Assembly (NCBI GenBank): GCA_017459075.1
Contig: JAFUDQ010000024.1
Location: 1-42,085, forward strand
Origin: Bacteroidales bacterium
GTDB taxonomy: Bacteria; Bacteroidota; Bacteroidia; Bacteroidales; UBA932
Direction of reading: 5' to 3'
DNA length: 42,085 nt
Below are positions 1 through 42,085 of this stretch, piece by piece. A model generated the notes under the pieces. It did no database searches and was not told the DNA's origin. It worked only from the letters and a program-made list of their open reading frames with translations. Each line of letters opens with the position of its first letter. Within the stretch, counting starts at the first letter, position 1. A program made the position numbers and the translations under genes.

Positions 1-251
1 AACGCCTACATGCTTGAGCGATTTATTTGCGTGTCCGGTCTGCGACCGAACCCACAAGTTATTGACAAACTTTTCAAAGAACTGGTTTTATTTACATCCA
101 GAGCCGCTTAGGCCTGGGAACAAATTAACGAACTATTGTTTCATAATTGTGTTATATTATTAGTGAATCTTTTTAATGGTCTGCAAGTTAATGCATTACA
201 ACTTTAAAAACAAGAAAAAAGTTGAAAAAGTGAGTTTTTATTCAAAAAATA
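1..251. other. Window-edge region, unassigned
   Basis: Two plus-strand frames are open from the edge: one closes with TAG at 109-111 after about 36 codons, the other runs to about 166. Neither gives a peptide I recognise, so I cannot say which, if any, is the tail of a real gene. The rest is AT-rich. An imperfect hairpin (CAACTTT at 199-205, AAAGTTG at 218-224) lies downstream of pth but lacks a clear U-run, so it is at best a weak terminator. Confidence 0.3.
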
Positions 252-926
252 CTAGATTTTTGGCTTTGTATTGACCTGATTCATGGCTCTCTGGGGGGAA
301 TCCATGGCATAAGTCTTTATCCCTGAAATCACTTTCTTTGCAAGCTCAGGCATGGCCTCAAGCTCCTTATCATCCAGTTTACCAAGAACATAGTCTATCT
401 GGGCGCCACGCTCAAACTCATTGCCGATACCCATTCTGATACGGGTGAACTGTGAGCTTGACAGCGTCTGGATAATATGAGCCAGTCCGTTGTGACCACC
501 ATCGCTGCCCTGGGTCTTCATTCTTAATGTGCCGAACGGAAGATTAAGGTCATCGCAAACAACCACGAGATGCTCCATGGGAATATTAAGCTTCTCAAGC
601 CAATACCTGACAGCATTGCCGCTCAGATTCATATAAGTCGATGGTTTCAGAAGCCAGAACTGACGTCCCTTTACGCTGACGGTGGCGATGCTGCCGTATC
701 TTTCAGTACTGAACACGGCCTCCGCAGCCTTGGCCCATTCGTCCAAGACCATGAATCCCATGTTATGTCTGGTCTGTGCATATTCCTGGCCGATGTTGCC
801 CAGGCCTGCTACAAGAAACTTTTCCATTGGTTCAGTACCTTGCCCCTCTTCGGAGACTTTTTGAAAAACCGCCTGTCGTTCTTTATCAGAGCGGAACAGG
901 CGGCTTAGAATTTTAAGCAGTGCCAT
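252..926 (-). CDS. pth: Peptidyl-tRNA hydrolase
   Basis: Pth cleaves the ester bond of peptidyl-tRNAs that drop off ribosomes and recycles the tRNA in the cytoplasm. The core begins at residue 34 (MEKFLVAGLGNIG) and shows the family signatures: the N-terminal GLGN, the TRHNMGF segment with the catalytic His, the KPSTYMNLSG loop, the DDLNLPFG stretch with the catalytic Asp, and GSDGGHNGL. The core alone is about 191 residues, normal for the family. The 33-residue extension (basic, then Glu/Gln-rich) is unusual; an internal ATG at 827 would give the standard protein. The gene starts 2 bases after the rplY stop, so the two are almost certainly co-transcribed from the rplY promoter. Function is secure; the start is not. 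Confidence 0.95.
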   Translation of the reverse strand: MALLKILSRLFRSDKERQAVFQKVSEEGQGTEPMEKFLVAGLGNIGQEYAQTRHNMGFMVLDEWAKAAEAVFSTERYGSIATVSVKGRQFWLLKPSTYMNLSGNAVRYWLEKLNIPMEHLVVVCDDLNLPFGTLRMKTQGSDGGHNGLAHIIQTLSSSQFTRIRMGIGNEFERGAQIDYVLGKLDDKELEAMPELAKKVISGIKTYAMDSPQRAMNQVNTKPKI

Positions 927-928
927 TA

Positions 929-1498
929 TTACTCAGTAGCAGCCTGTGCTGACTGACGGGTAGCCTTAACACCGCAGATGATGGTAGACTTGGGGCTGAG
1001 GATGGTAACATTCTCATACTGGAGGTCACCAGCAACGATGTTCTGACCGATACCAAGCTTAGTGATGTCGATGTCAAGCTGATCGGGAAGGTCCTTCATC
1101 AGTGCGCTGATGCGGAGCTCGCGTACGTTCTTGACAAATTTACCACCGGCCTGTACGCCAGCTGCATGTCCTGTGATGTTGAGGGGCACCTTGATAGCGA
1201 TGGGCTTGTCTTCGCTTACTACGAGGAAGTCTACGTGGAGGCAGAGGTCCTCGATAGGGTGGAACTGGAGCTCGTGTACAACTGCAGTGTATTTCTTGTC
1301 ACCGAGTACGAGGTCTACGATGAAAGATGCAGGAGTGTGGGTAAGTCCCTTAAGCTCTTTTGCGTCTACTGTGAAAAGTACGTTCTCTACGCCCTGGCCA
1401 TAAAGGTTGCAAGGAACGAGTCCCTGTGCGCGGAGTGCTTTGATGGTAGCTTTGTTGCCAACCTGGCGAAGCTGACCCTTAAGTTCAAAATGCTTCAT
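929..1498 (-). CDS. rplY: 50S ribosomal protein L25/general stress protein Ctc
   Basis: This 189-residue protein belongs to the long (TL5/Ctc) form of L25, which binds 5S rRNA in the large ribosomal subunit. Residues 1 to about 90 form the L25 domain (the N-terminal part contains GNKATIKALRAQGLVPCNLYG, cut here only by length; the GLVPCNLYG loop is typical), and residues about 95 to 180 form the beta-rich TL5 C-terminal domain, with VPLNITGHAAGV as its typical motif. The Ala/Gln-rich tail is also common in this group. It has its own promoter and a structured leader upstream and is followed after 2 bases by pth, the same pairing seen in many bacteria. The ATG at 1498 fits the start of the domain exactly. 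Confidence 0.95.
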   Translation of the reverse strand: MKHFELKGQLRQVGNKATIKALRAQGLVPCNLYGQGVENVLFTVDAKELKGLTHTPASFIVDLVLGDKKYTAVVHELQFHPIEDLCLHVDFLVVSEDKPIAIKVPLNITGHAAGVQAGGKFVKNVRELRISALMKDLPDQLDIDITKLGIGQNIVAGDLQYENVTILSPKSTIICGVKATRQSAQAATE

Positions 1499-1577
1499 AA
1501 ATAATTGATTTAAAATGTGTTACTCAGTCTGCTTTGGCAGACCCCATTGCACCAAAAGCCACACGGCTTTTAAGCGG
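1499..1577 (-). promoter_or_regulatory. Structured 5' leader of rplY
   Basis: Downstream of the rplY -7 box the leader can form two hairpins in the transcript: AAAAGCC/GGCTTTT with a four-base loop (1554-1571) and GTCTGC/GCAGAC with a TTTG loop (1527-1542). Ribosomal-protein leaders often mediate autoregulation, but I do not recognise a known L25 leader here. The first hairpin could instead end readthrough from the VOR operon. Confidence 0.45.
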
Positions 1578-1580
1578 CTG

Positions 1581-1610
1581 CAAAGATAGAAATTATTTTT
1601 GAAATACAAA
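1581..1610 (-). promoter_or_regulatory. Bacteroidetes-type promoter of rplY-pth
   Basis: Read on the minus strand, a TTTG -33 element (1607-1610) is separated by 18 bases from TATCTTTG (1581-1588), a perfect match to the Bacteroidetes -7 consensus TAnnTTTG. The -33 element abuts the stop codon of the preceding gene, so rplY-pth can be transcribed independently of the VOR operon. Confidence 0.75.
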
Positions 1611-1612
1611 AA

Positions 1613-2161
1613 CTATTGTTTTTCAATAATTTCCATGCCTTTGCGGATAGCCTCCTCATTCATGGGAATAAGGTGATGATGGCGTTCCGGAAGGGTCTTG
1701 CGAAGCGCCTTCAGCACACTCTCAATGCTTACAACCGGATGAATCTTGAGCAGGCCGCCAAGAACCATCATGTTGAAAACCTTAATCATGTTAAGCGCCG
1801 CAGCCGTATCCATAGCATCAATGCGATAAACATTGATATCCTTGCGGGTAGGAGGAACGTTGATTCCATAGCCATCGTAAATAAGAGTACCGCCAGGTTT
1901 AACCTTCGGCTCAAACTTCTCAAGAGAAGGCTGGTTAAGGACGATAGCTGTATCGTAGCTGCTGAGGATGGGGGAGGAGACCGGGTCGTCGCTCACGATA
2001 ACGGTAACATTGGCGGTACCACCGCGCTGCTCCGGGCCGTAAGCCGGCATCCAAGTAACTTCCTTGTCTTCCATCAGACCTGCATAAGCGAGGATTTTTC
2101 CCATGGAGAGGACACCCTGTCCTCCGAAACCTGATATGATAATTTCCTGTGTCATAGCCAT
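1613..2161 (-). CDS. 2-oxoacid:ferredoxin oxidoreductase, gamma subunit
   Basis: Gamma subunit of a four-subunit 2-oxoacid:ferredoxin oxidoreductase, which decarboxylates a 2-oxoacid to acyl-CoA, CO2 and reduced ferredoxin in the cytoplasm. The 182-residue protein has the expected start (IIISGFGGQGVLSMGKILA, a dinucleotide-fold Gly motif) and the family stretch AYGPEQRGGTANVTV. A longer open frame exists to 2461, but its extra 100 residues read through the beta-subunit gene in another frame and do not resemble protein; ATG at 2161 (or 2155) is the true start, 7 bases after the beta stop. Last gene of the VOR operon. Substrate is inferred from ilvE and buk upstream; 2-oxoglutarate is the main alternative. 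Confidence 0.93.
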   Translation of the reverse strand: MAMTQEIIISGFGGQGVLSMGKILAYAGLMEDKEVTWMPAYGPEQRGGTANVTVIVSDDPVSSPILSSYDTAIVLNQPSLEKFEPKVKPGGTLIYDGYGINVPPTRKDINVYRIDAMDTAAALNMIKVFNMMVLGGLLKIHPVVSIESVLKALRKTLPERHHHLIPMNEEAIRKGMEIIEKQ

Positions 2162-2168
2162 TCTAATT

Positions 2169-2933
2169 TTAACCGTTATCCTTGAGGTCTCCAAGAGGGT
2201 AGAACGGGAACATGTTCTCTTCCATCCACTTGTTAGCCTTGACAGGAGACATCCTCCAGTTGGTGTTACATGTAGAAACAATCTCCACGAGGTTGGAACC
2301 CTTGCCCTGCATTGAGTACTCGAACGCCTTCCTGATAGCCTTCTTTGCTTTAAGGATGGCAGCAACGCTTTGTACGGACTGACGGGTGACATAGCAGGTT
2401 CCCTGCAGGCCAACGGCGATATCGGCCATCTTAAGGGGATATCCGTGAAGCTCGGGAACACGGCCGTAAGGGCAGGTGACGGTCTTCATGCCAAGCAGTG
2501 TGGTAGGAGCCATCTGGCCGCCGGTCATGCCGTAGATTGCATTGTTAATGAAGATGATGGTGATGTTCTCTCCGCGGTTCAGTGCGTGGATGGTCTCGGC
2601 CGTACCGATGCAGGCCAGGTCACCATCGCCCTGATATGTGAAGACAAGACGGTCAGGCCAAAGGCGCTTAACTGCGCTGGCCAGTGCCGGAGCGCGGCCG
2701 TGGGCAGCCTCCTGCCAGTCTACATCTATATATTTATAGGCAAAAACTGCGCAGCCTACAGGTGAGATTGCGATAGTTTTGTCTGTCATACCCATCTCTG
2801 CGATGACTTCGGAGACGAGTTTGTGCACAACTCCGTGGCTACAGCCAGGGCAGTAATGCATGGGGACGTCATTGAGCAGTTCCGGTTTGCGGTAAACGAT
2901 GTTCTCCGGCTGCATTATTTCTTCTTTTGTCAT
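2169..2933 (-). CDS. 2-oxoacid:ferredoxin oxidoreductase, beta (TPP-binding) subunit
   Basis: Beta subunit that carries thiamine pyrophosphate and a [4Fe-4S] cluster. At 254 residues it is the normal length. Visible signatures are YCPGCSHG near residue 27 and SPVGC near residue 58, which supply cluster cysteines, and the TPP/Mg motif beginning QGDGDLACIG and ending at the Asn pair FINNAIYG. The gene lies between alpha and gamma with spacers of 12 and 7 bases, so it is translated as part of the same mRNA. Nothing appears degenerate. The substrate cannot be read from the subunit itself; operon context points to branched-chain 2-oxoacids. Confidence 0.95.
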   Translation of the reverse strand: MTKEEIMQPENIVYRKPELLNDVPMHYCPGCSHGVVHKLVSEVIAEMGMTDKTIAISPVGCAVFAYKYIDVDWQEAAHGRAPALASAVKRLWPDRLVFTYQGDGDLACIGTAETIHALNRGENITIIFINNAIYGMTGGQMAPTTLLGMKTVTCPYGRVPELHGYPLKMADIAVGLQGTCYVTRQSVQSVAAILKAKKAIRKAFEYSMQGKGSNLVEIVSTCNTNWRMSPVKANKWMEENMFPFYPLGDLKDNG

Positions 2934-2945
2934 AGCGCTACTGGA

Positions 2946-4028
2946 TTAGAGGGTCATTTTCTTGATTTCTTCTACAACTTCCTCCGGCTCAGGAATGATA
3001 CCGCCAAGACGGCCGTACCATTTGACGGGAACCTTGCATTCTACTGCCAGGCGGATATCGTCTACCATCTGTCCGGCGTTGATTTCAAGCGAGAGGATGC
3101 CTTTGACCTTCCGGCCGAGCTCTGCGATGCGCTTTGAAGGGAAGGGCCAGAGGGTGATGGGACGGAGCAGGCCAACTTTGATGCCCTGCTCACGTGCGAT
3201 GGCAATAACCTTCTTGGAAATACGTGCAGCGCTTCCGAAGGCAACAATCAGGTACTCTGCGTCCTCTGTCATATACTCTTCGTAGCGAACTTCCTTCTCC
3301 TGGATAACTTTGTATTTTGCCTGCAGGCGAAGGTTTACGCGCTCCATCTCTTCTGAGACGAGTGCCAGTGAGGTGATGATGTTGGGTTTACGCATGCCGA
3401 TGCGGCCTGTGGTGGCCCAAGGGCATTCTTTTGCGAGTTCTTCCTCTGTTCGACGGGGTTTGAAAGGAGGAAGTACAACTTTTTCCATCATCTGGCCGAT
3501 GGCACCATCGGACAGTATCATTGCAGGGTTGCGGTAGCGGAATGCGAGTTCGAAGGCAAGATCTACGAAGTCTGCCATTTCCTGTACCGATGCCGGCGCG
3601 AGTGTTATAAGGCGATAGTCTCCGTGGCCGCCGCCTTTAACTGTCTGGAGATAGTCTGCCTGGCTGGGCTGGATGGTGCCAAGTCCGGGGCCTCCGCGGG
3701 ATACATTCACGATAAGGCAGGGAAGTTCGGCTCCTGCAAGGTAGGAAATGCCTTCCTGCATGAGGCTGACGCCCGGGGATGATGATGATGTCATCACCCT
3801 TTTTCCTGAAGCGGCTCCGCCGTAGACCATGTTGATGGATGCGACTTCGCTTTCTGCCTGGAGGACTACCATTCCGGTGGTTTCCCAGGGTTTTTCTGCT
3901 GCCAGGGTTTCAAGTACCTCTGACTGGGGGGTGATAGGGTAGCCGAAGTAACCGTCGCAACCGCAACGGATGGCGGCATGGGCAATTGCTTCATTGCCTT
4001 TCATCAAGGTGATTTCTTTCTCTGCCAT
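2946..4028 (-). CDS. vorB: 2-oxoacid:ferredoxin oxidoreductase, alpha subunit (VorB type)
   Basis: Alpha subunit (360 residues), matching the size of proteins called 3-methyl-2-oxobutanoate dehydrogenase subunit VorB in Bacteroidales. It contains the pyrimidine-binding TPP half-domain (GYPITPQSE near residue 30, the QAESEV segment, the TSSSSPGVSLM loop, SRGGPG) and the C-terminal transketolase-like domain (VAFGSAARISKKVI, GLLRPITLWPFP, EINAGQM). It forms the active site together with the beta subunit. It starts 2 bases after the ferredoxin gene stops. The order delta-alpha-beta-gamma is typical for VOR/KOR operons. Assignment to branched-chain substrates is inferred from ilvE and buk in the same transcript. 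Confidence 0.93.
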   Translation of the reverse strand: MAEKEITLMKGNEAIAHAAIRCGCDGYFGYPITPQSEVLETLAAEKPWETTGMVVLQAESEVASINMVYGGAASGKRVMTSSSSPGVSLMQEGISYLAGAELPCLIVNVSRGGPGLGTIQPSQADYLQTVKGGGHGDYRLITLAPASVQEMADFVDLAFELAFRYRNPAMILSDGAIGQMMEKVVLPPFKPRRTEEELAKECPWATTGRIGMRKPNIITSLALVSEEMERVNLRLQAKYKVIQEKEVRYEEYMTEDAEYLIVAFGSAARISKKVIAIAREQGIKVGLLRPITLWPFPSKRIAELGRKVKGILSLEINAGQMVDDIRLAVECKVPVKWYGRLGGIIPEPEEVVEEIKKMTL

Positions 4029-4030
4029 AG

Positions 4031-4261
4031 TTAAATCTCCTTTTTACGGTAAACGGTGATACATCCGTCCGGACATACGATGGCGCAGGATGTGCATCCT
4101 GTGCATGTGTCTTCGAGGACGGTTTCTGCATAGTTGTAACCCTTTTGGTTCACGTTTTTTGTGGTAAGGGCCAACACGTTCAGGGGGCAGGCGACAACGC
4201 ACAGTCCGCAGCCTTTGCAGCGTTCGATGTCTACCAGGGTAGCTCCTTTCATCTTTGCCAT
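4031..4261 (-). CDS. 2-oxoacid:ferredoxin oxidoreductase, delta (2[4Fe-4S] ferredoxin) subunit
   Basis: A 76-residue ferredoxin-like subunit with two complete CxxCxxCxxxCP motifs, CKGCGLCVVACP (about residues 15-26) and CTGCTSCAIVCP (about residues 53-64). It passes electrons from the TPP site to soluble ferredoxin. It is the first VOR subunit gene in the transcript and is separated from the upstream TPR gene by 167 bases that contain a hairpin repeat element. Length and spacing of the cysteine motifs are normal for VorD/KorD. Confidence 0.95.
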   Translation of the reverse strand: MAKMKGATLVDIERCKGCGLCVVACPLNVLALTTKNVNQKGYNYAETVLEDTCTGCTSCAIVCPDGCITVYRKKEI

Positions 4262-4299
4262 AGTCCTATAGTTTTAAATGTTGTTGCTTTCCTTTGCAC

Positions 4300-4410
4300 C
4301 CGGAACTGTCTTCCAAACCGTCTCACTTCGTTCGACCCCACCATTCGCTTTGCTCATGGTCCCCCCTCTTACATGCCGAGGGTGGCACTGGTTTCGGAAA
4401 ACAGTTCCGG
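4300..4410. repeat. Hairpin interspersed element A
   Basis: A roughly 110-base element bounded by perfect 10-base inverted arms (CCGGAACTGT at 4300-4309, its complement at 4401-4410), extended inward by TTCC and AAACC on both sides. The interior (about 4320-4395) contains CATGCCGAGGGTGGCAC and a CCATTCGC/CATGG mini-hairpin. Its core resembles that of the element at 21974-22103, although the arms differ completely. It sits between the TPR gene and the ferredoxin subunit inside the operon, so it is transcribed and should fold in the mRNA. Confidence 0.7.
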
Positions 4411-4428
4411 ATAGCAATTTATATAACA

Positions 4429-4698
4429 TCATGGGTTATATAAATCTTTGTTATAATAGTCAAGGATGTTGTTGGCAATTTCCAAAGCGCCGGAGGCGGG
4501 GGAGTCCGGATTCAGGCGGACAGCCTCAAGATAATTGTTAATTGCCATCTGCCAGTTACCCTTCTTCCGCCAGGCATTGCCCAGAAGATAGAACAAAGTG
4601 TCATCCATCAAGCCACCATCGGCCCGGAAAGAATCTATCAAAGCGATAGCTTCATCCACCTTGTGCTCCTGCAAAAGAACGGCAACCCTATCCTTCAT
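4429..4698 (-). CDS. Small TPR-repeat protein of the VOR operon
   Basis: An 89-residue helical protein with a tetratricopeptide-like pair of helices: YLLGNAWRKKGNWQMAINNY followed by a Leu-Asn-Pro turn is a canonical TPR. No signal peptide or membrane segment is visible, so it is probably cytoplasmic. The frame is open to 4725, but ATG at 4698 begins right after the ilvE stop (2-base gap) and gives a better N-terminus. It is the only gene of the operon without a catalytic role and might help assemble or scaffold the enzyme; that is inference from position alone. Its own function is unknown. Confidence 0.75.
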   Translation of the reverse strand: MKDRVAVLLQEHKVDEAIALIDSFRADGGLMDDTLFYLLGNAWRKKGNWQMAINNYLEAVRLNPDSPASGALEIANNILDYYNKDLYNP

Positions 4699-4700
4699 CA

Positions 4701-5741
4701 CTACTTCTCGTCTACGAACAAACACCAGTTGTAAGTATCCTCCTCAAGGCCTTTCTGAATGCCGATGATGCGGTTGTACAACTTGCGGCTGATTTGACCG
4801 CACTCTTCTCCGTAATTGAAGCTGCGGGTAATCTCATTGCTCTCAAGAGCCGGTTTGTCGTCGATTCTGCTGATAGGAGTGATAACGACGGCGGTTCCGC
4901 AGGAGTTGACCTCCTCAAATGTCGCAAGCTCATCAACCATTACCATGCGGCGCTCAACTTTAAGGCCGAATTCTTCTGCTACGGTGCGAAGGCTCTTGTT
5001 GGTGATTGACGGAAGAACGCTTGTGGAATCAGGTGTAATGTAAGTGTTGTCCTTGATGGCGAAGAAGTTGGATGAACCGAATTCCTCAATATGTGAATGG
5101 GTCGCGCTGTCAAGGAACAACAGCTCGCGGTAGCCGGCGTTGTGGGCGACATTGTAGGCGTGAAGACTCTGTGCGTAGTTGGCGCCGAGCTTGTATCCTC
5201 CGCTGCCGAAAGTGGCGGCACGGTCATAATTGCGGGACAGTACGGCGGTGCCTGTGCTGAGGCTCTTGGCTCCTGAGTAAGTACCTACACCAGAGCACAT
5301 TACGGCAAACATCACGTCTTTTGAAGACTTGATTCCAAGACCGGGGTTGATTCCGAACAGAACGGGCCTGAGGTAAAGTGATGCTCCTGACTCATAGGGG
5401 GGAATATGCTCCCAGTTGGCTTGGATGCAACGTACGCACATGTCTACGAACATCTCTACGGAAGGGTAGGGCATGTCCAGATACTTGGCGCTGTTTATCA
5501 TGCGCTTCGCATTCTCGTCAGGACGGAAAAGGCGAACCTTTCCGTCTACTCCGCGGAATGCCTTTGCTCCCTCAAAGCAGGAAGGGGCATAGTGGAAAAC
5601 GCCGGCGAAGCAATGCAAACTGAGTTCAAAATTGTTGCTGAGTTCCGGCTCTGTCCATACACCGTCAATACATTTGGCTGTAATGATGGCGTTTGTAGGA
5701 TAGTAGCTGAAAGATCTTTGAGAATAATCAATGTTTGCCAT
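4701..5741 (-). CDS. ilvE: Branched-chain amino acid aminotransferase
   Basis: PLP-dependent fold-type IV transaminase (346 residues) that interconverts Leu, Ile and Val with their 2-oxoacids. The beginning (HYAPSCFEGAKAFRG) matches the BCAT family, the Schiff-base lysine lies in the GGYKLGANYA segment, and EEFGSSNFFAI and CGTAVVITPI are the usual cofactor phosphate-binding stretches. It is 26 bases downstream of buk and 2 bases upstream of the TPR gene. In this operon it probably acts catabolically, feeding 2-oxoacids to the ferredoxin oxidoreductase, though it could also serve biosynthesis. Confidence 0.95.
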   Translation of the reverse strand: MANIDYSQRSFSYYPTNAIITAKCIDGVWTEPELSNNFELSLHCFAGVFHYAPSCFEGAKAFRGVDGKVRLFRPDENAKRMINSAKYLDMPYPSVEMFVDMCVRCIQANWEHIPPYESGASLYLRPVLFGINPGLGIKSSKDVMFAVMCSGVGTYSGAKSLSTGTAVLSRNYDRAATFGSGGYKLGANYAQSLHAYNVAHNAGYRELLFLDSATHSHIEEFGSSNFFAIKDNTYITPDSTSVLPSITNKSLRTVAEEFGLKVERRMVMVDELATFEEVNSCGTAVVITPISRIDDKPALESNEITRSFNYGEECGQISRKLYNRIIGIQKGLEEDTYNWCLFVDEK

Positions 5742-5767
5742 ATTTTGTCTTTAATTATGTGTCAAAA

Positions 5768-6934
5768 CTAATCTTCAATAATTCTTTCTTTGTTGTATGT
5801 ATGAATCTTGGTGGCTCCGGCAAGGATGATGTATCCGTTTTCTGCCAGTGAGCCGAGCTCGTTTTCACCGGGATAAACCTTGACGGGGGCAAGCCAGCTT
5901 ACTTTCTTTGTGATTTCATCTGTTATGTATTTGCTGTAGGCAACGCCTCCTGTAAGGATGATGACGTCTATCTTGCCGTCTACCACAGCGCCCTGTGCAA
6001 CAATGTATTTGGCGATGTTAAGGATGAAGGCTTTCATGAATACGACGTATTCCGGACGGCCTTCCAGGGCCCTCTGCTCCACAATCCTCATGTCATTGGT
6101 GCCGAAGTATGCGACTGCGCCACCTTTGCCGATGAGCTTTTTCTTGATTTCCTGTTTGGTGTACTTTCCGCTGAAACACATGTCAATCAGAGGGTAGGGA
6201 GGGCAGCATCCTGCTCTTTCCGGGGTGATAGGGCCGTCTCCTCCAAGGCCGTGGGACGTGTCAATTACGCGGCCTCCTTTGTGAAGGGAAATGGTTACGC
6301 CGCCGCCCATGTGGCAGATAATCGCAGCAGTATCCTCTGCCTTGCGGTTGTTCTCGCGAAGATAACGGCGCATGATTGCGCGGGTGTTCAGTGCATGGAA
6401 AAGTGTGCTTCTGCGGAATTCGGGGATACCGCCTACATGGCATTCAGGAAGCATTTCATCCGCCATCGGCGGGTCTGCAACGTATGCAACGCATTTGCCG
6501 AAGCGGGGCTTTAGGCCCTTGGATTCCCTCAGGGAGTTGATTTCGCCCGCTATCTCATCACCGATGAGGGCGCTGAGGTTGCAGGCATGGTTTCCGTCAC
6601 GACTGGAGGACAGAACCTCCCTCATGTCTTCGTTTACATTATAGACTCCGGTAATGCAGGGGGTGAAGAGGCCTCCGCGGCACATTACGATGTCTATATC
6701 CTCCAATTTGACCCCAAGGTCCTTCAGGGCGTCAAGAATCGCCTTAGTACGCATCTTGTCCTGCTCCATGACATCCTTGAACTTGGACAACTCTTCTACG
6801 GTATGTTCAAGCTTTCGGTCAAGAACAATCTCTCCGTCTACATAGTAGCCGAATTTAGTAGTGATGGAACCGGTATTAACTACCAGCACATTGCCCACAG
6901 GGGCTTTTCCGTTTATGTTTTCTACGATCTTCAT
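5768..6934 (-). CDS. buk: Butyrate/branched-chain fatty acid kinase
   Basis: Acetokinase-family enzyme (388 residues) that makes ATP from an acyl phosphate, releasing butyrate, isobutyrate or isovalerate. The ASKHA phosphate loop VVNTGSITTKFG occurs near residue 18, and CHMGGGVTISLH, the active-site HGLGGDGPITPERAG, and ILTGGVAYS are conserved ATP/acetate-pocket motifs. It is about 30 residues longer than a typical Buk, partly through a short N-terminal extension. First gene of the operon, behind a strong promoter match. No phosphate acyltransferase (ptb/pta) is in this cluster, so acyl-phosphate must come from an enzyme encoded elsewhere. Confidence 0.93.
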   Translation of the reverse strand: MKIVENINGKAPVGNVLVVNTGSITTKFGYYVDGEIVLDRKLEHTVEELSKFKDVMEQDKMRTKAILDALKDLGVKLEDIDIVMCRGGLFTPCITGVYNVNEDMREVLSSSRDGNHACNLSALIGDEIAGEINSLRESKGLKPRFGKCVAYVADPPMADEMLPECHVGGIPEFRRSTLFHALNTRAIMRRYLRENNRKAEDTAAIICHMGGGVTISLHKGGRVIDTSHGLGGDGPITPERAGCCPPYPLIDMCFSGKYTKQEIKKKLIGKGGAVAYFGTNDMRIVEQRALEGRPEYVVFMKAFILNIAKYIVAQGAVVDGKIDVIILTGGVAYSKYITDEITKKVSWLAPVKVYPGENELGSLAENGYIILAGATKIHTYNKERIIED

Positions 6935-6969
6935 TATTTTTTGGCTGCGCGGTTATAGTTTAGTGGTTT

Positions 6970-7000
6970 CAAATATATATAAAAATCGTGATTATTCAAA
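6970..7000 (-). promoter_or_regulatory. Promoter of the buk-ilvE-VOR operon
   Basis: On the minus strand TTTG (6997-7000), 19 bases, and TATATTTG (6970-6977) match the Bacteroidetes promoter perfectly. It predicts a leader of about 30 bases before the buk ATG at 6934. Confidence 0.8.
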
Positions 7001-7028
7001 CAGTTTTTAAAGAAAATAGGACGAATCG

Positions 7029-8306
7029 CTATCTTTCATAAGTAAAAATGGAGGTGAGCCCGAACAGGTCAGGGTCGAAGGAACCATCCTGCCAGCTGTT
7101 CGTTCCGAACGGCGGCTTGTTGTAGTCCCTCAGCGTAAGTTCCATCTTTCCGTTATCCAGGATGTGAATGCTTATGCATGCCTCTCCGTAAATCATGTTG
7201 TCTTTGTTGAAAGAACGGTTGCTGTTGGAAAGTTTCATGAACAGATGGCTGACACCATCCTCAATTGCAGTGCAGTTGCCTGCCAGCCTGCCGCCTTCCC
7301 TGACATTCACAGGTGTACATCCGGTGATATCAGCCTTTGTGAAAAAGGCTGCAAAATCGCCGGTGATGGAAGGGGTGAGAACGGTGTACACCGTATCGTC
7401 CCTGGTCTCTGTATCAACCTTGAAATAGAAGTTATTGTTGTTCAGCGGAAGCAGGGAAATGTCATCGCCGTTTGCGGTGAATGCGGCCTTTAGGGCATCT
7501 TCATAAGCAAAACGCTCGAACCTCCATGTGCCGGTAAGCCTGTAATGCCCCTGGACAGACAGGGTAAAAGAAGGTTTTTCGCCCGGAACGACTCCGTTGT
7601 AAGATACATAGTCTGGTTCTACCACTGCTTTTTTGATGGATGTGATTTCCGTAGCAGAGCCTACGCCAACGCATACTTCTCCTGTATTGCTGCCTTGCTT
7701 GACTACGAAGCCCCTGGTGTCTATCTGGCCTTTTTCATCACTGAAAAACAGCTGCGCGGCAGCTTCTCCCTTAAGGAGAGCAGGGATGTGCATCTCACTG
7801 GAGGCACGCCATGAATCTCCGCTCTTGGATCCGGACAACTTAATCTGGATATAATAACGCTCAATTATATTGCCTTCCGTCCTGTCACCGAAAGTGTAGG
7901 TCAGAAGTTCTCCGGGGCAGGTAATGCGCATGCTGCTCCTGTTTCCCTTTTTGAGCTTCCCGACGCTGTCAATCAGTACTTTTATTTCTTTCCCGGTTGT
8001 AAGGTTAATGTCTTTTATGACGATGCTGCCGACCATAGAACCGGCTGCAAAGCTTACGCTCTCCGCCGATACGGTATAGTCAGTACCCTTGACGGCGCTG
8101 CCTTCGAATTTAAGGTTGACGGTCCCCGGCTTTTCCGCAGGCTCACTCAGTACGATGGGGATGTTAACTTCTCCTCCCATGTAAATAGTGCTCTCCGAGG
8201 TGCTGAAGTCCACTATCGGCAAGTTCCCACCGTCGCTTGATTTGGAACATCCTGCAAACAGCAGTATGGCTGCCGCCATAATTGTAAAGCGAGAAAACAG
8301 TTTCAT
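7029..8306 (-). CDS. Lipoprotein with a Calx-beta-like domain
   Basis: A 425-residue predicted lipoprotein. The N-terminus has a short basic start, a hydrophobic stretch and a lipobox (LLFAGC, Cys near residue 20) followed by Ser/Asp/Gly linker residues. Residues about 30-120 look like a Calx-beta domain (extracellular beta-sandwich: VNLKFEGSAVKGTDYTV, then SVSFAAGS and a beta-strand IVIKDINLT). The remainder is beta-rich and not recognised. It is probably anchored in the envelope or on the surface. It is followed by no gene on this strand before the buk promoter and sits 1 base after pncB, so the two are co-transcribed, which is not functionally obvious. Confidence 0.75.
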   Translation of the reverse strand: MKLFSRFTIMAAAILLFAGCSKSSDGGNLPIVDFSTSESTIYMGGEVNIPIVLSEPAEKPGTVNLKFEGSAVKGTDYTVSAESVSFAAGSMVGSIVIKDINLTTGKEIKVLIDSVGKLKKGNRSSMRITCPGELLTYTFGDRTEGNIIERYYIQIKLSGSKSGDSWRASSEMHIPALLKGEAAAQLFFSDEKGQIDTRGFVVKQGSNTGEVCVGVGSATEITSIKKAVVEPDYVSYNGVVPGEKPSFTLSVQGHYRLTGTWRFERFAYEDALKAAFTANGDDISLLPLNNNNFYFKVDTETRDDTVYTVLTPSITGDFAAFFTKADITGCTPVNVREGGRLAGNCTAIEDGVSHLFMKLSNSNRSFNKDNMIYGEACISIHILDNGKMELTLRDYNKPPFGTNSWQDGSFDPDLFGLTSIFTYER

Positions 8307-8307
8307 C

Positions 8308-9798
8308 TTAGTCTATTTTTAAATTATCTATCTGGGCGTTGATGCGTTCCAGAATCTGGATTTTCTCTGCCCGCAATTCTTCGGAAATATCCACTTTATA
8401 GTAGTGGGGATTGATAAGTCGCGTCTCCGTGGGGCTGAAGTGCCTGAGGTTGTCCTGATAGAAGTCCCTCTTTTCCTGAAGGGTGTGGGGAACCTCGCAG
8501 CGGACGCCGTCCTTTATCACGGGAAACTGAAGGGCATGGTATGAATAGGAACCTTTTTCAAAGGTCTTGTGTTTGAAACGGTCCTGCTCGTCATAAATGG
8601 TAAATTCCTCACCGGCCTCTATCCTGCGGGAAGTCTCATCGCCGCGAAGGCAGGTGACATCGGCCTTGAAACGCTCTCCGAGGGCGGGGTCGTTCACTAC
8701 GATTCGATAGGTGGTGTGGAAGCCCGGGTTAATGAGCTTGATAGTATCTTCTGAACGCTTGAGGACGGGCTCTCCGCCAAGCTGGACCAGTTTGTACACG
8801 TTGCCGAAGCAGGGCGCCGCCTTGCTGGTTGCGATGGCGTCGCCAACTCCGTAAGAGTCAATCCTGGCTCCCTGGCGCTCCAAGTCGCTGATAAGGTACT
8901 CGTCAAGGGAATTAGTGGCGAAAATCTTGCAGTTCTTCATGCCGTGGGCGTCAAGAATCTCCCTTACTTTGACTGACAGGTAGGCAAGGTCTCCGCTGTC
9001 CAGGCGGATACCGTATCCACCCGGGTAGGAATCGTCAATCCCGTTCTCCCTGAAAGACCTTATGGCGTTGAGGACGCCGCAGCGAAGGGTGTCATAAGTG
9101 TCAATGAGAAGGATGAGATTCTCTCCCATGTGGGTCTTGATATAGTCACAGAAGGCCCTGTGCTCTCCCTCTACGCTACTGCCGTAGGATGTTACGAAGC
9201 TGTGGGCCATCGTTCCGGTGGAAGGCACTCCGTTGAATACGCCGGTGAGGATGTTCGATGAGCTTGCGCAGCCGGCGATTATGGCAGCCTTTGCGCCGTA
9301 GATTGCGGCCCATGGGCCATGGGCGCGGCGGGAACCGAACTCGCTGACGGGGTGTTTGGTGGCCCTGCATACGCGTGACGCCTTTGTGGCTACGGCCATC
9401 TGGTGGTTCATGATGCAGAGCATCGGGGTCTCCAGAATCTGAGCCTGAACCAAAGGAGCCTCCACTATTACTATCGGCTGGTTGGGAAAGGCGATTTCTC
9501 CCTCCCTCATGGCGTAAACGTTTCCGGTGAATTTCAGTGTGGACAGGTATTTGCGGAATGGTGCATAAGCTTCTCCGGGGAGGAATTTCTCATAGAACTC
9601 CTCATCCATTTTCCCAAGATTCAGGACCATGTCGATGATTTCCTGGGTGCCGCTTACTACAGCCCAGTTGTTATTTTCCGGGGCTTTTCTGTAAAACAGG
9701 TTGAAAACGGCGGTCTCATCGGCCTTTCCGCAGTCAAGGAAAGACTTTCCCATTGTGTACTGGTACTTGTCCGAGCAGTAAGAATAGTATTTATCCAT
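8308..9798 (-). CDS. pncB: Nicotinate phosphoribosyltransferase
   Basis: Converts nicotinate, PRPP and ATP to nicotinate mononucleotide in NAD salvage. The 496-residue protein starts with the family motif SDKYQYTMG and has EFGSRRAHGPWAA and GIRLDSGDLAYLS, which contribute to the nicotinate/PRPP site, and IFATNSLDEYLI. The length fits the long bacterial NAPRTase type found in Bacteroidetes. It is divergent from the plus-strand kinase-RapZ gene, and a perfect -7 box lies 27 bases upstream. The ATG at 9798 gives the standard N-terminus. Confidence 0.95.
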   Translation of the reverse strand: MDKYYSYCSDKYQYTMGKSFLDCGKADETAVFNLFYRKAPENNNWAVVSGTQEIIDMVLNLGKMDEEFYEKFLPGEAYAPFRKYLSTLKFTGNVYAMREGEIAFPNQPIVIVEAPLVQAQILETPMLCIMNHQMAVATKASRVCRATKHPVSEFGSRRAHGPWAAIYGAKAAIIAGCASSSNILTGVFNGVPSTGTMAHSFVTSYGSSVEGEHRAFCDYIKTHMGENLILLIDTYDTLRCGVLNAIRSFRENGIDDSYPGGYGIRLDSGDLAYLSVKVREILDAHGMKNCKIFATNSLDEYLISDLERQGARIDSYGVGDAIATSKAAPCFGNVYKLVQLGGEPVLKRSEDTIKLINPGFHTTYRIVVNDPALGERFKADVTCLRGDETSRRIEAGEEFTIYDEQDRFKHKTFEKGSYSYHALQFPVIKDGVRCEVPHTLQEKRDFYQDNLRHFSPTETRLINPHYYKVDISEELRAEKIQILERINAQIDNLKID

Positions 9799-9824
9799 AA
9801 AAAGATATTTTCTTTTTGTTTATG

Positions 9825-9832
9825 CAAATATA
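9825..9832 (-). promoter_or_regulatory. -7 box for pncB
   Basis: TATATTTG on the minus strand is a perfect TAnnTTTG match about 27 bases upstream of the pncB ATG. The -33 region is less clear (a TTTAC lies roughly in place). A weaker plus-strand match, TAAATTCG at 9845-9852, may serve the divergent gene. Confidence 0.6.
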
Positions 9833-9869
9833 AAACTTTTATAGTAAATTCGCAGCTATTAAACATCTA

Positions 9870-11300
9870 ATGTGTGCAATGGAAGAAGTATTGAAACAAC
9901 TTTTTGAAAAATATACCGGTCAGACAGTCTCCGAAATCACAGAAATGAGCTCTTCCGGGAGCAACAGAAGGTATTTCCGCCTTCGCGGCGGAAGGGTCTC
10001 GGTGGTTGGAGTCATCGGCACCAATCAGGAAGAGAACAACGCTTTCATCACCCTCAGCCGCCATTTCGGCGAAAAGGGTATCAATGTGCCTAAGGTGCTT
10101 GCCGTAAGCACGGACGGAATGGCCTATATCCAGGAAGACCTTGGTGACACCGTCCTTTATCAGGAGGTTTCGCACGGCCGTGAAAGCGGAGAGTATTCTT
10201 CCTATGAAAGGGATCTTCTCTGCAAGGTGGTGGAGAAACTGCCCAAGATTCAGTTCAAAGGGGCTGAGGGCCTTGATTTCAATATCTGCTACCCGGAGCC
10301 GGCCTTCGGACCAAGGATGATTTTGTTCGACCTTAACTATTTTAAATACTGCTTCCTGAAGGCAACCGGCCTTGAGTTCAATGAGGTGCGCCTGCAGGAT
10401 GACTTTGAGAAATTCAAGGAAGACCTCCTGGAAGACATGGGAGACACTTTCATGTACAGGGATTTCCAGGCCCGCAATGTCATGCTTAAGGACGATGTCC
10501 CTTATTTCATTGACTTCCAGGGCGGACGCAAAGGCCCCATTTATTACGATGTGGCATCCTTCATCTGGCAGGCAAGGGCCCGTTATCCGGACGACCTTAA
10601 GCAGGAAATGCTTTCTTCTTACCTCAGGGCGGTAAGGACTTATATCCCTGACCTGGACGAAGCCCACTTCCGTGAGAAACTCCGCCAGTTCGTACTCTTC
10701 CGTAATTTGCAAACCCTGGGCGCATACGGATTCAGGGGATACTTTGAGAAAAAGCCCCACTTCCTTGCCAGCGTTCCGTTCGCAATAGACAACCTGCGCC
10801 GTTTGCTTCGTACACCTTTCGACAGCTATCCTTATCTGAATGAGGTGCTTACAAAGCTCACGAAGATGCAGCAGTTCTATGAGATGGCAGAGGACAAGCG
10901 CCTGGAGGTAAGCATCTACAGTTTTGCATACAAGAAGGGAATTCCGGTAGACACCAGCGGCAACGGCGGCGGTTATGTCTTTGACTGCCGTGCCGTTAAC
11001 AATCCCGGCAAATATGAGTACTATCGCCAGTTCAACGGAATGGACAAGGAGGTTATCAAGTTCCTGGAGGATGACGGAGAGATTCTCTTCTTCCTTGACA
11101 ATGTTTACCGTCTTGTAGACGTTCACGTCAAACGCTTCATAGAAAGGAAGTTCACCCATCTTCAGGTTTGCTTCGGCTGTACCGGAGGCCAGCACAGGAG
11201 CGTTTACTGCGCAGAGCATCTGGCAGAGCACCTTGCCAAGAAGTTCGACATCAAGATAAACATCACCCACAGGGAGCTGGATATAGAGAAAAGGCTGTAA
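9870..11300 (+). CDS. AmgK-like phosphotransferase fused to a RapZ C-terminal domain
   Basis: A 476-residue fusion. Residues about 5-330 are an aminoglycoside-phosphotransferase-fold kinase like AmgK, which phosphorylates MurNAc/GlcNAc at C1: the ATP-site acid pair (YIQEDLGD) and the catalytic loop MYRDFQARNVM (Asp 198, Asn 203) with FIDFQGGRKGP (Asp 215) are intact. Residues about 345-476 match the RapZ C-terminal domain, with FGCTGGQHRSVY as its signature; in E. coli RapZ this part senses glucosamine-6-phosphate. The next gene is a MurU-like nucleotidyltransferase that begins at the very next base, which supports cell-wall amino-sugar recycling. ATG at 9879 is an alternative start. Confidence 0.88.
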   Translation: MCAMEEVLKQLFEKYTGQTVSEITEMSSSGSNRRYFRLRGGRVSVVGVIGTNQEENNAFITLSRHFGEKGINVPKVLAVSTDGMAYIQEDLGDTVLYQEVSHGRESGEYSSYERDLLCKVVEKLPKIQFKGAEGLDFNICYPEPAFGPRMILFDLNYFKYCFLKATGLEFNEVRLQDDFEKFKEDLLEDMGDTFMYRDFQARNVMLKDDVPYFIDFQGGRKGPIYYDVASFIWQARARYPDDLKQEMLSSYLRAVRTYIPDLDEAHFREKLRQFVLFRNLQTLGAYGFRGYFEKKPHFLASVPFAIDNLRRLLRTPFDSYPYLNEVLTKLTKMQQFYEMAEDKRLEVSIYSFAYKKGIPVDTSGNGGGYVFDCRAVNNPGKYEYYRQFNGMDKEVIKFLEDDGEILFFLDNVYRLVDVHVKRFIERKFTHLQVCFGCTGGQHRSVYCAEHLAEHLAKKFDIKINITHRELDIEKRL

Positions 11301-12053
11301 ATGAAAGCGTTGATTTTTGCTGCCGGCCTTGGTACGCGCCTGAGGCCGCTTACCGATACCATGCCCAAGGCTCTTGTGCCTGTTGGCGGTGTTCCCATGC
11401 TGGGCCATGTGATTCAGAAACTGTCCGGTTTCGGGTACGATGACTTTGTGGTGAACGTACATCATTTCCCTGACCAGATTATTGACTACCTCAAGGCTCC
11501 GGAAATTGCCATTCCTGGCCGCAAGATTGCAGTTTCTGACGAAAGGGACCTTCTGCGCGAGACCGGTGGCGGTGTGCGTTTTGCCCGCCCCCTGCTGGAG
11601 GGAACCGGCGGCTTCCTTGTGCATAATGTGGATATACTGTCCGATGTTGACCTGGGCTATTTCCGTTCCCAGGCCCGTCCCGGGGCTGTTTCTACCATTC
11701 TTGTAAGCGAGCGCAAGACCCAGCGTTATTTCCTCTTTGACGATGACATGCGCCTTGTCGGATGGACAAATATTGCAACCGGGGAAGTTCGCAGTCCTTA
11801 CGGAAACATCGACCCTTCACGCTACCGTATGCTGGCCTTTGCCGGCATACACTATATGTCGGATTCCATTTTTACGGTTTTTGACAATGAAAAAGCCGGC
11901 GAAAGATTCTCTATCGCCGACTTCTACATATCAATTTGCGACCGTTATCCGGTATATGGCGTCTGTTTCAAGGACCTCCGTCTTCTGGACATTGGCAAGA
12001 CAGACAGTCTTGCTAAGGCAGAGGAACTTCTGAAGGAGCTTCAACAGGGATAA
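11301..12053 (+). CDS. MurU-like sugar-1-phosphate nucleotidyltransferase
   Basis: A 250-residue nucleotidyltransferase with the signature near the N-terminus (AAGLGTRLRPLTDTMPKAL, G-x-G-T-R and PK), the HNVDILSDVDL motif with the metal-binding Asp, and an FAGIHYMSDSIF strand. In MurU, UTP is joined to MurNAc-1-phosphate to give UDP-MurNAc, bypassing fosfomycin-sensitive steps. The start codon directly follows the upstream stop, so translation is coupled and the substrate is probably the product of that kinase. Its last 41 bases overlap the 3' end of the CPBP gene on the other strand. Other sugar-1-phosphates cannot be excluded. Confidence 0.85.
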   Translation: MKALIFAAGLGTRLRPLTDTMPKALVPVGGVPMLGHVIQKLSGFGYDDFVVNVHHFPDQIIDYLKAPEIAIPGRKIAVSDERDLLRETGGGVRFARPLLEGTGGFLVHNVDILSDVDLGYFRSQARPGAVSTILVSERKTQRYFLFDDDMRLVGWTNIATGEVRSPYGNIDPSRYRMLAFAGIHYMSDSIFTVFDNEKAGERFSIADFYISICDRYPVYGVCFKDLRLLDIGKTDSLAKAEELLKELQQG

Positions 12054-12972
12054 GTTCACATCCTCCATTACGTGGAGTCTTGATTTTCCTGAACTGCAAT
12101 ACAACCAGGATTACTATTGCAAGGCAGGCTGCGCTCACTGCGTAAAGCTGCGGGGCCGGGATGATATCGGCCCAGGATGCAACAGCCTCATCAGGAAGCA
12201 GCTGGGAAGCAACAAGGGATGCGGTGTTGTTGAAAGCATGCATCAGCATTGTAAGCTTAAGACTGCCGGTCTTGTAATAAACGTAGCCGAAGAGGCAGCC
12301 AAGGGCGAAGGCGGGAAGTGCCTGCCAGATATTGCCGTGGATGAACCCGAAAATGCCTGCGGTAATGATAATTGCAATGGCAGGTGACATTCCGCGGCTA
12401 CCATCCGCCCTTTTGAAGTTAAGAAGGCCTCTGAGCAGGATGCCGCGAATAAACCACTCTTCAAAGAAAGGTGCCATTATGCTTACGCAGATGAAGCTGA
12501 TGAAGACATTGCCTCCTACAAGGGCCTCCATGGCTGCCTGCCAGTTGTCAGACATCTCAGGAAGTAATGAACTCGCCAAATCCATAAGGAAAGCAAGCCC
12601 GAAGGTTGCAAGGCAGCACAGGGCTCCGGCTTTCCAGAGGGACATCTTTCCTTTGACGGGGCTGTCAAGCTTGACTCCTTCCACAAAGTACATGTTCCTG
12701 TTACTCAGGTACTTGGATGCAATCATCGCCGGAAGGAACAGGAAAGGATAAACTATCAGCTGCAACAGTTGCAGGAAATCCGCATCAAGGGCAAGCATCA
12801 GCATATCCTCTCCCGTGCAAAGGAGAATGATGACTGAAATCAGCTGGCTGATAAGGAAGCCTAAGGCGAGCCATCCCATGAAAGCGAATAATCCGCCGAT
12901 TCCCGGAACGTGCCATGAAAAGCCGTTCAATATGCTGTAGTTGGCATGTCTGCCTCTTTTGAAAAATGCCAT
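12013..12972 (-). CDS. CPBP-family intramembrane metalloprotease
   Basis: A 319-residue membrane protein of the CAAX-protease/bacteriocin-processing (Abi) family. About eight hydrophobic segments are visible. The three catalytic motifs are intact: EEWFIRGILLRG (EExxxRG) near residue 168, FGFIHGN near 212, and HAFNN near 244. The C-terminus is Pro/Glu-rich. These enzymes are associated with prenyl-type processing or stress signalling; the substrate here is unknown. It lies 1 base after the nucleotidyltransferase gene and is probably co-transcribed with it. Its 3' end overlaps murU in convergent orientation. Confidence 0.87.
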   Translation of the reverse strand: MAFFKRGRHANYSILNGFSWHVPGIGGLFAFMGWLALGFLISQLISVIILLCTGEDMLMLALDADFLQLLQLIVYPFLFLPAMIASKYLSNRNMYFVEGVKLDSPVKGKMSLWKAGALCCLATFGLAFLMDLASSLLPEMSDNWQAAMEALVGGNVFISFICVSIMAPFFEEWFIRGILLRGLLNFKRADGSRGMSPAIAIIITAGIFGFIHGNIWQALPAFALGCLFGYVYYKTGSLKLTMLMHAFNNTASLVASQLLPDEAVASWADIIPAPQLYAVSAACLAIVILVVLQFRKIKTPRNGGCELIPVEAPSEVPLP

Positions 12973-12973
12973 G

Positions 12974-13906
12974 TTACTTGTAAAGGGGTGAAGGATAAAT
13001 GCCTTTGTCTGAGAGCTCCTGGAATTTGGCTACCACTGCGGGACGGTCTTCCTTATAGGTTACGCCAAACCATTTGCTGTCTGTTGCAAGAACCTCGCAC
13101 TTGTCGCCTGCCTTAACCATGCAGTCTACTGCGTAGGGGATATAGTACTCTTTCTTGAGCTCTTTTCCGAACTCACCAAGGAAGTTCTTGAAAATGTCAT
13201 AGCTCTTCTCAAAATAGTCTGGAGTGAAGCCCCACATGTTCATGGAACACAGGTCCTTGCCGTTGAGCTCCAGGTGAGTCTTGCCATTGGTGGAATTGTC
13301 TCCGTAAACCTTTCCGTCTGCCTCGCGGGCAATGTTCAAGTGCTCAACAACGTCCTGAAGCATGAAATCTTTGTCATAGAAGCAGATTCCGCGGGATACG
13401 CCGCCGGACTCGGAGAGGGTATTCTCAAGAGCAAAGCCTACGATGCTGTAGCAGCCCTTTGAATTCTCATGGGCGCGAAGCCAGTCTCCAAGAACCTTGA
13501 AAGACTCGCGGCCATAGAAATCATCGCCGTTGATAACTGCAAAAGGTTCCTTGATAACGTCCTTTGCCATAAGCACTGCGTGGGCGGTACCCCAAGGCTT
13601 CTGCCTTTCAGGATTAACCTCATATCCGGCAGGAATCTTGTCCAGTTCCTGGGTTACGAAAACGAATTCCAGAGGCTGACCGTCTGTGCATTTTACATTG
13701 GAGTATTTTTTGCGGACGGTTTCTTCAAACTGCTCGCGGAAGTACTCCCTTACGATATAGACAACTTTTCCGAAGCCTGCCTGAACGGCGTCATAAATGG
13801 AATAATCAATGATGGTCTCTCCGTTTGGTCCGAGTGTATCCATCTGTTTGAGTCCGCCATAGCGGCTGCCCATTCCGGCAGCGAGAACAAGAAGTGTAGG
13901 TTTCAT
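12974..13906 (-). CDS. Sugar-phosphate nucleotidyltransferase
   Basis: A 310-residue protein beginning MKPTLLVLAAGMGSRYGG, the nucleotide-binding loop of GT-A-type NDP-sugar pyrophosphorylases, followed by LKQMDTLGPNGETIIDYS and the VINGDDFYG metal-binding motif. It should transfer a nucleotide to a sugar-1-phosphate, but the donor and sugar cannot be read from sequence. The frame is open to 13990, but the extra 28 residues fall over the promoter on this strand, so ATG at 13906 is chosen. It is divergent from ftsB and is followed by the CPBP gene. Confidence 0.85.
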   Translation of the reverse strand: MKPTLLVLAAGMGSRYGGLKQMDTLGPNGETIIDYSIYDAVQAGFGKVVYIVREYFREQFEETVRKKYSNVKCTDGQPLEFVFVTQELDKIPAGYEVNPERQKPWGTAHAVLMAKDVIKEPFAVINGDDFYGRESFKVLGDWLRAHENSKGCYSIVGFALENTLSESGGVSRGICFYDKDFMLQDVVEHLNIAREADGKVYGDNSTNGKTHLELNGKDLCSMNMWGFTPDYFEKSYDIFKNFLGEFGKELKKEYYIPYAVDCMVKAGDKCEVLATDSKWFGVTYKEDRPAVVAKFQELSDKGIYPSPLYK

Positions 13907-13927
13907 GGTTATTTTTAATAAATAATG

Positions 13928-13959
13928 TTTCAATTTGTCCTCAAATTTAGCTACTTTTG
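13928..13959 (+). promoter_or_regulatory. Promoter of the FtsB/DivIC gene
   Basis: TACTTTTG (13952-13959) is a perfect Bacteroidetes -7 box; TTTC at 13928-13931, 20 bases upstream, is a 3-of-4 match to the -33 element. The box overlaps the TTG at 13957, so that TTG cannot be the translation start. Confidence 0.6.
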
Positions 13960-13972
13960 TGGAAATCACAAA
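13942..13972 (-). promoter_or_regulatory. Promoter of the nucleotidyltransferase-CPBP operon
   Basis: On the minus strand TTTG (13969-13972), a 19-base spacer and TAAATTTG (13942-13949) match the consensus perfectly. It overlaps the divergent promoter, and the two -7 boxes are only 2 bases apart, so the polymerases may exclude each other. Confidence 0.75.
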
Positions 13973-13983
13973 ATAATAAGGCT

Positions 13984-14319
13984 TTGGCACAGGAAATTAA
14001 AGATACAACTTCTGGAAAAGGACGTCTGAAACAGCTTTGGAACGGTCCTCATCGCGGTTTTTTCCGTTACGCACTGGTGGCAACCGTTTTGGCTGCCCTG
14101 TATATTCTTGTGTTCAGCCATGACAACATCTTCCGTTGGATTGGGGCTCGCAGGGAACTTAGCCGCCAGCAGGCTGAGATTGAGTATTATACCAAGGAGA
14201 ATGCAAAGCTGGACCTGCGAATCCAGCGTCTTGCAAATGAAAAAGATACCCTTGAGGAATTTGCAAGGGAAACTTTCCGCTTCGCCGCCCCCGGGGACGA
14301 TGTTTTCCTGACGGAATAA
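13984..14319 (+). CDS. Septum-formation initiator (FtsB/DivIC family)
   Basis: A small bitopic membrane protein of the divisome. From the TTG at 13984 it has 111 residues: a basic cytoplasmic stretch, one membrane segment (ALVATVLAALYILVF), then an extracytoplasmic coiled coil (about ELSRQQAEIEYYTKENAKLD) and the ETFRFAAPGDDVFL ending typical of Bacteroidetes FtsB/DivIC. The frame is open from a TTG at 13957, but that codon lies inside the -7 promoter box, so the downstream TTG is preferred. It probably forms a complex with FtsL and FtsQ. Start usage is unproven; family assignment is firm. Confidence 0.83.
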   Translation: MAQEIKDTTSGKGRLKQLWNGPHRGFFRYALVATVLAALYILVFSHDNIFRWIGARRELSRQQAEIEYYTKENAKLDLRIQRLANEKDTLEEFARETFRFAAPGDDVFLTE

Positions 14320-14326
14320 GATTATT

Positions 14327-15655
14327 TTAATATGTCCATGGTGTGAGGGCGCGGAGTTCGTCTTTCACGGACTCTTCTATGTCCAGTCTCTCTATGAATT
14401 CCTTTATGGTAAGCTCATCCATGTCATGTCCGGTACGGGTAAGCTGCTTCAGGGCCTCGTACGGGTGGGGGTAGCCTTCGCGGCGGAGAATGGTCTGAAT
14501 GCCTTCTGCAACCACTTGCCAGTTCTGCTCCAAGTCTTTGTCTATCAGTTCTTTGTTGACGCTTATCTTATTCAGTCCTTTAATCGTGGAAGAAAAGGCG
14601 ATAAGCCCGTAAGCAAGCGGCATTCCTATGTTCCTGAGGACGGTTGAATCTGAAAGGTCTCGTTGCAGGCGGGAGATTGGAAGCTTCATTGAGAAGTGCG
14701 TCAGCATAGCATTTGCCATGCCAAGGTTGCCCTCTGCATTCTCAAAATCTATTGGATTGACCTTGTGCGGCATAGCCGATGAACCTACTTCCGTTTCTTT
14801 TACCTTCAGGCGGAAATATCCCAGGGAAATGTAAGTCCAGATATCACGGCACAAATCTATAAGTATGACGTTTATCCTGCGCAGGCAGTCAAATATGGCG
14901 GCAAGATTGTCGTAATGGTCTATCTGGGTGGTGGGCTTGGAACGGCGCAGCCCCATGCTGGCGGCGAAATTGTCTGCAAAGGACTCCCAGTCTACATCAG
15001 GGTATGCGGCCTTGTGGGCGTTTAGTCCTCCTGTGGCACCGCCGAATTTTGCCGGGAAGGGGAGTGCCTGAAGCTGGTCTGCCTGCTCTTGCAGGCGGGC
15101 TGCGAAGACAGCCATTTCCTTACCCATGGTAGTTGGGGTAGCAGCCTGTCCGTGTGTCCTGGCAAGCATTGGTATCTGGCTCCACCGGTCAGAGAAATTG
15201 TCAAGTAAAGATATGATTTCCAGAAGTTTAGACTCATAGCCGCTCTCAATTGCATCTTTCAGCATGAGGGGATAGGAGGTATTGTTTATGTCCTGTGAGG
15301 TAAGCCCGAAGTGAATGAATTCCTGATAGGCTTCCAGGCCAAGTTTCTGGAATTTCTCCTTAATGAAATACTCTACGGCCTTAACATCGTGGTTTGTAAC
15401 GGATTCAATCTCCTTGATACGAAGGGCATCGTCTTCGCTGAAGGAATCCGCAATCGCCCTTATGGCCTCTTCCTTTTCAAGGGCGCCATCAAGCTGAGGC
15501 ACTCCAAGGCGGCAAAGTGCAATAAAATATTCAATTTCTACATAAGTACGGTAGCGTAGAAGGGATCTTTCAGAGAAAAATTCCCTGAGTTGCCCGGTGA
15601 CAGAAGAGTATCTTCCGTCAATTGGGGAGAGGGCGTTGAGTGATTGAGGTGTCAT
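14327..15655 (-). CDS. purB: Adenylosuccinate lyase
   Basis: PurB cleaves SAICAR and adenylosuccinate in purine synthesis. At 442 residues it is the usual length for the bacterial long form. The start LNALSPIDGRYSS, the THGQAATPTTMGKE stretch and the fumarase-superfamily signature with SSAMPHKVNPIDFENAEGN are intact. Its 3' end faces the ftsB gene with only 7 bases between stop codons and no visible hairpin terminator. The folP gene precedes it by 4 bases, so it is the last gene of a tmk-DoxX-folP-purB transcript. Confidence 0.97.
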   Translation of the reverse strand: MTPQSLNALSPIDGRYSSVTGQLREFFSERSLLRYRTYVEIEYFIALCRLGVPQLDGALEKEEAIRAIADSFSEDDALRIKEIESVTNHDVKAVEYFIKEKFQKLGLEAYQEFIHFGLTSQDINNTSYPLMLKDAIESGYESKLLEIISLLDNFSDRWSQIPMLARTHGQAATPTTMGKEMAVFAARLQEQADQLQALPFPAKFGGATGGLNAHKAAYPDVDWESFADNFAASMGLRRSKPTTQIDHYDNLAAIFDCLRRINVILIDLCRDIWTYISLGYFRLKVKETEVGSSAMPHKVNPIDFENAEGNLGMANAMLTHFSMKLPISRLQRDLSDSTVLRNIGMPLAYGLIAFSSTIKGLNKISVNKELIDKDLEQNWQVVAEGIQTILRREGYPHPYEALKQLTRTGHDMDELTIKEFIERLDIEESVKDELRALTPWTY

Positions 15656-15659
15656 CTTG

Positions 15660-16490
15660 CTAACTTTCTGCCAGTTTCTTGTATAGTACCAATGTATGCC
15701 GGGCTGCGCTTACGTCGTGAACCCGGAGGATTGAAGCCCCGCGCTCCAGCGCGGCCATGTGAAGGGCCTGTGTGGGAGGCAGGCTGTCTTCCGGATTCTG
15801 TCCCAACAAGCTGTATATCATGCTTTTGCGAGATACTCCCACTACTATCGGACGCAGCAGGGAAGTGAGCTCTGAAAGATTCTTAAGGAGGGTGTAATTC
15901 TGCGTGAGGGTTTTTGCGAAGCCGAAGCCCGGGTCAAGATACCAGTTTGTTATCCCGTTGTCAGATGCCTTTTGGGCAAACTTCAGGAAATAGTTTTTCA
16001 CATCTTCCACCACCCCGTTCCGGTAATCCGTATGGAATGACATGGTTTCCGGCGTCCCCCTCATGTGCATGGCAATGTAGGGGAGTCCAAGCCTTCCGGC
16101 AAGCGGAAGCATGTTCCGGTCCAGAACCCCGGAGGAAATGTCGTTTACAATTACGGGACCTATGAGGTCGTATGCCTTTTCTATTACGCTGGCGTTATAA
16201 GTATCTATGGATATGGGAGTTACGGGAGCCTCTTCCTGCACTATCGGCAAAATGACCTTAAGCCTCTGCCATTCGGTATCGGCACCAACCGCTATGCTCC
16301 CGGGTCTTGTGGAACAGGCTCCGATGTCAAGGATATCGGCCCCGGAAAGCAGCATGCTGCGGATGGTGTTCCGCAGGGTGAATTCGTCAGGCTTCCCGTC
16401 TTCTGAAAGGACCCGGCTTGGGGCGTAGAAGGAGTCATCGGTGGCGTTGATGATTCCCATAATCAGTATATTCCTGCCGTTTGCTTCCAT
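15660..16490 (-). CDS. folP: Dihydropteroate synthase
   Basis: Joins p-aminobenzoate to hydroxymethyl-dihydropterin pyrophosphate in folate synthesis. The 276-residue protein has the GIINATDDSFY loop (Asn and Asp for the substrate), the DIGACSTRPGS motif with the two Thr/Arg pterin residues, the VNDISSG stretch, and the GVSRKSMI motif (Ser/Arg/Lys). The T-R-P-G part is regular, so no sulfonamide-resistance insertion is apparent. It is directly preceded by the DoxX-like gene (0-base spacing) and followed after 4 bases by purB. Confidence 0.96.
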   Translation of the reverse strand: MEANGRNILIMGIINATDDSFYAPSRVLSEDGKPDEFTLRNTIRSMLLSGADILDIGACSTRPGSIAVGADTEWQRLKVILPIVQEEAPVTPISIDTYNASVIEKAYDLIGPVIVNDISSGVLDRNMLPLAGRLGLPYIAMHMRGTPETMSFHTDYRNGVVEDVKNYFLKFAQKASDNGITNWYLDPGFGFAKTLTQNYTLLKNLSELTSLLRPIVVGVSRKSMIYSLLGQNPEDSLPPTQALHMAALERGASILRVHDVSAARHTLVLYKKLAES

Positions 16491-17687
16491 TTATACAATT
16501 CTTTTGCGTCTGTTGCGGTAAGAAAAGAGGGATATGATAATTGCGGCCATCATAAAGAATACCAGACAGATGCGCCCCGGGACTGATGACCCTATGATTA
16601 GGTTCCCCGGGCCTTCTGCGGCTATCTTCTGCATCTTGACGGCGGTCGGATATCCATTTGAAGACCATTTTTCTACAATCAGCCCTTCATCCAGGAGAAC
16701 TGCTCCTCCGTTGGAACGGTTGAAGGTCATAAGTACCTTGTGGTCAGAGAAATACGATACCATCAGCAGCTGCATTCTTTGCACCGTTTCCAAGTCTTGC
16801 AGAAGATTTTCTATCTCTGCCGATGCTGTCAGAAGAACAGGCTGTGTGCCGTTTTCCGCTGCTGATGCCAAAAGCTCTGCGGCTCTGCCCCAGTCTTTTT
16901 CCGACAACTTTTCCGGTTCGTATGCCGATATTGCCAGAACTTTTCCGTGAAGCAGCACGCTGTCCATCGGGCTGCCGTCAGGGGCGGCAATAGGAACCAG
17001 GTTGGCGGGAGTCTCAGCCTCGGGAACATCGGCTACGCTGACGAATGTCCATGTAGAATCCGGCAGGGCGTCAAGGGAGAACTCTTTCTGTGTCCCGTTT
17101 TTTTCATAAATAAAGCCCGGCTCTGCGGCTTTCAGCTGAGGGAAAGGATGGGCAGTGTCATAAAGCCTGTCGCCAGCTCCGAAGGCTGTAAAGTCCCACA
17201 GCGGCAGGAAGAATAATGAGTAAATACCTGTAAATAAGGTGATTACGCTAAGGATTATCGTAGCATTTTTTTTAGACGAAGTCTTAGGCAGGGGAATGAA
17301 GGCTCCGGCTGCAAGGGCGCAGAGGACAATATTCTTAATGAAAGTCTGGGTATGGCTAAGATGAAAAGCTTCTCCAAAGCAGCCGCAGTCCATTTTGGGC
17401 TGGGCAAGCATAAGAATAAATGTAATAACCGTGAAGAAACCAATCAGGGCCATGCTGACTTTTGCCGTAATCCGGCGCCATGCCCCTCTAAGAAGGGCGA
17501 GTCCCGTAAGCGCTTCAAGGCTGCTCAGAACGAAGGCTGCGACCCCTGACAGGCCGCCAAGGAAACCAAGGTGGAAGAATTCAAGGTAACTCCTGACTAT
17601 CAGGCTGCTGCCCACAGGGTCAATCAGCTTGAAAAGTCCGGCCGAGAAGAATACAAGGCCTATGAGTATCGTACAGAATCTTCTCAT
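16491..17687 (-). CDS. DoxX/MauE-like membrane protein (BT_3928 family)
   Basis: A 398-residue membrane protein. The N-terminal 140 residues contain four hydrophobic segments resembling DoxX/MauE proteins and the conserved Cys pair in KMDCGCFGEAFHL after segment three. A central soluble part, probably periplasmic (about residues 190-360), follows another membrane segment and is not recognised. A last membrane helix and a basic end (RNRRKRIV) complete it. It resembles the Bacteroidetes BT_3928-type protein often found beside folP. A link to redox or disulfide chemistry is plausible but unproven. It overlaps tmk by 4 bases and touches folP. Confidence 0.8.
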   Translation of the reverse strand: MRRFCTILIGLVFFSAGLFKLIDPVGSSLIVRSYLEFFHLGFLGGLSGVAAFVLSSLEALTGLALLRGAWRRITAKVSMALIGFFTVITFILMLAQPKMDCGCFGEAFHLSHTQTFIKNIVLCALAAGAFIPLPKTSSKKNATIILSVITLFTGIYSLFFLPLWDFTAFGAGDRLYDTAHPFPQLKAAEPGFIYEKNGTQKEFSLDALPDSTWTFVSVADVPEAETPANLVPIAAPDGSPMDSVLLHGKVLAISAYEPEKLSEKDWGRAAELLASAAENGTQPVLLTASAEIENLLQDLETVQRMQLLMVSYFSDHKVLMTFNRSNGGAVLLDEGLIVEKWSSNGYPTAVKMQKIAAEGPGNLIIGSSVPGRICLVFFMMAAIIISLFSYRNRRKRIV

Positions 17688-18370
17688 CTGGCTTCAAGGA
17701 CGGGGTCTACAACTGCTTTGATTCTGTTGAAAATGACGTCGGCCGGAGCCATGTTTCCGTCTTCATCGGCACAGTCTACACGGATGAATTTTTCATCTAT
17801 GGCACACTGCTCCAGATAAACGTCGCGCACGGCTTTCTGGAAGGCGATGCTGGCTTCGTGGATGTCTGCCCCGCCAGAAAGGTAGTCTCTGTCGCTGCCA
17901 GTACGCGCCTCACGTAAACTCTTCTCTACAAATGAGATAGGTACGTCCAAATAAAGGTTCAGATCAGGTACGGAGAGCTGGAAGTCTCCGTACTCGGTAT
18001 TGAAAATCCAGTCCCTCAGGGCGCGGCGCTCGGCAGCATCGGCCACCTTTGCACACTGGTAGGCGATGTTAGAATATACATATCTGTCCAGAAGCACCGG
18101 GATGCCGGCGTCTATCTTTTCTTTCATAAGGGGGCCGGCTCCGTGCCTGTCTTCTGCGTACAGCAGTGCCACAAGCTGGGGATGCACCTGCTCGTTGGAC
18201 CCGAAGTCTCCGCGAAGGAAGCGGCTTATAAGGTCTCCGTAAACAGGGGCGTTATATCGCGGAAAGTGAATATACTCAATCTGTCCGCAGCGGCTTTCTA
18301 TATATTCCCGCAAACGGCTTACCTGGGTGGACTTTCCGGCTCCGTCCAAACCTTCAATTACAAACAGCAT
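17684..18370 (-). CDS. tmk: Thymidylate kinase
   Basis: Phosphorylates dTMP to dTDP. The 228-residue protein has the P-loop near the N-terminus (FVIEGLDGAGKST), the LLDRYVYSNIAYQ segment (DR-Y motif) and a lid-like region with REARTGSDRDY. It is slightly longer than the common 205-215 residues, with an additional C-terminal stretch. First gene of the tmk-DoxX-folP-purB operon behind a -7 box. Start ATG at 18370 gives the expected immediate beta strand and P-loop. Confidence 0.95.
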   Translation of the reverse strand: MLFVIEGLDGAGKSTQVSRLREYIESRCGQIEYIHFPRYNAPVYGDLISRFLRGDFGSNEQVHPQLVALLYAEDRHGAGPLMKEKIDAGIPVLLDRYVYSNIAYQCAKVADAAERRALRDWIFNTEYGDFQLSVPDLNLYLDVPISFVEKSLREARTGSDRDYLSGGADIHEASIAFQKAVRDVYLEQCAIDEKFIRVDCADEDGNMAPADVIFNRIKAVVDPVLEAR

Positions 18371-18395
18371 ATAACAAGAGTTTATTTGAATTCTA

Positions 18396-18403
18396 CAAAT
18401 GTA
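18396..18403 (-). promoter_or_regulatory. -7 box for the tmk operon
   Basis: TACATTTG on the minus strand is a perfect TAnnTTTG match, predicting a leader of roughly 20 bases. No good TTTG -33 element is visible. Confidence 0.55.
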
Positions 18404-18418
18404 ATTATTTCCTTGTAA

Positions 18419-20320
18419 TTACTCTGTAACGAAGCGGAAGAATTTTTCTATTTCTTTGCGGTCTTTCAGGCGGACGATGTAGGTCTGGTTGCCAAGGGCG
18501 TCGGCCAGGGCATCCGGCATGCGCTCGCACATGGCCATCTGGGCTCCGTAGCAGGCCATAACCTCTTCGTGGGTGTGTTTGTAAGTGTGGCTGTCACGGC
18601 GGCTGGCGTATGCACAGAAGAACTGCTCGCCCTCATCTTTATATCGCTTGTCAAAGGCCACCATCTCTGCCCAGATGCGGTAGACATCGGTACTATGGGC
18701 AAAGTTCATCATATCCGGGGTGAAGCCGCCGGCGGGGCGCATGTTAACTTCAAGGCCAACGTAGTCACCCTTTTTGCCAAGGCCTTCACGGTCGCGGTCA
18801 AGCTTGAAGAACTCCAGATGCACGAACCTGCTCTTGATACCAAAGGCCTTAACTGTCTTTCTGCCGATGGTTGCAAGGGCTGCGGGAACGGTTTTTTCTA
18901 TGTAGTAGCAGGAATCCAGGTCGTTGTTCACAATCTCCATGATAGGGGTGGGATAAACTCCGTTTGATTCAAAGAGTGGCTCTCCTTTGGAGTTGTAAAC
19001 GGCATCGTAGGACACCAGAAGGCCGGTTATGAATTCTTCTATTACAAACTCTGCGTAGTTGGGATGGGCTGCGAACCAGGCGTCCAGAGAGTCTTCATCG
19101 GTCAGTTTGTAAGTTCCGGAAGCGCCTACTCCGTTGTCCGGCTTTGCAATAATCGGCCATCCTGTCTTTTTTACAAAAGCCTTTACTGCCTTGAGGCCTT
19201 CTGCTGCCTTAATCTGGCGGGCGGTGGGGATGCCTCCAATGGCGTAGTACTTCTTCATTTCAGACTTTTCCTTGATGGCGTCGATATGGTCTGTCTTGAT
19301 GCCGGTGGTTACGTTGAAGTCTGTGCGGAGGCGGGCGTCCTGCTCCAGCCAGTATTCATTGTTGGACTCTATCCAGTCTATCTTTCCGTATTTGAAAGAG
19401 AAGTAAGCTACGGCGCGGAAAACCTCGCTGTAGTCTTCAAGGTTATTGACTTTGTAGTATTCTGTAAGACTGCCTCTCAGGGCCGGATTAAGGGCCTCGT
19501 AAGGCGTATCGGCTATTCCTAAAACATTGACACCGCAATTTCTGAGATGTTCGCAGAAATGCCAGTAGGTGCCAGGGAAATGGGGTGAAATAAATATAAA
19601 GTTCATAAAAGAATATGAGTTGTTTTCTGTACTGATTTGATGTATCTGGCCGTCGGATATTTCATATGCCTCGCCAAAGAGGCGCGGGCGGTCGTCGCGG
19701 ATTAAAATGTAACCTCCGTCATTGAAGGTGTAGAACTTATGCTGCCAGCTGTCCGGGAAAATCACATCCTCAAAAAGTCGTTTTCCGTCGATGTTGCAGT
19801 AGCGTACCTGTTCCAAATGCGGAACTATCTGAATGTCAGTTAGTCCAAGGCCGTGAAGCCATCGGCTGTAAGATGGGTCTGAGGCTTCTCCGGCAAGCTC
19901 CGGATGCGAATACACCCTGTCTGCGCAGTTCATGCTGCCGGCGCTGCATCCCATGACTACTCCGTCAAAGGTTTTCAAAAGTTCTTTTAGGCCGATATCA
20001 TGCAGGAATTTGTTCTGCGTGGGTACGTGGCCGCCGCAAAGGATAAGCCAGTCTGCATCGGAGAGCAGAGCCCTGACCTCGGAAGCGTTGCTGCGGTCCA
20101 GCATCGTTATTTTTGAAGTGGCAATTCCGGAGCGGACAATGCAGCCTGTCATTCCCTCAAGAACACTCTCTGTAAATGCCTTGTCATCCGGCGCCGCACT
20201 TACCATAAGGACACGGCTTACCGGAGGCAGTGCGGCCTTCAGCCTTGCCAGAAAGCCGTTATCCTCTGTAAATCTGTCCTCTCCATACCTGGTAGGACTG
20301 CCTGTCAGGAATACAATCAT
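18419..20320 (-). CDS. Peptidase S51-like domain fused to an ATP-grasp ligase
   Basis: A 633-residue two-domain protein. Residues 1 to about 235 resemble the S51/cyanophycinase and dipeptidase E fold: ILCGGHVP, then the nucleophile elbow GCSAGS (Ser 126) and a candidate catalytic His at PHLEQ (His 168). From Met 239 a second domain begins like an independent protein (MNFIFISPHFPGTYW), containing an ATP-grasp core with GWPIIAKPDNGVGASG (ATP-binding Lys and Gly-rich loop), FVIEEFITG, and GLEVNMRPAGG (metal-binding Glu and Asn). It could ligate and cleave amino-acid-type amide bonds, but the substrate is unknown. There is no signal peptide. A -7 promoter box ends only 4 bases before the start codon. 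Confidence 0.82.
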   Translation of the reverse strand: MIVFLTGSPTRYGEDRFTEDNGFLARLKAALPPVSRVLMVSAAPDDKAFTESVLEGMTGCIVRSGIATSKITMLDRSNASEVRALLSDADWLILCGGHVPTQNKFLHDIGLKELLKTFDGVVMGCSAGSMNCADRVYSHPELAGEASDPSYSRWLHGLGLTDIQIVPHLEQVRYCNIDGKRLFEDVIFPDSWQHKFYTFNDGGYILIRDDRPRLFGEAYEISDGQIHQISTENNSYSFMNFIFISPHFPGTYWHFCEHLRNCGVNVLGIADTPYEALNPALRGSLTEYYKVNNLEDYSEVFRAVAYFSFKYGKIDWIESNNEYWLEQDARLRTDFNVTTGIKTDHIDAIKEKSEMKKYYAIGGIPTARQIKAAEGLKAVKAFVKKTGWPIIAKPDNGVGASGTYKLTDEDSLDAWFAAHPNYAEFVIEEFITGLLVSYDAVYNSKGEPLFESNGVYPTPIMEIVNNDLDSCYYIEKTVPAALATIGRKTVKAFGIKSRFVHLEFFKLDRDREGLGKKGDYVGLEVNMRPAGGFTPDMMNFAHSTDVYRIWAEMVAFDKRYKDEGEQFFCAYASRRDSHTYKHTHEEVMACYGAQMAMCERMPDALADALGNQTYIVRLKDRKEIEKFFRFVTE

Positions 20321-20324
20321 GGCG

Positions 20325-20332
20325 CAAATTTA
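20325..20332 (-). promoter_or_regulatory. -7 box abutting the S51-ATP-grasp gene
   Basis: TAAATTTG on the minus strand is a perfect -7 match, with a TTTA (3 of 4) about 18 bases upstream. It ends 4 bases before the ATG, so the transcript would be leaderless or nearly so. Confidence 0.5.
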
Positions 20333-20358
20333 CAAATAATAGTCGCATATTAAACACG

Positions 20359-20396
20359 TGTAAAGGAATTTTACAGAGTTGTAAAGTATCTTTACA
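20359..20396. promoter_or_regulatory. Paired palindromes, candidate enhancer sites
   Basis: Two 17-base palindromes, TGTAAAGGAATTTTACA (20359-20375) and TGTAAAGTATCTTTACA (20380-20396), are centred 21 bases apart, two helical turns. They lie 60-100 bases upstream of a sigma54-like promoter and the response regulator gene, where dimers of a sigma54 activator usually bind. Autoregulation by the adjacent regulator is inferred. Confidence 0.6.
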
Positions 20397-20455
20397 GTCA
20401 GAAGGTTATGGGTTTTGGGCTGGATCTAACTGTTTAATTGTTTTCCTGGCAGGCA

Positions 20456-20471
20456 TGGAGATTGTAGTGCT
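20456..20471 (+). promoter_or_regulatory. Possible sigma54 (-24/-12) promoter
   Basis: TGGAGATTGTAGTGCT has GG and GC with the correct 10-base gap and matches the TGG and TGCW ends of the consensus, but not the CAC of the -24 part. It predicts a start near 20482 and supports ATG at 20500 rather than 20455. Confidence 0.4.
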
Positions 20472-20499
20472 TTCCGCACGTGAGATAATAGACTTGTCA

Positions 20500-21975
20500 A
20501 TGACTTCTAAGAAAGGAAAGATTCTGATTGTGGACGATAATGCCGGCATCCGCCAGGCGCTTAAGATTTTGCTGCCGATGCATTTTGAGGAGGTGGAGGC
20601 GATACCGTCACCATCGACGCTGGTTTCCACCCTGGAGCGGTTCCGCCCGGATGTAGTGCTGCTGGATATGAACTTCCATACAGAGATTAATACCGGAAAT
20701 GAGGGCCTGTATTGGGCAGGGGAGCTCAAAAAGATGGTTCCGGAGGTTGAGATTGTGCTTTTTACGGCTTATGCCGATATCCAGTTGGCGGTGGAAGGAA
20801 TGAAGAGGGGAGCCTTTGATTTCATAGTGAAACCTTGGGATAATGAGAAGCTGGTGGCTACACTTACGGCGGCGCGGGACAAGGCCCGGAAGGCGATGGG
20901 AAGGGATTCTTCGGGCTCTGCCCTCAGAATGACAGACTGTCATCCTGAGCGATTCTCCTGTCATCCTGAGCGAAGCGAAGGATCTATGTTCTGGGGCTCT
21001 TCCCATGCTATGTCCGTTATCCAGAAGACCGTCCAGAAAATTGCCCCTACGGACGTTACCGTTCTCATTACCGGAGAAAACGGAACCGGCAAGGATGTCC
21101 TGGCGCGGGAAATCCATTCCCACAGCCTGCGGAGCGGGAAGCCGATGGTGGCCGTGGATGCGGGTGCCATAACGGAAACGCTGTTCGAGAGTGAGCTTTT
21201 CGGCCACGTGAAGGGCGCATTTACCGATGCGCACACAGACCACGTGGGCAAGTTTGAGCAGGCCGACGGCGGTACGCTCTTCCTGGATGAGATTGGCAAT
21301 ATCCCGCTGCATTTGCAGGCGAAACTATTGCGGGTGATTCAGAACCGTAGCGTTGTGCGGGTTGGCGGTACGCAGGCCATTCCTGTTAATTTCCGCATGA
21401 TTTGTGCTACGAATATGGATCTGGAGGCTCTTGTGCGCGAAGGAAAGTTCCGCGAAGACCTTTATTATCGTATTAATACGGTTCATATCGGCCTGCCATC
21501 CCTTCGTGAGCGCCGGGAGGATATTGTGCCTCTGGCGGAGCGCTTCCTGAAGCAGTTTGCTGAAAAATACCATCGGCCCTTGGATGGTATTGCCGATGAT
21601 GCCAGGAGGGTGCTGGAGGGTGCACATTGGAGCGGTAATATCCGCGAGCTTCAGAATGTCATTGAAAAGGCCGTGATTCTGAGCGATGCCCCTGTCATTC
21701 AGAGCGAAGCCCCTGTCATTCAGAGCGAAGCGAAGAATCTATCGGCAAAGGACATCCAGATTGATGCCCGGTCGGGGCCGGGCATGACGGGTGGTGCCGG
21801 ATCCAACAACGTCATTCCCGGCTTGACCGGGAATCTCCTCCATAATCCGCAGGAAGAGGAAAGAATGGTGCGGGAGGCCATTCAGCGTTACAACGGTAAC
21901 ATCTCCGCTGCGGCCAAGGCTTTGGGTATCAGCCGACCGACGTTGTATGCTAAAATGAAAAAATACAATTTGTAA
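20500..21975 (+). CDS. Sigma54-dependent (NtrC-type) response regulator with repeat-derived insertions
   Basis: A 491-residue activator. Residues 5-120 are a receiver domain (ILIVDDN with acidic pair 12-13, phospho-acceptor Asp 56 in VLLDMNF, Lys in FIVKPWD). An AAA+ domain follows (about 170-395): Walker A GENGTGKD, GAFTDA in place of GAFTGA at the sigma54 contact loop, Walker B GGTLFLDEIGN. A Fis-type helix-turn-helix ends the protein (NISAAAKALGISRPTLYAKM). Both linkers contain translated palindromic repeats (about 136-162 and 398-447). Its TAA overlaps the histidine kinase ATG, so the two form a two-component operon. GAFTDA is common in this phylum to my knowledge and is not necessarily inactivating. 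Confidence 0.92.
   Translation: MTSKKGKILIVDDNAGIRQALKILLPMHFEEVEAIPSPSTLVSTLERFRPDVVLLDMNFHTEINTGNEGLYWAGELKKMVPEVEIVLFTAYADIQLAVEGMKRGAFDFIVKPWDNEKLVATLTAARDKARKAMGRDSSGSALRMTDCHPERFSCHPERSEGSMFWGSSHAMSVIQKTVQKIAPTDVTVLITGENGTGKDVLAREIHSHSLRSGKPMVAVDAGAITETLFESELFGHVKGAFTDAHTDHVGKFEQADGGTLFLDEIGNIPLHLQAKLLRVIQNRSVVRVGGTQAIPVNFRMICATNMDLEALVREGKFREDLYYRINTVHIGLPSLRERREDIVPLAERFLKQFAEKYHRPLDGIADDARRVLEGAHWSGNIRELQNVIEKAVILSDAPVIQSEAPVIQSEAKNLSAKDIQIDARSGPGMTGGAGSNNVIPGLTGNLLHNPQEEERMVREAIQRYNGNISAAAKALGISRPTLYAKMKKYNL
20905..20985. repeat. Interspersed palindromic repeats, first intragenic cluster
   Basis: Three units of the repeat family GTCATCCTGAGCGAAGCG or its complement: an inverted, diverged unit (20905-20935), a short unit (20938-20957) and a canonical unit ending GAAGGATCT (20958-20985). 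Total length preserves the reading frame, adding a linker with segments such as CHPERSEGS between the receiver and AAA+ domains. Confidence 0.8.
21691..21839. repeat. Interspersed palindromic repeats, second intragenic cluster
   Basis: Two tandem CCTGTCATTCAGAGCGAAGC units (21691-21710 and from 21712, the second extended to GAAGAATCT) are followed by a second family: CCCGGTCGGGGCCGGGCATG (about 21767-21786) and an inverted partner GTCATTCCCGGCTTGACC (21811-21828). All are in frame and are translated as an extra linker between AAA+ and the DNA-binding domain. Confidence 0.8.
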
Positions 21976-22103
21976 TGTGTACGATACTGCTGTCGACAAC
22001 CCTTCGCAACCTTTGGCTGCTCGTCCTTCCCACCTTTGGTGGGCCCCTCCCGCTCATGATGCCGCGGGCGGCACAGGTTGCTGACAGCAGTATCGTACAC
22101 ATT
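21974..22103. repeat. Hairpin interspersed element B over the histidine kinase start
   Basis: Perfect 21-base inverted arms (21974-21994 and 22083-22103, beginning AATGTGTACGA) enclose 88 bases. The core, read on the minus strand, has GTGCCGCCCGCGGCAT and a CCCACC/GGTGGG mini-hairpin, closely matching the core of the element at 4300-4410. The first arm contains the overlapping TAATG that ends the regulator and starts the kinase. Confidence 0.75.
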
Positions 22104-22976
22104 GGCTTTGGATGGTTAATTCTTTTTATTGTTGCCATCTTGGTCGCTGTGTGGGTGATAGCAACGCTCAGGACCCGAAGGAAGGATATCAGGAAGGTGG
22201 CATACATGATGGATGCCCTGGAAGACGGGGAACTTAACTTCCGTTTCCAGGATAAAAACAAATTCAACCGCACCCTGAACCGCATCCGCACCATCTTTGA
22301 AAAGCAGCGGCAGCAGCACGAGCAGGACTCCTGGACCAAACTCATACGCGTGCTCACGCACGAGATAATGAATACAGTGTCGCCGATTGCTTCCCTCTCA
22401 GATGCTTTGTCAAAGTCGATGGATGAGACAGGCCACAGCGAGCTGGATGTAAAGGCCGGGCTGGACACAATTTCCGACTCCTCCAAGAATCTCATCAAGT
22501 TCGTGGAGACCTATCGGGAACTCTCCGGCGTGGCCCGCCCGGTAAAGAAAGCCATCGACCTGCAGGATCTGATGGACAAAGTCATCGGCCTTGATAAGGA
22601 ACTTTTGGCCGCCAGGGATGCGCATTGCAGCTATGTCGCTGAAACAGAGGACCTTATTATTTATGCCGATGAGGGCCAGATATCGCAGATTTTCATCAAT
22701 CTTATAAAAAATGCCTTGCAGGCGGGTGCAAAGCATATCAGCATAACAGCAATGCTGAACAGGGAAGATGAAACCGTCATCCGCGTTGCCAATGATGGTG
22801 AGCCCATACCCGTTGCCAGTCAGGAGCAGATATTCGTTCCGTTCTTCACCACGAAGAAAGAAGGCTCCGGCATAGGCCTCTCCCTCGCCCGCCAAATCAT
22901 GCGTCAGCACAACGGTTCTATCGACCTGGTTAAGAGCGACGTGAACGAGACCGTATTTGAACTACGATTCAGGTAA
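21975..22976 (+). CDS. NtrB-like membrane sensor histidine kinase, copy 1
   Basis: A 333-residue histidine kinase, presumed partner of the adjacent regulator. The first 43 residues are encoded by hairpin element B and look unlike a natural protein start. One membrane segment follows (about 46-64, GWLILFIVAILVAVWVIA), a short linker, the dimerisation domain with VLTHEIMNTVSP (His 129), and the ATPase with N box INLIKNALQAGA, G1 RVANDGEPI, F box VPFFTTK and G2 GSGIGLSLARQIM. There is no extracytoplasmic sensor domain. The ATG at 21975 is translationally coupled (TAATG), though an ATG pair at 22056 is also possible. A truncated paralogue lies at 39.7-40.6 kb. Confidence 0.9.
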   Translation: MCTILLSTTLRNLWLLVLPTFGGPLPLMMPRAAQVADSSIVHIGFGWLILFIVAILVAVWVIATLRTRRKDIRKVAYMMDALEDGELNFRFQDKNKFNRTLNRIRTIFEKQRQQHEQDSWTKLIRVLTHEIMNTVSPIASLSDALSKSMDETGHSELDVKAGLDTISDSSKNLIKFVETYRELSGVARPVKKAIDLQDLMDKVIGLDKELLAARDAHCSYVAETEDLIIYADEGQISQIFINLIKNALQAGAKHISITAMLNREDETVIRVANDGEPIPVASQEQIFVPFFTTKKEGSGIGLSLARQIMRQHNGSIDLVKSDVNETVFELRFR

Positions 22977-22994
22977 GTTTTTTCATCTCAGGTA

Positions 22995-23043
22995 TTGTGT
23001 TTTTACAATTAAGCACTATCTTTGCAGTACTTATTTAAGTACT
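22995..23043 (+). promoter_or_regulatory. Promoter and operator of the Phd/YoeB module
   Basis: TTG (22995-22997), 19 bases, then TATCTTTG (23017-23024) match the Bacteroidetes promoter. A palindrome AGTACTTATTTAAGTACT (23026-23043; 7-base arms) covers the expected start site, as is usual for antitoxin autorepression. Confidence 0.7.
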
Positions 23044-23049
23044 TAAGAT

Positions 23050-23304
23050 ATGATTACTGCAACTTATACAGACCTTCGGTCAAATCTGAAAGGCTACTTG
23101 GACAGGGTAGTAAAGGACTCTGACAATGTCATCGTGAACCGTGGCAACGGGTCCGCAGTGGTGATTATGTCCTTGGAGGAATATGAGTCCATGGTGGAGA
23201 CGGCTTACGTCATGTCCCAGCCGGATCTGGTGGAAGCCATCCGCCATGGTGATGAGGACGTGAAAAACGGGAATTACGAAGTTGTGAACGTCAATGAGTT
23301 ATAA
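23050..23304 (+). CDS. Phd/YefM-family antitoxin
   Basis: An 84-residue protein with the Phd/YefM fold: the start ITATYTDLRSNLKGYLDRV, then a strand with VIVNRGNGSAVVIMSLEEYESM, all typical of the DNA-binding N-terminal domain, and a flexible acidic C-terminal part that would wrap the toxin. It overlaps the toxin gene by 11 bases, the classical arrangement. It should repress its own promoter through the palindrome just upstream, more strongly as a complex with the toxin. Confidence 0.92.
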   Translation: MITATYTDLRSNLKGYLDRVVKDSDNVIVNRGNGSAVVIMSLEEYESMVETAYVMSQPDLVEAIRHGDEDVKNGNYEVVNVNEL

Positions 23305-23569
23305 GATTGCCTTCCTTCCCCATGCGCGGAAGGATTTCGATGAGTGGAAGAAGACATATGAGAAGACGGTTGCCAAAATCAAGGAAATCCTGGGTGACAT
23401 TGCCGAGCATCCCTACTCCGGCATCGGAAAACCTGAGCAGCTGAGGCATAACCTTACCGGCAAGTGGTCCCGTAGAATCAACAAGGCCGACAGGATTATC
23501 TACTCCGTAGACGGCGATAAGATTTTGGTATATGTGTTCTCAATGAAGGGGCACTATCATAACAAATAA
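23294..23569 (+). CDS. YoeB/Txe-family toxin (mRNA endonuclease)
   Basis: A 91-residue RelE-superfamily toxin. The LPHARKDFDEWKK start, HPYSGIGKPEQLRHNLTGKWSRRI and RIIYSVD stretches are the family signatures; the ending GHYHNK has the conserved His and a Tyr near the C-terminus. It would cleave mRNA in the ribosomal A site. Basic residues and the active-site Glu/Arg/His set appear intact, so it is probably functional and kept in check by the upstream antitoxin. Confidence 0.92.
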   Translation: MSYKIAFLPHARKDFDEWKKTYEKTVAKIKEILGDIAEHPYSGIGKPEQLRHNLTGKWSRRINKADRIIYSVDGDKILVYVFSMKGHYHNK

Positions 23570-23574
23570 TCCAC

Positions 23575-23775
23575 ATGCTTAATATGAGTGAAACGACTGT
23601 CCTTGCCGAAATGAAACTGGCCGACTTGAGCGCATACTTGGTGGCCAGGTATGGCATGACTCCCCGGGATGCGACCGGACTGGTGATGCAGTCCCCGGTG
23701 GCCGAGAGCCTCAGGGAAGAAAATTCTGCCTACTTGAATTACAGCGTTGAGCAGTTGGCAGCCCAGATGATTTAA
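23575..23775 (+). CDS. Small protein behind the YoeB gene
   Basis: A 66-residue (or 63 from the next ATG) acidic helical protein that I do not recognise with certainty. Segments such as VARYGMTPRDATGLVMQSP and SVEQLAAQMI resemble small DUF3791-like proteins of Bacteroidetes. It starts 5 bases after the toxin stop and ends before a strong terminator, so it is co-transcribed as a third member of the module. Whether it takes part in toxin control is unknown. Confidence 0.6.
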   Translation: MLNMSETTVLAEMKLADLSAYLVARYGMTPRDATGLVMQSPVAESLREENSAYLNYSVEQLAAQMI

Positions 23776-23822
23776 GACTTTTTGCTCCGAAAAGAGCATA
23801 GTGTAAAGCCTCAAGTGTAAAG

Positions 23823-23866
23823 GGAGTGTAAAGTTTTACAGACTTTACACTCCTTGTCTTTTTGTT
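23823..23866 (+). terminator. Rho-independent terminator of the YoeB operon
   Basis: A perfect 11-base stem, GGAGTGTAAAG (23823-23833) and CTTTACACTCC (23843-23853), is followed by TTGTCTTTTTGTT. It also contains TGTAAAGTTTTACA (23827-23840), similar to the palindromes at 20359-20396. Confidence 0.8.
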
Positions 23867-23873
23867 ATATACC

Positions 23874-23909
23874 TGTAAATCAATAGTTTACTTTTGGCAC
23901 GGAACTCGT
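23874..23909 (+). promoter_or_regulatory. Weak sigma54-like element with TGTAAA half-sites
   Basis: TGTAAA (23874-23879) and TTTAC (23887-23891) precede TGGCACG (23895-23901), a perfect -24 motif. The -12 part is imperfect (TCGT at 23906-23909). No plus-strand gene follows, so any transcript would run antisense into the kinase gene. It may be a relic from before the island arrived. Confidence 0.25.
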
Positions 23910-23986
23910 TGTAAATGAGCTAGTCTCCAACTTGTTTTCCGTCTGGCGCCTCAAATCTGAAGTGGTTCGTGTTGCACAATTCACGC

Positions 23987-25201
23987 TTATGTCAATTGGG
24001 ATAGTCGTTTGAACTCCTCCTGTTGGCATCTTCTATATTCTGTAATTGACCCATCTTCGTGAATGCAAAGATATCCTACGTAGTCACCATGCTTAAAGAA
24101 TGCTCCAAGAAAAAAGTATTCTTGTGGAGGTAAAGGACCAGGGCCAGGCCATGTTGTCTCATGAAATGTTGATATAGAGTCATAGACATGCTCAACTAAA
24201 ATCTTTCCCGAATTGTCCGTTATTCCATACAGCCCGGATAGGAGATCCTTGTCTATTATGTAGTCTGCTAGTCTCTTTTGAGCCGCATTGCTATAGTAGC
24301 CAAAGAAATCAGTTATACTTAGCGATTCACTACCATTTTTCAATGATATAGATTTGGATTTATCATTGACAAAAACTACCAGGTCTTTTGCGCTGGGGCG
24401 CTCCTGTGGGTTGGGCCTTAGACAAGTCATAATCAAATCGTTCATGTGTTTTGAATATTGCTGCCCAATTGGAAGAGGTAAAAGATCTTCTTTCGTTTGT
24501 ATTTGTTTACGTCCACCTAAACCATCGAATGGAGGCACGCCAATGGCCAGTTCATATAGTGTCGCTCCAAGGGCCCATATATCACAGGCTGTTGAAATAT
24601 AACCTCCTGAAAAGAAACGTTCCGGGGCCATATATGTGGCAGCTCCATAGGTCTTGGCAGGAAGATTAATGTGTGTCAATTCTTTCTTATCTTGACTTAT
24701 ACAATAATCTGAAAGGATGTATTCCCCAGTATTACTTTGTAGTATGTTGGCTGGTTTTACATCTAAGTGAATTACATCATGTTCATGCAAAAACATCAAC
24801 CCGTTGGCAATATCCAAACAAACTCTCCATAGAACATCTTCTGTTAAAGCGTTGCTTTGGGGTAAAAGAGCTCCGCGTTTGTAATATGGCATTACTACGT
24901 GTAAATATTCATTGTCTGTAAAAGAATCAATTATAGGTACAATGTTGGGATGATTATAGTATGAGAATTGTTTATGTTTTTTTTCTACAAGCTTTGCTTG
25001 CGTGTGATTTAAGGCACCTTCTGAATAGATTTTGATTGCGCAGTATTCATTTGTTGTGAGATCAATACATTTCCATACTGATGCATTCCCACCTGAGCCT
25101 ATTTTGTCAATTATTCGATAGCGATTCCTGATTACGCACATAGATTCGGAGTTATCTGAAATAGTAACATCAACAATTGAAGATTTCTTATTTCCGTTCA
25201 T
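23987..25201 (-). CDS. Soluble Ser/Thr protein kinase with divergent catalytic motifs
   Basis: A 404-residue kinase and last gene of the island. The kinase domain (about 27-285) has the Gly loop IGSGGNASVW, Lys 57 in AIK, HLDVKPAN (Asp 147; Leu replaces the Arg of HRD), SDYC (Asp 165) replacing DFG, and YMAPERF with the APE motif. It is thus a non-RD kinase with a modified activation segment, but the catalytic Asp residues remain. The C-terminal 110 residues (GLYGITDNSGKILVEHVYD, GYLCIHEDGSI) resemble WG-type beta repeats. No membrane segment is seen. It starts 28 bases after the papain-like gene and is likely co-transcribed. A weakly active kinase is the cautious alternative. Confidence 0.85.
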   Translation of the reverse strand: MNGNKKSSIVDVTISDNSESMCVIRNRYRIIDKIGSGGNASVWKCIDLTTNEYCAIKIYSEGALNHTQAKLVEKKHKQFSYYNHPNIVPIIDSFTDNEYLHVVMPYYKRGALLPQSNALTEDVLWRVCLDIANGLMFLHEHDVIHLDVKPANILQSNTGEYILSDYCISQDKKELTHINLPAKTYGAATYMAPERFFSGGYISTACDIWALGATLYELAIGVPPFDGLGGRKQIQTKEDLLPLPIGQQYSKHMNDLIMTCLRPNPQERPSAKDLVVFVNDKSKSISLKNGSESLSITDFFGYYSNAAQKRLADYIIDKDLLSGLYGITDNSGKILVEHVYDSISTFHETTWPGPGPLPPQEYFFLGAFFKHGDYVGYLCIHEDGSITEYRRCQQEEFKRLSQLT

Positions 25202-25229
25202 TGCGTATAGTCGTTTATCTTCAATAGTA

Positions 25230-26420
25230 TTAGCGTCGCATTTTATTTGCTATTGATGCCGGAATGGCATTCTTATTAACAACGATATCAGTTGTTTTGT
25301 AGCGAACAAATTCTTTGCTGACATACCAAATACCATTATAGGGTCCAACATTCCCCCATGAATTCTTTACCATGTAATATTCGGTGCCGTTTTGGTCTTT
25401 CGCAATACCATATATATGCATTCCGTGATCATCAGTAGTTGAATAATCATCGAAAGCCTCTTGCCTCATCTCTTGTGTAACGTGAATTTCCGGGCAGGGC
25501 GTTTGGGCATATAATGGAATCTCTCGTGAAGAACTCCCGTTACCAATCCAACGTGCCTGATCACTACCAACAGATATCTTTTCAATATCCGGAACAACAC
25601 CAATGCCAGTTGCGGTGAATCCATCTTCGCTAACATCACTTGCCCAAGCAACTGTATAGCCATTTTCGAGGGCATTGTCAATGATAGCAATTAAATCATC
25701 AAGAGGAACATTCCATGCTGATTGAGCTCTCCAATTGTCAGGAACTTCAATTGTCATAGTCTCATAGAATGGGTGATGAGCCCAAGATGATATATCAACA
25801 TAATCTCCGATATTAATGCCCAATGATTCCATAAATGACTTTGGCGTATACTCTTTACCATCAAGATTAAAAGATTCTGGAATCTCACCTAAATATGCTG
25901 CAGTCATGCTTTTAAATCCTTGTTTCCAGGCTTTAGTCAAGCGCTGGTTAGGATTCTTAATCAGGGCTGAAACAATTGCTTTTAAGACTTCATCCATCTC
26001 GAAATGTACATGTTGCGCAGTGCCATAGTTTAATCCTGGCATTATCTTATCAGGGACAATACCATATGTATCTAACACTGCCAGGACATCACTAAAAGAA
26101 CTGCCAGGACCAAAACTTAAATTGCCATGAAGTCTGACATATTTTACAGCTTTGTCAAAATATGCATTAGAAACAACAAACATCTCACTTAAATCACAAT
26201 CCTTGCCGCTCGCTCTAATAATCTCCGATTCAATAAAGGAGATTCCACTGAAGCACCAGCATGTACCGCTCGACGCTTGATTTTTGATACTTGTGATAGG
26301 ATTCTCTATGATTGTCTTAAACTGATAAGGAACCGGAGAATTTTTTTTGTCTTTATTCTGACAAAAGCCGTTTATCCCAATCAAAGAAATGAATAAACAC
26401 AAGATATAATACTTTTTCAT
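25230..26420 (-). CDS. Secreted papain-fold (C1/bleomycin-hydrolase-like) cysteine peptidase
   Basis: A 396-residue protein with a signal peptide (MKKYYILCLFISLIGINGFC, cleavage just after). The papain triad is visible: oxyanion Gln 48 and nucleophile Cys 54 in NQASSGTCWCFS, His 332 in DDHGMHIYG, Asn 353 in VKNSWG. The large insertion between Cys and His, and overall architecture, resemble the C1B aminopeptidase C/bleomycin hydrolase group rather than short papain enzymes. It should act in the periplasm or outside the cell. It lies between a secreted partner and a soluble kinase in the island operon, an unusual setting for this family. Substrate unknown. Confidence 0.85.
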   Translation of the reverse strand: MKKYYILCLFISLIGINGFCQNKDKKNSPVPYQFKTIIENPITSIKNQASSGTCWCFSGISFIESEIIRASGKDCDLSEMFVVSNAYFDKAVKYVRLHGNLSFGPGSSFSDVLAVLDTYGIVPDKIMPGLNYGTAQHVHFEMDEVLKAIVSALIKNPNQRLTKAWKQGFKSMTAAYLGEIPESFNLDGKEYTPKSFMESLGINIGDYVDISSWAHHPFYETMTIEVPDNWRAQSAWNVPLDDLIAIIDNALENGYTVAWASDVSEDGFTATGIGVVPDIEKISVGSDQARWIGNGSSSREIPLYAQTPCPEIHVTQEMRQEAFDDYSTTDDHGMHIYGIAKDQNGTEYYMVKNSWGNVGPYNGIWYVSKEFVRYKTTDIVVNKNAIPASIANKMRR

Positions 26421-26474
26421 AGTAGGTGTGTTTTAAAGGCCAGATGACCGCTACCATCTGGCCGTATTACAAAA

Positions 26475-27356
26475 TTAGATGACCATGAATGTTTTGCTGC
26501 CTATACAATAATCATTAATCCATACTTCGTATCTATACGTCCCCCGAGACCATGTACCGGAAGTTTTTGAACCCCATCCTGTGAGAGTCTTTTCTTGACT
26601 GGAGATGCTACTTATTGTGACACTGTCGGAAAACGTATAATTCTCGGGAGAAGACGATGTGCTTCTTTGTAAGATATTATCCTTGTATAATCTTATGTAT
26701 AAAGTGTAGGTCCCTGTCTTAAATGGCTTGATAGTAATTCGAGGCTGTAAATATTTTGATTTAGAATAACTAATGGTTGAACCATAATCTTGTATTACTG
26801 TTCCATCGTTTTCAACGTTGGCAACCTCCACCTTAGTTACCAGAAATGGTATTTCGGAAATAGAAGACGAAGAACCTGACGTTTTTTTGATTTCATCCAT
26901 AAAGGCCTTCCTAACATTATTGATTTGGGACATAAGTTTGTAAAAGGATTCTTTAAACAAATCAGCATCTCTGAGATATAGTTCACCACTAATTCTGAAT
27001 GAACCATCAAAACAAACGACCTTAACACCCTTGTATTTATTCAGGGCTTTAGTCGCAAGTGCAACATCATCTTCAGAATAACCATCAGGGTATTTAAAGG
27101 GAATATATAACGAGATATACATAGGGTTTTCATCAACCGATGAAACCGAAACAATACAAGTATAGCCTTCAGACTTGAATCTAATATTACCATCGGGATC
27201 TATTTCTGGCATAAATCCTTCTTCTCTCAAAAACTCTGTAATATCATTCCGAAGCGCAAGTTGTTCTTGAGAGAGTTCCTTATTATCCCCCCAAGTGTTA
27301 ATCGGGCAGAGTACTAAAAGGACAACTAAGTGTATGGCGAATAGCAATTGTTTCAT
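26475..27356 (-). CDS. Secreted protein, YbjN/chaperone-like domain plus Ig-like domain
   Basis: A 293-residue exported protein of unknown function. ATG at 27356 begins a signal peptide (MKQLLFAIHLVVLLVL, likely cut after NTWG); a further upstream frame start at 27389 would overlap the big kinase gene and is rejected. Residues about 25-150 have the look of a YbjN or type III secretion chaperone-like fold (FLREEGFMPEIDPDGNIRFK, then strand MYISLYIPF). A Ser-rich linker leads to a beta-rich C-terminal domain (about 170-293) with strands such as PRITIKPFKTGTYTLYIRLY, Ig-like in appearance. It is tightly linked to the repeat kinase (stop to start 7 bases) and may be its extracytoplasmic partner; that is inference. 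Confidence 0.7.
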   Translation of the reverse strand: MKQLLFAIHLVVLLVLCPINTWGDNKELSQEQLALRNDITEFLREEGFMPEIDPDGNIRFKSEGYTCIVSVSSVDENPMYISLYIPFKYPDGYSEDDVALATKALNKYKGVKVVCFDGSFRISGELYLRDADLFKESFYKLMSQINNVRKAFMDEIKKTSGSSSSISEIPFLVTKVEVANVENDGTVIQDYGSTISYSKSKYLQPRITIKPFKTGTYTLYIRLYKDNILQRSTSSSPENYTFSDSVTISSISSQEKTLTGWGSKTSGTWSRGTYRYEVWINDYCIGSKTFMVI

Positions 27357-27363
27357 TTTGATT

Positions 27364-30300
27364 CTATTTTGTGATTCTTGATAATTCACGCCCCTTACTA
27401 TCCTTTAGAATGCCAATTATGGATACATTTTTAGGTATCTCAAGTTGTTGCTTAAAATTTGTGGTAAGCACTTCTAATCTTTGCTTATAGGTGTCAATCA
27501 TCTTATTGGACATGTCATATTTTGACTTCGGGGTAACGATGACTAATTCTACTCTTGACGGGCTGATGACCTTCGCGGATTGAATGGTTATATTACCTGA
27601 TTCTTCTCCAAGTTTAAATGGAAGATTTTCATCAAAGTCTGATACATCTTTCTGCCAGTTTTTGACAGCCACCCATGAGCCATTTACCATCTGCTCTTGA
27701 AGGAGCATCTTCCCGGCTGCATTATAGTATTTCCTGTCCTTGGGGCTCTGATCCTTATTATATGTAAAGGTCTTTCTCGCAAAACCATAAGAGCTATTCA
27801 CGAGGCCTCCGCCCTTTCCATAGAAACCATATTCAACGCATTGGTTATTGTCATCATATCTGTAACGTTCTTGATGGAAGCCGTTTACAAGTGCTGGCTT
27901 TAAATCAACATCATAATACGATGAGGTTTCTACCTTATTCCCCGTCGTGTATGTATTCACCTGTTTATGATAACCGTCTTTACATTTCGTTGGGGAATCA
28001 TTTTCGTTATAGAATGCTACCCAAAGCAGGTTTTTGTGATTATCATACTCGCAGCGCTTAATAGACCAGCCTGTCTGGGGATTCTTAATCAGATTCCCTT
28101 TTCCATCAAGAGAAGCGAGATAAACTGTGTTGCCCCATTTATCATATTCAACAGCACCTTCCGGGGCCATGACCTTAGGGTCGGTGGGATTACCGTTCTT
28201 GTCAAAAAAGAATTGACGTACTACTCTGCCAAAACTATCATATTCAGACGTAAGGCTGGAGTAGTTTCCTTGGTATACGGCAGGCTTATTGTCTTTATCA
28301 AAATATGCAACTTTGGTCTTAAGACCGCGTTCATCATATTCATCTCGTTCAATACAATAATTGGCGGTTCCAAATGGCGTCAATTCGCCCTTTGTATTAT
28401 AGAAGCAAGTCTCAACACATTGATTACGTTCGTTGAACTTTTGTGTGTACTTATGATAATTCAAATAATTTACCGCCGGCTTTCTTTCAGCATCAAATAA
28501 CGCATATTCAATTAAATTATCCTTATCATCATATTTATAACGAGACATAAGTTTCCCAGAGGCAAGTTTTTGGTTTATTCCAATAGGAACTTCTTCAATA
28601 ATATTCCCATGGTTGTCCACTTTATAATCTGTCCCGGCAATCCCATTCACAAGAACCAAATCTCCCTGAGTATTATAAAAGCGATCACTTAATTCGTGCC
28701 CTTGCTCATCGTAAGTATGCTTTCTTAGAGCAAAGCCTATATAACCTTTGGTCGGTTTGCCATTGATATCGAAGAAACGGCGCTGTGTTTCATTTCCGTT
28801 ATCATCGTATTGGTACTCTACCACTGCTAAACCTTCACTACTTAGAGTAGGATTATCATTTTCATCATAGAATGAAACTTTAGTGATATTACCCCTAATA
28901 TCTCTCTCATAAATGGATGTGCTTACTTTTGTATTATCGGCAGTCGGATTCCCTTCTGTGTCAAAATATGACTCCTTCATTAAATCGCCCATTCTGTTGT
29001 ATGCCCTTGTCAAACCAGCTATACCCGTATTTAATTCACAAGGCTCCCCATCAGCTCCGTAGAAAATCATCTTTACTAAATGGCCAAATTCATCGTATTC
29101 GGCCTTTATTCCTGCATAACCCTCTGGTGTAACTACATACTCGTTGTTGAGATTATAATTCCATCTTTCTAGTTCATTTCCTTTAGAATCCGTCACAATT
29201 CTCATACTGGCGTGGCCTTGTGTAGTAACACACGGTTGATTGTTGGCATCTAAGAACGCAATACTCTTATAAAAGCCATATTCGTTGCATTCCATGACTG
29301 AAATGGCGTAGCCCTGTTTAGAAGCAAATTCAACATTTCCATCTACTCCAAGGAAAGACTGCTTTTTAATGAAGCCGGCGTCATCAAATTCATACTTTAC
29401 GCCAGCTACGCCTTTCATGCCAGGCAACATAAAATGGCCATCTGCGGTTTTAAAATACTGAGCTACTGCATTGCCATATTTGTCATATACGTTCTCACAA
29501 ACGCTGGTACCATCTGCGGCATCAAGAGCAGGTTCTCCGTCAACAGTTAAATAGCGAGATGAAATCCAGTTGTCGTTTTCATCATATGTAAATACTTTTT
29601 TCCCCATTCCCCACTTTGTGGCTTTTGGAGTTCCATCATATGCTAAGTAAGTTTCTTCAATAACGCGACCCTTCGAATCCCTCATATACTGTTTCCCATA
29701 TATTCCGTTTGCATCTCCTACAGGAACATTCTGGAATCCCGCATATCGTAAAGTTTTCACGTAACCTTTCTCATCATATTCTAGTAAGTATCTTGATATT
29801 TTGCCATGGTTCTGATTCGAGGCAAATGCGTCAACGTATCCTATTGTTTCACTGCCAATAGTTTTCTCTGTCCCGTATTCATCATCGAATTGAAATATAA
29901 CGGTTTTAAGTTTCTCATTATACGACTTAATATAGAGAACCTGACCATTTTGGTCCATCACTTTTGCTTTGCTTAAATGATTATCATCATTATAGTAAAA
30001 GAGAATATCAATGGGTCTTTCGTACCTCTCGGATTCTGAATCTGGAATTATTGTCCCCAAACTATTGACATGAGAAACTCGTTGGAGTTTATGATATCTG
30101 GACTCAAAGCGATACATGCGATGCATATGCTTTCTGTCGGACGATGAAATCTTACCAATTCCTTGAGGTATACTATTTTGTTCAACATAATCCTTATAGT
30201 ATGTAATCTTAACTCTGTTATAATCCCAAATGAAGAATACTCCTATCAGAACCACTACCGCAGCTGCAATTGAGCTAATTTTTGCCCATGTGGGAATCTT

Positions 30301-31131
30301 TGGGGGATAAATTGCATTATGCAGGGCTTTTTTAAAATCCTGACAGTTTTGATAGCGGTTCTCAGGTTTTTTGCTTGTCGCCTTATCTACAACAACTTGA
30401 ACTTTATCAGAAACATATTTATAATATGCCTTCATCCGAGGCAATTCATCATCTACAACATGTTTGTAAATATCATGTTCTGTTAGTGTAGTAGTATCAT
30501 ACGGAGGGTTGCCAGTGAGCATCTGATGAAGAAGTACCCCCAAAGAATAAATATCGGATCTTTGATCAAGAGGCTCTCCTTTGACTTGCTCCGGACTCAT
30601 GTAGGAGGGTGTCCCCATAATGACATCTTTATCTTCACTTTCCCCTCTTTCATCAAGAATAGAAGCGATACCAAAATCAAGAATCTTTGGCACTCCTTCT
30701 TTTGTAATGATGATGTTTGAAGGCTTGATGTCCTTATGTATGATTTTATGTTTATGTGCATAGTCAAATGCATCAAGGAGAGGCTCAAAGAAAGAGCAAA
30801 TCTTTTCTTCGACAATTAATCCAGATACATTTTTGATGTAGTCTTCAAGACTAAACCCATCTGCATACTCCATTATTAGGTATATATTCCCGGCGTTATC
30901 GATGTGGTAATTAATGAAATGGACTATATTTGGATGATTCAGACGTGCTAGCCTATCCGCTTCTTGTGCAAATGTTTTTCTGGTGAAGTCATTAATCATG
31001 TTGCTATTAATGACTTTGATTGCTACTTTTTGTTGTGTGATGTACTTGTTTTGCGCGAGGTAGACGCTTCCCATTCCGCCTTTCCCAATTTGGGAGACAA
31101 TGGTGTAGTTTAATATTTCTTTTCCAATCAT
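27364..31131 (-). CDS. Transmembrane Ser/Thr kinase with about 17 extracytoplasmic tandem repeats
   Basis: A 1255-residue bitopic kinase. The cytoplasmic kinase domain (about 8-275) is complete: IGKGGMGSVYLA, Lys 39 in VAIK, HKDIKPSN (Asp 134, Lys at the Arg position of HRD), LDFGIA (Asp 152), GTPSYMSPEQ. One membrane segment follows (about 283-303). Residues about 340-1180 consist of tandem units of roughly 45-50 residues with a core like Y-D-x-x-G-N, an aromatic pair, and F-x-D-x-x-G-x-P, similar to YD/RHS-type beta repeats. They should lie in the periplasm and sense or bind something, or act as a scaffold. The last 75 residues differ. By architecture it is like PASTA kinases, but with different sensor repeats. 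Confidence 0.85.
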   Translation of the reverse strand: MIGKEILNYTIVSQIGKGGMGSVYLAQNKYITQQKVAIKVINSNMINDFTRKTFAQEADRLARLNHPNIVHFINYHIDNAGNIYLIMEYADGFSLEDYIKNVSGLIVEEKICSFFEPLLDAFDYAHKHKIIHKDIKPSNIIITKEGVPKILDFGIASILDERGESEDKDVIMGTPSYMSPEQVKGEPLDQRSDIYSLGVLLHQMLTGNPPYDTTTLTEHDIYKHVVDDELPRMKAYYKYVSDKVQVVVDKATSKKPENRYQNCQDFKKALHNAIYPPKIPTWAKISSIAAAVVVLIGVFFIWDYNRVKITYYKDYVEQNSIPQGIGKISSSDRKHMHRMYRFESRYHKLQRVSHVNSLGTIIPDSESERYERPIDILFYYNDDNHLSKAKVMDQNGQVLYIKSYNEKLKTVIFQFDDEYGTEKTIGSETIGYVDAFASNQNHGKISRYLLEYDEKGYVKTLRYAGFQNVPVGDANGIYGKQYMRDSKGRVIEETYLAYDGTPKATKWGMGKKVFTYDENDNWISSRYLTVDGEPALDAADGTSVCENVYDKYGNAVAQYFKTADGHFMLPGMKGVAGVKYEFDDAGFIKKQSFLGVDGNVEFASKQGYAISVMECNEYGFYKSIAFLDANNQPCVTTQGHASMRIVTDSKGNELERWNYNLNNEYVVTPEGYAGIKAEYDEFGHLVKMIFYGADGEPCELNTGIAGLTRAYNRMGDLMKESYFDTEGNPTADNTKVSTSIYERDIRGNITKVSFYDENDNPTLSSEGLAVVEYQYDDNGNETQRRFFDINGKPTKGYIGFALRKHTYDEQGHELSDRFYNTQGDLVLVNGIAGTDYKVDNHGNIIEEVPIGINQKLASGKLMSRYKYDDKDNLIEYALFDAERKPAVNYLNYHKYTQKFNERNQCVETCFYNTKGELTPFGTANYCIERDEYDERGLKTKVAYFDKDNKPAVYQGNYSSLTSEYDSFGRVVRQFFFDKNGNPTDPKVMAPEGAVEYDKWGNTVYLASLDGKGNLIKNPQTGWSIKRCEYDNHKNLLWVAFYNENDSPTKCKDGYHKQVNTYTTGNKVETSSYYDVDLKPALVNGFHQERYRYDDNNQCVEYGFYGKGGGLVNSSYGFARKTFTYNKDQSPKDRKYYNAAGKMLLQEQMVNGSWVAVKNWQKDVSDFDENLPFKLGEESGNITIQSAKVISPSRVELVIVTPKSKYDMSNKMIDTYKQRLEVLTTNFKQQLEIPKNVSIIGILKDSKGRELSRITK

Positions 31132-31168
31132 ATGACAATTATACTATAGACAATTATACAATTTCAAA

Positions 31169-31654
31169 TTAAAAACTGGCGGCTAGGCCACTTATGAAAC
31201 CAATAGCGAAACTGATGCCTATGCTAATCCATGCAATATTTGCCGCTTGTTTTGCTTTGCTGTGTTCGGTATCCCTCCAAACAAAGTATAGGATAAATCC
31301 TACTATCGGGAAAAGGAATGAAATTATTCCCCATCCCACGCTGATGCTGTCTTTATAAGAAACATCCTGTATGGCTTTTTCACTACCTACCATTCCTCCG
31401 GATACGTTTGGAAGCAACATAAGCACTTGATGCCATGGAAGTGGGACCTTATTTGCTAAATATACAGGTGTGCCTGGCGCGATGACTATTTTTTCATTAT
31501 GATATACCCTTCCGTTGATTGTAGTTCCGTTCTTACTCAAATCACGATAAACGTATTGTCCATCAACGAGTGATATCTCAGCATGTTTTCTGCTTATATA
31601 GGAATCTTGGATAACTATATCACAATTTAATTTTCCGATTGTTATTGTTTTCAT
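31169..31654 (-). CDS. FHA-domain protein with two C-terminal membrane segments
   Basis: A 161-residue protein. Residues 1-75 are an FHA phosphothreonine-binding domain (DSYISRKHAEIS, DLSKNGTTINGR: the Ser-x-x-His and Asn-Gly motifs). Membrane segments lie at about 106-125 and 138-158, with a charged loop between. This tail is clearly related to the tail of the neighbouring kinase-FHA protein (VGWGIISFLFPIVGF against VGYGILSFIVPVVGW), so the gene looks like a kinase-less paralogue. It probably localises phosphorylated partners to the membrane. Its ATG overlaps the previous stop (TAATG). Confidence 0.83.
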   Translation of the reverse strand: MKTITIGKLNCDIVIQDSYISRKHAEISLVDGQYVYRDLSKNGTTINGRVYHNEKIVIAPGTPVYLANKVPLPWHQVLMLLPNVSGGMVGSEKAIQDVSYKDSISVGWGIISFLFPIVGFILYFVWRDTEHSKAKQAANIAWISIGISFAIGFISGLAASF

Positions 31655-33039
31655 TATGTTGCAATTATGGAGGAAATAATGGTAATTGAAATATTAAATA
31701 ATAACCCTAACCATGCAAGTTTATTTGCTTTTTGGGCTTTTGTTGGTGAATCCTTTTTCCAAATCCCACTCAGCACCCAGCCGACTACAGGAACAATAAA
31801 TGATAGAATACCATAACCAACAGAGATATCTTCCGTTACGGTGTGCTGCGGTGTTGGTGGAATTGTGGTTATAGCGCCATTTGTCTGCTTGGGAAGAACT
31901 GATGTCGGACGCCCTGTTTTATCAAATAAAACATTCGCAATTTGCTTCCAATCCAACGTATATTCAGGTAATCCCGACAACATTACAGTAGGGAAGGTAT
32001 TATTATCATTACGCATCGCGTCACCAGTCGCATATGTGAATTCGTAAGAAGAACCTCGAACAAGCCGTCCATTGACACCGGTCCCGTTTGTACTATGGTC
32101 TGTGATAGTAACATGATTTGTCCCAGTATTGAATTCAAAAAGAATCTCCAGGTGGTTCTTGCTAATATATTCTCCACTGATATTGATGTCACAACCCGAG
32201 CGACCGACAGTGATTACGTATCGATTTGCCGACAATTGCTCAGACAATAAAGCCCCCTTAAACTCATTTGCCGATTGGAATCTTAGCCTCATATCTTTAT
32301 TGACTGCTCTTAAAATGGCATTTTGTGTTCGGGCACTAATTGAAATTCCTTTTTCAGACACTAAAGGAAAATTATTGTCAAGAATTGCACATATTGTTTC
32401 GTAATCATTTGAATGCTTGTTGATTGCATGCGAACCTGATAGCATGTAATGCAGAAGACAACCCAAAGAATAGATGTCCGTCCTCTTATCAATATTCAAC
32501 CCATTCGCCTGTTCAGGACTCATGTAACCATCCGTTCCAACTATTCTGCCAATGGTTTTTCCTGTTCTGGTTCTACTGTCTTTTGCTATACCAAAATCTA
32601 TTACACATACTGACCCTGTTGGACGAATCATAATATTCGAAGGCTTTATGTCTCGATGAATGCAGCCATGACTATGGATGTAGTTAAATACATCCAATAG
32701 CTGTGTGAATATGGATAAGGCAGCATCTTCTGAGTAGGGGCCATGAGCTGGATCTTGAACAATCTGGGAAATTGTTTTTCCTTCGATGTATTCCATTGGG
32801 AGAAATAAATTCCCTGATGTGTCTTGATATGGCTCACCAACGATATTTACAATGCAGGGATGCGATAACTTTCGTAAAGATTGAACCTCCTGGTCAAACA
32901 TTTCACGATAGTCTGGGTATGCCGCAGCTTTAGCGCTCATCATTTTGAGCGCAATATGCGTTCCAGTATTGTCATCGGTGGCCTCATATACTGCTCCCAT
33001 TCCACCCTTGCCTATTTCACGTACTATGGTATAAGGCAT
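31654..33039 (-). CDS. Ser/Thr kinase-FHA protein with membrane tail
   Basis: A 461-residue protein with three parts: kinase (about 3-265; IGKGGMGAVYEA, Lys 32, HRDIKPSN with Asp 130, DFGIA Asp 148, GTDGYMSPEQ), FHA (about 275-350; YISKNHLEI, STNGTGVNG), and two membrane segments (about 406-425 and 441-460) with a Pro-rich linker. All kinase motifs are canonical (RD type), so it is the likeliest master kinase of the island. An open frame reaches 33099, but ATG at 33039 avoids overlapping the PP2C gene and starts at the kinase fold. FHA plus kinase in one chain suggests phospho-dependent self- or partner assembly. Confidence 0.88.
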   Translation of the reverse strand: MPYTIVREIGKGGMGAVYEATDDNTGTHIALKMMSAKAAAYPDYREMFDQEVQSLRKLSHPCIVNIVGEPYQDTSGNLFLPMEYIEGKTISQIVQDPAHGPYSEDAALSIFTQLLDVFNYIHSHGCIHRDIKPSNIMIRPTGSVCVIDFGIAKDSRTRTGKTIGRIVGTDGYMSPEQANGLNIDKRTDIYSLGCLLHYMLSGSHAINKHSNDYETICAILDNNFPLVSEKGISISARTQNAILRAVNKDMRLRFQSANEFKGALLSEQLSANRYVITVGRSGCDINISGEYISKNHLEILFEFNTGTNHVTITDHSTNGTGVNGRLVRGSSYEFTYATGDAMRNDNNTFPTVMLSGLPEYTLDWKQIANVLFDKTGRPTSVLPKQTNGAITTIPPTPQHTVTEDISVGYGILSFIVPVVGWVLSGIWKKDSPTKAQKANKLAWLGLLFNISITIISSIIAT

Positions 33040-33058
33040 AATAAACGAGTTTTTTAGG

Positions 33059-34756
33059 TTAAACGGTTTCAAATCTAGGAGCATCAGTAGAGGTGTCACT
33101 ACCCTTATCTTCTAAAGGGGATTTTGGAGTGAGTTTTACCATCAATACTATTATGTCTGTCGTTGAATCCTTCTTATAGCAAGGGATTTGAAAAGAATAC
33201 TCTTGGATAGAAGCTGAACCTTTGAAAACAAGTTGAATTTGTCTTCTGTCTGGAACAAATTTCAAATTCCAATTATCCTTGTCATAAACCACATCGCTAG
33301 TAATTACTTCATCAAGAAGTGTGTCACTTATAGGAATATCCATTCCATTAATTCTAAAACACGGCTTTGCGAAATAGTTAAATAAGATGGGCTTATCAAA
33401 ACTACCAACGTCGTAATTAATCTGCACATTGACGCTTTGGATATTTGGGACCGGTTTTGCTCGCTGGTCACTACGGTCATCCTTTTTGGCTTTCTTGCCA
33501 TTTGGAGAGGGTCGAATGCCTGGTTTATCACTCGAATTGAAAACGGTGATAGTATATTGATACGTTTTGCTCTTATCTTTGGTGTCAATTTTTAATAAGA
33601 CTTTATCTCCTGGATACTTATCTGTAAATTTCAACACCAATGATGGGGCTTTGAACAGAATGTCTACGGCAGGAGAATTTACACTAATAGATTGTAGGTC
33701 CAAAGTCTCTTTTTCAGTATGAACCTGCTTGTCGTTATATTTGAAAACAACGAGATTATCTGAAAACAGTAGCGTGATTAACTCTCCATTCTTTGAGAAA
33801 GGAATCCTTTCCCCTATGGTCACATCCATCACGATAGTACTAACTACATTCTCTATCTCTTCTTGTATACCATCCTGGTCTTCATCTGACTTTTTAGACT
33901 TTATCAGCCAATAAGCACCTAAGCATAGCACTATAACCAATAACGCCGGGATCAAAATTCTCATCCAAAGGGGTATCTTTTTCCCTGGTTTAACTATATT
34001 AGGAGTAACCGGAAATTCAACTATCTGTGCTGTAATGTTATCCACGCCGCCATTTTCATTAGCAAGCATAACAAGACGGTCAACTCTTTCTTGAGCATTT
34101 AATTCACTCTGTTGGCTAACGACTTTATTGATCGCATCGTTAGGAACCATCCCGCTTAATCCGTCCGAACAAAGCAGAAAACAGTCGCCTGCTTCCGGGA
34201 TAATAGCATCGTCAGCTACAGTTGCAGGCGTCATATTAGGAATTCCCAACGCGTTGGTAATTTCATTTTTCCTTGGATGATGTTCAGCTTGCTCTTGTGT
34301 GATTTCTCCACGGTCAACCAACATTTGAACATAAGAATGATCTTTTGTTAATTGGATTATTTTTTTTGAGCGAATTAGATAAATACGACTATCTCCAACA
34401 TGTCCGATATAAACTTTTCCATCACGGACAATAAGCAGAACACAAGTGGATCCCATGCCGGATAATTCTGGATGGGCTTCTGCTTCATTTAAGATAGCAC
34501 GATTGGCTATATCGATTGATTCCCCGATGGCAATCCGAGGATCATCATAATAAGTTGAGTCAAGATTGTCCAGAATGGTTTTTACGGCAATTCTTGAAGC
34601 AGTAGCTCCGCCAACATGACCGCCCATCCCGTCACACACAACGGACACTAATCCATTCTGTGTGACGGCATTTCCCATACTGTCTTCGTTGGCGGCGCGT
34701 TTCCGTCCAACATCCGATTGGCCAACGACGTGACAATAGTTATATTGATCTGTCAT
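33059..34756 (-). CDS. Membrane-anchored PP2C-family protein phosphatase
   Basis: A 565-residue protein. Residues 1-250 are a PP2C (PPM) domain with metal-binding motifs: RAANEDS (Asp 25), VCDGMGGH (Asp 42), GHVGDSRIYL (Asp 122), LLCSDGLSG (Asp 198), GGVDNIT (Asp 239). A membrane helix follows (about 263-285), then an acidic linker and about 260 residues of beta-rich sequence, presumably periplasmic, with a Lys/Asp-rich stretch in the middle; this part is not recognised. It would dephosphorylate Ser/Thr targets of the neighbouring kinases while sensing something outside. Located between FHA and kinase genes (13 and 19 base spacers). Confidence 0.87.
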   Translation of the reverse strand: MTDQYNYCHVVGQSDVGRKRAANEDSMGNAVTQNGLVSVVCDGMGGHVGGATASRIAVKTILDNLDSTYYDDPRIAIGESIDIANRAILNEAEAHPELSGMGSTCVLLIVRDGKVYIGHVGDSRIYLIRSKKIIQLTKDHSYVQMLVDRGEITQEQAEHHPRKNEITNALGIPNMTPATVADDAIIPEAGDCFLLCSDGLSGMVPNDAINKVVSQQSELNAQERVDRLVMLANENGGVDNITAQIVEFPVTPNIVKPGKKIPLWMRILIPALLVIVLCLGAYWLIKSKKSDEDQDGIQEEIENVVSTIVMDVTIGERIPFSKNGELITLLFSDNLVVFKYNDKQVHTEKETLDLQSISVNSPAVDILFKAPSLVLKFTDKYPGDKVLLKIDTKDKSKTYQYTITVFNSSDKPGIRPSPNGKKAKKDDRSDQRAKPVPNIQSVNVQINYDVGSFDKPILFNYFAKPCFRINGMDIPISDTLLDEVITSDVVYDKDNWNLKFVPDRRQIQLVFKGSASIQEYSFQIPCYKKDSTTDIIVLMVKLTPKSPLEDKGSDTSTDAPRFETV

Positions 34757-34769
34757 GGTTATATCTCAA

Positions 34770-35366
34770 TTAAAACTCGGGTATAGCAATGAAAATGAAC
34801 TTTGTACCACCTATAACAATCACGTCCTTATCCTTGAGGTCAATAACATCGCCAAGGACATATACTTGACCGTTGACATAACTGCCGTTTGCGGAGCCTT
34901 TGTCGTATTCTTGTGCCCTGAATGCACCCTTTGCTTCCACATATTGTATGAGGAGATGTTTGGCAGACATATGACTATCGTTAGGGAAAGGAATGTCGCA
35001 AGTTCTGTCGCGGCCGATGGTGGTACGACCTTCATAAATTTTATAGACTTCTCCGGTGGGAATAGCACTGTAAGAAACCAGAAGTCCAACCAAACGTCGG
35101 TTTTCACTTAAGCCAGTCTCTCCTGTAGAATGAGTATTTAAATGTCGTATTACAGTTGCTCCACCAGCAGATTCATTCTCGCCAATACCAATAGTTTCAG
35201 TGGGGCTAACGGGCTCATCATTACCCCCTAATACTCGAGTCCCAGATTCTTCGAAGGAGTCTGAATTAACCTTTGTTGTTCCTGACGGGGAAGGACAGAA
35301 TGGACATTTGTCACCGTAAATTGCTGGGTCATAAAGATGACCATTAACGCATTTTTTTGTAGCCAT
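34770..35366 (-). CDS. Zinc-ribbon FHA-domain protein
   Basis: A 198-residue soluble protein. The N-terminus has a Cys-x3-His plus CPFC arrangement (Cys 6, His 10, Cys 21, Cys 24) that looks like a small zinc ribbon. A Ser/Thr/Glu-rich linker (about 30-95) offers several Thr residues (ESGTRVLGG, SPTETIGIG, GGATVIRH) that could be kinase targets. The C-terminal FHA domain (about 110-190) has TTIGRDRTCDI, HMSAKHLLI and KGSANGSYVNG. Such zinc-ribbon/FHA proteins are typically phospho-substrates as well as readers, by analogy with GarA/Fha-type proteins. No membrane segment, so it is the likely soluble relay. Confidence 0.8.
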   Translation of the reverse strand: MATKKCVNGHLYDPAIYGDKCPFCPSPSGTTKVNSDSFEESGTRVLGGNDEPVSPTETIGIGENESAGGATVIRHLNTHSTGETGLSENRRLVGLLVSYSAIPTGEVYKIYEGRTTIGRDRTCDIPFPNDSHMSAKHLLIQYVEAKGAFRAQEYDKGSANGSYVNGQVYVLGDVIDLKDKDVIVIGGTKFIFIAIPEF

Positions 35367-35411
35367 AATATATAATTTATTAAATCATGAATGCTTTATT
35401 ATCGACAATTA

Positions 35412-36884
35412 TCATAAGTATTTATTGACAAAATCAATCACAGGATTTGGCTGGATAGCCTGATTATAACCTTGGGATATACCCAAAAAACCTGACACAA
35501 TTATTCCAGCGAAACGTCCCTTGTTGTCAAATACAGGAGAACCACTCGCTCCTTGATGTATGGTTATGTTGTGACCATATTCATATACTCCACGTTCTTG
35601 TGTAATTTCGCCACTTTGATTGTTAGCTTCAAGACCAACGGATGTTTGGCCAATTGTAAACGAACGAGGAAATCCAATAGTACAGATTTTATATCCGATC
35701 TGTAACTTTTCTGAAGGGGTTGTTTCTTTTAAATCTACATAAGTAGATCCATTAGGAAGTGATTTGGAATTCATTTGTAAGATTGCTACATCCAGTTCCG
35801 GGTCATCACTAGTCTTTAGAATAGTACACGGGAGCAGGTCTTCTTCTCTACTGATATAGGTGTCATTTTGTACTATGCCTACACTGATAACCATATATTT
35901 AACTTCAACGGCTGCTGCCAAACGTGATAAGTTGTTCTTTATAAGGACAGATTGGATGGCATGCTTAACGGTTTCAACATTATTCTGCTCTTCAGTTGAA
36001 CTACCAACGACGTGGCGATTCGTGAGAAATTTGCCATCTGTAGATATGAAGAAACCGGTACCAGAACTCCTTGCAATTCCAGAAGAAATATTCCCTTCGC
36101 CATCAATATAGCAGTAATCTAGCTGATCGTAGCCATTTAGAAATGTACTAAGAGGGGCGCCTTGTACAGTTGCAGCATATGCGGATTTTACATATACCAA
36201 TACAACATCGTTTTTATGTTCAGAGTAAATTTTACTCCAGTCTTTGGAAAACCAGTCCCATGGTTTAAACAAGAACACTCCCGCAGTGATAATTACCGCT
36301 GCTGCAACTGCCATTAATATGGCCGGGTTAAAAGGCTTTCTCGGAGGGTAAATTGCCTCCCAATTCATAGGATGCCTATTCGATAATAGTATGTTATCAC
36401 CCTTCCGAAGCACAACGGGAGCGGAAATCCTTATTCCGTTAACAAACGTCCCATTTGTCGAATTATTGTCAATCAGTAATACACTGCCATCTTTTTGTTT
36501 GCAAAGGAAAGCATGCTTGTCTGACACATCGTCAAACGCAAACCGTATTTGAGAAAACGTATTACGGCCGATAATTTTTTTCTCTATTACGGTATCAGGG
36601 ATAGATACTGCAGGCTTTGAAACGTCTGATTTAGACTTTGTCGTTTTAATAATCGTTTTCCAGTCAATAGAATGATTACCTAATAGAACGGTTGATGAAG
36701 AAGATAATGCTTTTTTTGTGTTTATCCTCATTCCGTTGACAAAAGTACCGTTCTTTGATCTAAGATCTTCGATATATACATCACCTGTATCAGATACTGT
36801 AATCAACGCATGAGTTGATGACACCACACTATCATTGATGACGTAATCGCAACTTGTACTTCGTCCAATTTTTATGCTCTTCAT
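35412..36884 (-). CDS. Double FHA-domain membrane trypsin-like serine protease
   Basis: A 490-residue bitopic protein and first gene of the operon. Two FHA domains (about 5-70 and 103-168, each with SxxH or KH and a NGTFVNG turn) are cytoplasmic; a membrane segment (about 186-206) is followed by a trypsin/HtrA-like domain (about 225-490) with the triad His 291 (LTNRHVV), Asp 365 (LDVAIL) and Ser 447 (HQGASGSP). No PDZ domain follows, unlike DegP. Binding of phosphorylated partners in the cytoplasm would thus be linked to proteolysis outside the inner membrane. Start ATG at 36884 fits the first FHA strand. Target unknown. Confidence 0.87.
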   Translation of the reverse strand: MKSIKIGRSTSCDYVINDSVVSSTHALITVSDTGDVYIEDLRSKNGTFVNGMRINTKKALSSSSTVLLGNHSIDWKTIIKTTKSKSDVSKPAVSIPDTVIEKKIIGRNTFSQIRFAFDDVSDKHAFLCKQKDGSVLLIDNNSTNGTFVNGIRISAPVVLRKGDNILLSNRHPMNWEAIYPPRKPFNPAILMAVAAAVIITAGVFLFKPWDWFSKDWSKIYSEHKNDVVLVYVKSAYAATVQGAPLSTFLNGYDQLDYCYIDGEGNISSGIARSSGTGFFISTDGKFLTNRHVVGSSTEEQNNVETVKHAIQSVLIKNNLSRLAAAVEVKYMVISVGIVQNDTYISREEDLLPCTILKTSDDPELDVAILQMNSKSLPNGSTYVDLKETTPSEKLQIGYKICTIGFPRSFTIGQTSVGLEANNQSGEITQERGVYEYGHNITIHQGASGSPVFDNKGRFAGIIVSGFLGISQGYNQAIQPNPVIDFVNKYL

Positions 36885-37071
36885 AAAAGGTTATTATATA
36901 ATGATATATGTCTATATTAAAATGGTGAATCAAGCATTTAGTCTTAATATGGCTTGTATTTATAAAGAAACAAAAGCCTTATGGACAAGACTTGTACAGA
37001 AACGGAATCGATGTCGCGGTCATGCCAATTACGTGTCTACCCGAGTGCCCTTCGGGAGTTGGTTCATACCA

Positions 37072-37168
37072 AGAAAAAACGCGGGCACTTACTCATTGAT
37101 TGAGTCTCCCGCGTCTGAGGTCTTCGCATTACCTTATAGTCAGGAACAATCAACTTTGGAAGCCCGCG
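37072..37168 (-). ncRNA. Structured leader or ncRNA with intrinsic terminator
   Basis: On the minus strand an ACGCGGG/CCCGCGT stem (37079-37085 with 37108-37114, with inner ACTCA/TGAGT) is followed directly by a T-run (37072-37078), a good intrinsic terminator. An upstream copy of the arm (complement of GCCCGCG at 37162-37168) can pair with the same 3' arm, so two folds compete. It lies about 190 bases ahead of the island operon. The class is not recognised; a repeat element is the alternative. Confidence 0.5.
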
Positions 37169-37360
37169 CTGTATGAATGGATAATGCTAAAGAATTGAGC
37201 ATTATTTGTTCACACAACACAGACATCTACTGTTGCTTTGTTCTTTGGACTATAATTCTAAAAGTTGCGAAGTTTCAGATCGCCAAAGACAAAACGCTAA
37301 GTAAACGTCTTTTCTTATGTCTTGCAAATAGAGGTCCTACAGACCGTAGTATAAGCACGA

Positions 37361-37392
37361 CAAATTTAATAAAAGCATTCCAAAACTCCAAG
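37361..37392 (-). promoter_or_regulatory. Candidate promoter of the kinase island operon
   Basis: TAAATTTG on the minus strand (37361-37368) is a perfect -7 box; CTTG (37389-37392), 20 bases upstream, is 3 of 4 for the -33 box. It would give a leader of about 470 bases that contains the terminator-like element. No better promoter match was found closer to the first gene. Confidence 0.4.
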
Positions 37393-37567
37393 TATTTCCA
37401 TATAGTTTTTACTTTTTTTATGTGCCATTCGCCTCTCTTATAAAGATACTGAGCTATGTTAAGATGAAAATGAATACAATAAAATAAAGAATACGTTTAA
37501 CACGAACTTCAAAACCATCCATGGCGTCACTCTGAGGGTGCGTCTTATAATCTTCGGTTCAGCAATC

Positions 37568-37816
37568 TCAGTTGTCGACTAGGAGATTTTCAGAGAAAAG
37601 GTCATTGGCTAAATCTCCAAGGTAGGCCATTTCGTTTTGAAGATTCGTGAAATAAGCAGTATGGTAATAAACCTTACTGTTTATAGTGTAGACATTGGGG
37701 AAGTACTGATCTCTTATTATTGTTCCCAATGATTTGACTAGCGCAGGGCTGGGATATGGCGATGGCCTGGATAAGTGTGGAAGTATGGTGGCTTCGCAAT
37801 GTATTTCGTGGAAATT
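37568..37816 (-). pseudogene. Degenerate open-frame fragment
   Basis: A start-less open frame of 82 codons closed by stops on both sides reads like protein (for instance YTINSKVYYHTAYFTNLQNE and MAYLGDLANDLF near its end). It has no start codon in a useful place, so it is probably the 3' remnant of a lost gene. Family not recognised. Confidence 0.35.
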
Positions 37817-37832
37817 TTAGATTAGGAGAAAC

Positions 37833-37850
37833 TTCCATCAGTTGATGGAA
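37833..37850. promoter_or_regulatory. Palindrome of unknown role
   Basis: TTCCATCA and TGATGGAA flank a 2-base spacer, with a partial copy (CCAATGGAAGTGATGG) immediately after. It looks like an operator, but no gene starts near it; it lies downstream of the GNAT gene. Confidence 0.3.
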
Positions 37851-37912
37851 CCAATGGAAGTGATGGAAAAAAGTTGTGAGACTTAGCTACACATAGCACT
37901 GTTTATCGTGAA

Positions 37913-38500
37913 TTAATTGACCACATCTATGAGGTCGAAATACATATACCGTGTAGTCAGGGGCAAATCAATTGCAGCATTCTCCGCTTCTTGCTCTTCT
38001 GTGGAGAATAGGAATTCAAAACCATTCTTCTGATAGTAGTGAATTGTATGAGGCTGGTTGTAAGAATCCACGGCAAGGAAGCGGCAAGCAGCTTTGTTAT
38101 CCGGAAGGATAAACCAAAGTTTGAGAATAACCATCAACTCTGAGCCCACGCCTTTGTCGGCGAAATCTACATTAACCCCCAAACGTCCGATAAGCACGGC
38201 AGGGTAACGGCGAAGGCGTTTTGCATAAGGAATGGAAGAATTGACTTTCTTCTTTCTGCTTCCGGGAAGATGGTCGACACGGACGCTGTCATTGGAGAGG
38301 GTGAATGCGCAGACGATGACGCTGGGATCCTCATCGAGGGTATAACAGTAAGTTTTGCCTAACAACTGCTCCTGATAGAGTGTTGCATCGTGGCAGAAAT
38401 AATCGTCGAGGTCGGCGTTACCACAAACGAAAGGCTTACACGAGGCAAGAATGTCCCGCGTAAGAACACGCAGTGTGCAGTGCTCTGTCAGAAATCCCAT
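37913..38500 (-). CDS. GNAT-family acetyltransferase, probable toxin of a TA pair
   Basis: A 195-residue GNAT enzyme. The acetyl-CoA pyrophosphate-binding stretch GRLGVNVDFADKGVGSELM (Q/R-x-x-G-x-G type, centred on residue 115) is intact, as is a C-terminal HTIHYYQKNGFEFL segment typical of the TacT/AtaT-like branch, which acetylates aminoacyl-tRNA. It is preceded, at a 1-base gap, by a 52-residue basic protein, the size and position of an antitoxin. Substrate is inferred from architecture; an ordinary N-acetyltransferase remains possible. Confidence 0.8.
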   Translation of the reverse strand: MGFLTEHCTLRVLTRDILASCKPFVCGNADLDDYFCHDATLYQEQLLGKTYCYTLDEDPSVIVCAFTLSNDSVRVDHLPGSRKKKVNSSIPYAKRLRRYPAVLIGRLGVNVDFADKGVGSELMVILKLWFILPDNKAACRFLAVDSYNQPHTIHYYQKNGFEFLFSTEEQEAENAAIDLPLTTRYMYFDLIDVVN

Positions 38501-38501
38501 C

Positions 38502-38660
38502 TTAGCTGAGCTTTGCCTTGGACATCATCTTATCAAAATCCTCACGGCTAATTTTGAGTTTAACCGTGTGAGGATTCTTCTCCGCCTGCTCAGCCTTTTG
38601 GATGAACCTTTTGGCATCATCACCTGTCACAATAGGTATAGGCCTGATCTCCATTGCCAT
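38502..38660 (-). CDS. Small putative antitoxin upstream of the GNAT gene
   Basis: A 52-residue protein (MAMEIRPIPIVTGDDAKRF, then a charged helix and KISREDFDKMMSKAK). ATG at 38660 follows a purine-rich AAAGGAG ribosome site, and a promoter lies inside the longer open frame to 38738, so the short form is chosen. Similar short proteins precede GNAT toxins in Bacteroidetes; that resemblance is from memory and not a proven homology. It probably neutralises the downstream enzyme. Confidence 0.65.
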   Translation of the reverse strand: MAMEIRPIPIVTGDDAKRFIQKAEQAEKNPHTVKLKISREDFDKMMSKAKLS

Positions 38661-38715
38661 AATTCGTTTCTCCTTTTTCTTTTGTGTCTCTGCGTAATAG
38701 ATGCAGAGGACATTG

Positions 38716-38749
38716 CAAATGTAACATTTTTTCTTCATAGCATTGCAAA
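38716..38749 (-). promoter_or_regulatory. Promoter of the GNAT module
   Basis: On the minus strand TTTG (38746-38749), 22 bases, and TACATTTG (38716-38723) fit the Bacteroidetes promoter. It shares bases with the 3' end of the transposase reading frame. Confidence 0.65.
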
Positions 38750-39598
38750 AATTATGCGATTTGGTTGATATAGTGGATGATTCGTTCGACGTGGAGGGAG
38801 ATGATGGCCTGGCTCTGTCGGCCCGAGCCGCAAGGAGGAAAACGGCGGGGCCGTATCGGCAAAAATGCTTATATTTGTCTTAGTGTCAGAGTAGAATTCA
38901 TAGTCCATGGCAATCCTCCGAAAATTTTCCAACCACGAGAATGAGCGCTCCACAATCCAGCGGAGCGGCAGGACATTGAACTTCTTCGAGGATTCATCAG
39001 GCCGGAGGACGACCGAGAACTCCGCGCCTAGTTTCTGGCGGACGGCATCAATGAGTTTTTGTCCTTTGTATCCTCCATCTGCCAGTATCTTTTTCAATCT
39101 TGGGAAGCAACCTTGCATGGCGTCAATAACCGAATGAGCACCTACACTATCATGAATGTTAGCCTTATGAACTACGACACCCAAAGGGAGGCCAAGTGTA
39201 TCAACGACAATATGTTCCTTGCGCCCTTTGATCTTCTTGTTGCCGTCAATGCCTCGGTCGGAAGCAACGTGATGGGAGGATTTGATGCTCCTGGAATCAA
39301 TGATTCCCACACTGGGGGTATCTTCCCGCCCCATCAACTTGCGGACGACGACATGCAGGGTGTCGACCAGCTCCTCAAATACGCCCTCCAACTTCCATTT
39401 GTTGAAATAGTAGAAGACGGTGTTGAAGGGCGGAAAGTCCCTCGGGAGCATACGCCATTGGCATCCCGTTTTGACTATGTTCATGATAGCATCCATAATG
39501 TCCCTGAGAGAGTATTTTCTTTTGCGATGTTGGGGATCCAAGATAATTTCAGTAACTTGCCACTGTTTGTCAGTGAGGTTAGTTGGATATTGACTCAT
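38735..39598 (-). CDS. IS5-family transposase with aberrant C-terminus
   Basis: A 287-residue DDE transposase. From ATG at 39598 it starts MSQYPTNLTDKQWQVTEIIL, has the DUF4096-like N-terminal domain (GCQWRMLPRDFPPFNTV), the first catalytic Asp in GIIDSRSIKSS, the second in ILADGGYKGQ, and the Glu in RWIVERSFSWLENFRR, all typical of IS5. After YSDTKTN the sequence becomes a Pro/Arg-rich tail (TAPPFSSLRLGPTEPGHH) unlike IS5 proteins. A frameshift or fusion to foreign DNA at the 3' end is likely. The last bases also contain the GNAT promoter. Confidence 0.85.
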   Translation of the reverse strand: MSQYPTNLTDKQWQVTEIILDPQHRKRKYSLRDIMDAIMNIVKTGCQWRMLPRDFPPFNTVFYYFNKWKLEGVFEELVDTLHVVVRKLMGREDTPSVGIIDSRSIKSSHHVASDRGIDGNKKIKGRKEHIVVDTLGLPLGVVVHKANIHDSVGAHSVIDAMQGCFPRLKKILADGGYKGQKLIDAVRQKLGAEFSVVLRPDESSKKFNVLPLRWIVERSFSWLENFRRIAMDYEFYSDTKTNISIFADTAPPFSSLRLGPTEPGHHLPPRRTNHPLYQPNRIIFAML

Positions 39599-39706
39599 AA
39601 CTTTAATTGATTGGTACTCATAAGTTACGAAAAATATTTCAATTAACCTACTGACTTTCAATTATTTACATATCCCATTAGCAAAATTTTTCATTCAAAT
39701 TTAAAC
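38735..39706 (-). mobile_element. Truncated IS5-type insertion sequence
   Basis: The insertion contains the transposase and ends on the right near 39706, where homology between the second histidine kinase copy and the first one begins. The right boundary is a guess (end TTTAAACAGC). A matching inverted repeat was not found on the left, so that end seems lost or fused. No target duplication could be identified. Confidence 0.45.
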
Positions 39707-39708
39707 AG

Positions 39709-40563
39709 CTTCTTATTGTCATCGTTGCGATTATCGTAGCGGTGATTGCCACGCTCAGAACCCGCCGGAAGGATATCAGAAAGGTAGCATACATGATGGA
39801 CGCGCTGGAGGACGGAGAGCTCAATTTCCGTTTTCAAGACAAGAACAAGTTCAACCGGACGCTGAACCGCATCCGGACCATCTTTGAGAAGCAGCGGCAG
39901 CAGCATGAGCAGGATTCCTGGACCAAGCTCATCCGCGTGCTTACGCACGAGATTATGAACACGGTGTCGCCAATTGCCTCTTTGAGTGATGCCTTGTCGA
40001 AGTCGATGGATGAAAAAGGCCACAGCGAACTGGATGTAAAGGCCGGGCTGGACACAATTTCCGACTCCTCCAAGAATCTCATCAAGTTCGTGGAGACCTA
40101 TCGGGAACTCTCCGGCGTGGCCCGTCCTCTTAAGAAGGCCATTGAGCTTCAGGATCTTATAGATAAGGTTATCGGACTGGATCAGGAACTGCTGGCAGAA
40201 AAGGGCGCTGTCTGCACCTACACTCCGGAGGAGCCGGACCTGATGGTTTATGCCGATGAAGGCCAGATCTCACAAATCCTTATCAACCTTATCAAGAATG
40301 CCCTTCAGGCCGGGGCAAAGCATATCAACATCACCGGCAAGATGGGCAAGGAGGATGATGTCATCCTCTGTATTGCCAACGACGGCGAGCCCATTCCCGT
40401 TTCCGCCCAGGAACAAATCTTCGTGCCCTTCTATACCACCAAGAAAGAGGGTTCCGGTATCGGTCTGTCCCTTGCCCGCCAGATCATGCGCCAGCACAAC
40501 GGTTCTATCGACCTGGTTAAGAGCGACGTGAACGAGACCGTGTTCCAGATGGTTTTCCGGTAG
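39709..40563 (+). pseudogene. 5'-truncated NtrB-like histidine kinase, copy 2
   Basis: Paralogue of the kinase at 21975-22976, beginning just inside its membrane segment. The frame is closed by TAG at 39679-39681, and the only usable start is a GTG at 39742, giving 273 residues without an intact membrane anchor. The His box (VLTHEIMNTVSP), N box, and G boxes (GSGIGLSLARQIM) are intact, so a soluble product could still be active if transcribed from IS DNA. No regulator gene remains upstream. It ends 2 bases before the stop of the convergent response regulator. Confidence 0.75.
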
Positions 40564-40565
40564 GA

Positions 40566-41264
40566 TTATTCCACAATCAGTTTATAGCCGATTCCCCGGA
40601 CGTTGATGATGCGGAGGCGGGGGTCTTGGGAGAGGGCGCGGCGGAGGCGGGTGATGAGGACCTGGAGGCTGCGGGCGTTGAAGAAGTCATCGTCGCCCCA
40701 TAGTGACAGGAGGATGTTCTGGGTGGGGATGATGCTGCCGCTGCCTTTGCATAGGAGCTGGAGAATATCAGCCTCGCGGCGCGGGATGAGGGTTGAATCG
40801 CCGCTGGGTCTGTAAAGCAGTGTTGCCGACTCCGGAGTGAACTGGTATTCACCGATGCTATAGGATGCTTGGCCTTTCTCCTGGTCGGGGGTCTTTTTCC
40901 CACTTCTTCCCAGGAGGGTTTTCATCCGGACTACCAGCTCGGGAATGGCGAAGGGCTTCTTGAGGTAGTCATCGGCCCCAAGGTTGAATCCGGTGACAAC
41001 ATCGTCCACGGTGGTCTTTGCGGTCAGGAACAGGATGGGCGTCTCCTTGTCGCTCTGGCGGATGGCTTTCACCATATCGAAACCGGACATCTTGGGCATC
41101 ATCACGTCCACCACCAGGATGTCGGGACGGATTTCAAAGTATCGGCGCAGGCCTTCCGAGCCGTCATAAGCCATCTCGACGGAGAAATCCATCGTCTCCA
41201 GGGCGTCTCTCACGATGCCGGAGAGCGTCCTTTCATCTTCTACCAACAGTACCTTGTAATTCAT
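40566..41264 (-). CDS. OmpR/PhoB-type response regulator
   Basis: A 232-residue regulator. The receiver has the acidic pair Glu 9-Asp 10, phospho-acceptor Asp 53 (VVDVMMPKMSG), the Thr in FLTAKTTVDD and Lys in DDYLKKPFA. The C-terminal winged-helix domain has IPRREADILQLLC, the WGDDDFFNARSLQVLITRLRRAL recognition region (written here in two pieces: WGDDDFFNARSL and ITRLRRAL) and IINVRGIGYKL. It overlaps the sensor kinase gene by 4 bases (ATGA), so the two form a co-transcribed pair with the kinase first. Targets unknown. Confidence 0.94.
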   Translation of the reverse strand: MNYKVLLVEDERTLSGIVRDALETMDFSVEMAYDGSEGLRRYFEIRPDILVVDVMMPKMSGFDMVKAIRQSDKETPILFLTAKTTVDDVVTGFNLGADDYLKKPFAIPELVVRMKTLLGRSGKKTPDQEKGQASYSIGEYQFTPESATLLYRPSGDSTLIPRREADILQLLCKGSGSIIPTQNILLSLWGDDDFFNARSLQVLITRLRRALSQDPRLRIINVRGIGYKLIVE

Positions 41265-42085
41265 AGTTCGATGGTGAATGTGCTGCCCTTGCCGGGTTCG
41301 CTATCGACGGAGATATGGCCACCGTGCTTCTCTACGATGGTTTTGGCGAAGAAAAGGCCGATACCGTAGCCTTTGACGTCGTGGACATCGCCGGTGGGTA
41401 CGCGGTAGAATTTCTCGAAGATATGTGCCTGCTTCTCGGGAGCAATGCCGATACCTTTGTCACGGACCAATATGCGGACGTGGCCATCTTTTTCCTCGGC
41501 AGAGAGATGGATGTCGGCGCTGTCGCCGGAGTACTTAACGGCATTGTCCAGGAGTGTGGCAATGACGCTGGACATCAGGGAAGCGTCTATGTCGGCCGTG
41601 AGGCCCTCAGGTATGACGCTGACGGCTATCTGGCAGGGCTTACCGGCACTGAGGCGGGTCTGGGCCGCTACGGACTCCAGCAACGGCTTCAGCTCAGTGC
41701 TCTCGATGCGGAGCGAGAGGCGATCCCGGTTCTCCATCGACATGGAAAGAATCTGCTCTACCATACCGTTCAGTTTCTCCAGGGATTCCCGGGTGACCTT
41801 CAGATATTCTTCCCGTTTCTCAGGATTCTTGTCAAGGCCATAGACCAGCATGGCGTCATTGGCGGCATAGGCCACGGCGATGGGGGTCTTCAGCTCGTGG
41901 GTCATATTGCTGGTGAAATCGGACTTCATTTCATCCAGCTCGCGCTGTTTGCGCAGGGCGCGTACCATCAGGTAGAAGACTAGTGCCAGGATCAGAAGAA
42001 TGCCGGCGGACATCAGGAGGACGCCCATCATTCCCCGGAGGATAGAGCCGGTCATCGGCTCGCAATACAGTTCATATCCGGCACC
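41261..42085 (-). CDS. Sensor histidine kinase, 5' end beyond the window
   Basis: Partial gene; the frame is open to the window edge, so a likely periplasmic sensor domain lies outside. What is present: a membrane segment (GVLLMSAGILLILALVFYL), then DEMKSDFTSNMTHELKTPIA (His box), N box VIATLLDNAVKYSG, G1 VRDKGIGI, F box IFEKFYRVP and G2 GYGIGLFFAKTIVEKHGG. It is an EnvZ/BaeS-type kinase, cognate to the next OmpR-type regulator. An ATG at 42055 could be called as start but lies just before the membrane segment. Confidence 0.9.
   Translation of the reverse strand, partial: GAGYELYCEPMTGSILRGMMGVLLMSAGILLILALVFYLMVRALRKQRELDEMKSDFTSNMTHELKTPIAVAYAANDAMLVYGLDKNPEKREEYLKVTRESLEKLNGMVEQILSMSMENRDRLSLRIESTELKPLLESVAAQTRLSAGKPCQIAVSVIPEGLTADIDASLMSSVIATLLDNAVKYSGDSADIHLSAEEKDGHVRILVRDKGIGIAPEKQAHIFEKFYRVPTGDVHDVKGYGIGLFFAKTIVEKHGGHISVDSEPGKGSTFTIEL

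Follow-up and report, generated by a model that had tools for sequence, protein, structure and literature searches.

Genes A to G of a nine-gene island in a Bacteroidales bacterium form a conserved operon that was probably acquired horizontally. We give about even weight to the interpretation that they constitute a horizontally moving, self-contained phospho-signaling module of the inner membrane, one that resembles the threonine-phosphorylation pathway (TPP) of type VI secretion systems (T6SSs) and that would end in a tethered protease rather than in, or in addition to, a secretion machine. The window, the whole stretch of DNA that was analyzed, is a contig of 42,085 nt (GenBank JAFUDQ010000024.1, assembly GCA_017459075.1).

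Organization and base composition of the island

An ORF check of the island revealed nine intact open reading frames, all on the minus strand, between positions 23987 and 36884, with the short gaps and overlaps described in the initial annotation. In order of transcription from A to I, the intergenic distances were +45, +13, -41, -1, +37, -26, +54, and +28 nt. The start codons of D and G are probably inner Met codons, and the two larger overlaps (-41 and -26 nt) may therefore be start-codon artifacts. The AT richness that had been noted by eye was borne out, with a GC content of 38.9% for the island compared with 50.3% for the left and 55.2% for the right flank. GC3 was 0.32 to 0.36 in all nine genes and 0.60 to 0.75 in five flanking chromosomal genes, with neighboring values of 0.64 for a YoeB-like gene and 0.52 to 0.53 for GNAT and IS genes. 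A flanking repeat of 805 nt with 82% identity was rejected as a product of insertion; it represents a pair of histidine-kinase paralogs, and its copies are too diverged for a fresh target duplication.

Pfam searches identified three Ser/Thr kinases, one PP2C phosphatase, four FHA-bearing proteins (one of them a kinase and one a trypsin-like protease), and a papain-fold peptidase, in agreement with the domains first read from the translations. Also as first read, no vWA or secretion-system family was detected by Pfam among the nine proteins, save for an overlap of FHA domains with the T3SS model Yop-YscD_cpl, which A matched above and E below the cut-off. Transmembrane (TM) segments were predicted for A, C, and F (one each) and for D and E (two each), together with a signal-like helix in G. 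Positive-inside charge counts left membrane orientation undecided, and we assigned orientation on the premise that the kinase, PP2C, and FHA domains are cytoplasmic. The earlier proposal of a kinase, phosphatase, FHA, and protease unit spanning the inner membrane is supported, as a prediction, for A to G.

Proteins encoded by the island

The conserved core comprises A, B, C, D, and F. Protein A (positions 35412 to 36884; minus strand, as for all genes below) contains two FHA domains, a TM segment (residues 188 to 206), and a trypsin-like protease domain (residues ~261 to 490; Pfam Trypsin_2), which also yielded an HtrA-like match and retains what we take to be the protease His, Asp, and Ser motifs. 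Protein B (34770 to 35366) consists of a CxxGH..CxxC zinc-ribbon-like NH2-terminus and an FHA domain, with no TM segment predicted. Protein C (33059 to 34756) is a PP2C of the Stp1/IreP type (244.2 bits against a model cut-off of 230) that presumably retains the Asp motifs and has a TM segment at residues 267 to 285 followed by a fast-diverging ectodomain (residues 291 to 565). Protein D (31654 to 33099; probable start, Met21) is a Ser/Thr kinase with an FHA domain and a two-TM tail, and E (31169 to 31654), which consists of an FHA domain and a two-TM tail and is present in two of the six operons described below, is similar to the COOH-terminal half of D.

Protein F (27364 to 31131; 1255 amino acids) is receptor-like, with a Ser/Thr kinase domain (residues 1 to 275), a TM segment (283 to 301), and an ectodomain in which a 32-residue repeat recurs ~20 times and which also has a COOH-terminal cap. 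The repeats matched Pfam RHS_repeat with an E value of 0.0046, under the cut-off for that family. The fold model of F resembled RHS/YD-repeat solenoids and was locally good and globally poor (pTM of 0.44), without predicted closure of a shell; a profile of the ectodomain matched no PDB sequence. A pattern scan of five F proteins found D[PR]xG[LIV], the DPxGL-type motif that we take to be the RHS release or cleavage motif, in none of them.

Protein G (26475 to 27389) has a signal-like NH2-terminus and two parts. Its initial description as YbjN-like/Ig-like was not upheld, with no Pfam match at E ≤ 0.1 and only three weak rows (E of 0.29 to 0.95) for its profile against PDB sequences. Relatives of G were found at L104, L105 (two), and L239, and none was seen in the operon at L238.

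The view of all nine genes as one unit held for A to G and failed for the two accessory genes H and I, each of which was found in one of six operons, namely this island. Protein H (25230 to 26420) is a probably secreted C1 (papain-like) peptidase (Pfam Peptidase_C1_2) that retains what we assume to be the Cys, His, and Asn motifs. H shares the composition of the island yet belongs to an ordinary gene family of the genus: homologs (E ≤ 1e-30) were present in 56 of 61 genomes of the genus, including its own, which has a second one, and H was therefore rejected as a core member. Protein I (23987 to 25201) is a Ser/Thr kinase with a weak WG-repeat-like tail (below cut-off), in which DYC replaces DFG. 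Kinases D, F, and I all possess what we take to be the glycine loop, Lys, and HxDxKxxN motif.

Conservation of the operon in other Bacteroidales

A search by similarity to A alone identified the collinear order A-B-C-D-F, often with G, in at least five other Bacteroidales genomes, so that the synteny proposed as a check was indeed found. In the A tree, all six operons fell into one clade (support, 100/100). The A, C, D, and F trees each separated this operon and that at L104 from L105 and from L238 to L240, with weak support at that split for C and with L240, whose operon is cut off ahead of F, missing from the F tree. The B tree differed in that L104 grouped with L105. Cytoplasmic parts were conserved among operons (52 to 72% for PP2C and 52 to 75% for the F kinase), whereas the ectodomains were diverged (10 to 18% for C and 28 to 37% for F), a pattern expected of variable sensors with a conserved output; corresponding values for the protease domain of A were 35 to 58%. 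The protease His and Ser motifs were retained in A of all six operons. In the wider A family, the His pattern missed L242 and L243, both of which carry the His with a different neighboring residue.

The co-occurrence of these genes exceeds chance, consistent with the expectation that the homologs occur together. Among the matches listed in the search with A, a kinase gene was located near the A relative at 18 of 18 other loci and a PP2C gene at 16, the exceptions being L242 (contig end) and L208 (whole 17.4-kb contig), with absences limited by the completeness of the metagenome-assembled genomes. For comparison, kinase and PP2C genes were both near 15 of 80 FHA-pattern loci (L104 and L105 among them) and neither was near any of five relatives of the protease half only (L041, L043, L051, L205, and L241), one of these neighborhoods being a 3.9-kb contig. 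Matches to the FHA half or the protease half only were not counted as A; in one A search, 13 of 21 matching genomes were protease-half matches of genus g209. L208 (genome G224), which encodes a 431-residue FHA-FHA-TM-trypsin protein and an adjoining kinase, counts among the 18 loci without being part of the A tree, and L242, in which A is truncated at the contig end, was in both.

Signs of transfer

Horizontal acquisition is suggested by the AT richness of the island relative to its flanks, by the location of the nearest relative of the operon in Phocaeicola, and by one related operon directly behind relaxase and integrase genes. Carriage by phage was not supported, with no relative found in two scans of viral contigs; the "phage" record L083 is an unannotated 6-kb fecal scaffold, and its similarity is restricted to the FHA half.

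The same signs of mobility are compatible with anti-phage defense, in which phage entry or envelope damage would trigger the kinases and the proteases would execute an abortive or blocking response, and so are type II restriction-modification genes near the L104 operon (one of six), a weakly caspase-like protein near that at L105 (PADLOC, E = 9e-6), and the YoeB-like toxin gene adjoining this island. The kinase-phosphatase module KKP is described as antiphage in PMC11341870. We nevertheless consider this explanation unlikely: the PADLOC matches listed for D, F, and I (best 25 of 34 to 36) were limited to the kinase part, for which reason the names PD-T4-6 and mad6 were rejected, the L239 flanks are housekeeping by Pfam, several L105 neighbors presumably are as well, and the two scans of viral contigs yielded no relative.

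General envelope-stress or nutrient signaling of chromosomal origin, unconnected to conflict, appears highly improbable. The HtrA-like protease domain and the looser PP2C, kinase, and FHA sets in many Bacteroidales would fit it, but the sporadic distribution, alien composition, and integrase and relaxase genes adjoining one relative are unlike a housekeeping stress system.

Relatives beside secretion and WG-repeat genes

A related core (FHA-FHA-TM-trypsin, PP2C, kinases, and FHA) adjoins a Bacteroidota-type T6SS (T6SSiii) at three loci, in G330, G053, and G345, and TssR-like/ABC(-permease) genes at three more; it accompanies WG-repeat proteins at six loci, one on a plasmid. Together with the present operon, in which the module is found with a receptor-like kinase that has a YD-like ectodomain, these loci suggest in outline a single family of interchangeable modules, built from FHA-FHA-TM-trypsin proteins, PP2C, and kinases, in varied contexts. 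The parallel with T6SSs is built on distant homologs (~30% for A). TssC (PF17541) was found in 17 of 393 genomes; of ten examined, G330 and G345 had the module, and the other eight T6SSiii loci lacked it.

The contrast drawn initially with T6SS-linked sets stood in that no TssC was found in the island or in its own genome (98% complete), so that a role as a T6SS accessory of that genome was not supported, and it was weakened by the related cores beside T6SSiii and TssR-like genes. These neighbors also raise the possibility, to which we assign a low probability, that the operon is an orphaned regulator of a separate T6SS, adhesion, or secretion machine whose genes lie in another part of the genome. 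Sel1/BACON genes and genes for outer-membrane barrels come after the L238 operon, and the genome with that operon, G531, has a TssC on another contig. Against this explanation, TssC was not found in the five other operon-bearing genomes (G614 only 55% and G508 86% complete), and the operon carries its own protease and receptor-like kinase.

Proposed mechanism and comparison with known systems

In the self-contained module that we favor, an envelope or cell-contact cue would be sensed by the repeat ectodomain of F and possibly also by that of C, which is variable. To judge from their domains, kinases F and D would then phosphorylate Thr residues, with C reversing this modification, and the FHA proteins A, B, and E as well as the FHA domain of D may assemble on the phosphorylated partners. 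Clustering of A would switch or localize its trypsin-like domain, predicted to be periplasmic, resulting in cleavage of an envelope substrate, with G as a putative periplasmic partner. This interpretation is supported by the collinear operons, their single clade, the split between inside and outside conservation, the retained His and Ser motifs, and the relatives beside T6SSiii and TssR-like genes. Counted against it are the orientation unsettled by charge, the missing G at L238, the distance of the T6SS homologs, the eight T6SSiii loci without the module, L208 without PP2C, and the globally poor model of F.

The T6SS TPP (PpkA-PppA-Fha, TagQRST) likewise encodes a kinase, a PP2C, and an FHA protein together, and its kinase phosphorylates Fha or TssL to permit assembly. 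Here, in contrast, no TssC was found, the FHA protein A has a TM segment and a protease domain, the PP2C has a TM segment and an ectodomain, and the ectodomain of kinase F is modeled as a long repeat solenoid. In sets of the vWA/TerY-P type, a vWA protein accompanies a PP2C and a kinase; no vWA is present in the nine proteins. The Stp1/IreP phosphatases that act with PASTA-type kinases are matched by C, whereas D, F, and I match the PASTA-type model over the kinase part only, below cut-off, and the partners here are FHA proteins and a protease. In the prophage module KKP (PfkA-PfkB-PfpC), as here, a PP2C precedes kinases of which one carries an FHA domain. KKP has its PP2C and two kinases in a row; the order here is C, D, and then E (FHA) ahead of F, and the operon additionally has a protease, TM segments, and more FHA proteins. 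The cold-shock domain that defines the PfkA-type kinase in PMC11341870 was absent from the nine proteins by Pfam.

The ectodomain model of F matches the repeat solenoids of RHS/YD-repeat proteins and teneurins locally. Teneurins are single-pass proteins of type 2 topology with the NH2-terminus inside, according to excerpts of PMC5898268, a layout predicted also for F. The DPxGL-type release motif and the variable toxin tip of RHS polymorphic toxins were not seen in F, and a further difference is its cytoplasmic Ser/Thr kinase. We regard as doubtful a more specific version in which the operon is a mobile receptor system, its single-pass kinase with a teneurin/RHS-like YD-repeat ectodomain recognizing a neighboring cell or injected or shed products and its tethered protease being activated under FHA guidance. 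If true, contact or danger sensing would be wired like T6SS control and freed from any secretion machine.

Our literature searches found no paper on a Bacteroidales FHA-trypsin protein set or on a kinase with a YD-repeat ectodomain, and little in print on such Ser/Thr phospho-signaling in Bacteroidota. By term search, the main text of two papers on Bacteroidales T6SSs (PMC4714493 and PMC10781749) mentions neither kinase nor FHA; to the extent of that text, control of a T6SSiii by phosphorylation, should it be confirmed, would be a novelty in its own right. A transferable gene block in a gut-type bacterium appears to link a receptor-like kinase to a membrane-anchored protease across the inner membrane and is seemingly a stand-alone relative of weapon-system switches. 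Given that it is conserved inside and variable outside, both a hunt for ligands and a protease read-out are directly testable.

Gene content and composition of the island

The nine open reading frames of the island (23987–36884), here designated A to I in order of transcription, are intact, and all lie on the minus strand with intergenic gaps of −41 to +54 nt, in agreement with the positions and shared strand of the initial annotation. Pfam and NCBIfam searches assigned two FHA domains and a trypsin-like domain to A (35412–36884), an FHA domain to B, preceded by a CxxGH..CxxC stretch detected by pattern search, a PP2C domain to C (244.2 bits, above the Stp1/IreP cut-off of 230), kinase and FHA domains to D, an FHA domain to E, a kinase domain and a long repeat part to F, a C1 peptidase domain to H, and a kinase domain to I (23987–25201). 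Protein G gave no match at E ≤ 0.1, and its former YbjN/Ig label was therefore not confirmed. The island is AT-richer than its neighbours, as had been proposed, with a GC content of 38.9% versus 50.3% for the left and 55.2% for the right flank. Third-position GC was 0.32–0.36 for all nine genes and 0.60–0.75 for five flanking chromosomal genes. Of the genome's four Pkinase matches, three fall in the island, as does one of its three PP2C_2 matches; contig C26 of the same genome is a second site with PP2C, kinase, and FHA genes.

A conserved core operon

With A alone as query, a pattern scan of a genome-contig collection (described as comprising 84,980 species genomes) based on a six-row alignment of A, together with a second search covering 299 genomes from the window's family, yielded at least five further operons in the same gene order. 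These are L104 from a Phocaeicola MAG (A-B-C-D-E-F-G at 48, 50, 68, 49, 52, 45, and 42% identity, respectively, in local alignments), L105 from a Paludibacteraceae MAG (A-B-C-D-F-G plus a second, longer G relative), L238 (A-B-C-kinase-D-x-F), L239 (A-B-C-D-F-G), and L240 (A-B-C-kinase-D, then the contig end). The suggested check for synteny across Bacteroidales thus found A, B, C, and D together in all six operons, the window included. F is present in five, L240 being cut by the contig end, and G in four, with none seen in L238 and L240 again cut. E occurs in two of six operons, and H and I in one of six each (all counts by blastp at 1e-4), the sole better matches of I falling on the general kinase domain. 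The proposed nine-gene unit is supported for A to G and not for H and I. Homologues of H were found in 56 of 61 genus genomes; H is an ordinary peptidase of the genus that here shares the composition of the island.

The wider FHA-FHA-TM-trypsin family

We searched for A in 120 relatives, 393 genomes of the order, the family, plasmids, and genome contigs, and opened the neighbourhoods of at least 18 other loci encoding an FHA-FHA-TM-trypsin protein. The fetched stretch contained a kinase gene at 18 of 18 such loci and a PP2C gene at 16, the exceptions being L242 (contig end) and L208 (17.4-kb contig). Both genes accompanied 15 of 80 FHA-pattern loci across phyla (L104 and L105 included; 54 of the 80 were at least 15 kb), and neither was found in the five opened neighbourhoods of proteins matching the protease half of A alone. 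Kinase and PP2C neighbours therefore characterize the FHA-protease architecture, over and above a looser tendency of FHA genes generally.

A tree of A (18 rows including the window, with L208 left out) resolved four groups, each set apart from the rest by a branch supported at 100/99 or 100/100. The six operons form one clade (100/100). The second group (L037, L199, L200) lies beside a T6SSiii, the Bacteroidota-type T6SS, and the third (L040, L242, L243) beside genes for a TssR-like vWA protein (PF20782 match in L243 at E = 1.7e-16), an ABC ATPase, and an FtsX-like permease, Pfam having been applied to L243 and genes common to the group identified by blastp. The fourth comprises six loci with WG-repeat proteins (by Pfam in L203), one on a Phocaeicola massiliensis plasmid; a WG protein is also present in the T6SSiii group (L199).

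Several related arrangements were observed. In L208 (9674–12729; genome G224) a shorter FHA-FHA-TM-trypsin protein is encoded directly behind a kinase gene on a contig without PP2C, possibly a minimal form of the locus. In thirteen g209 genomes (among L219–L235), proteins related to A match just its protease half, at E of about 1e-27 to 1e-35; the one neighbourhood opened (L241, G617) contained no kinase, PP2C, or FHA match besides. A long cluster in L205 (G460:C12) encodes an 862-aa protein with a trypsin domain at its end, two relatives of G, a GH25 protein, and a protein that weakly matches DO-GTPase2. L119 (3335–6524), from a Prevotellaceae MAG, encodes, beside PP2C, FHA, and kinase genes, three proteins whose 32-residue repeats are the same as those of F. 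Many of the Bacteroidales loci L084–L103 carry looser sets in varied combinations, drawn from a small FHA protein, a protein of ~480 aa with a COOH-terminal FHA domain, PP2C, and a kinase.

Probable horizontal transfer and flanking regions

The operon was probably acquired by horizontal transfer. In the tree, A of the window was nearest to A of Phocaeicola, not to that of its own family. Compared with both flanks, the operon has a higher AT content in the window and in L104; in L105 and L239 this holds for the left flank, the right flanks in the data spanning just 75 and 407 nt. The operon of L238 is not AT-richer, its flanks being equally or more AT-rich. In L238, relaxase and tyrosine integrase genes precede the operon in that order, and A starts 0.5 kb after the integrase gene. 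Type II restriction-modification genes and one VapE-like gene are found in the vicinity of L104. L239 is surrounded by chromosomal housekeeping genes (Pfam), and several neighbours of L105 appear by sequence to be of this kind. Next to the Paludibacteraceae operon is a gene (L105:5672–8047) for a BspA-like repeat protein that matches caspase weakly.

In the window, two histidine-kinase paralogues on either side of the island form an 805-nt direct repeat (82%; 22154–22957 and 39741–40544); the right copy has no start and adjoins an IS4/5-type transposase gene (38735–39661). At E ≤ 1e-60, kinases related to them were found in 32 of the 61 genomes of the genus, with at most three matches per genome. 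At the left edge of the island, the stretch 23051–23569 contains a YoeB-like toxin gene (23294–23569) and, upstream of it, a small ORF that resembles an antitoxin gene. A gene for a GNAT-like protein (37913–38500, below Pfam cut-offs), also with a small ORF upstream, sits between the island and the transposase gene, where GC content is intermediate.

Relation to type VI secretion

T6SSiii clusters stand alongside FHA-trypsin, PP2C, and several kinase genes in L199, L206 (G330), L037, L246 (G053), and L200 (G345). In genome G330 the module runs into genes for ClpV-like, TssB-like (assigned by position, without a Pfam match), TssC (1.9e-130), two TssD, and VgrG-like proteins; TssC also lies near the module in G053 and in G345, in the latter at the end of a contig. 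These three genomes possibly represent a phospho-controlled T6SSiii subtype. Neither kinase nor FHA came up in a term search of the main text of two papers on Bacteroidales T6SS (PMC4714493, PMC10781749).

TssC was not found in the window's own genome, in those of L104 and L105, or in those of L239 and L240 (86 and 55% complete); the genome of L238 (G531) has one TssC, on another contig than the operon. Among 393 genomes of the order, 17 contain TssC, and in eight of these opened outside G330 and G345 the fetched stretch held no PP2C or FHA-trypsin gene, one having an unrelated kinase. The module therefore looks like an independent cassette that was joined to T6SSiii in one lineage. In the genomes of L040, L242, and L243 (2–13612), TssC was not found; there the TssR-like, ABC ATPase, and FtsX-like genes accompany kinase and FHA-trypsin genes, with PP2C in L040 and L243.

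A possible phosphorylation switch

The PP2C domain of C is 52–72% identical to that of the window in five relatives, and its ectodomain 10–18%; the kinase part of F is 52–75% identical, and its ectodomain 28–37% in four relatives. For A, the protease is 35–58% and the FHA part 36–46% identical. Conservation inside and variability outside are in keeping with variable sensors and a conserved output.

The T6SS threonine-phosphorylation pathway, as described in PMC5995506 and PMC10482370, comprises the kinase PpkA, the phosphatase PppA, and an FHA protein, with ABC-like TagTS and TagQR sensing membrane damage; the ABC ATPase and FtsX-like permease encoded with the TssR-like protein are reminiscent of TagTS. 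Going beyond gene content, motifs, conservation, and a fold model, we give about an even chance to the module being a comparable switch. Antiphage defence and an orphan regulator of another machine are rival readings that we think unlikely, and plain envelope stress signalling is a still less likely one. In the proposed switch, the receptor-like kinase F and the kinase D would be set against the PP2C phosphatase C, with A, B, and E as FHA adaptors; the output would be the membrane-tethered protease of A, and G may be a periplasmic partner.
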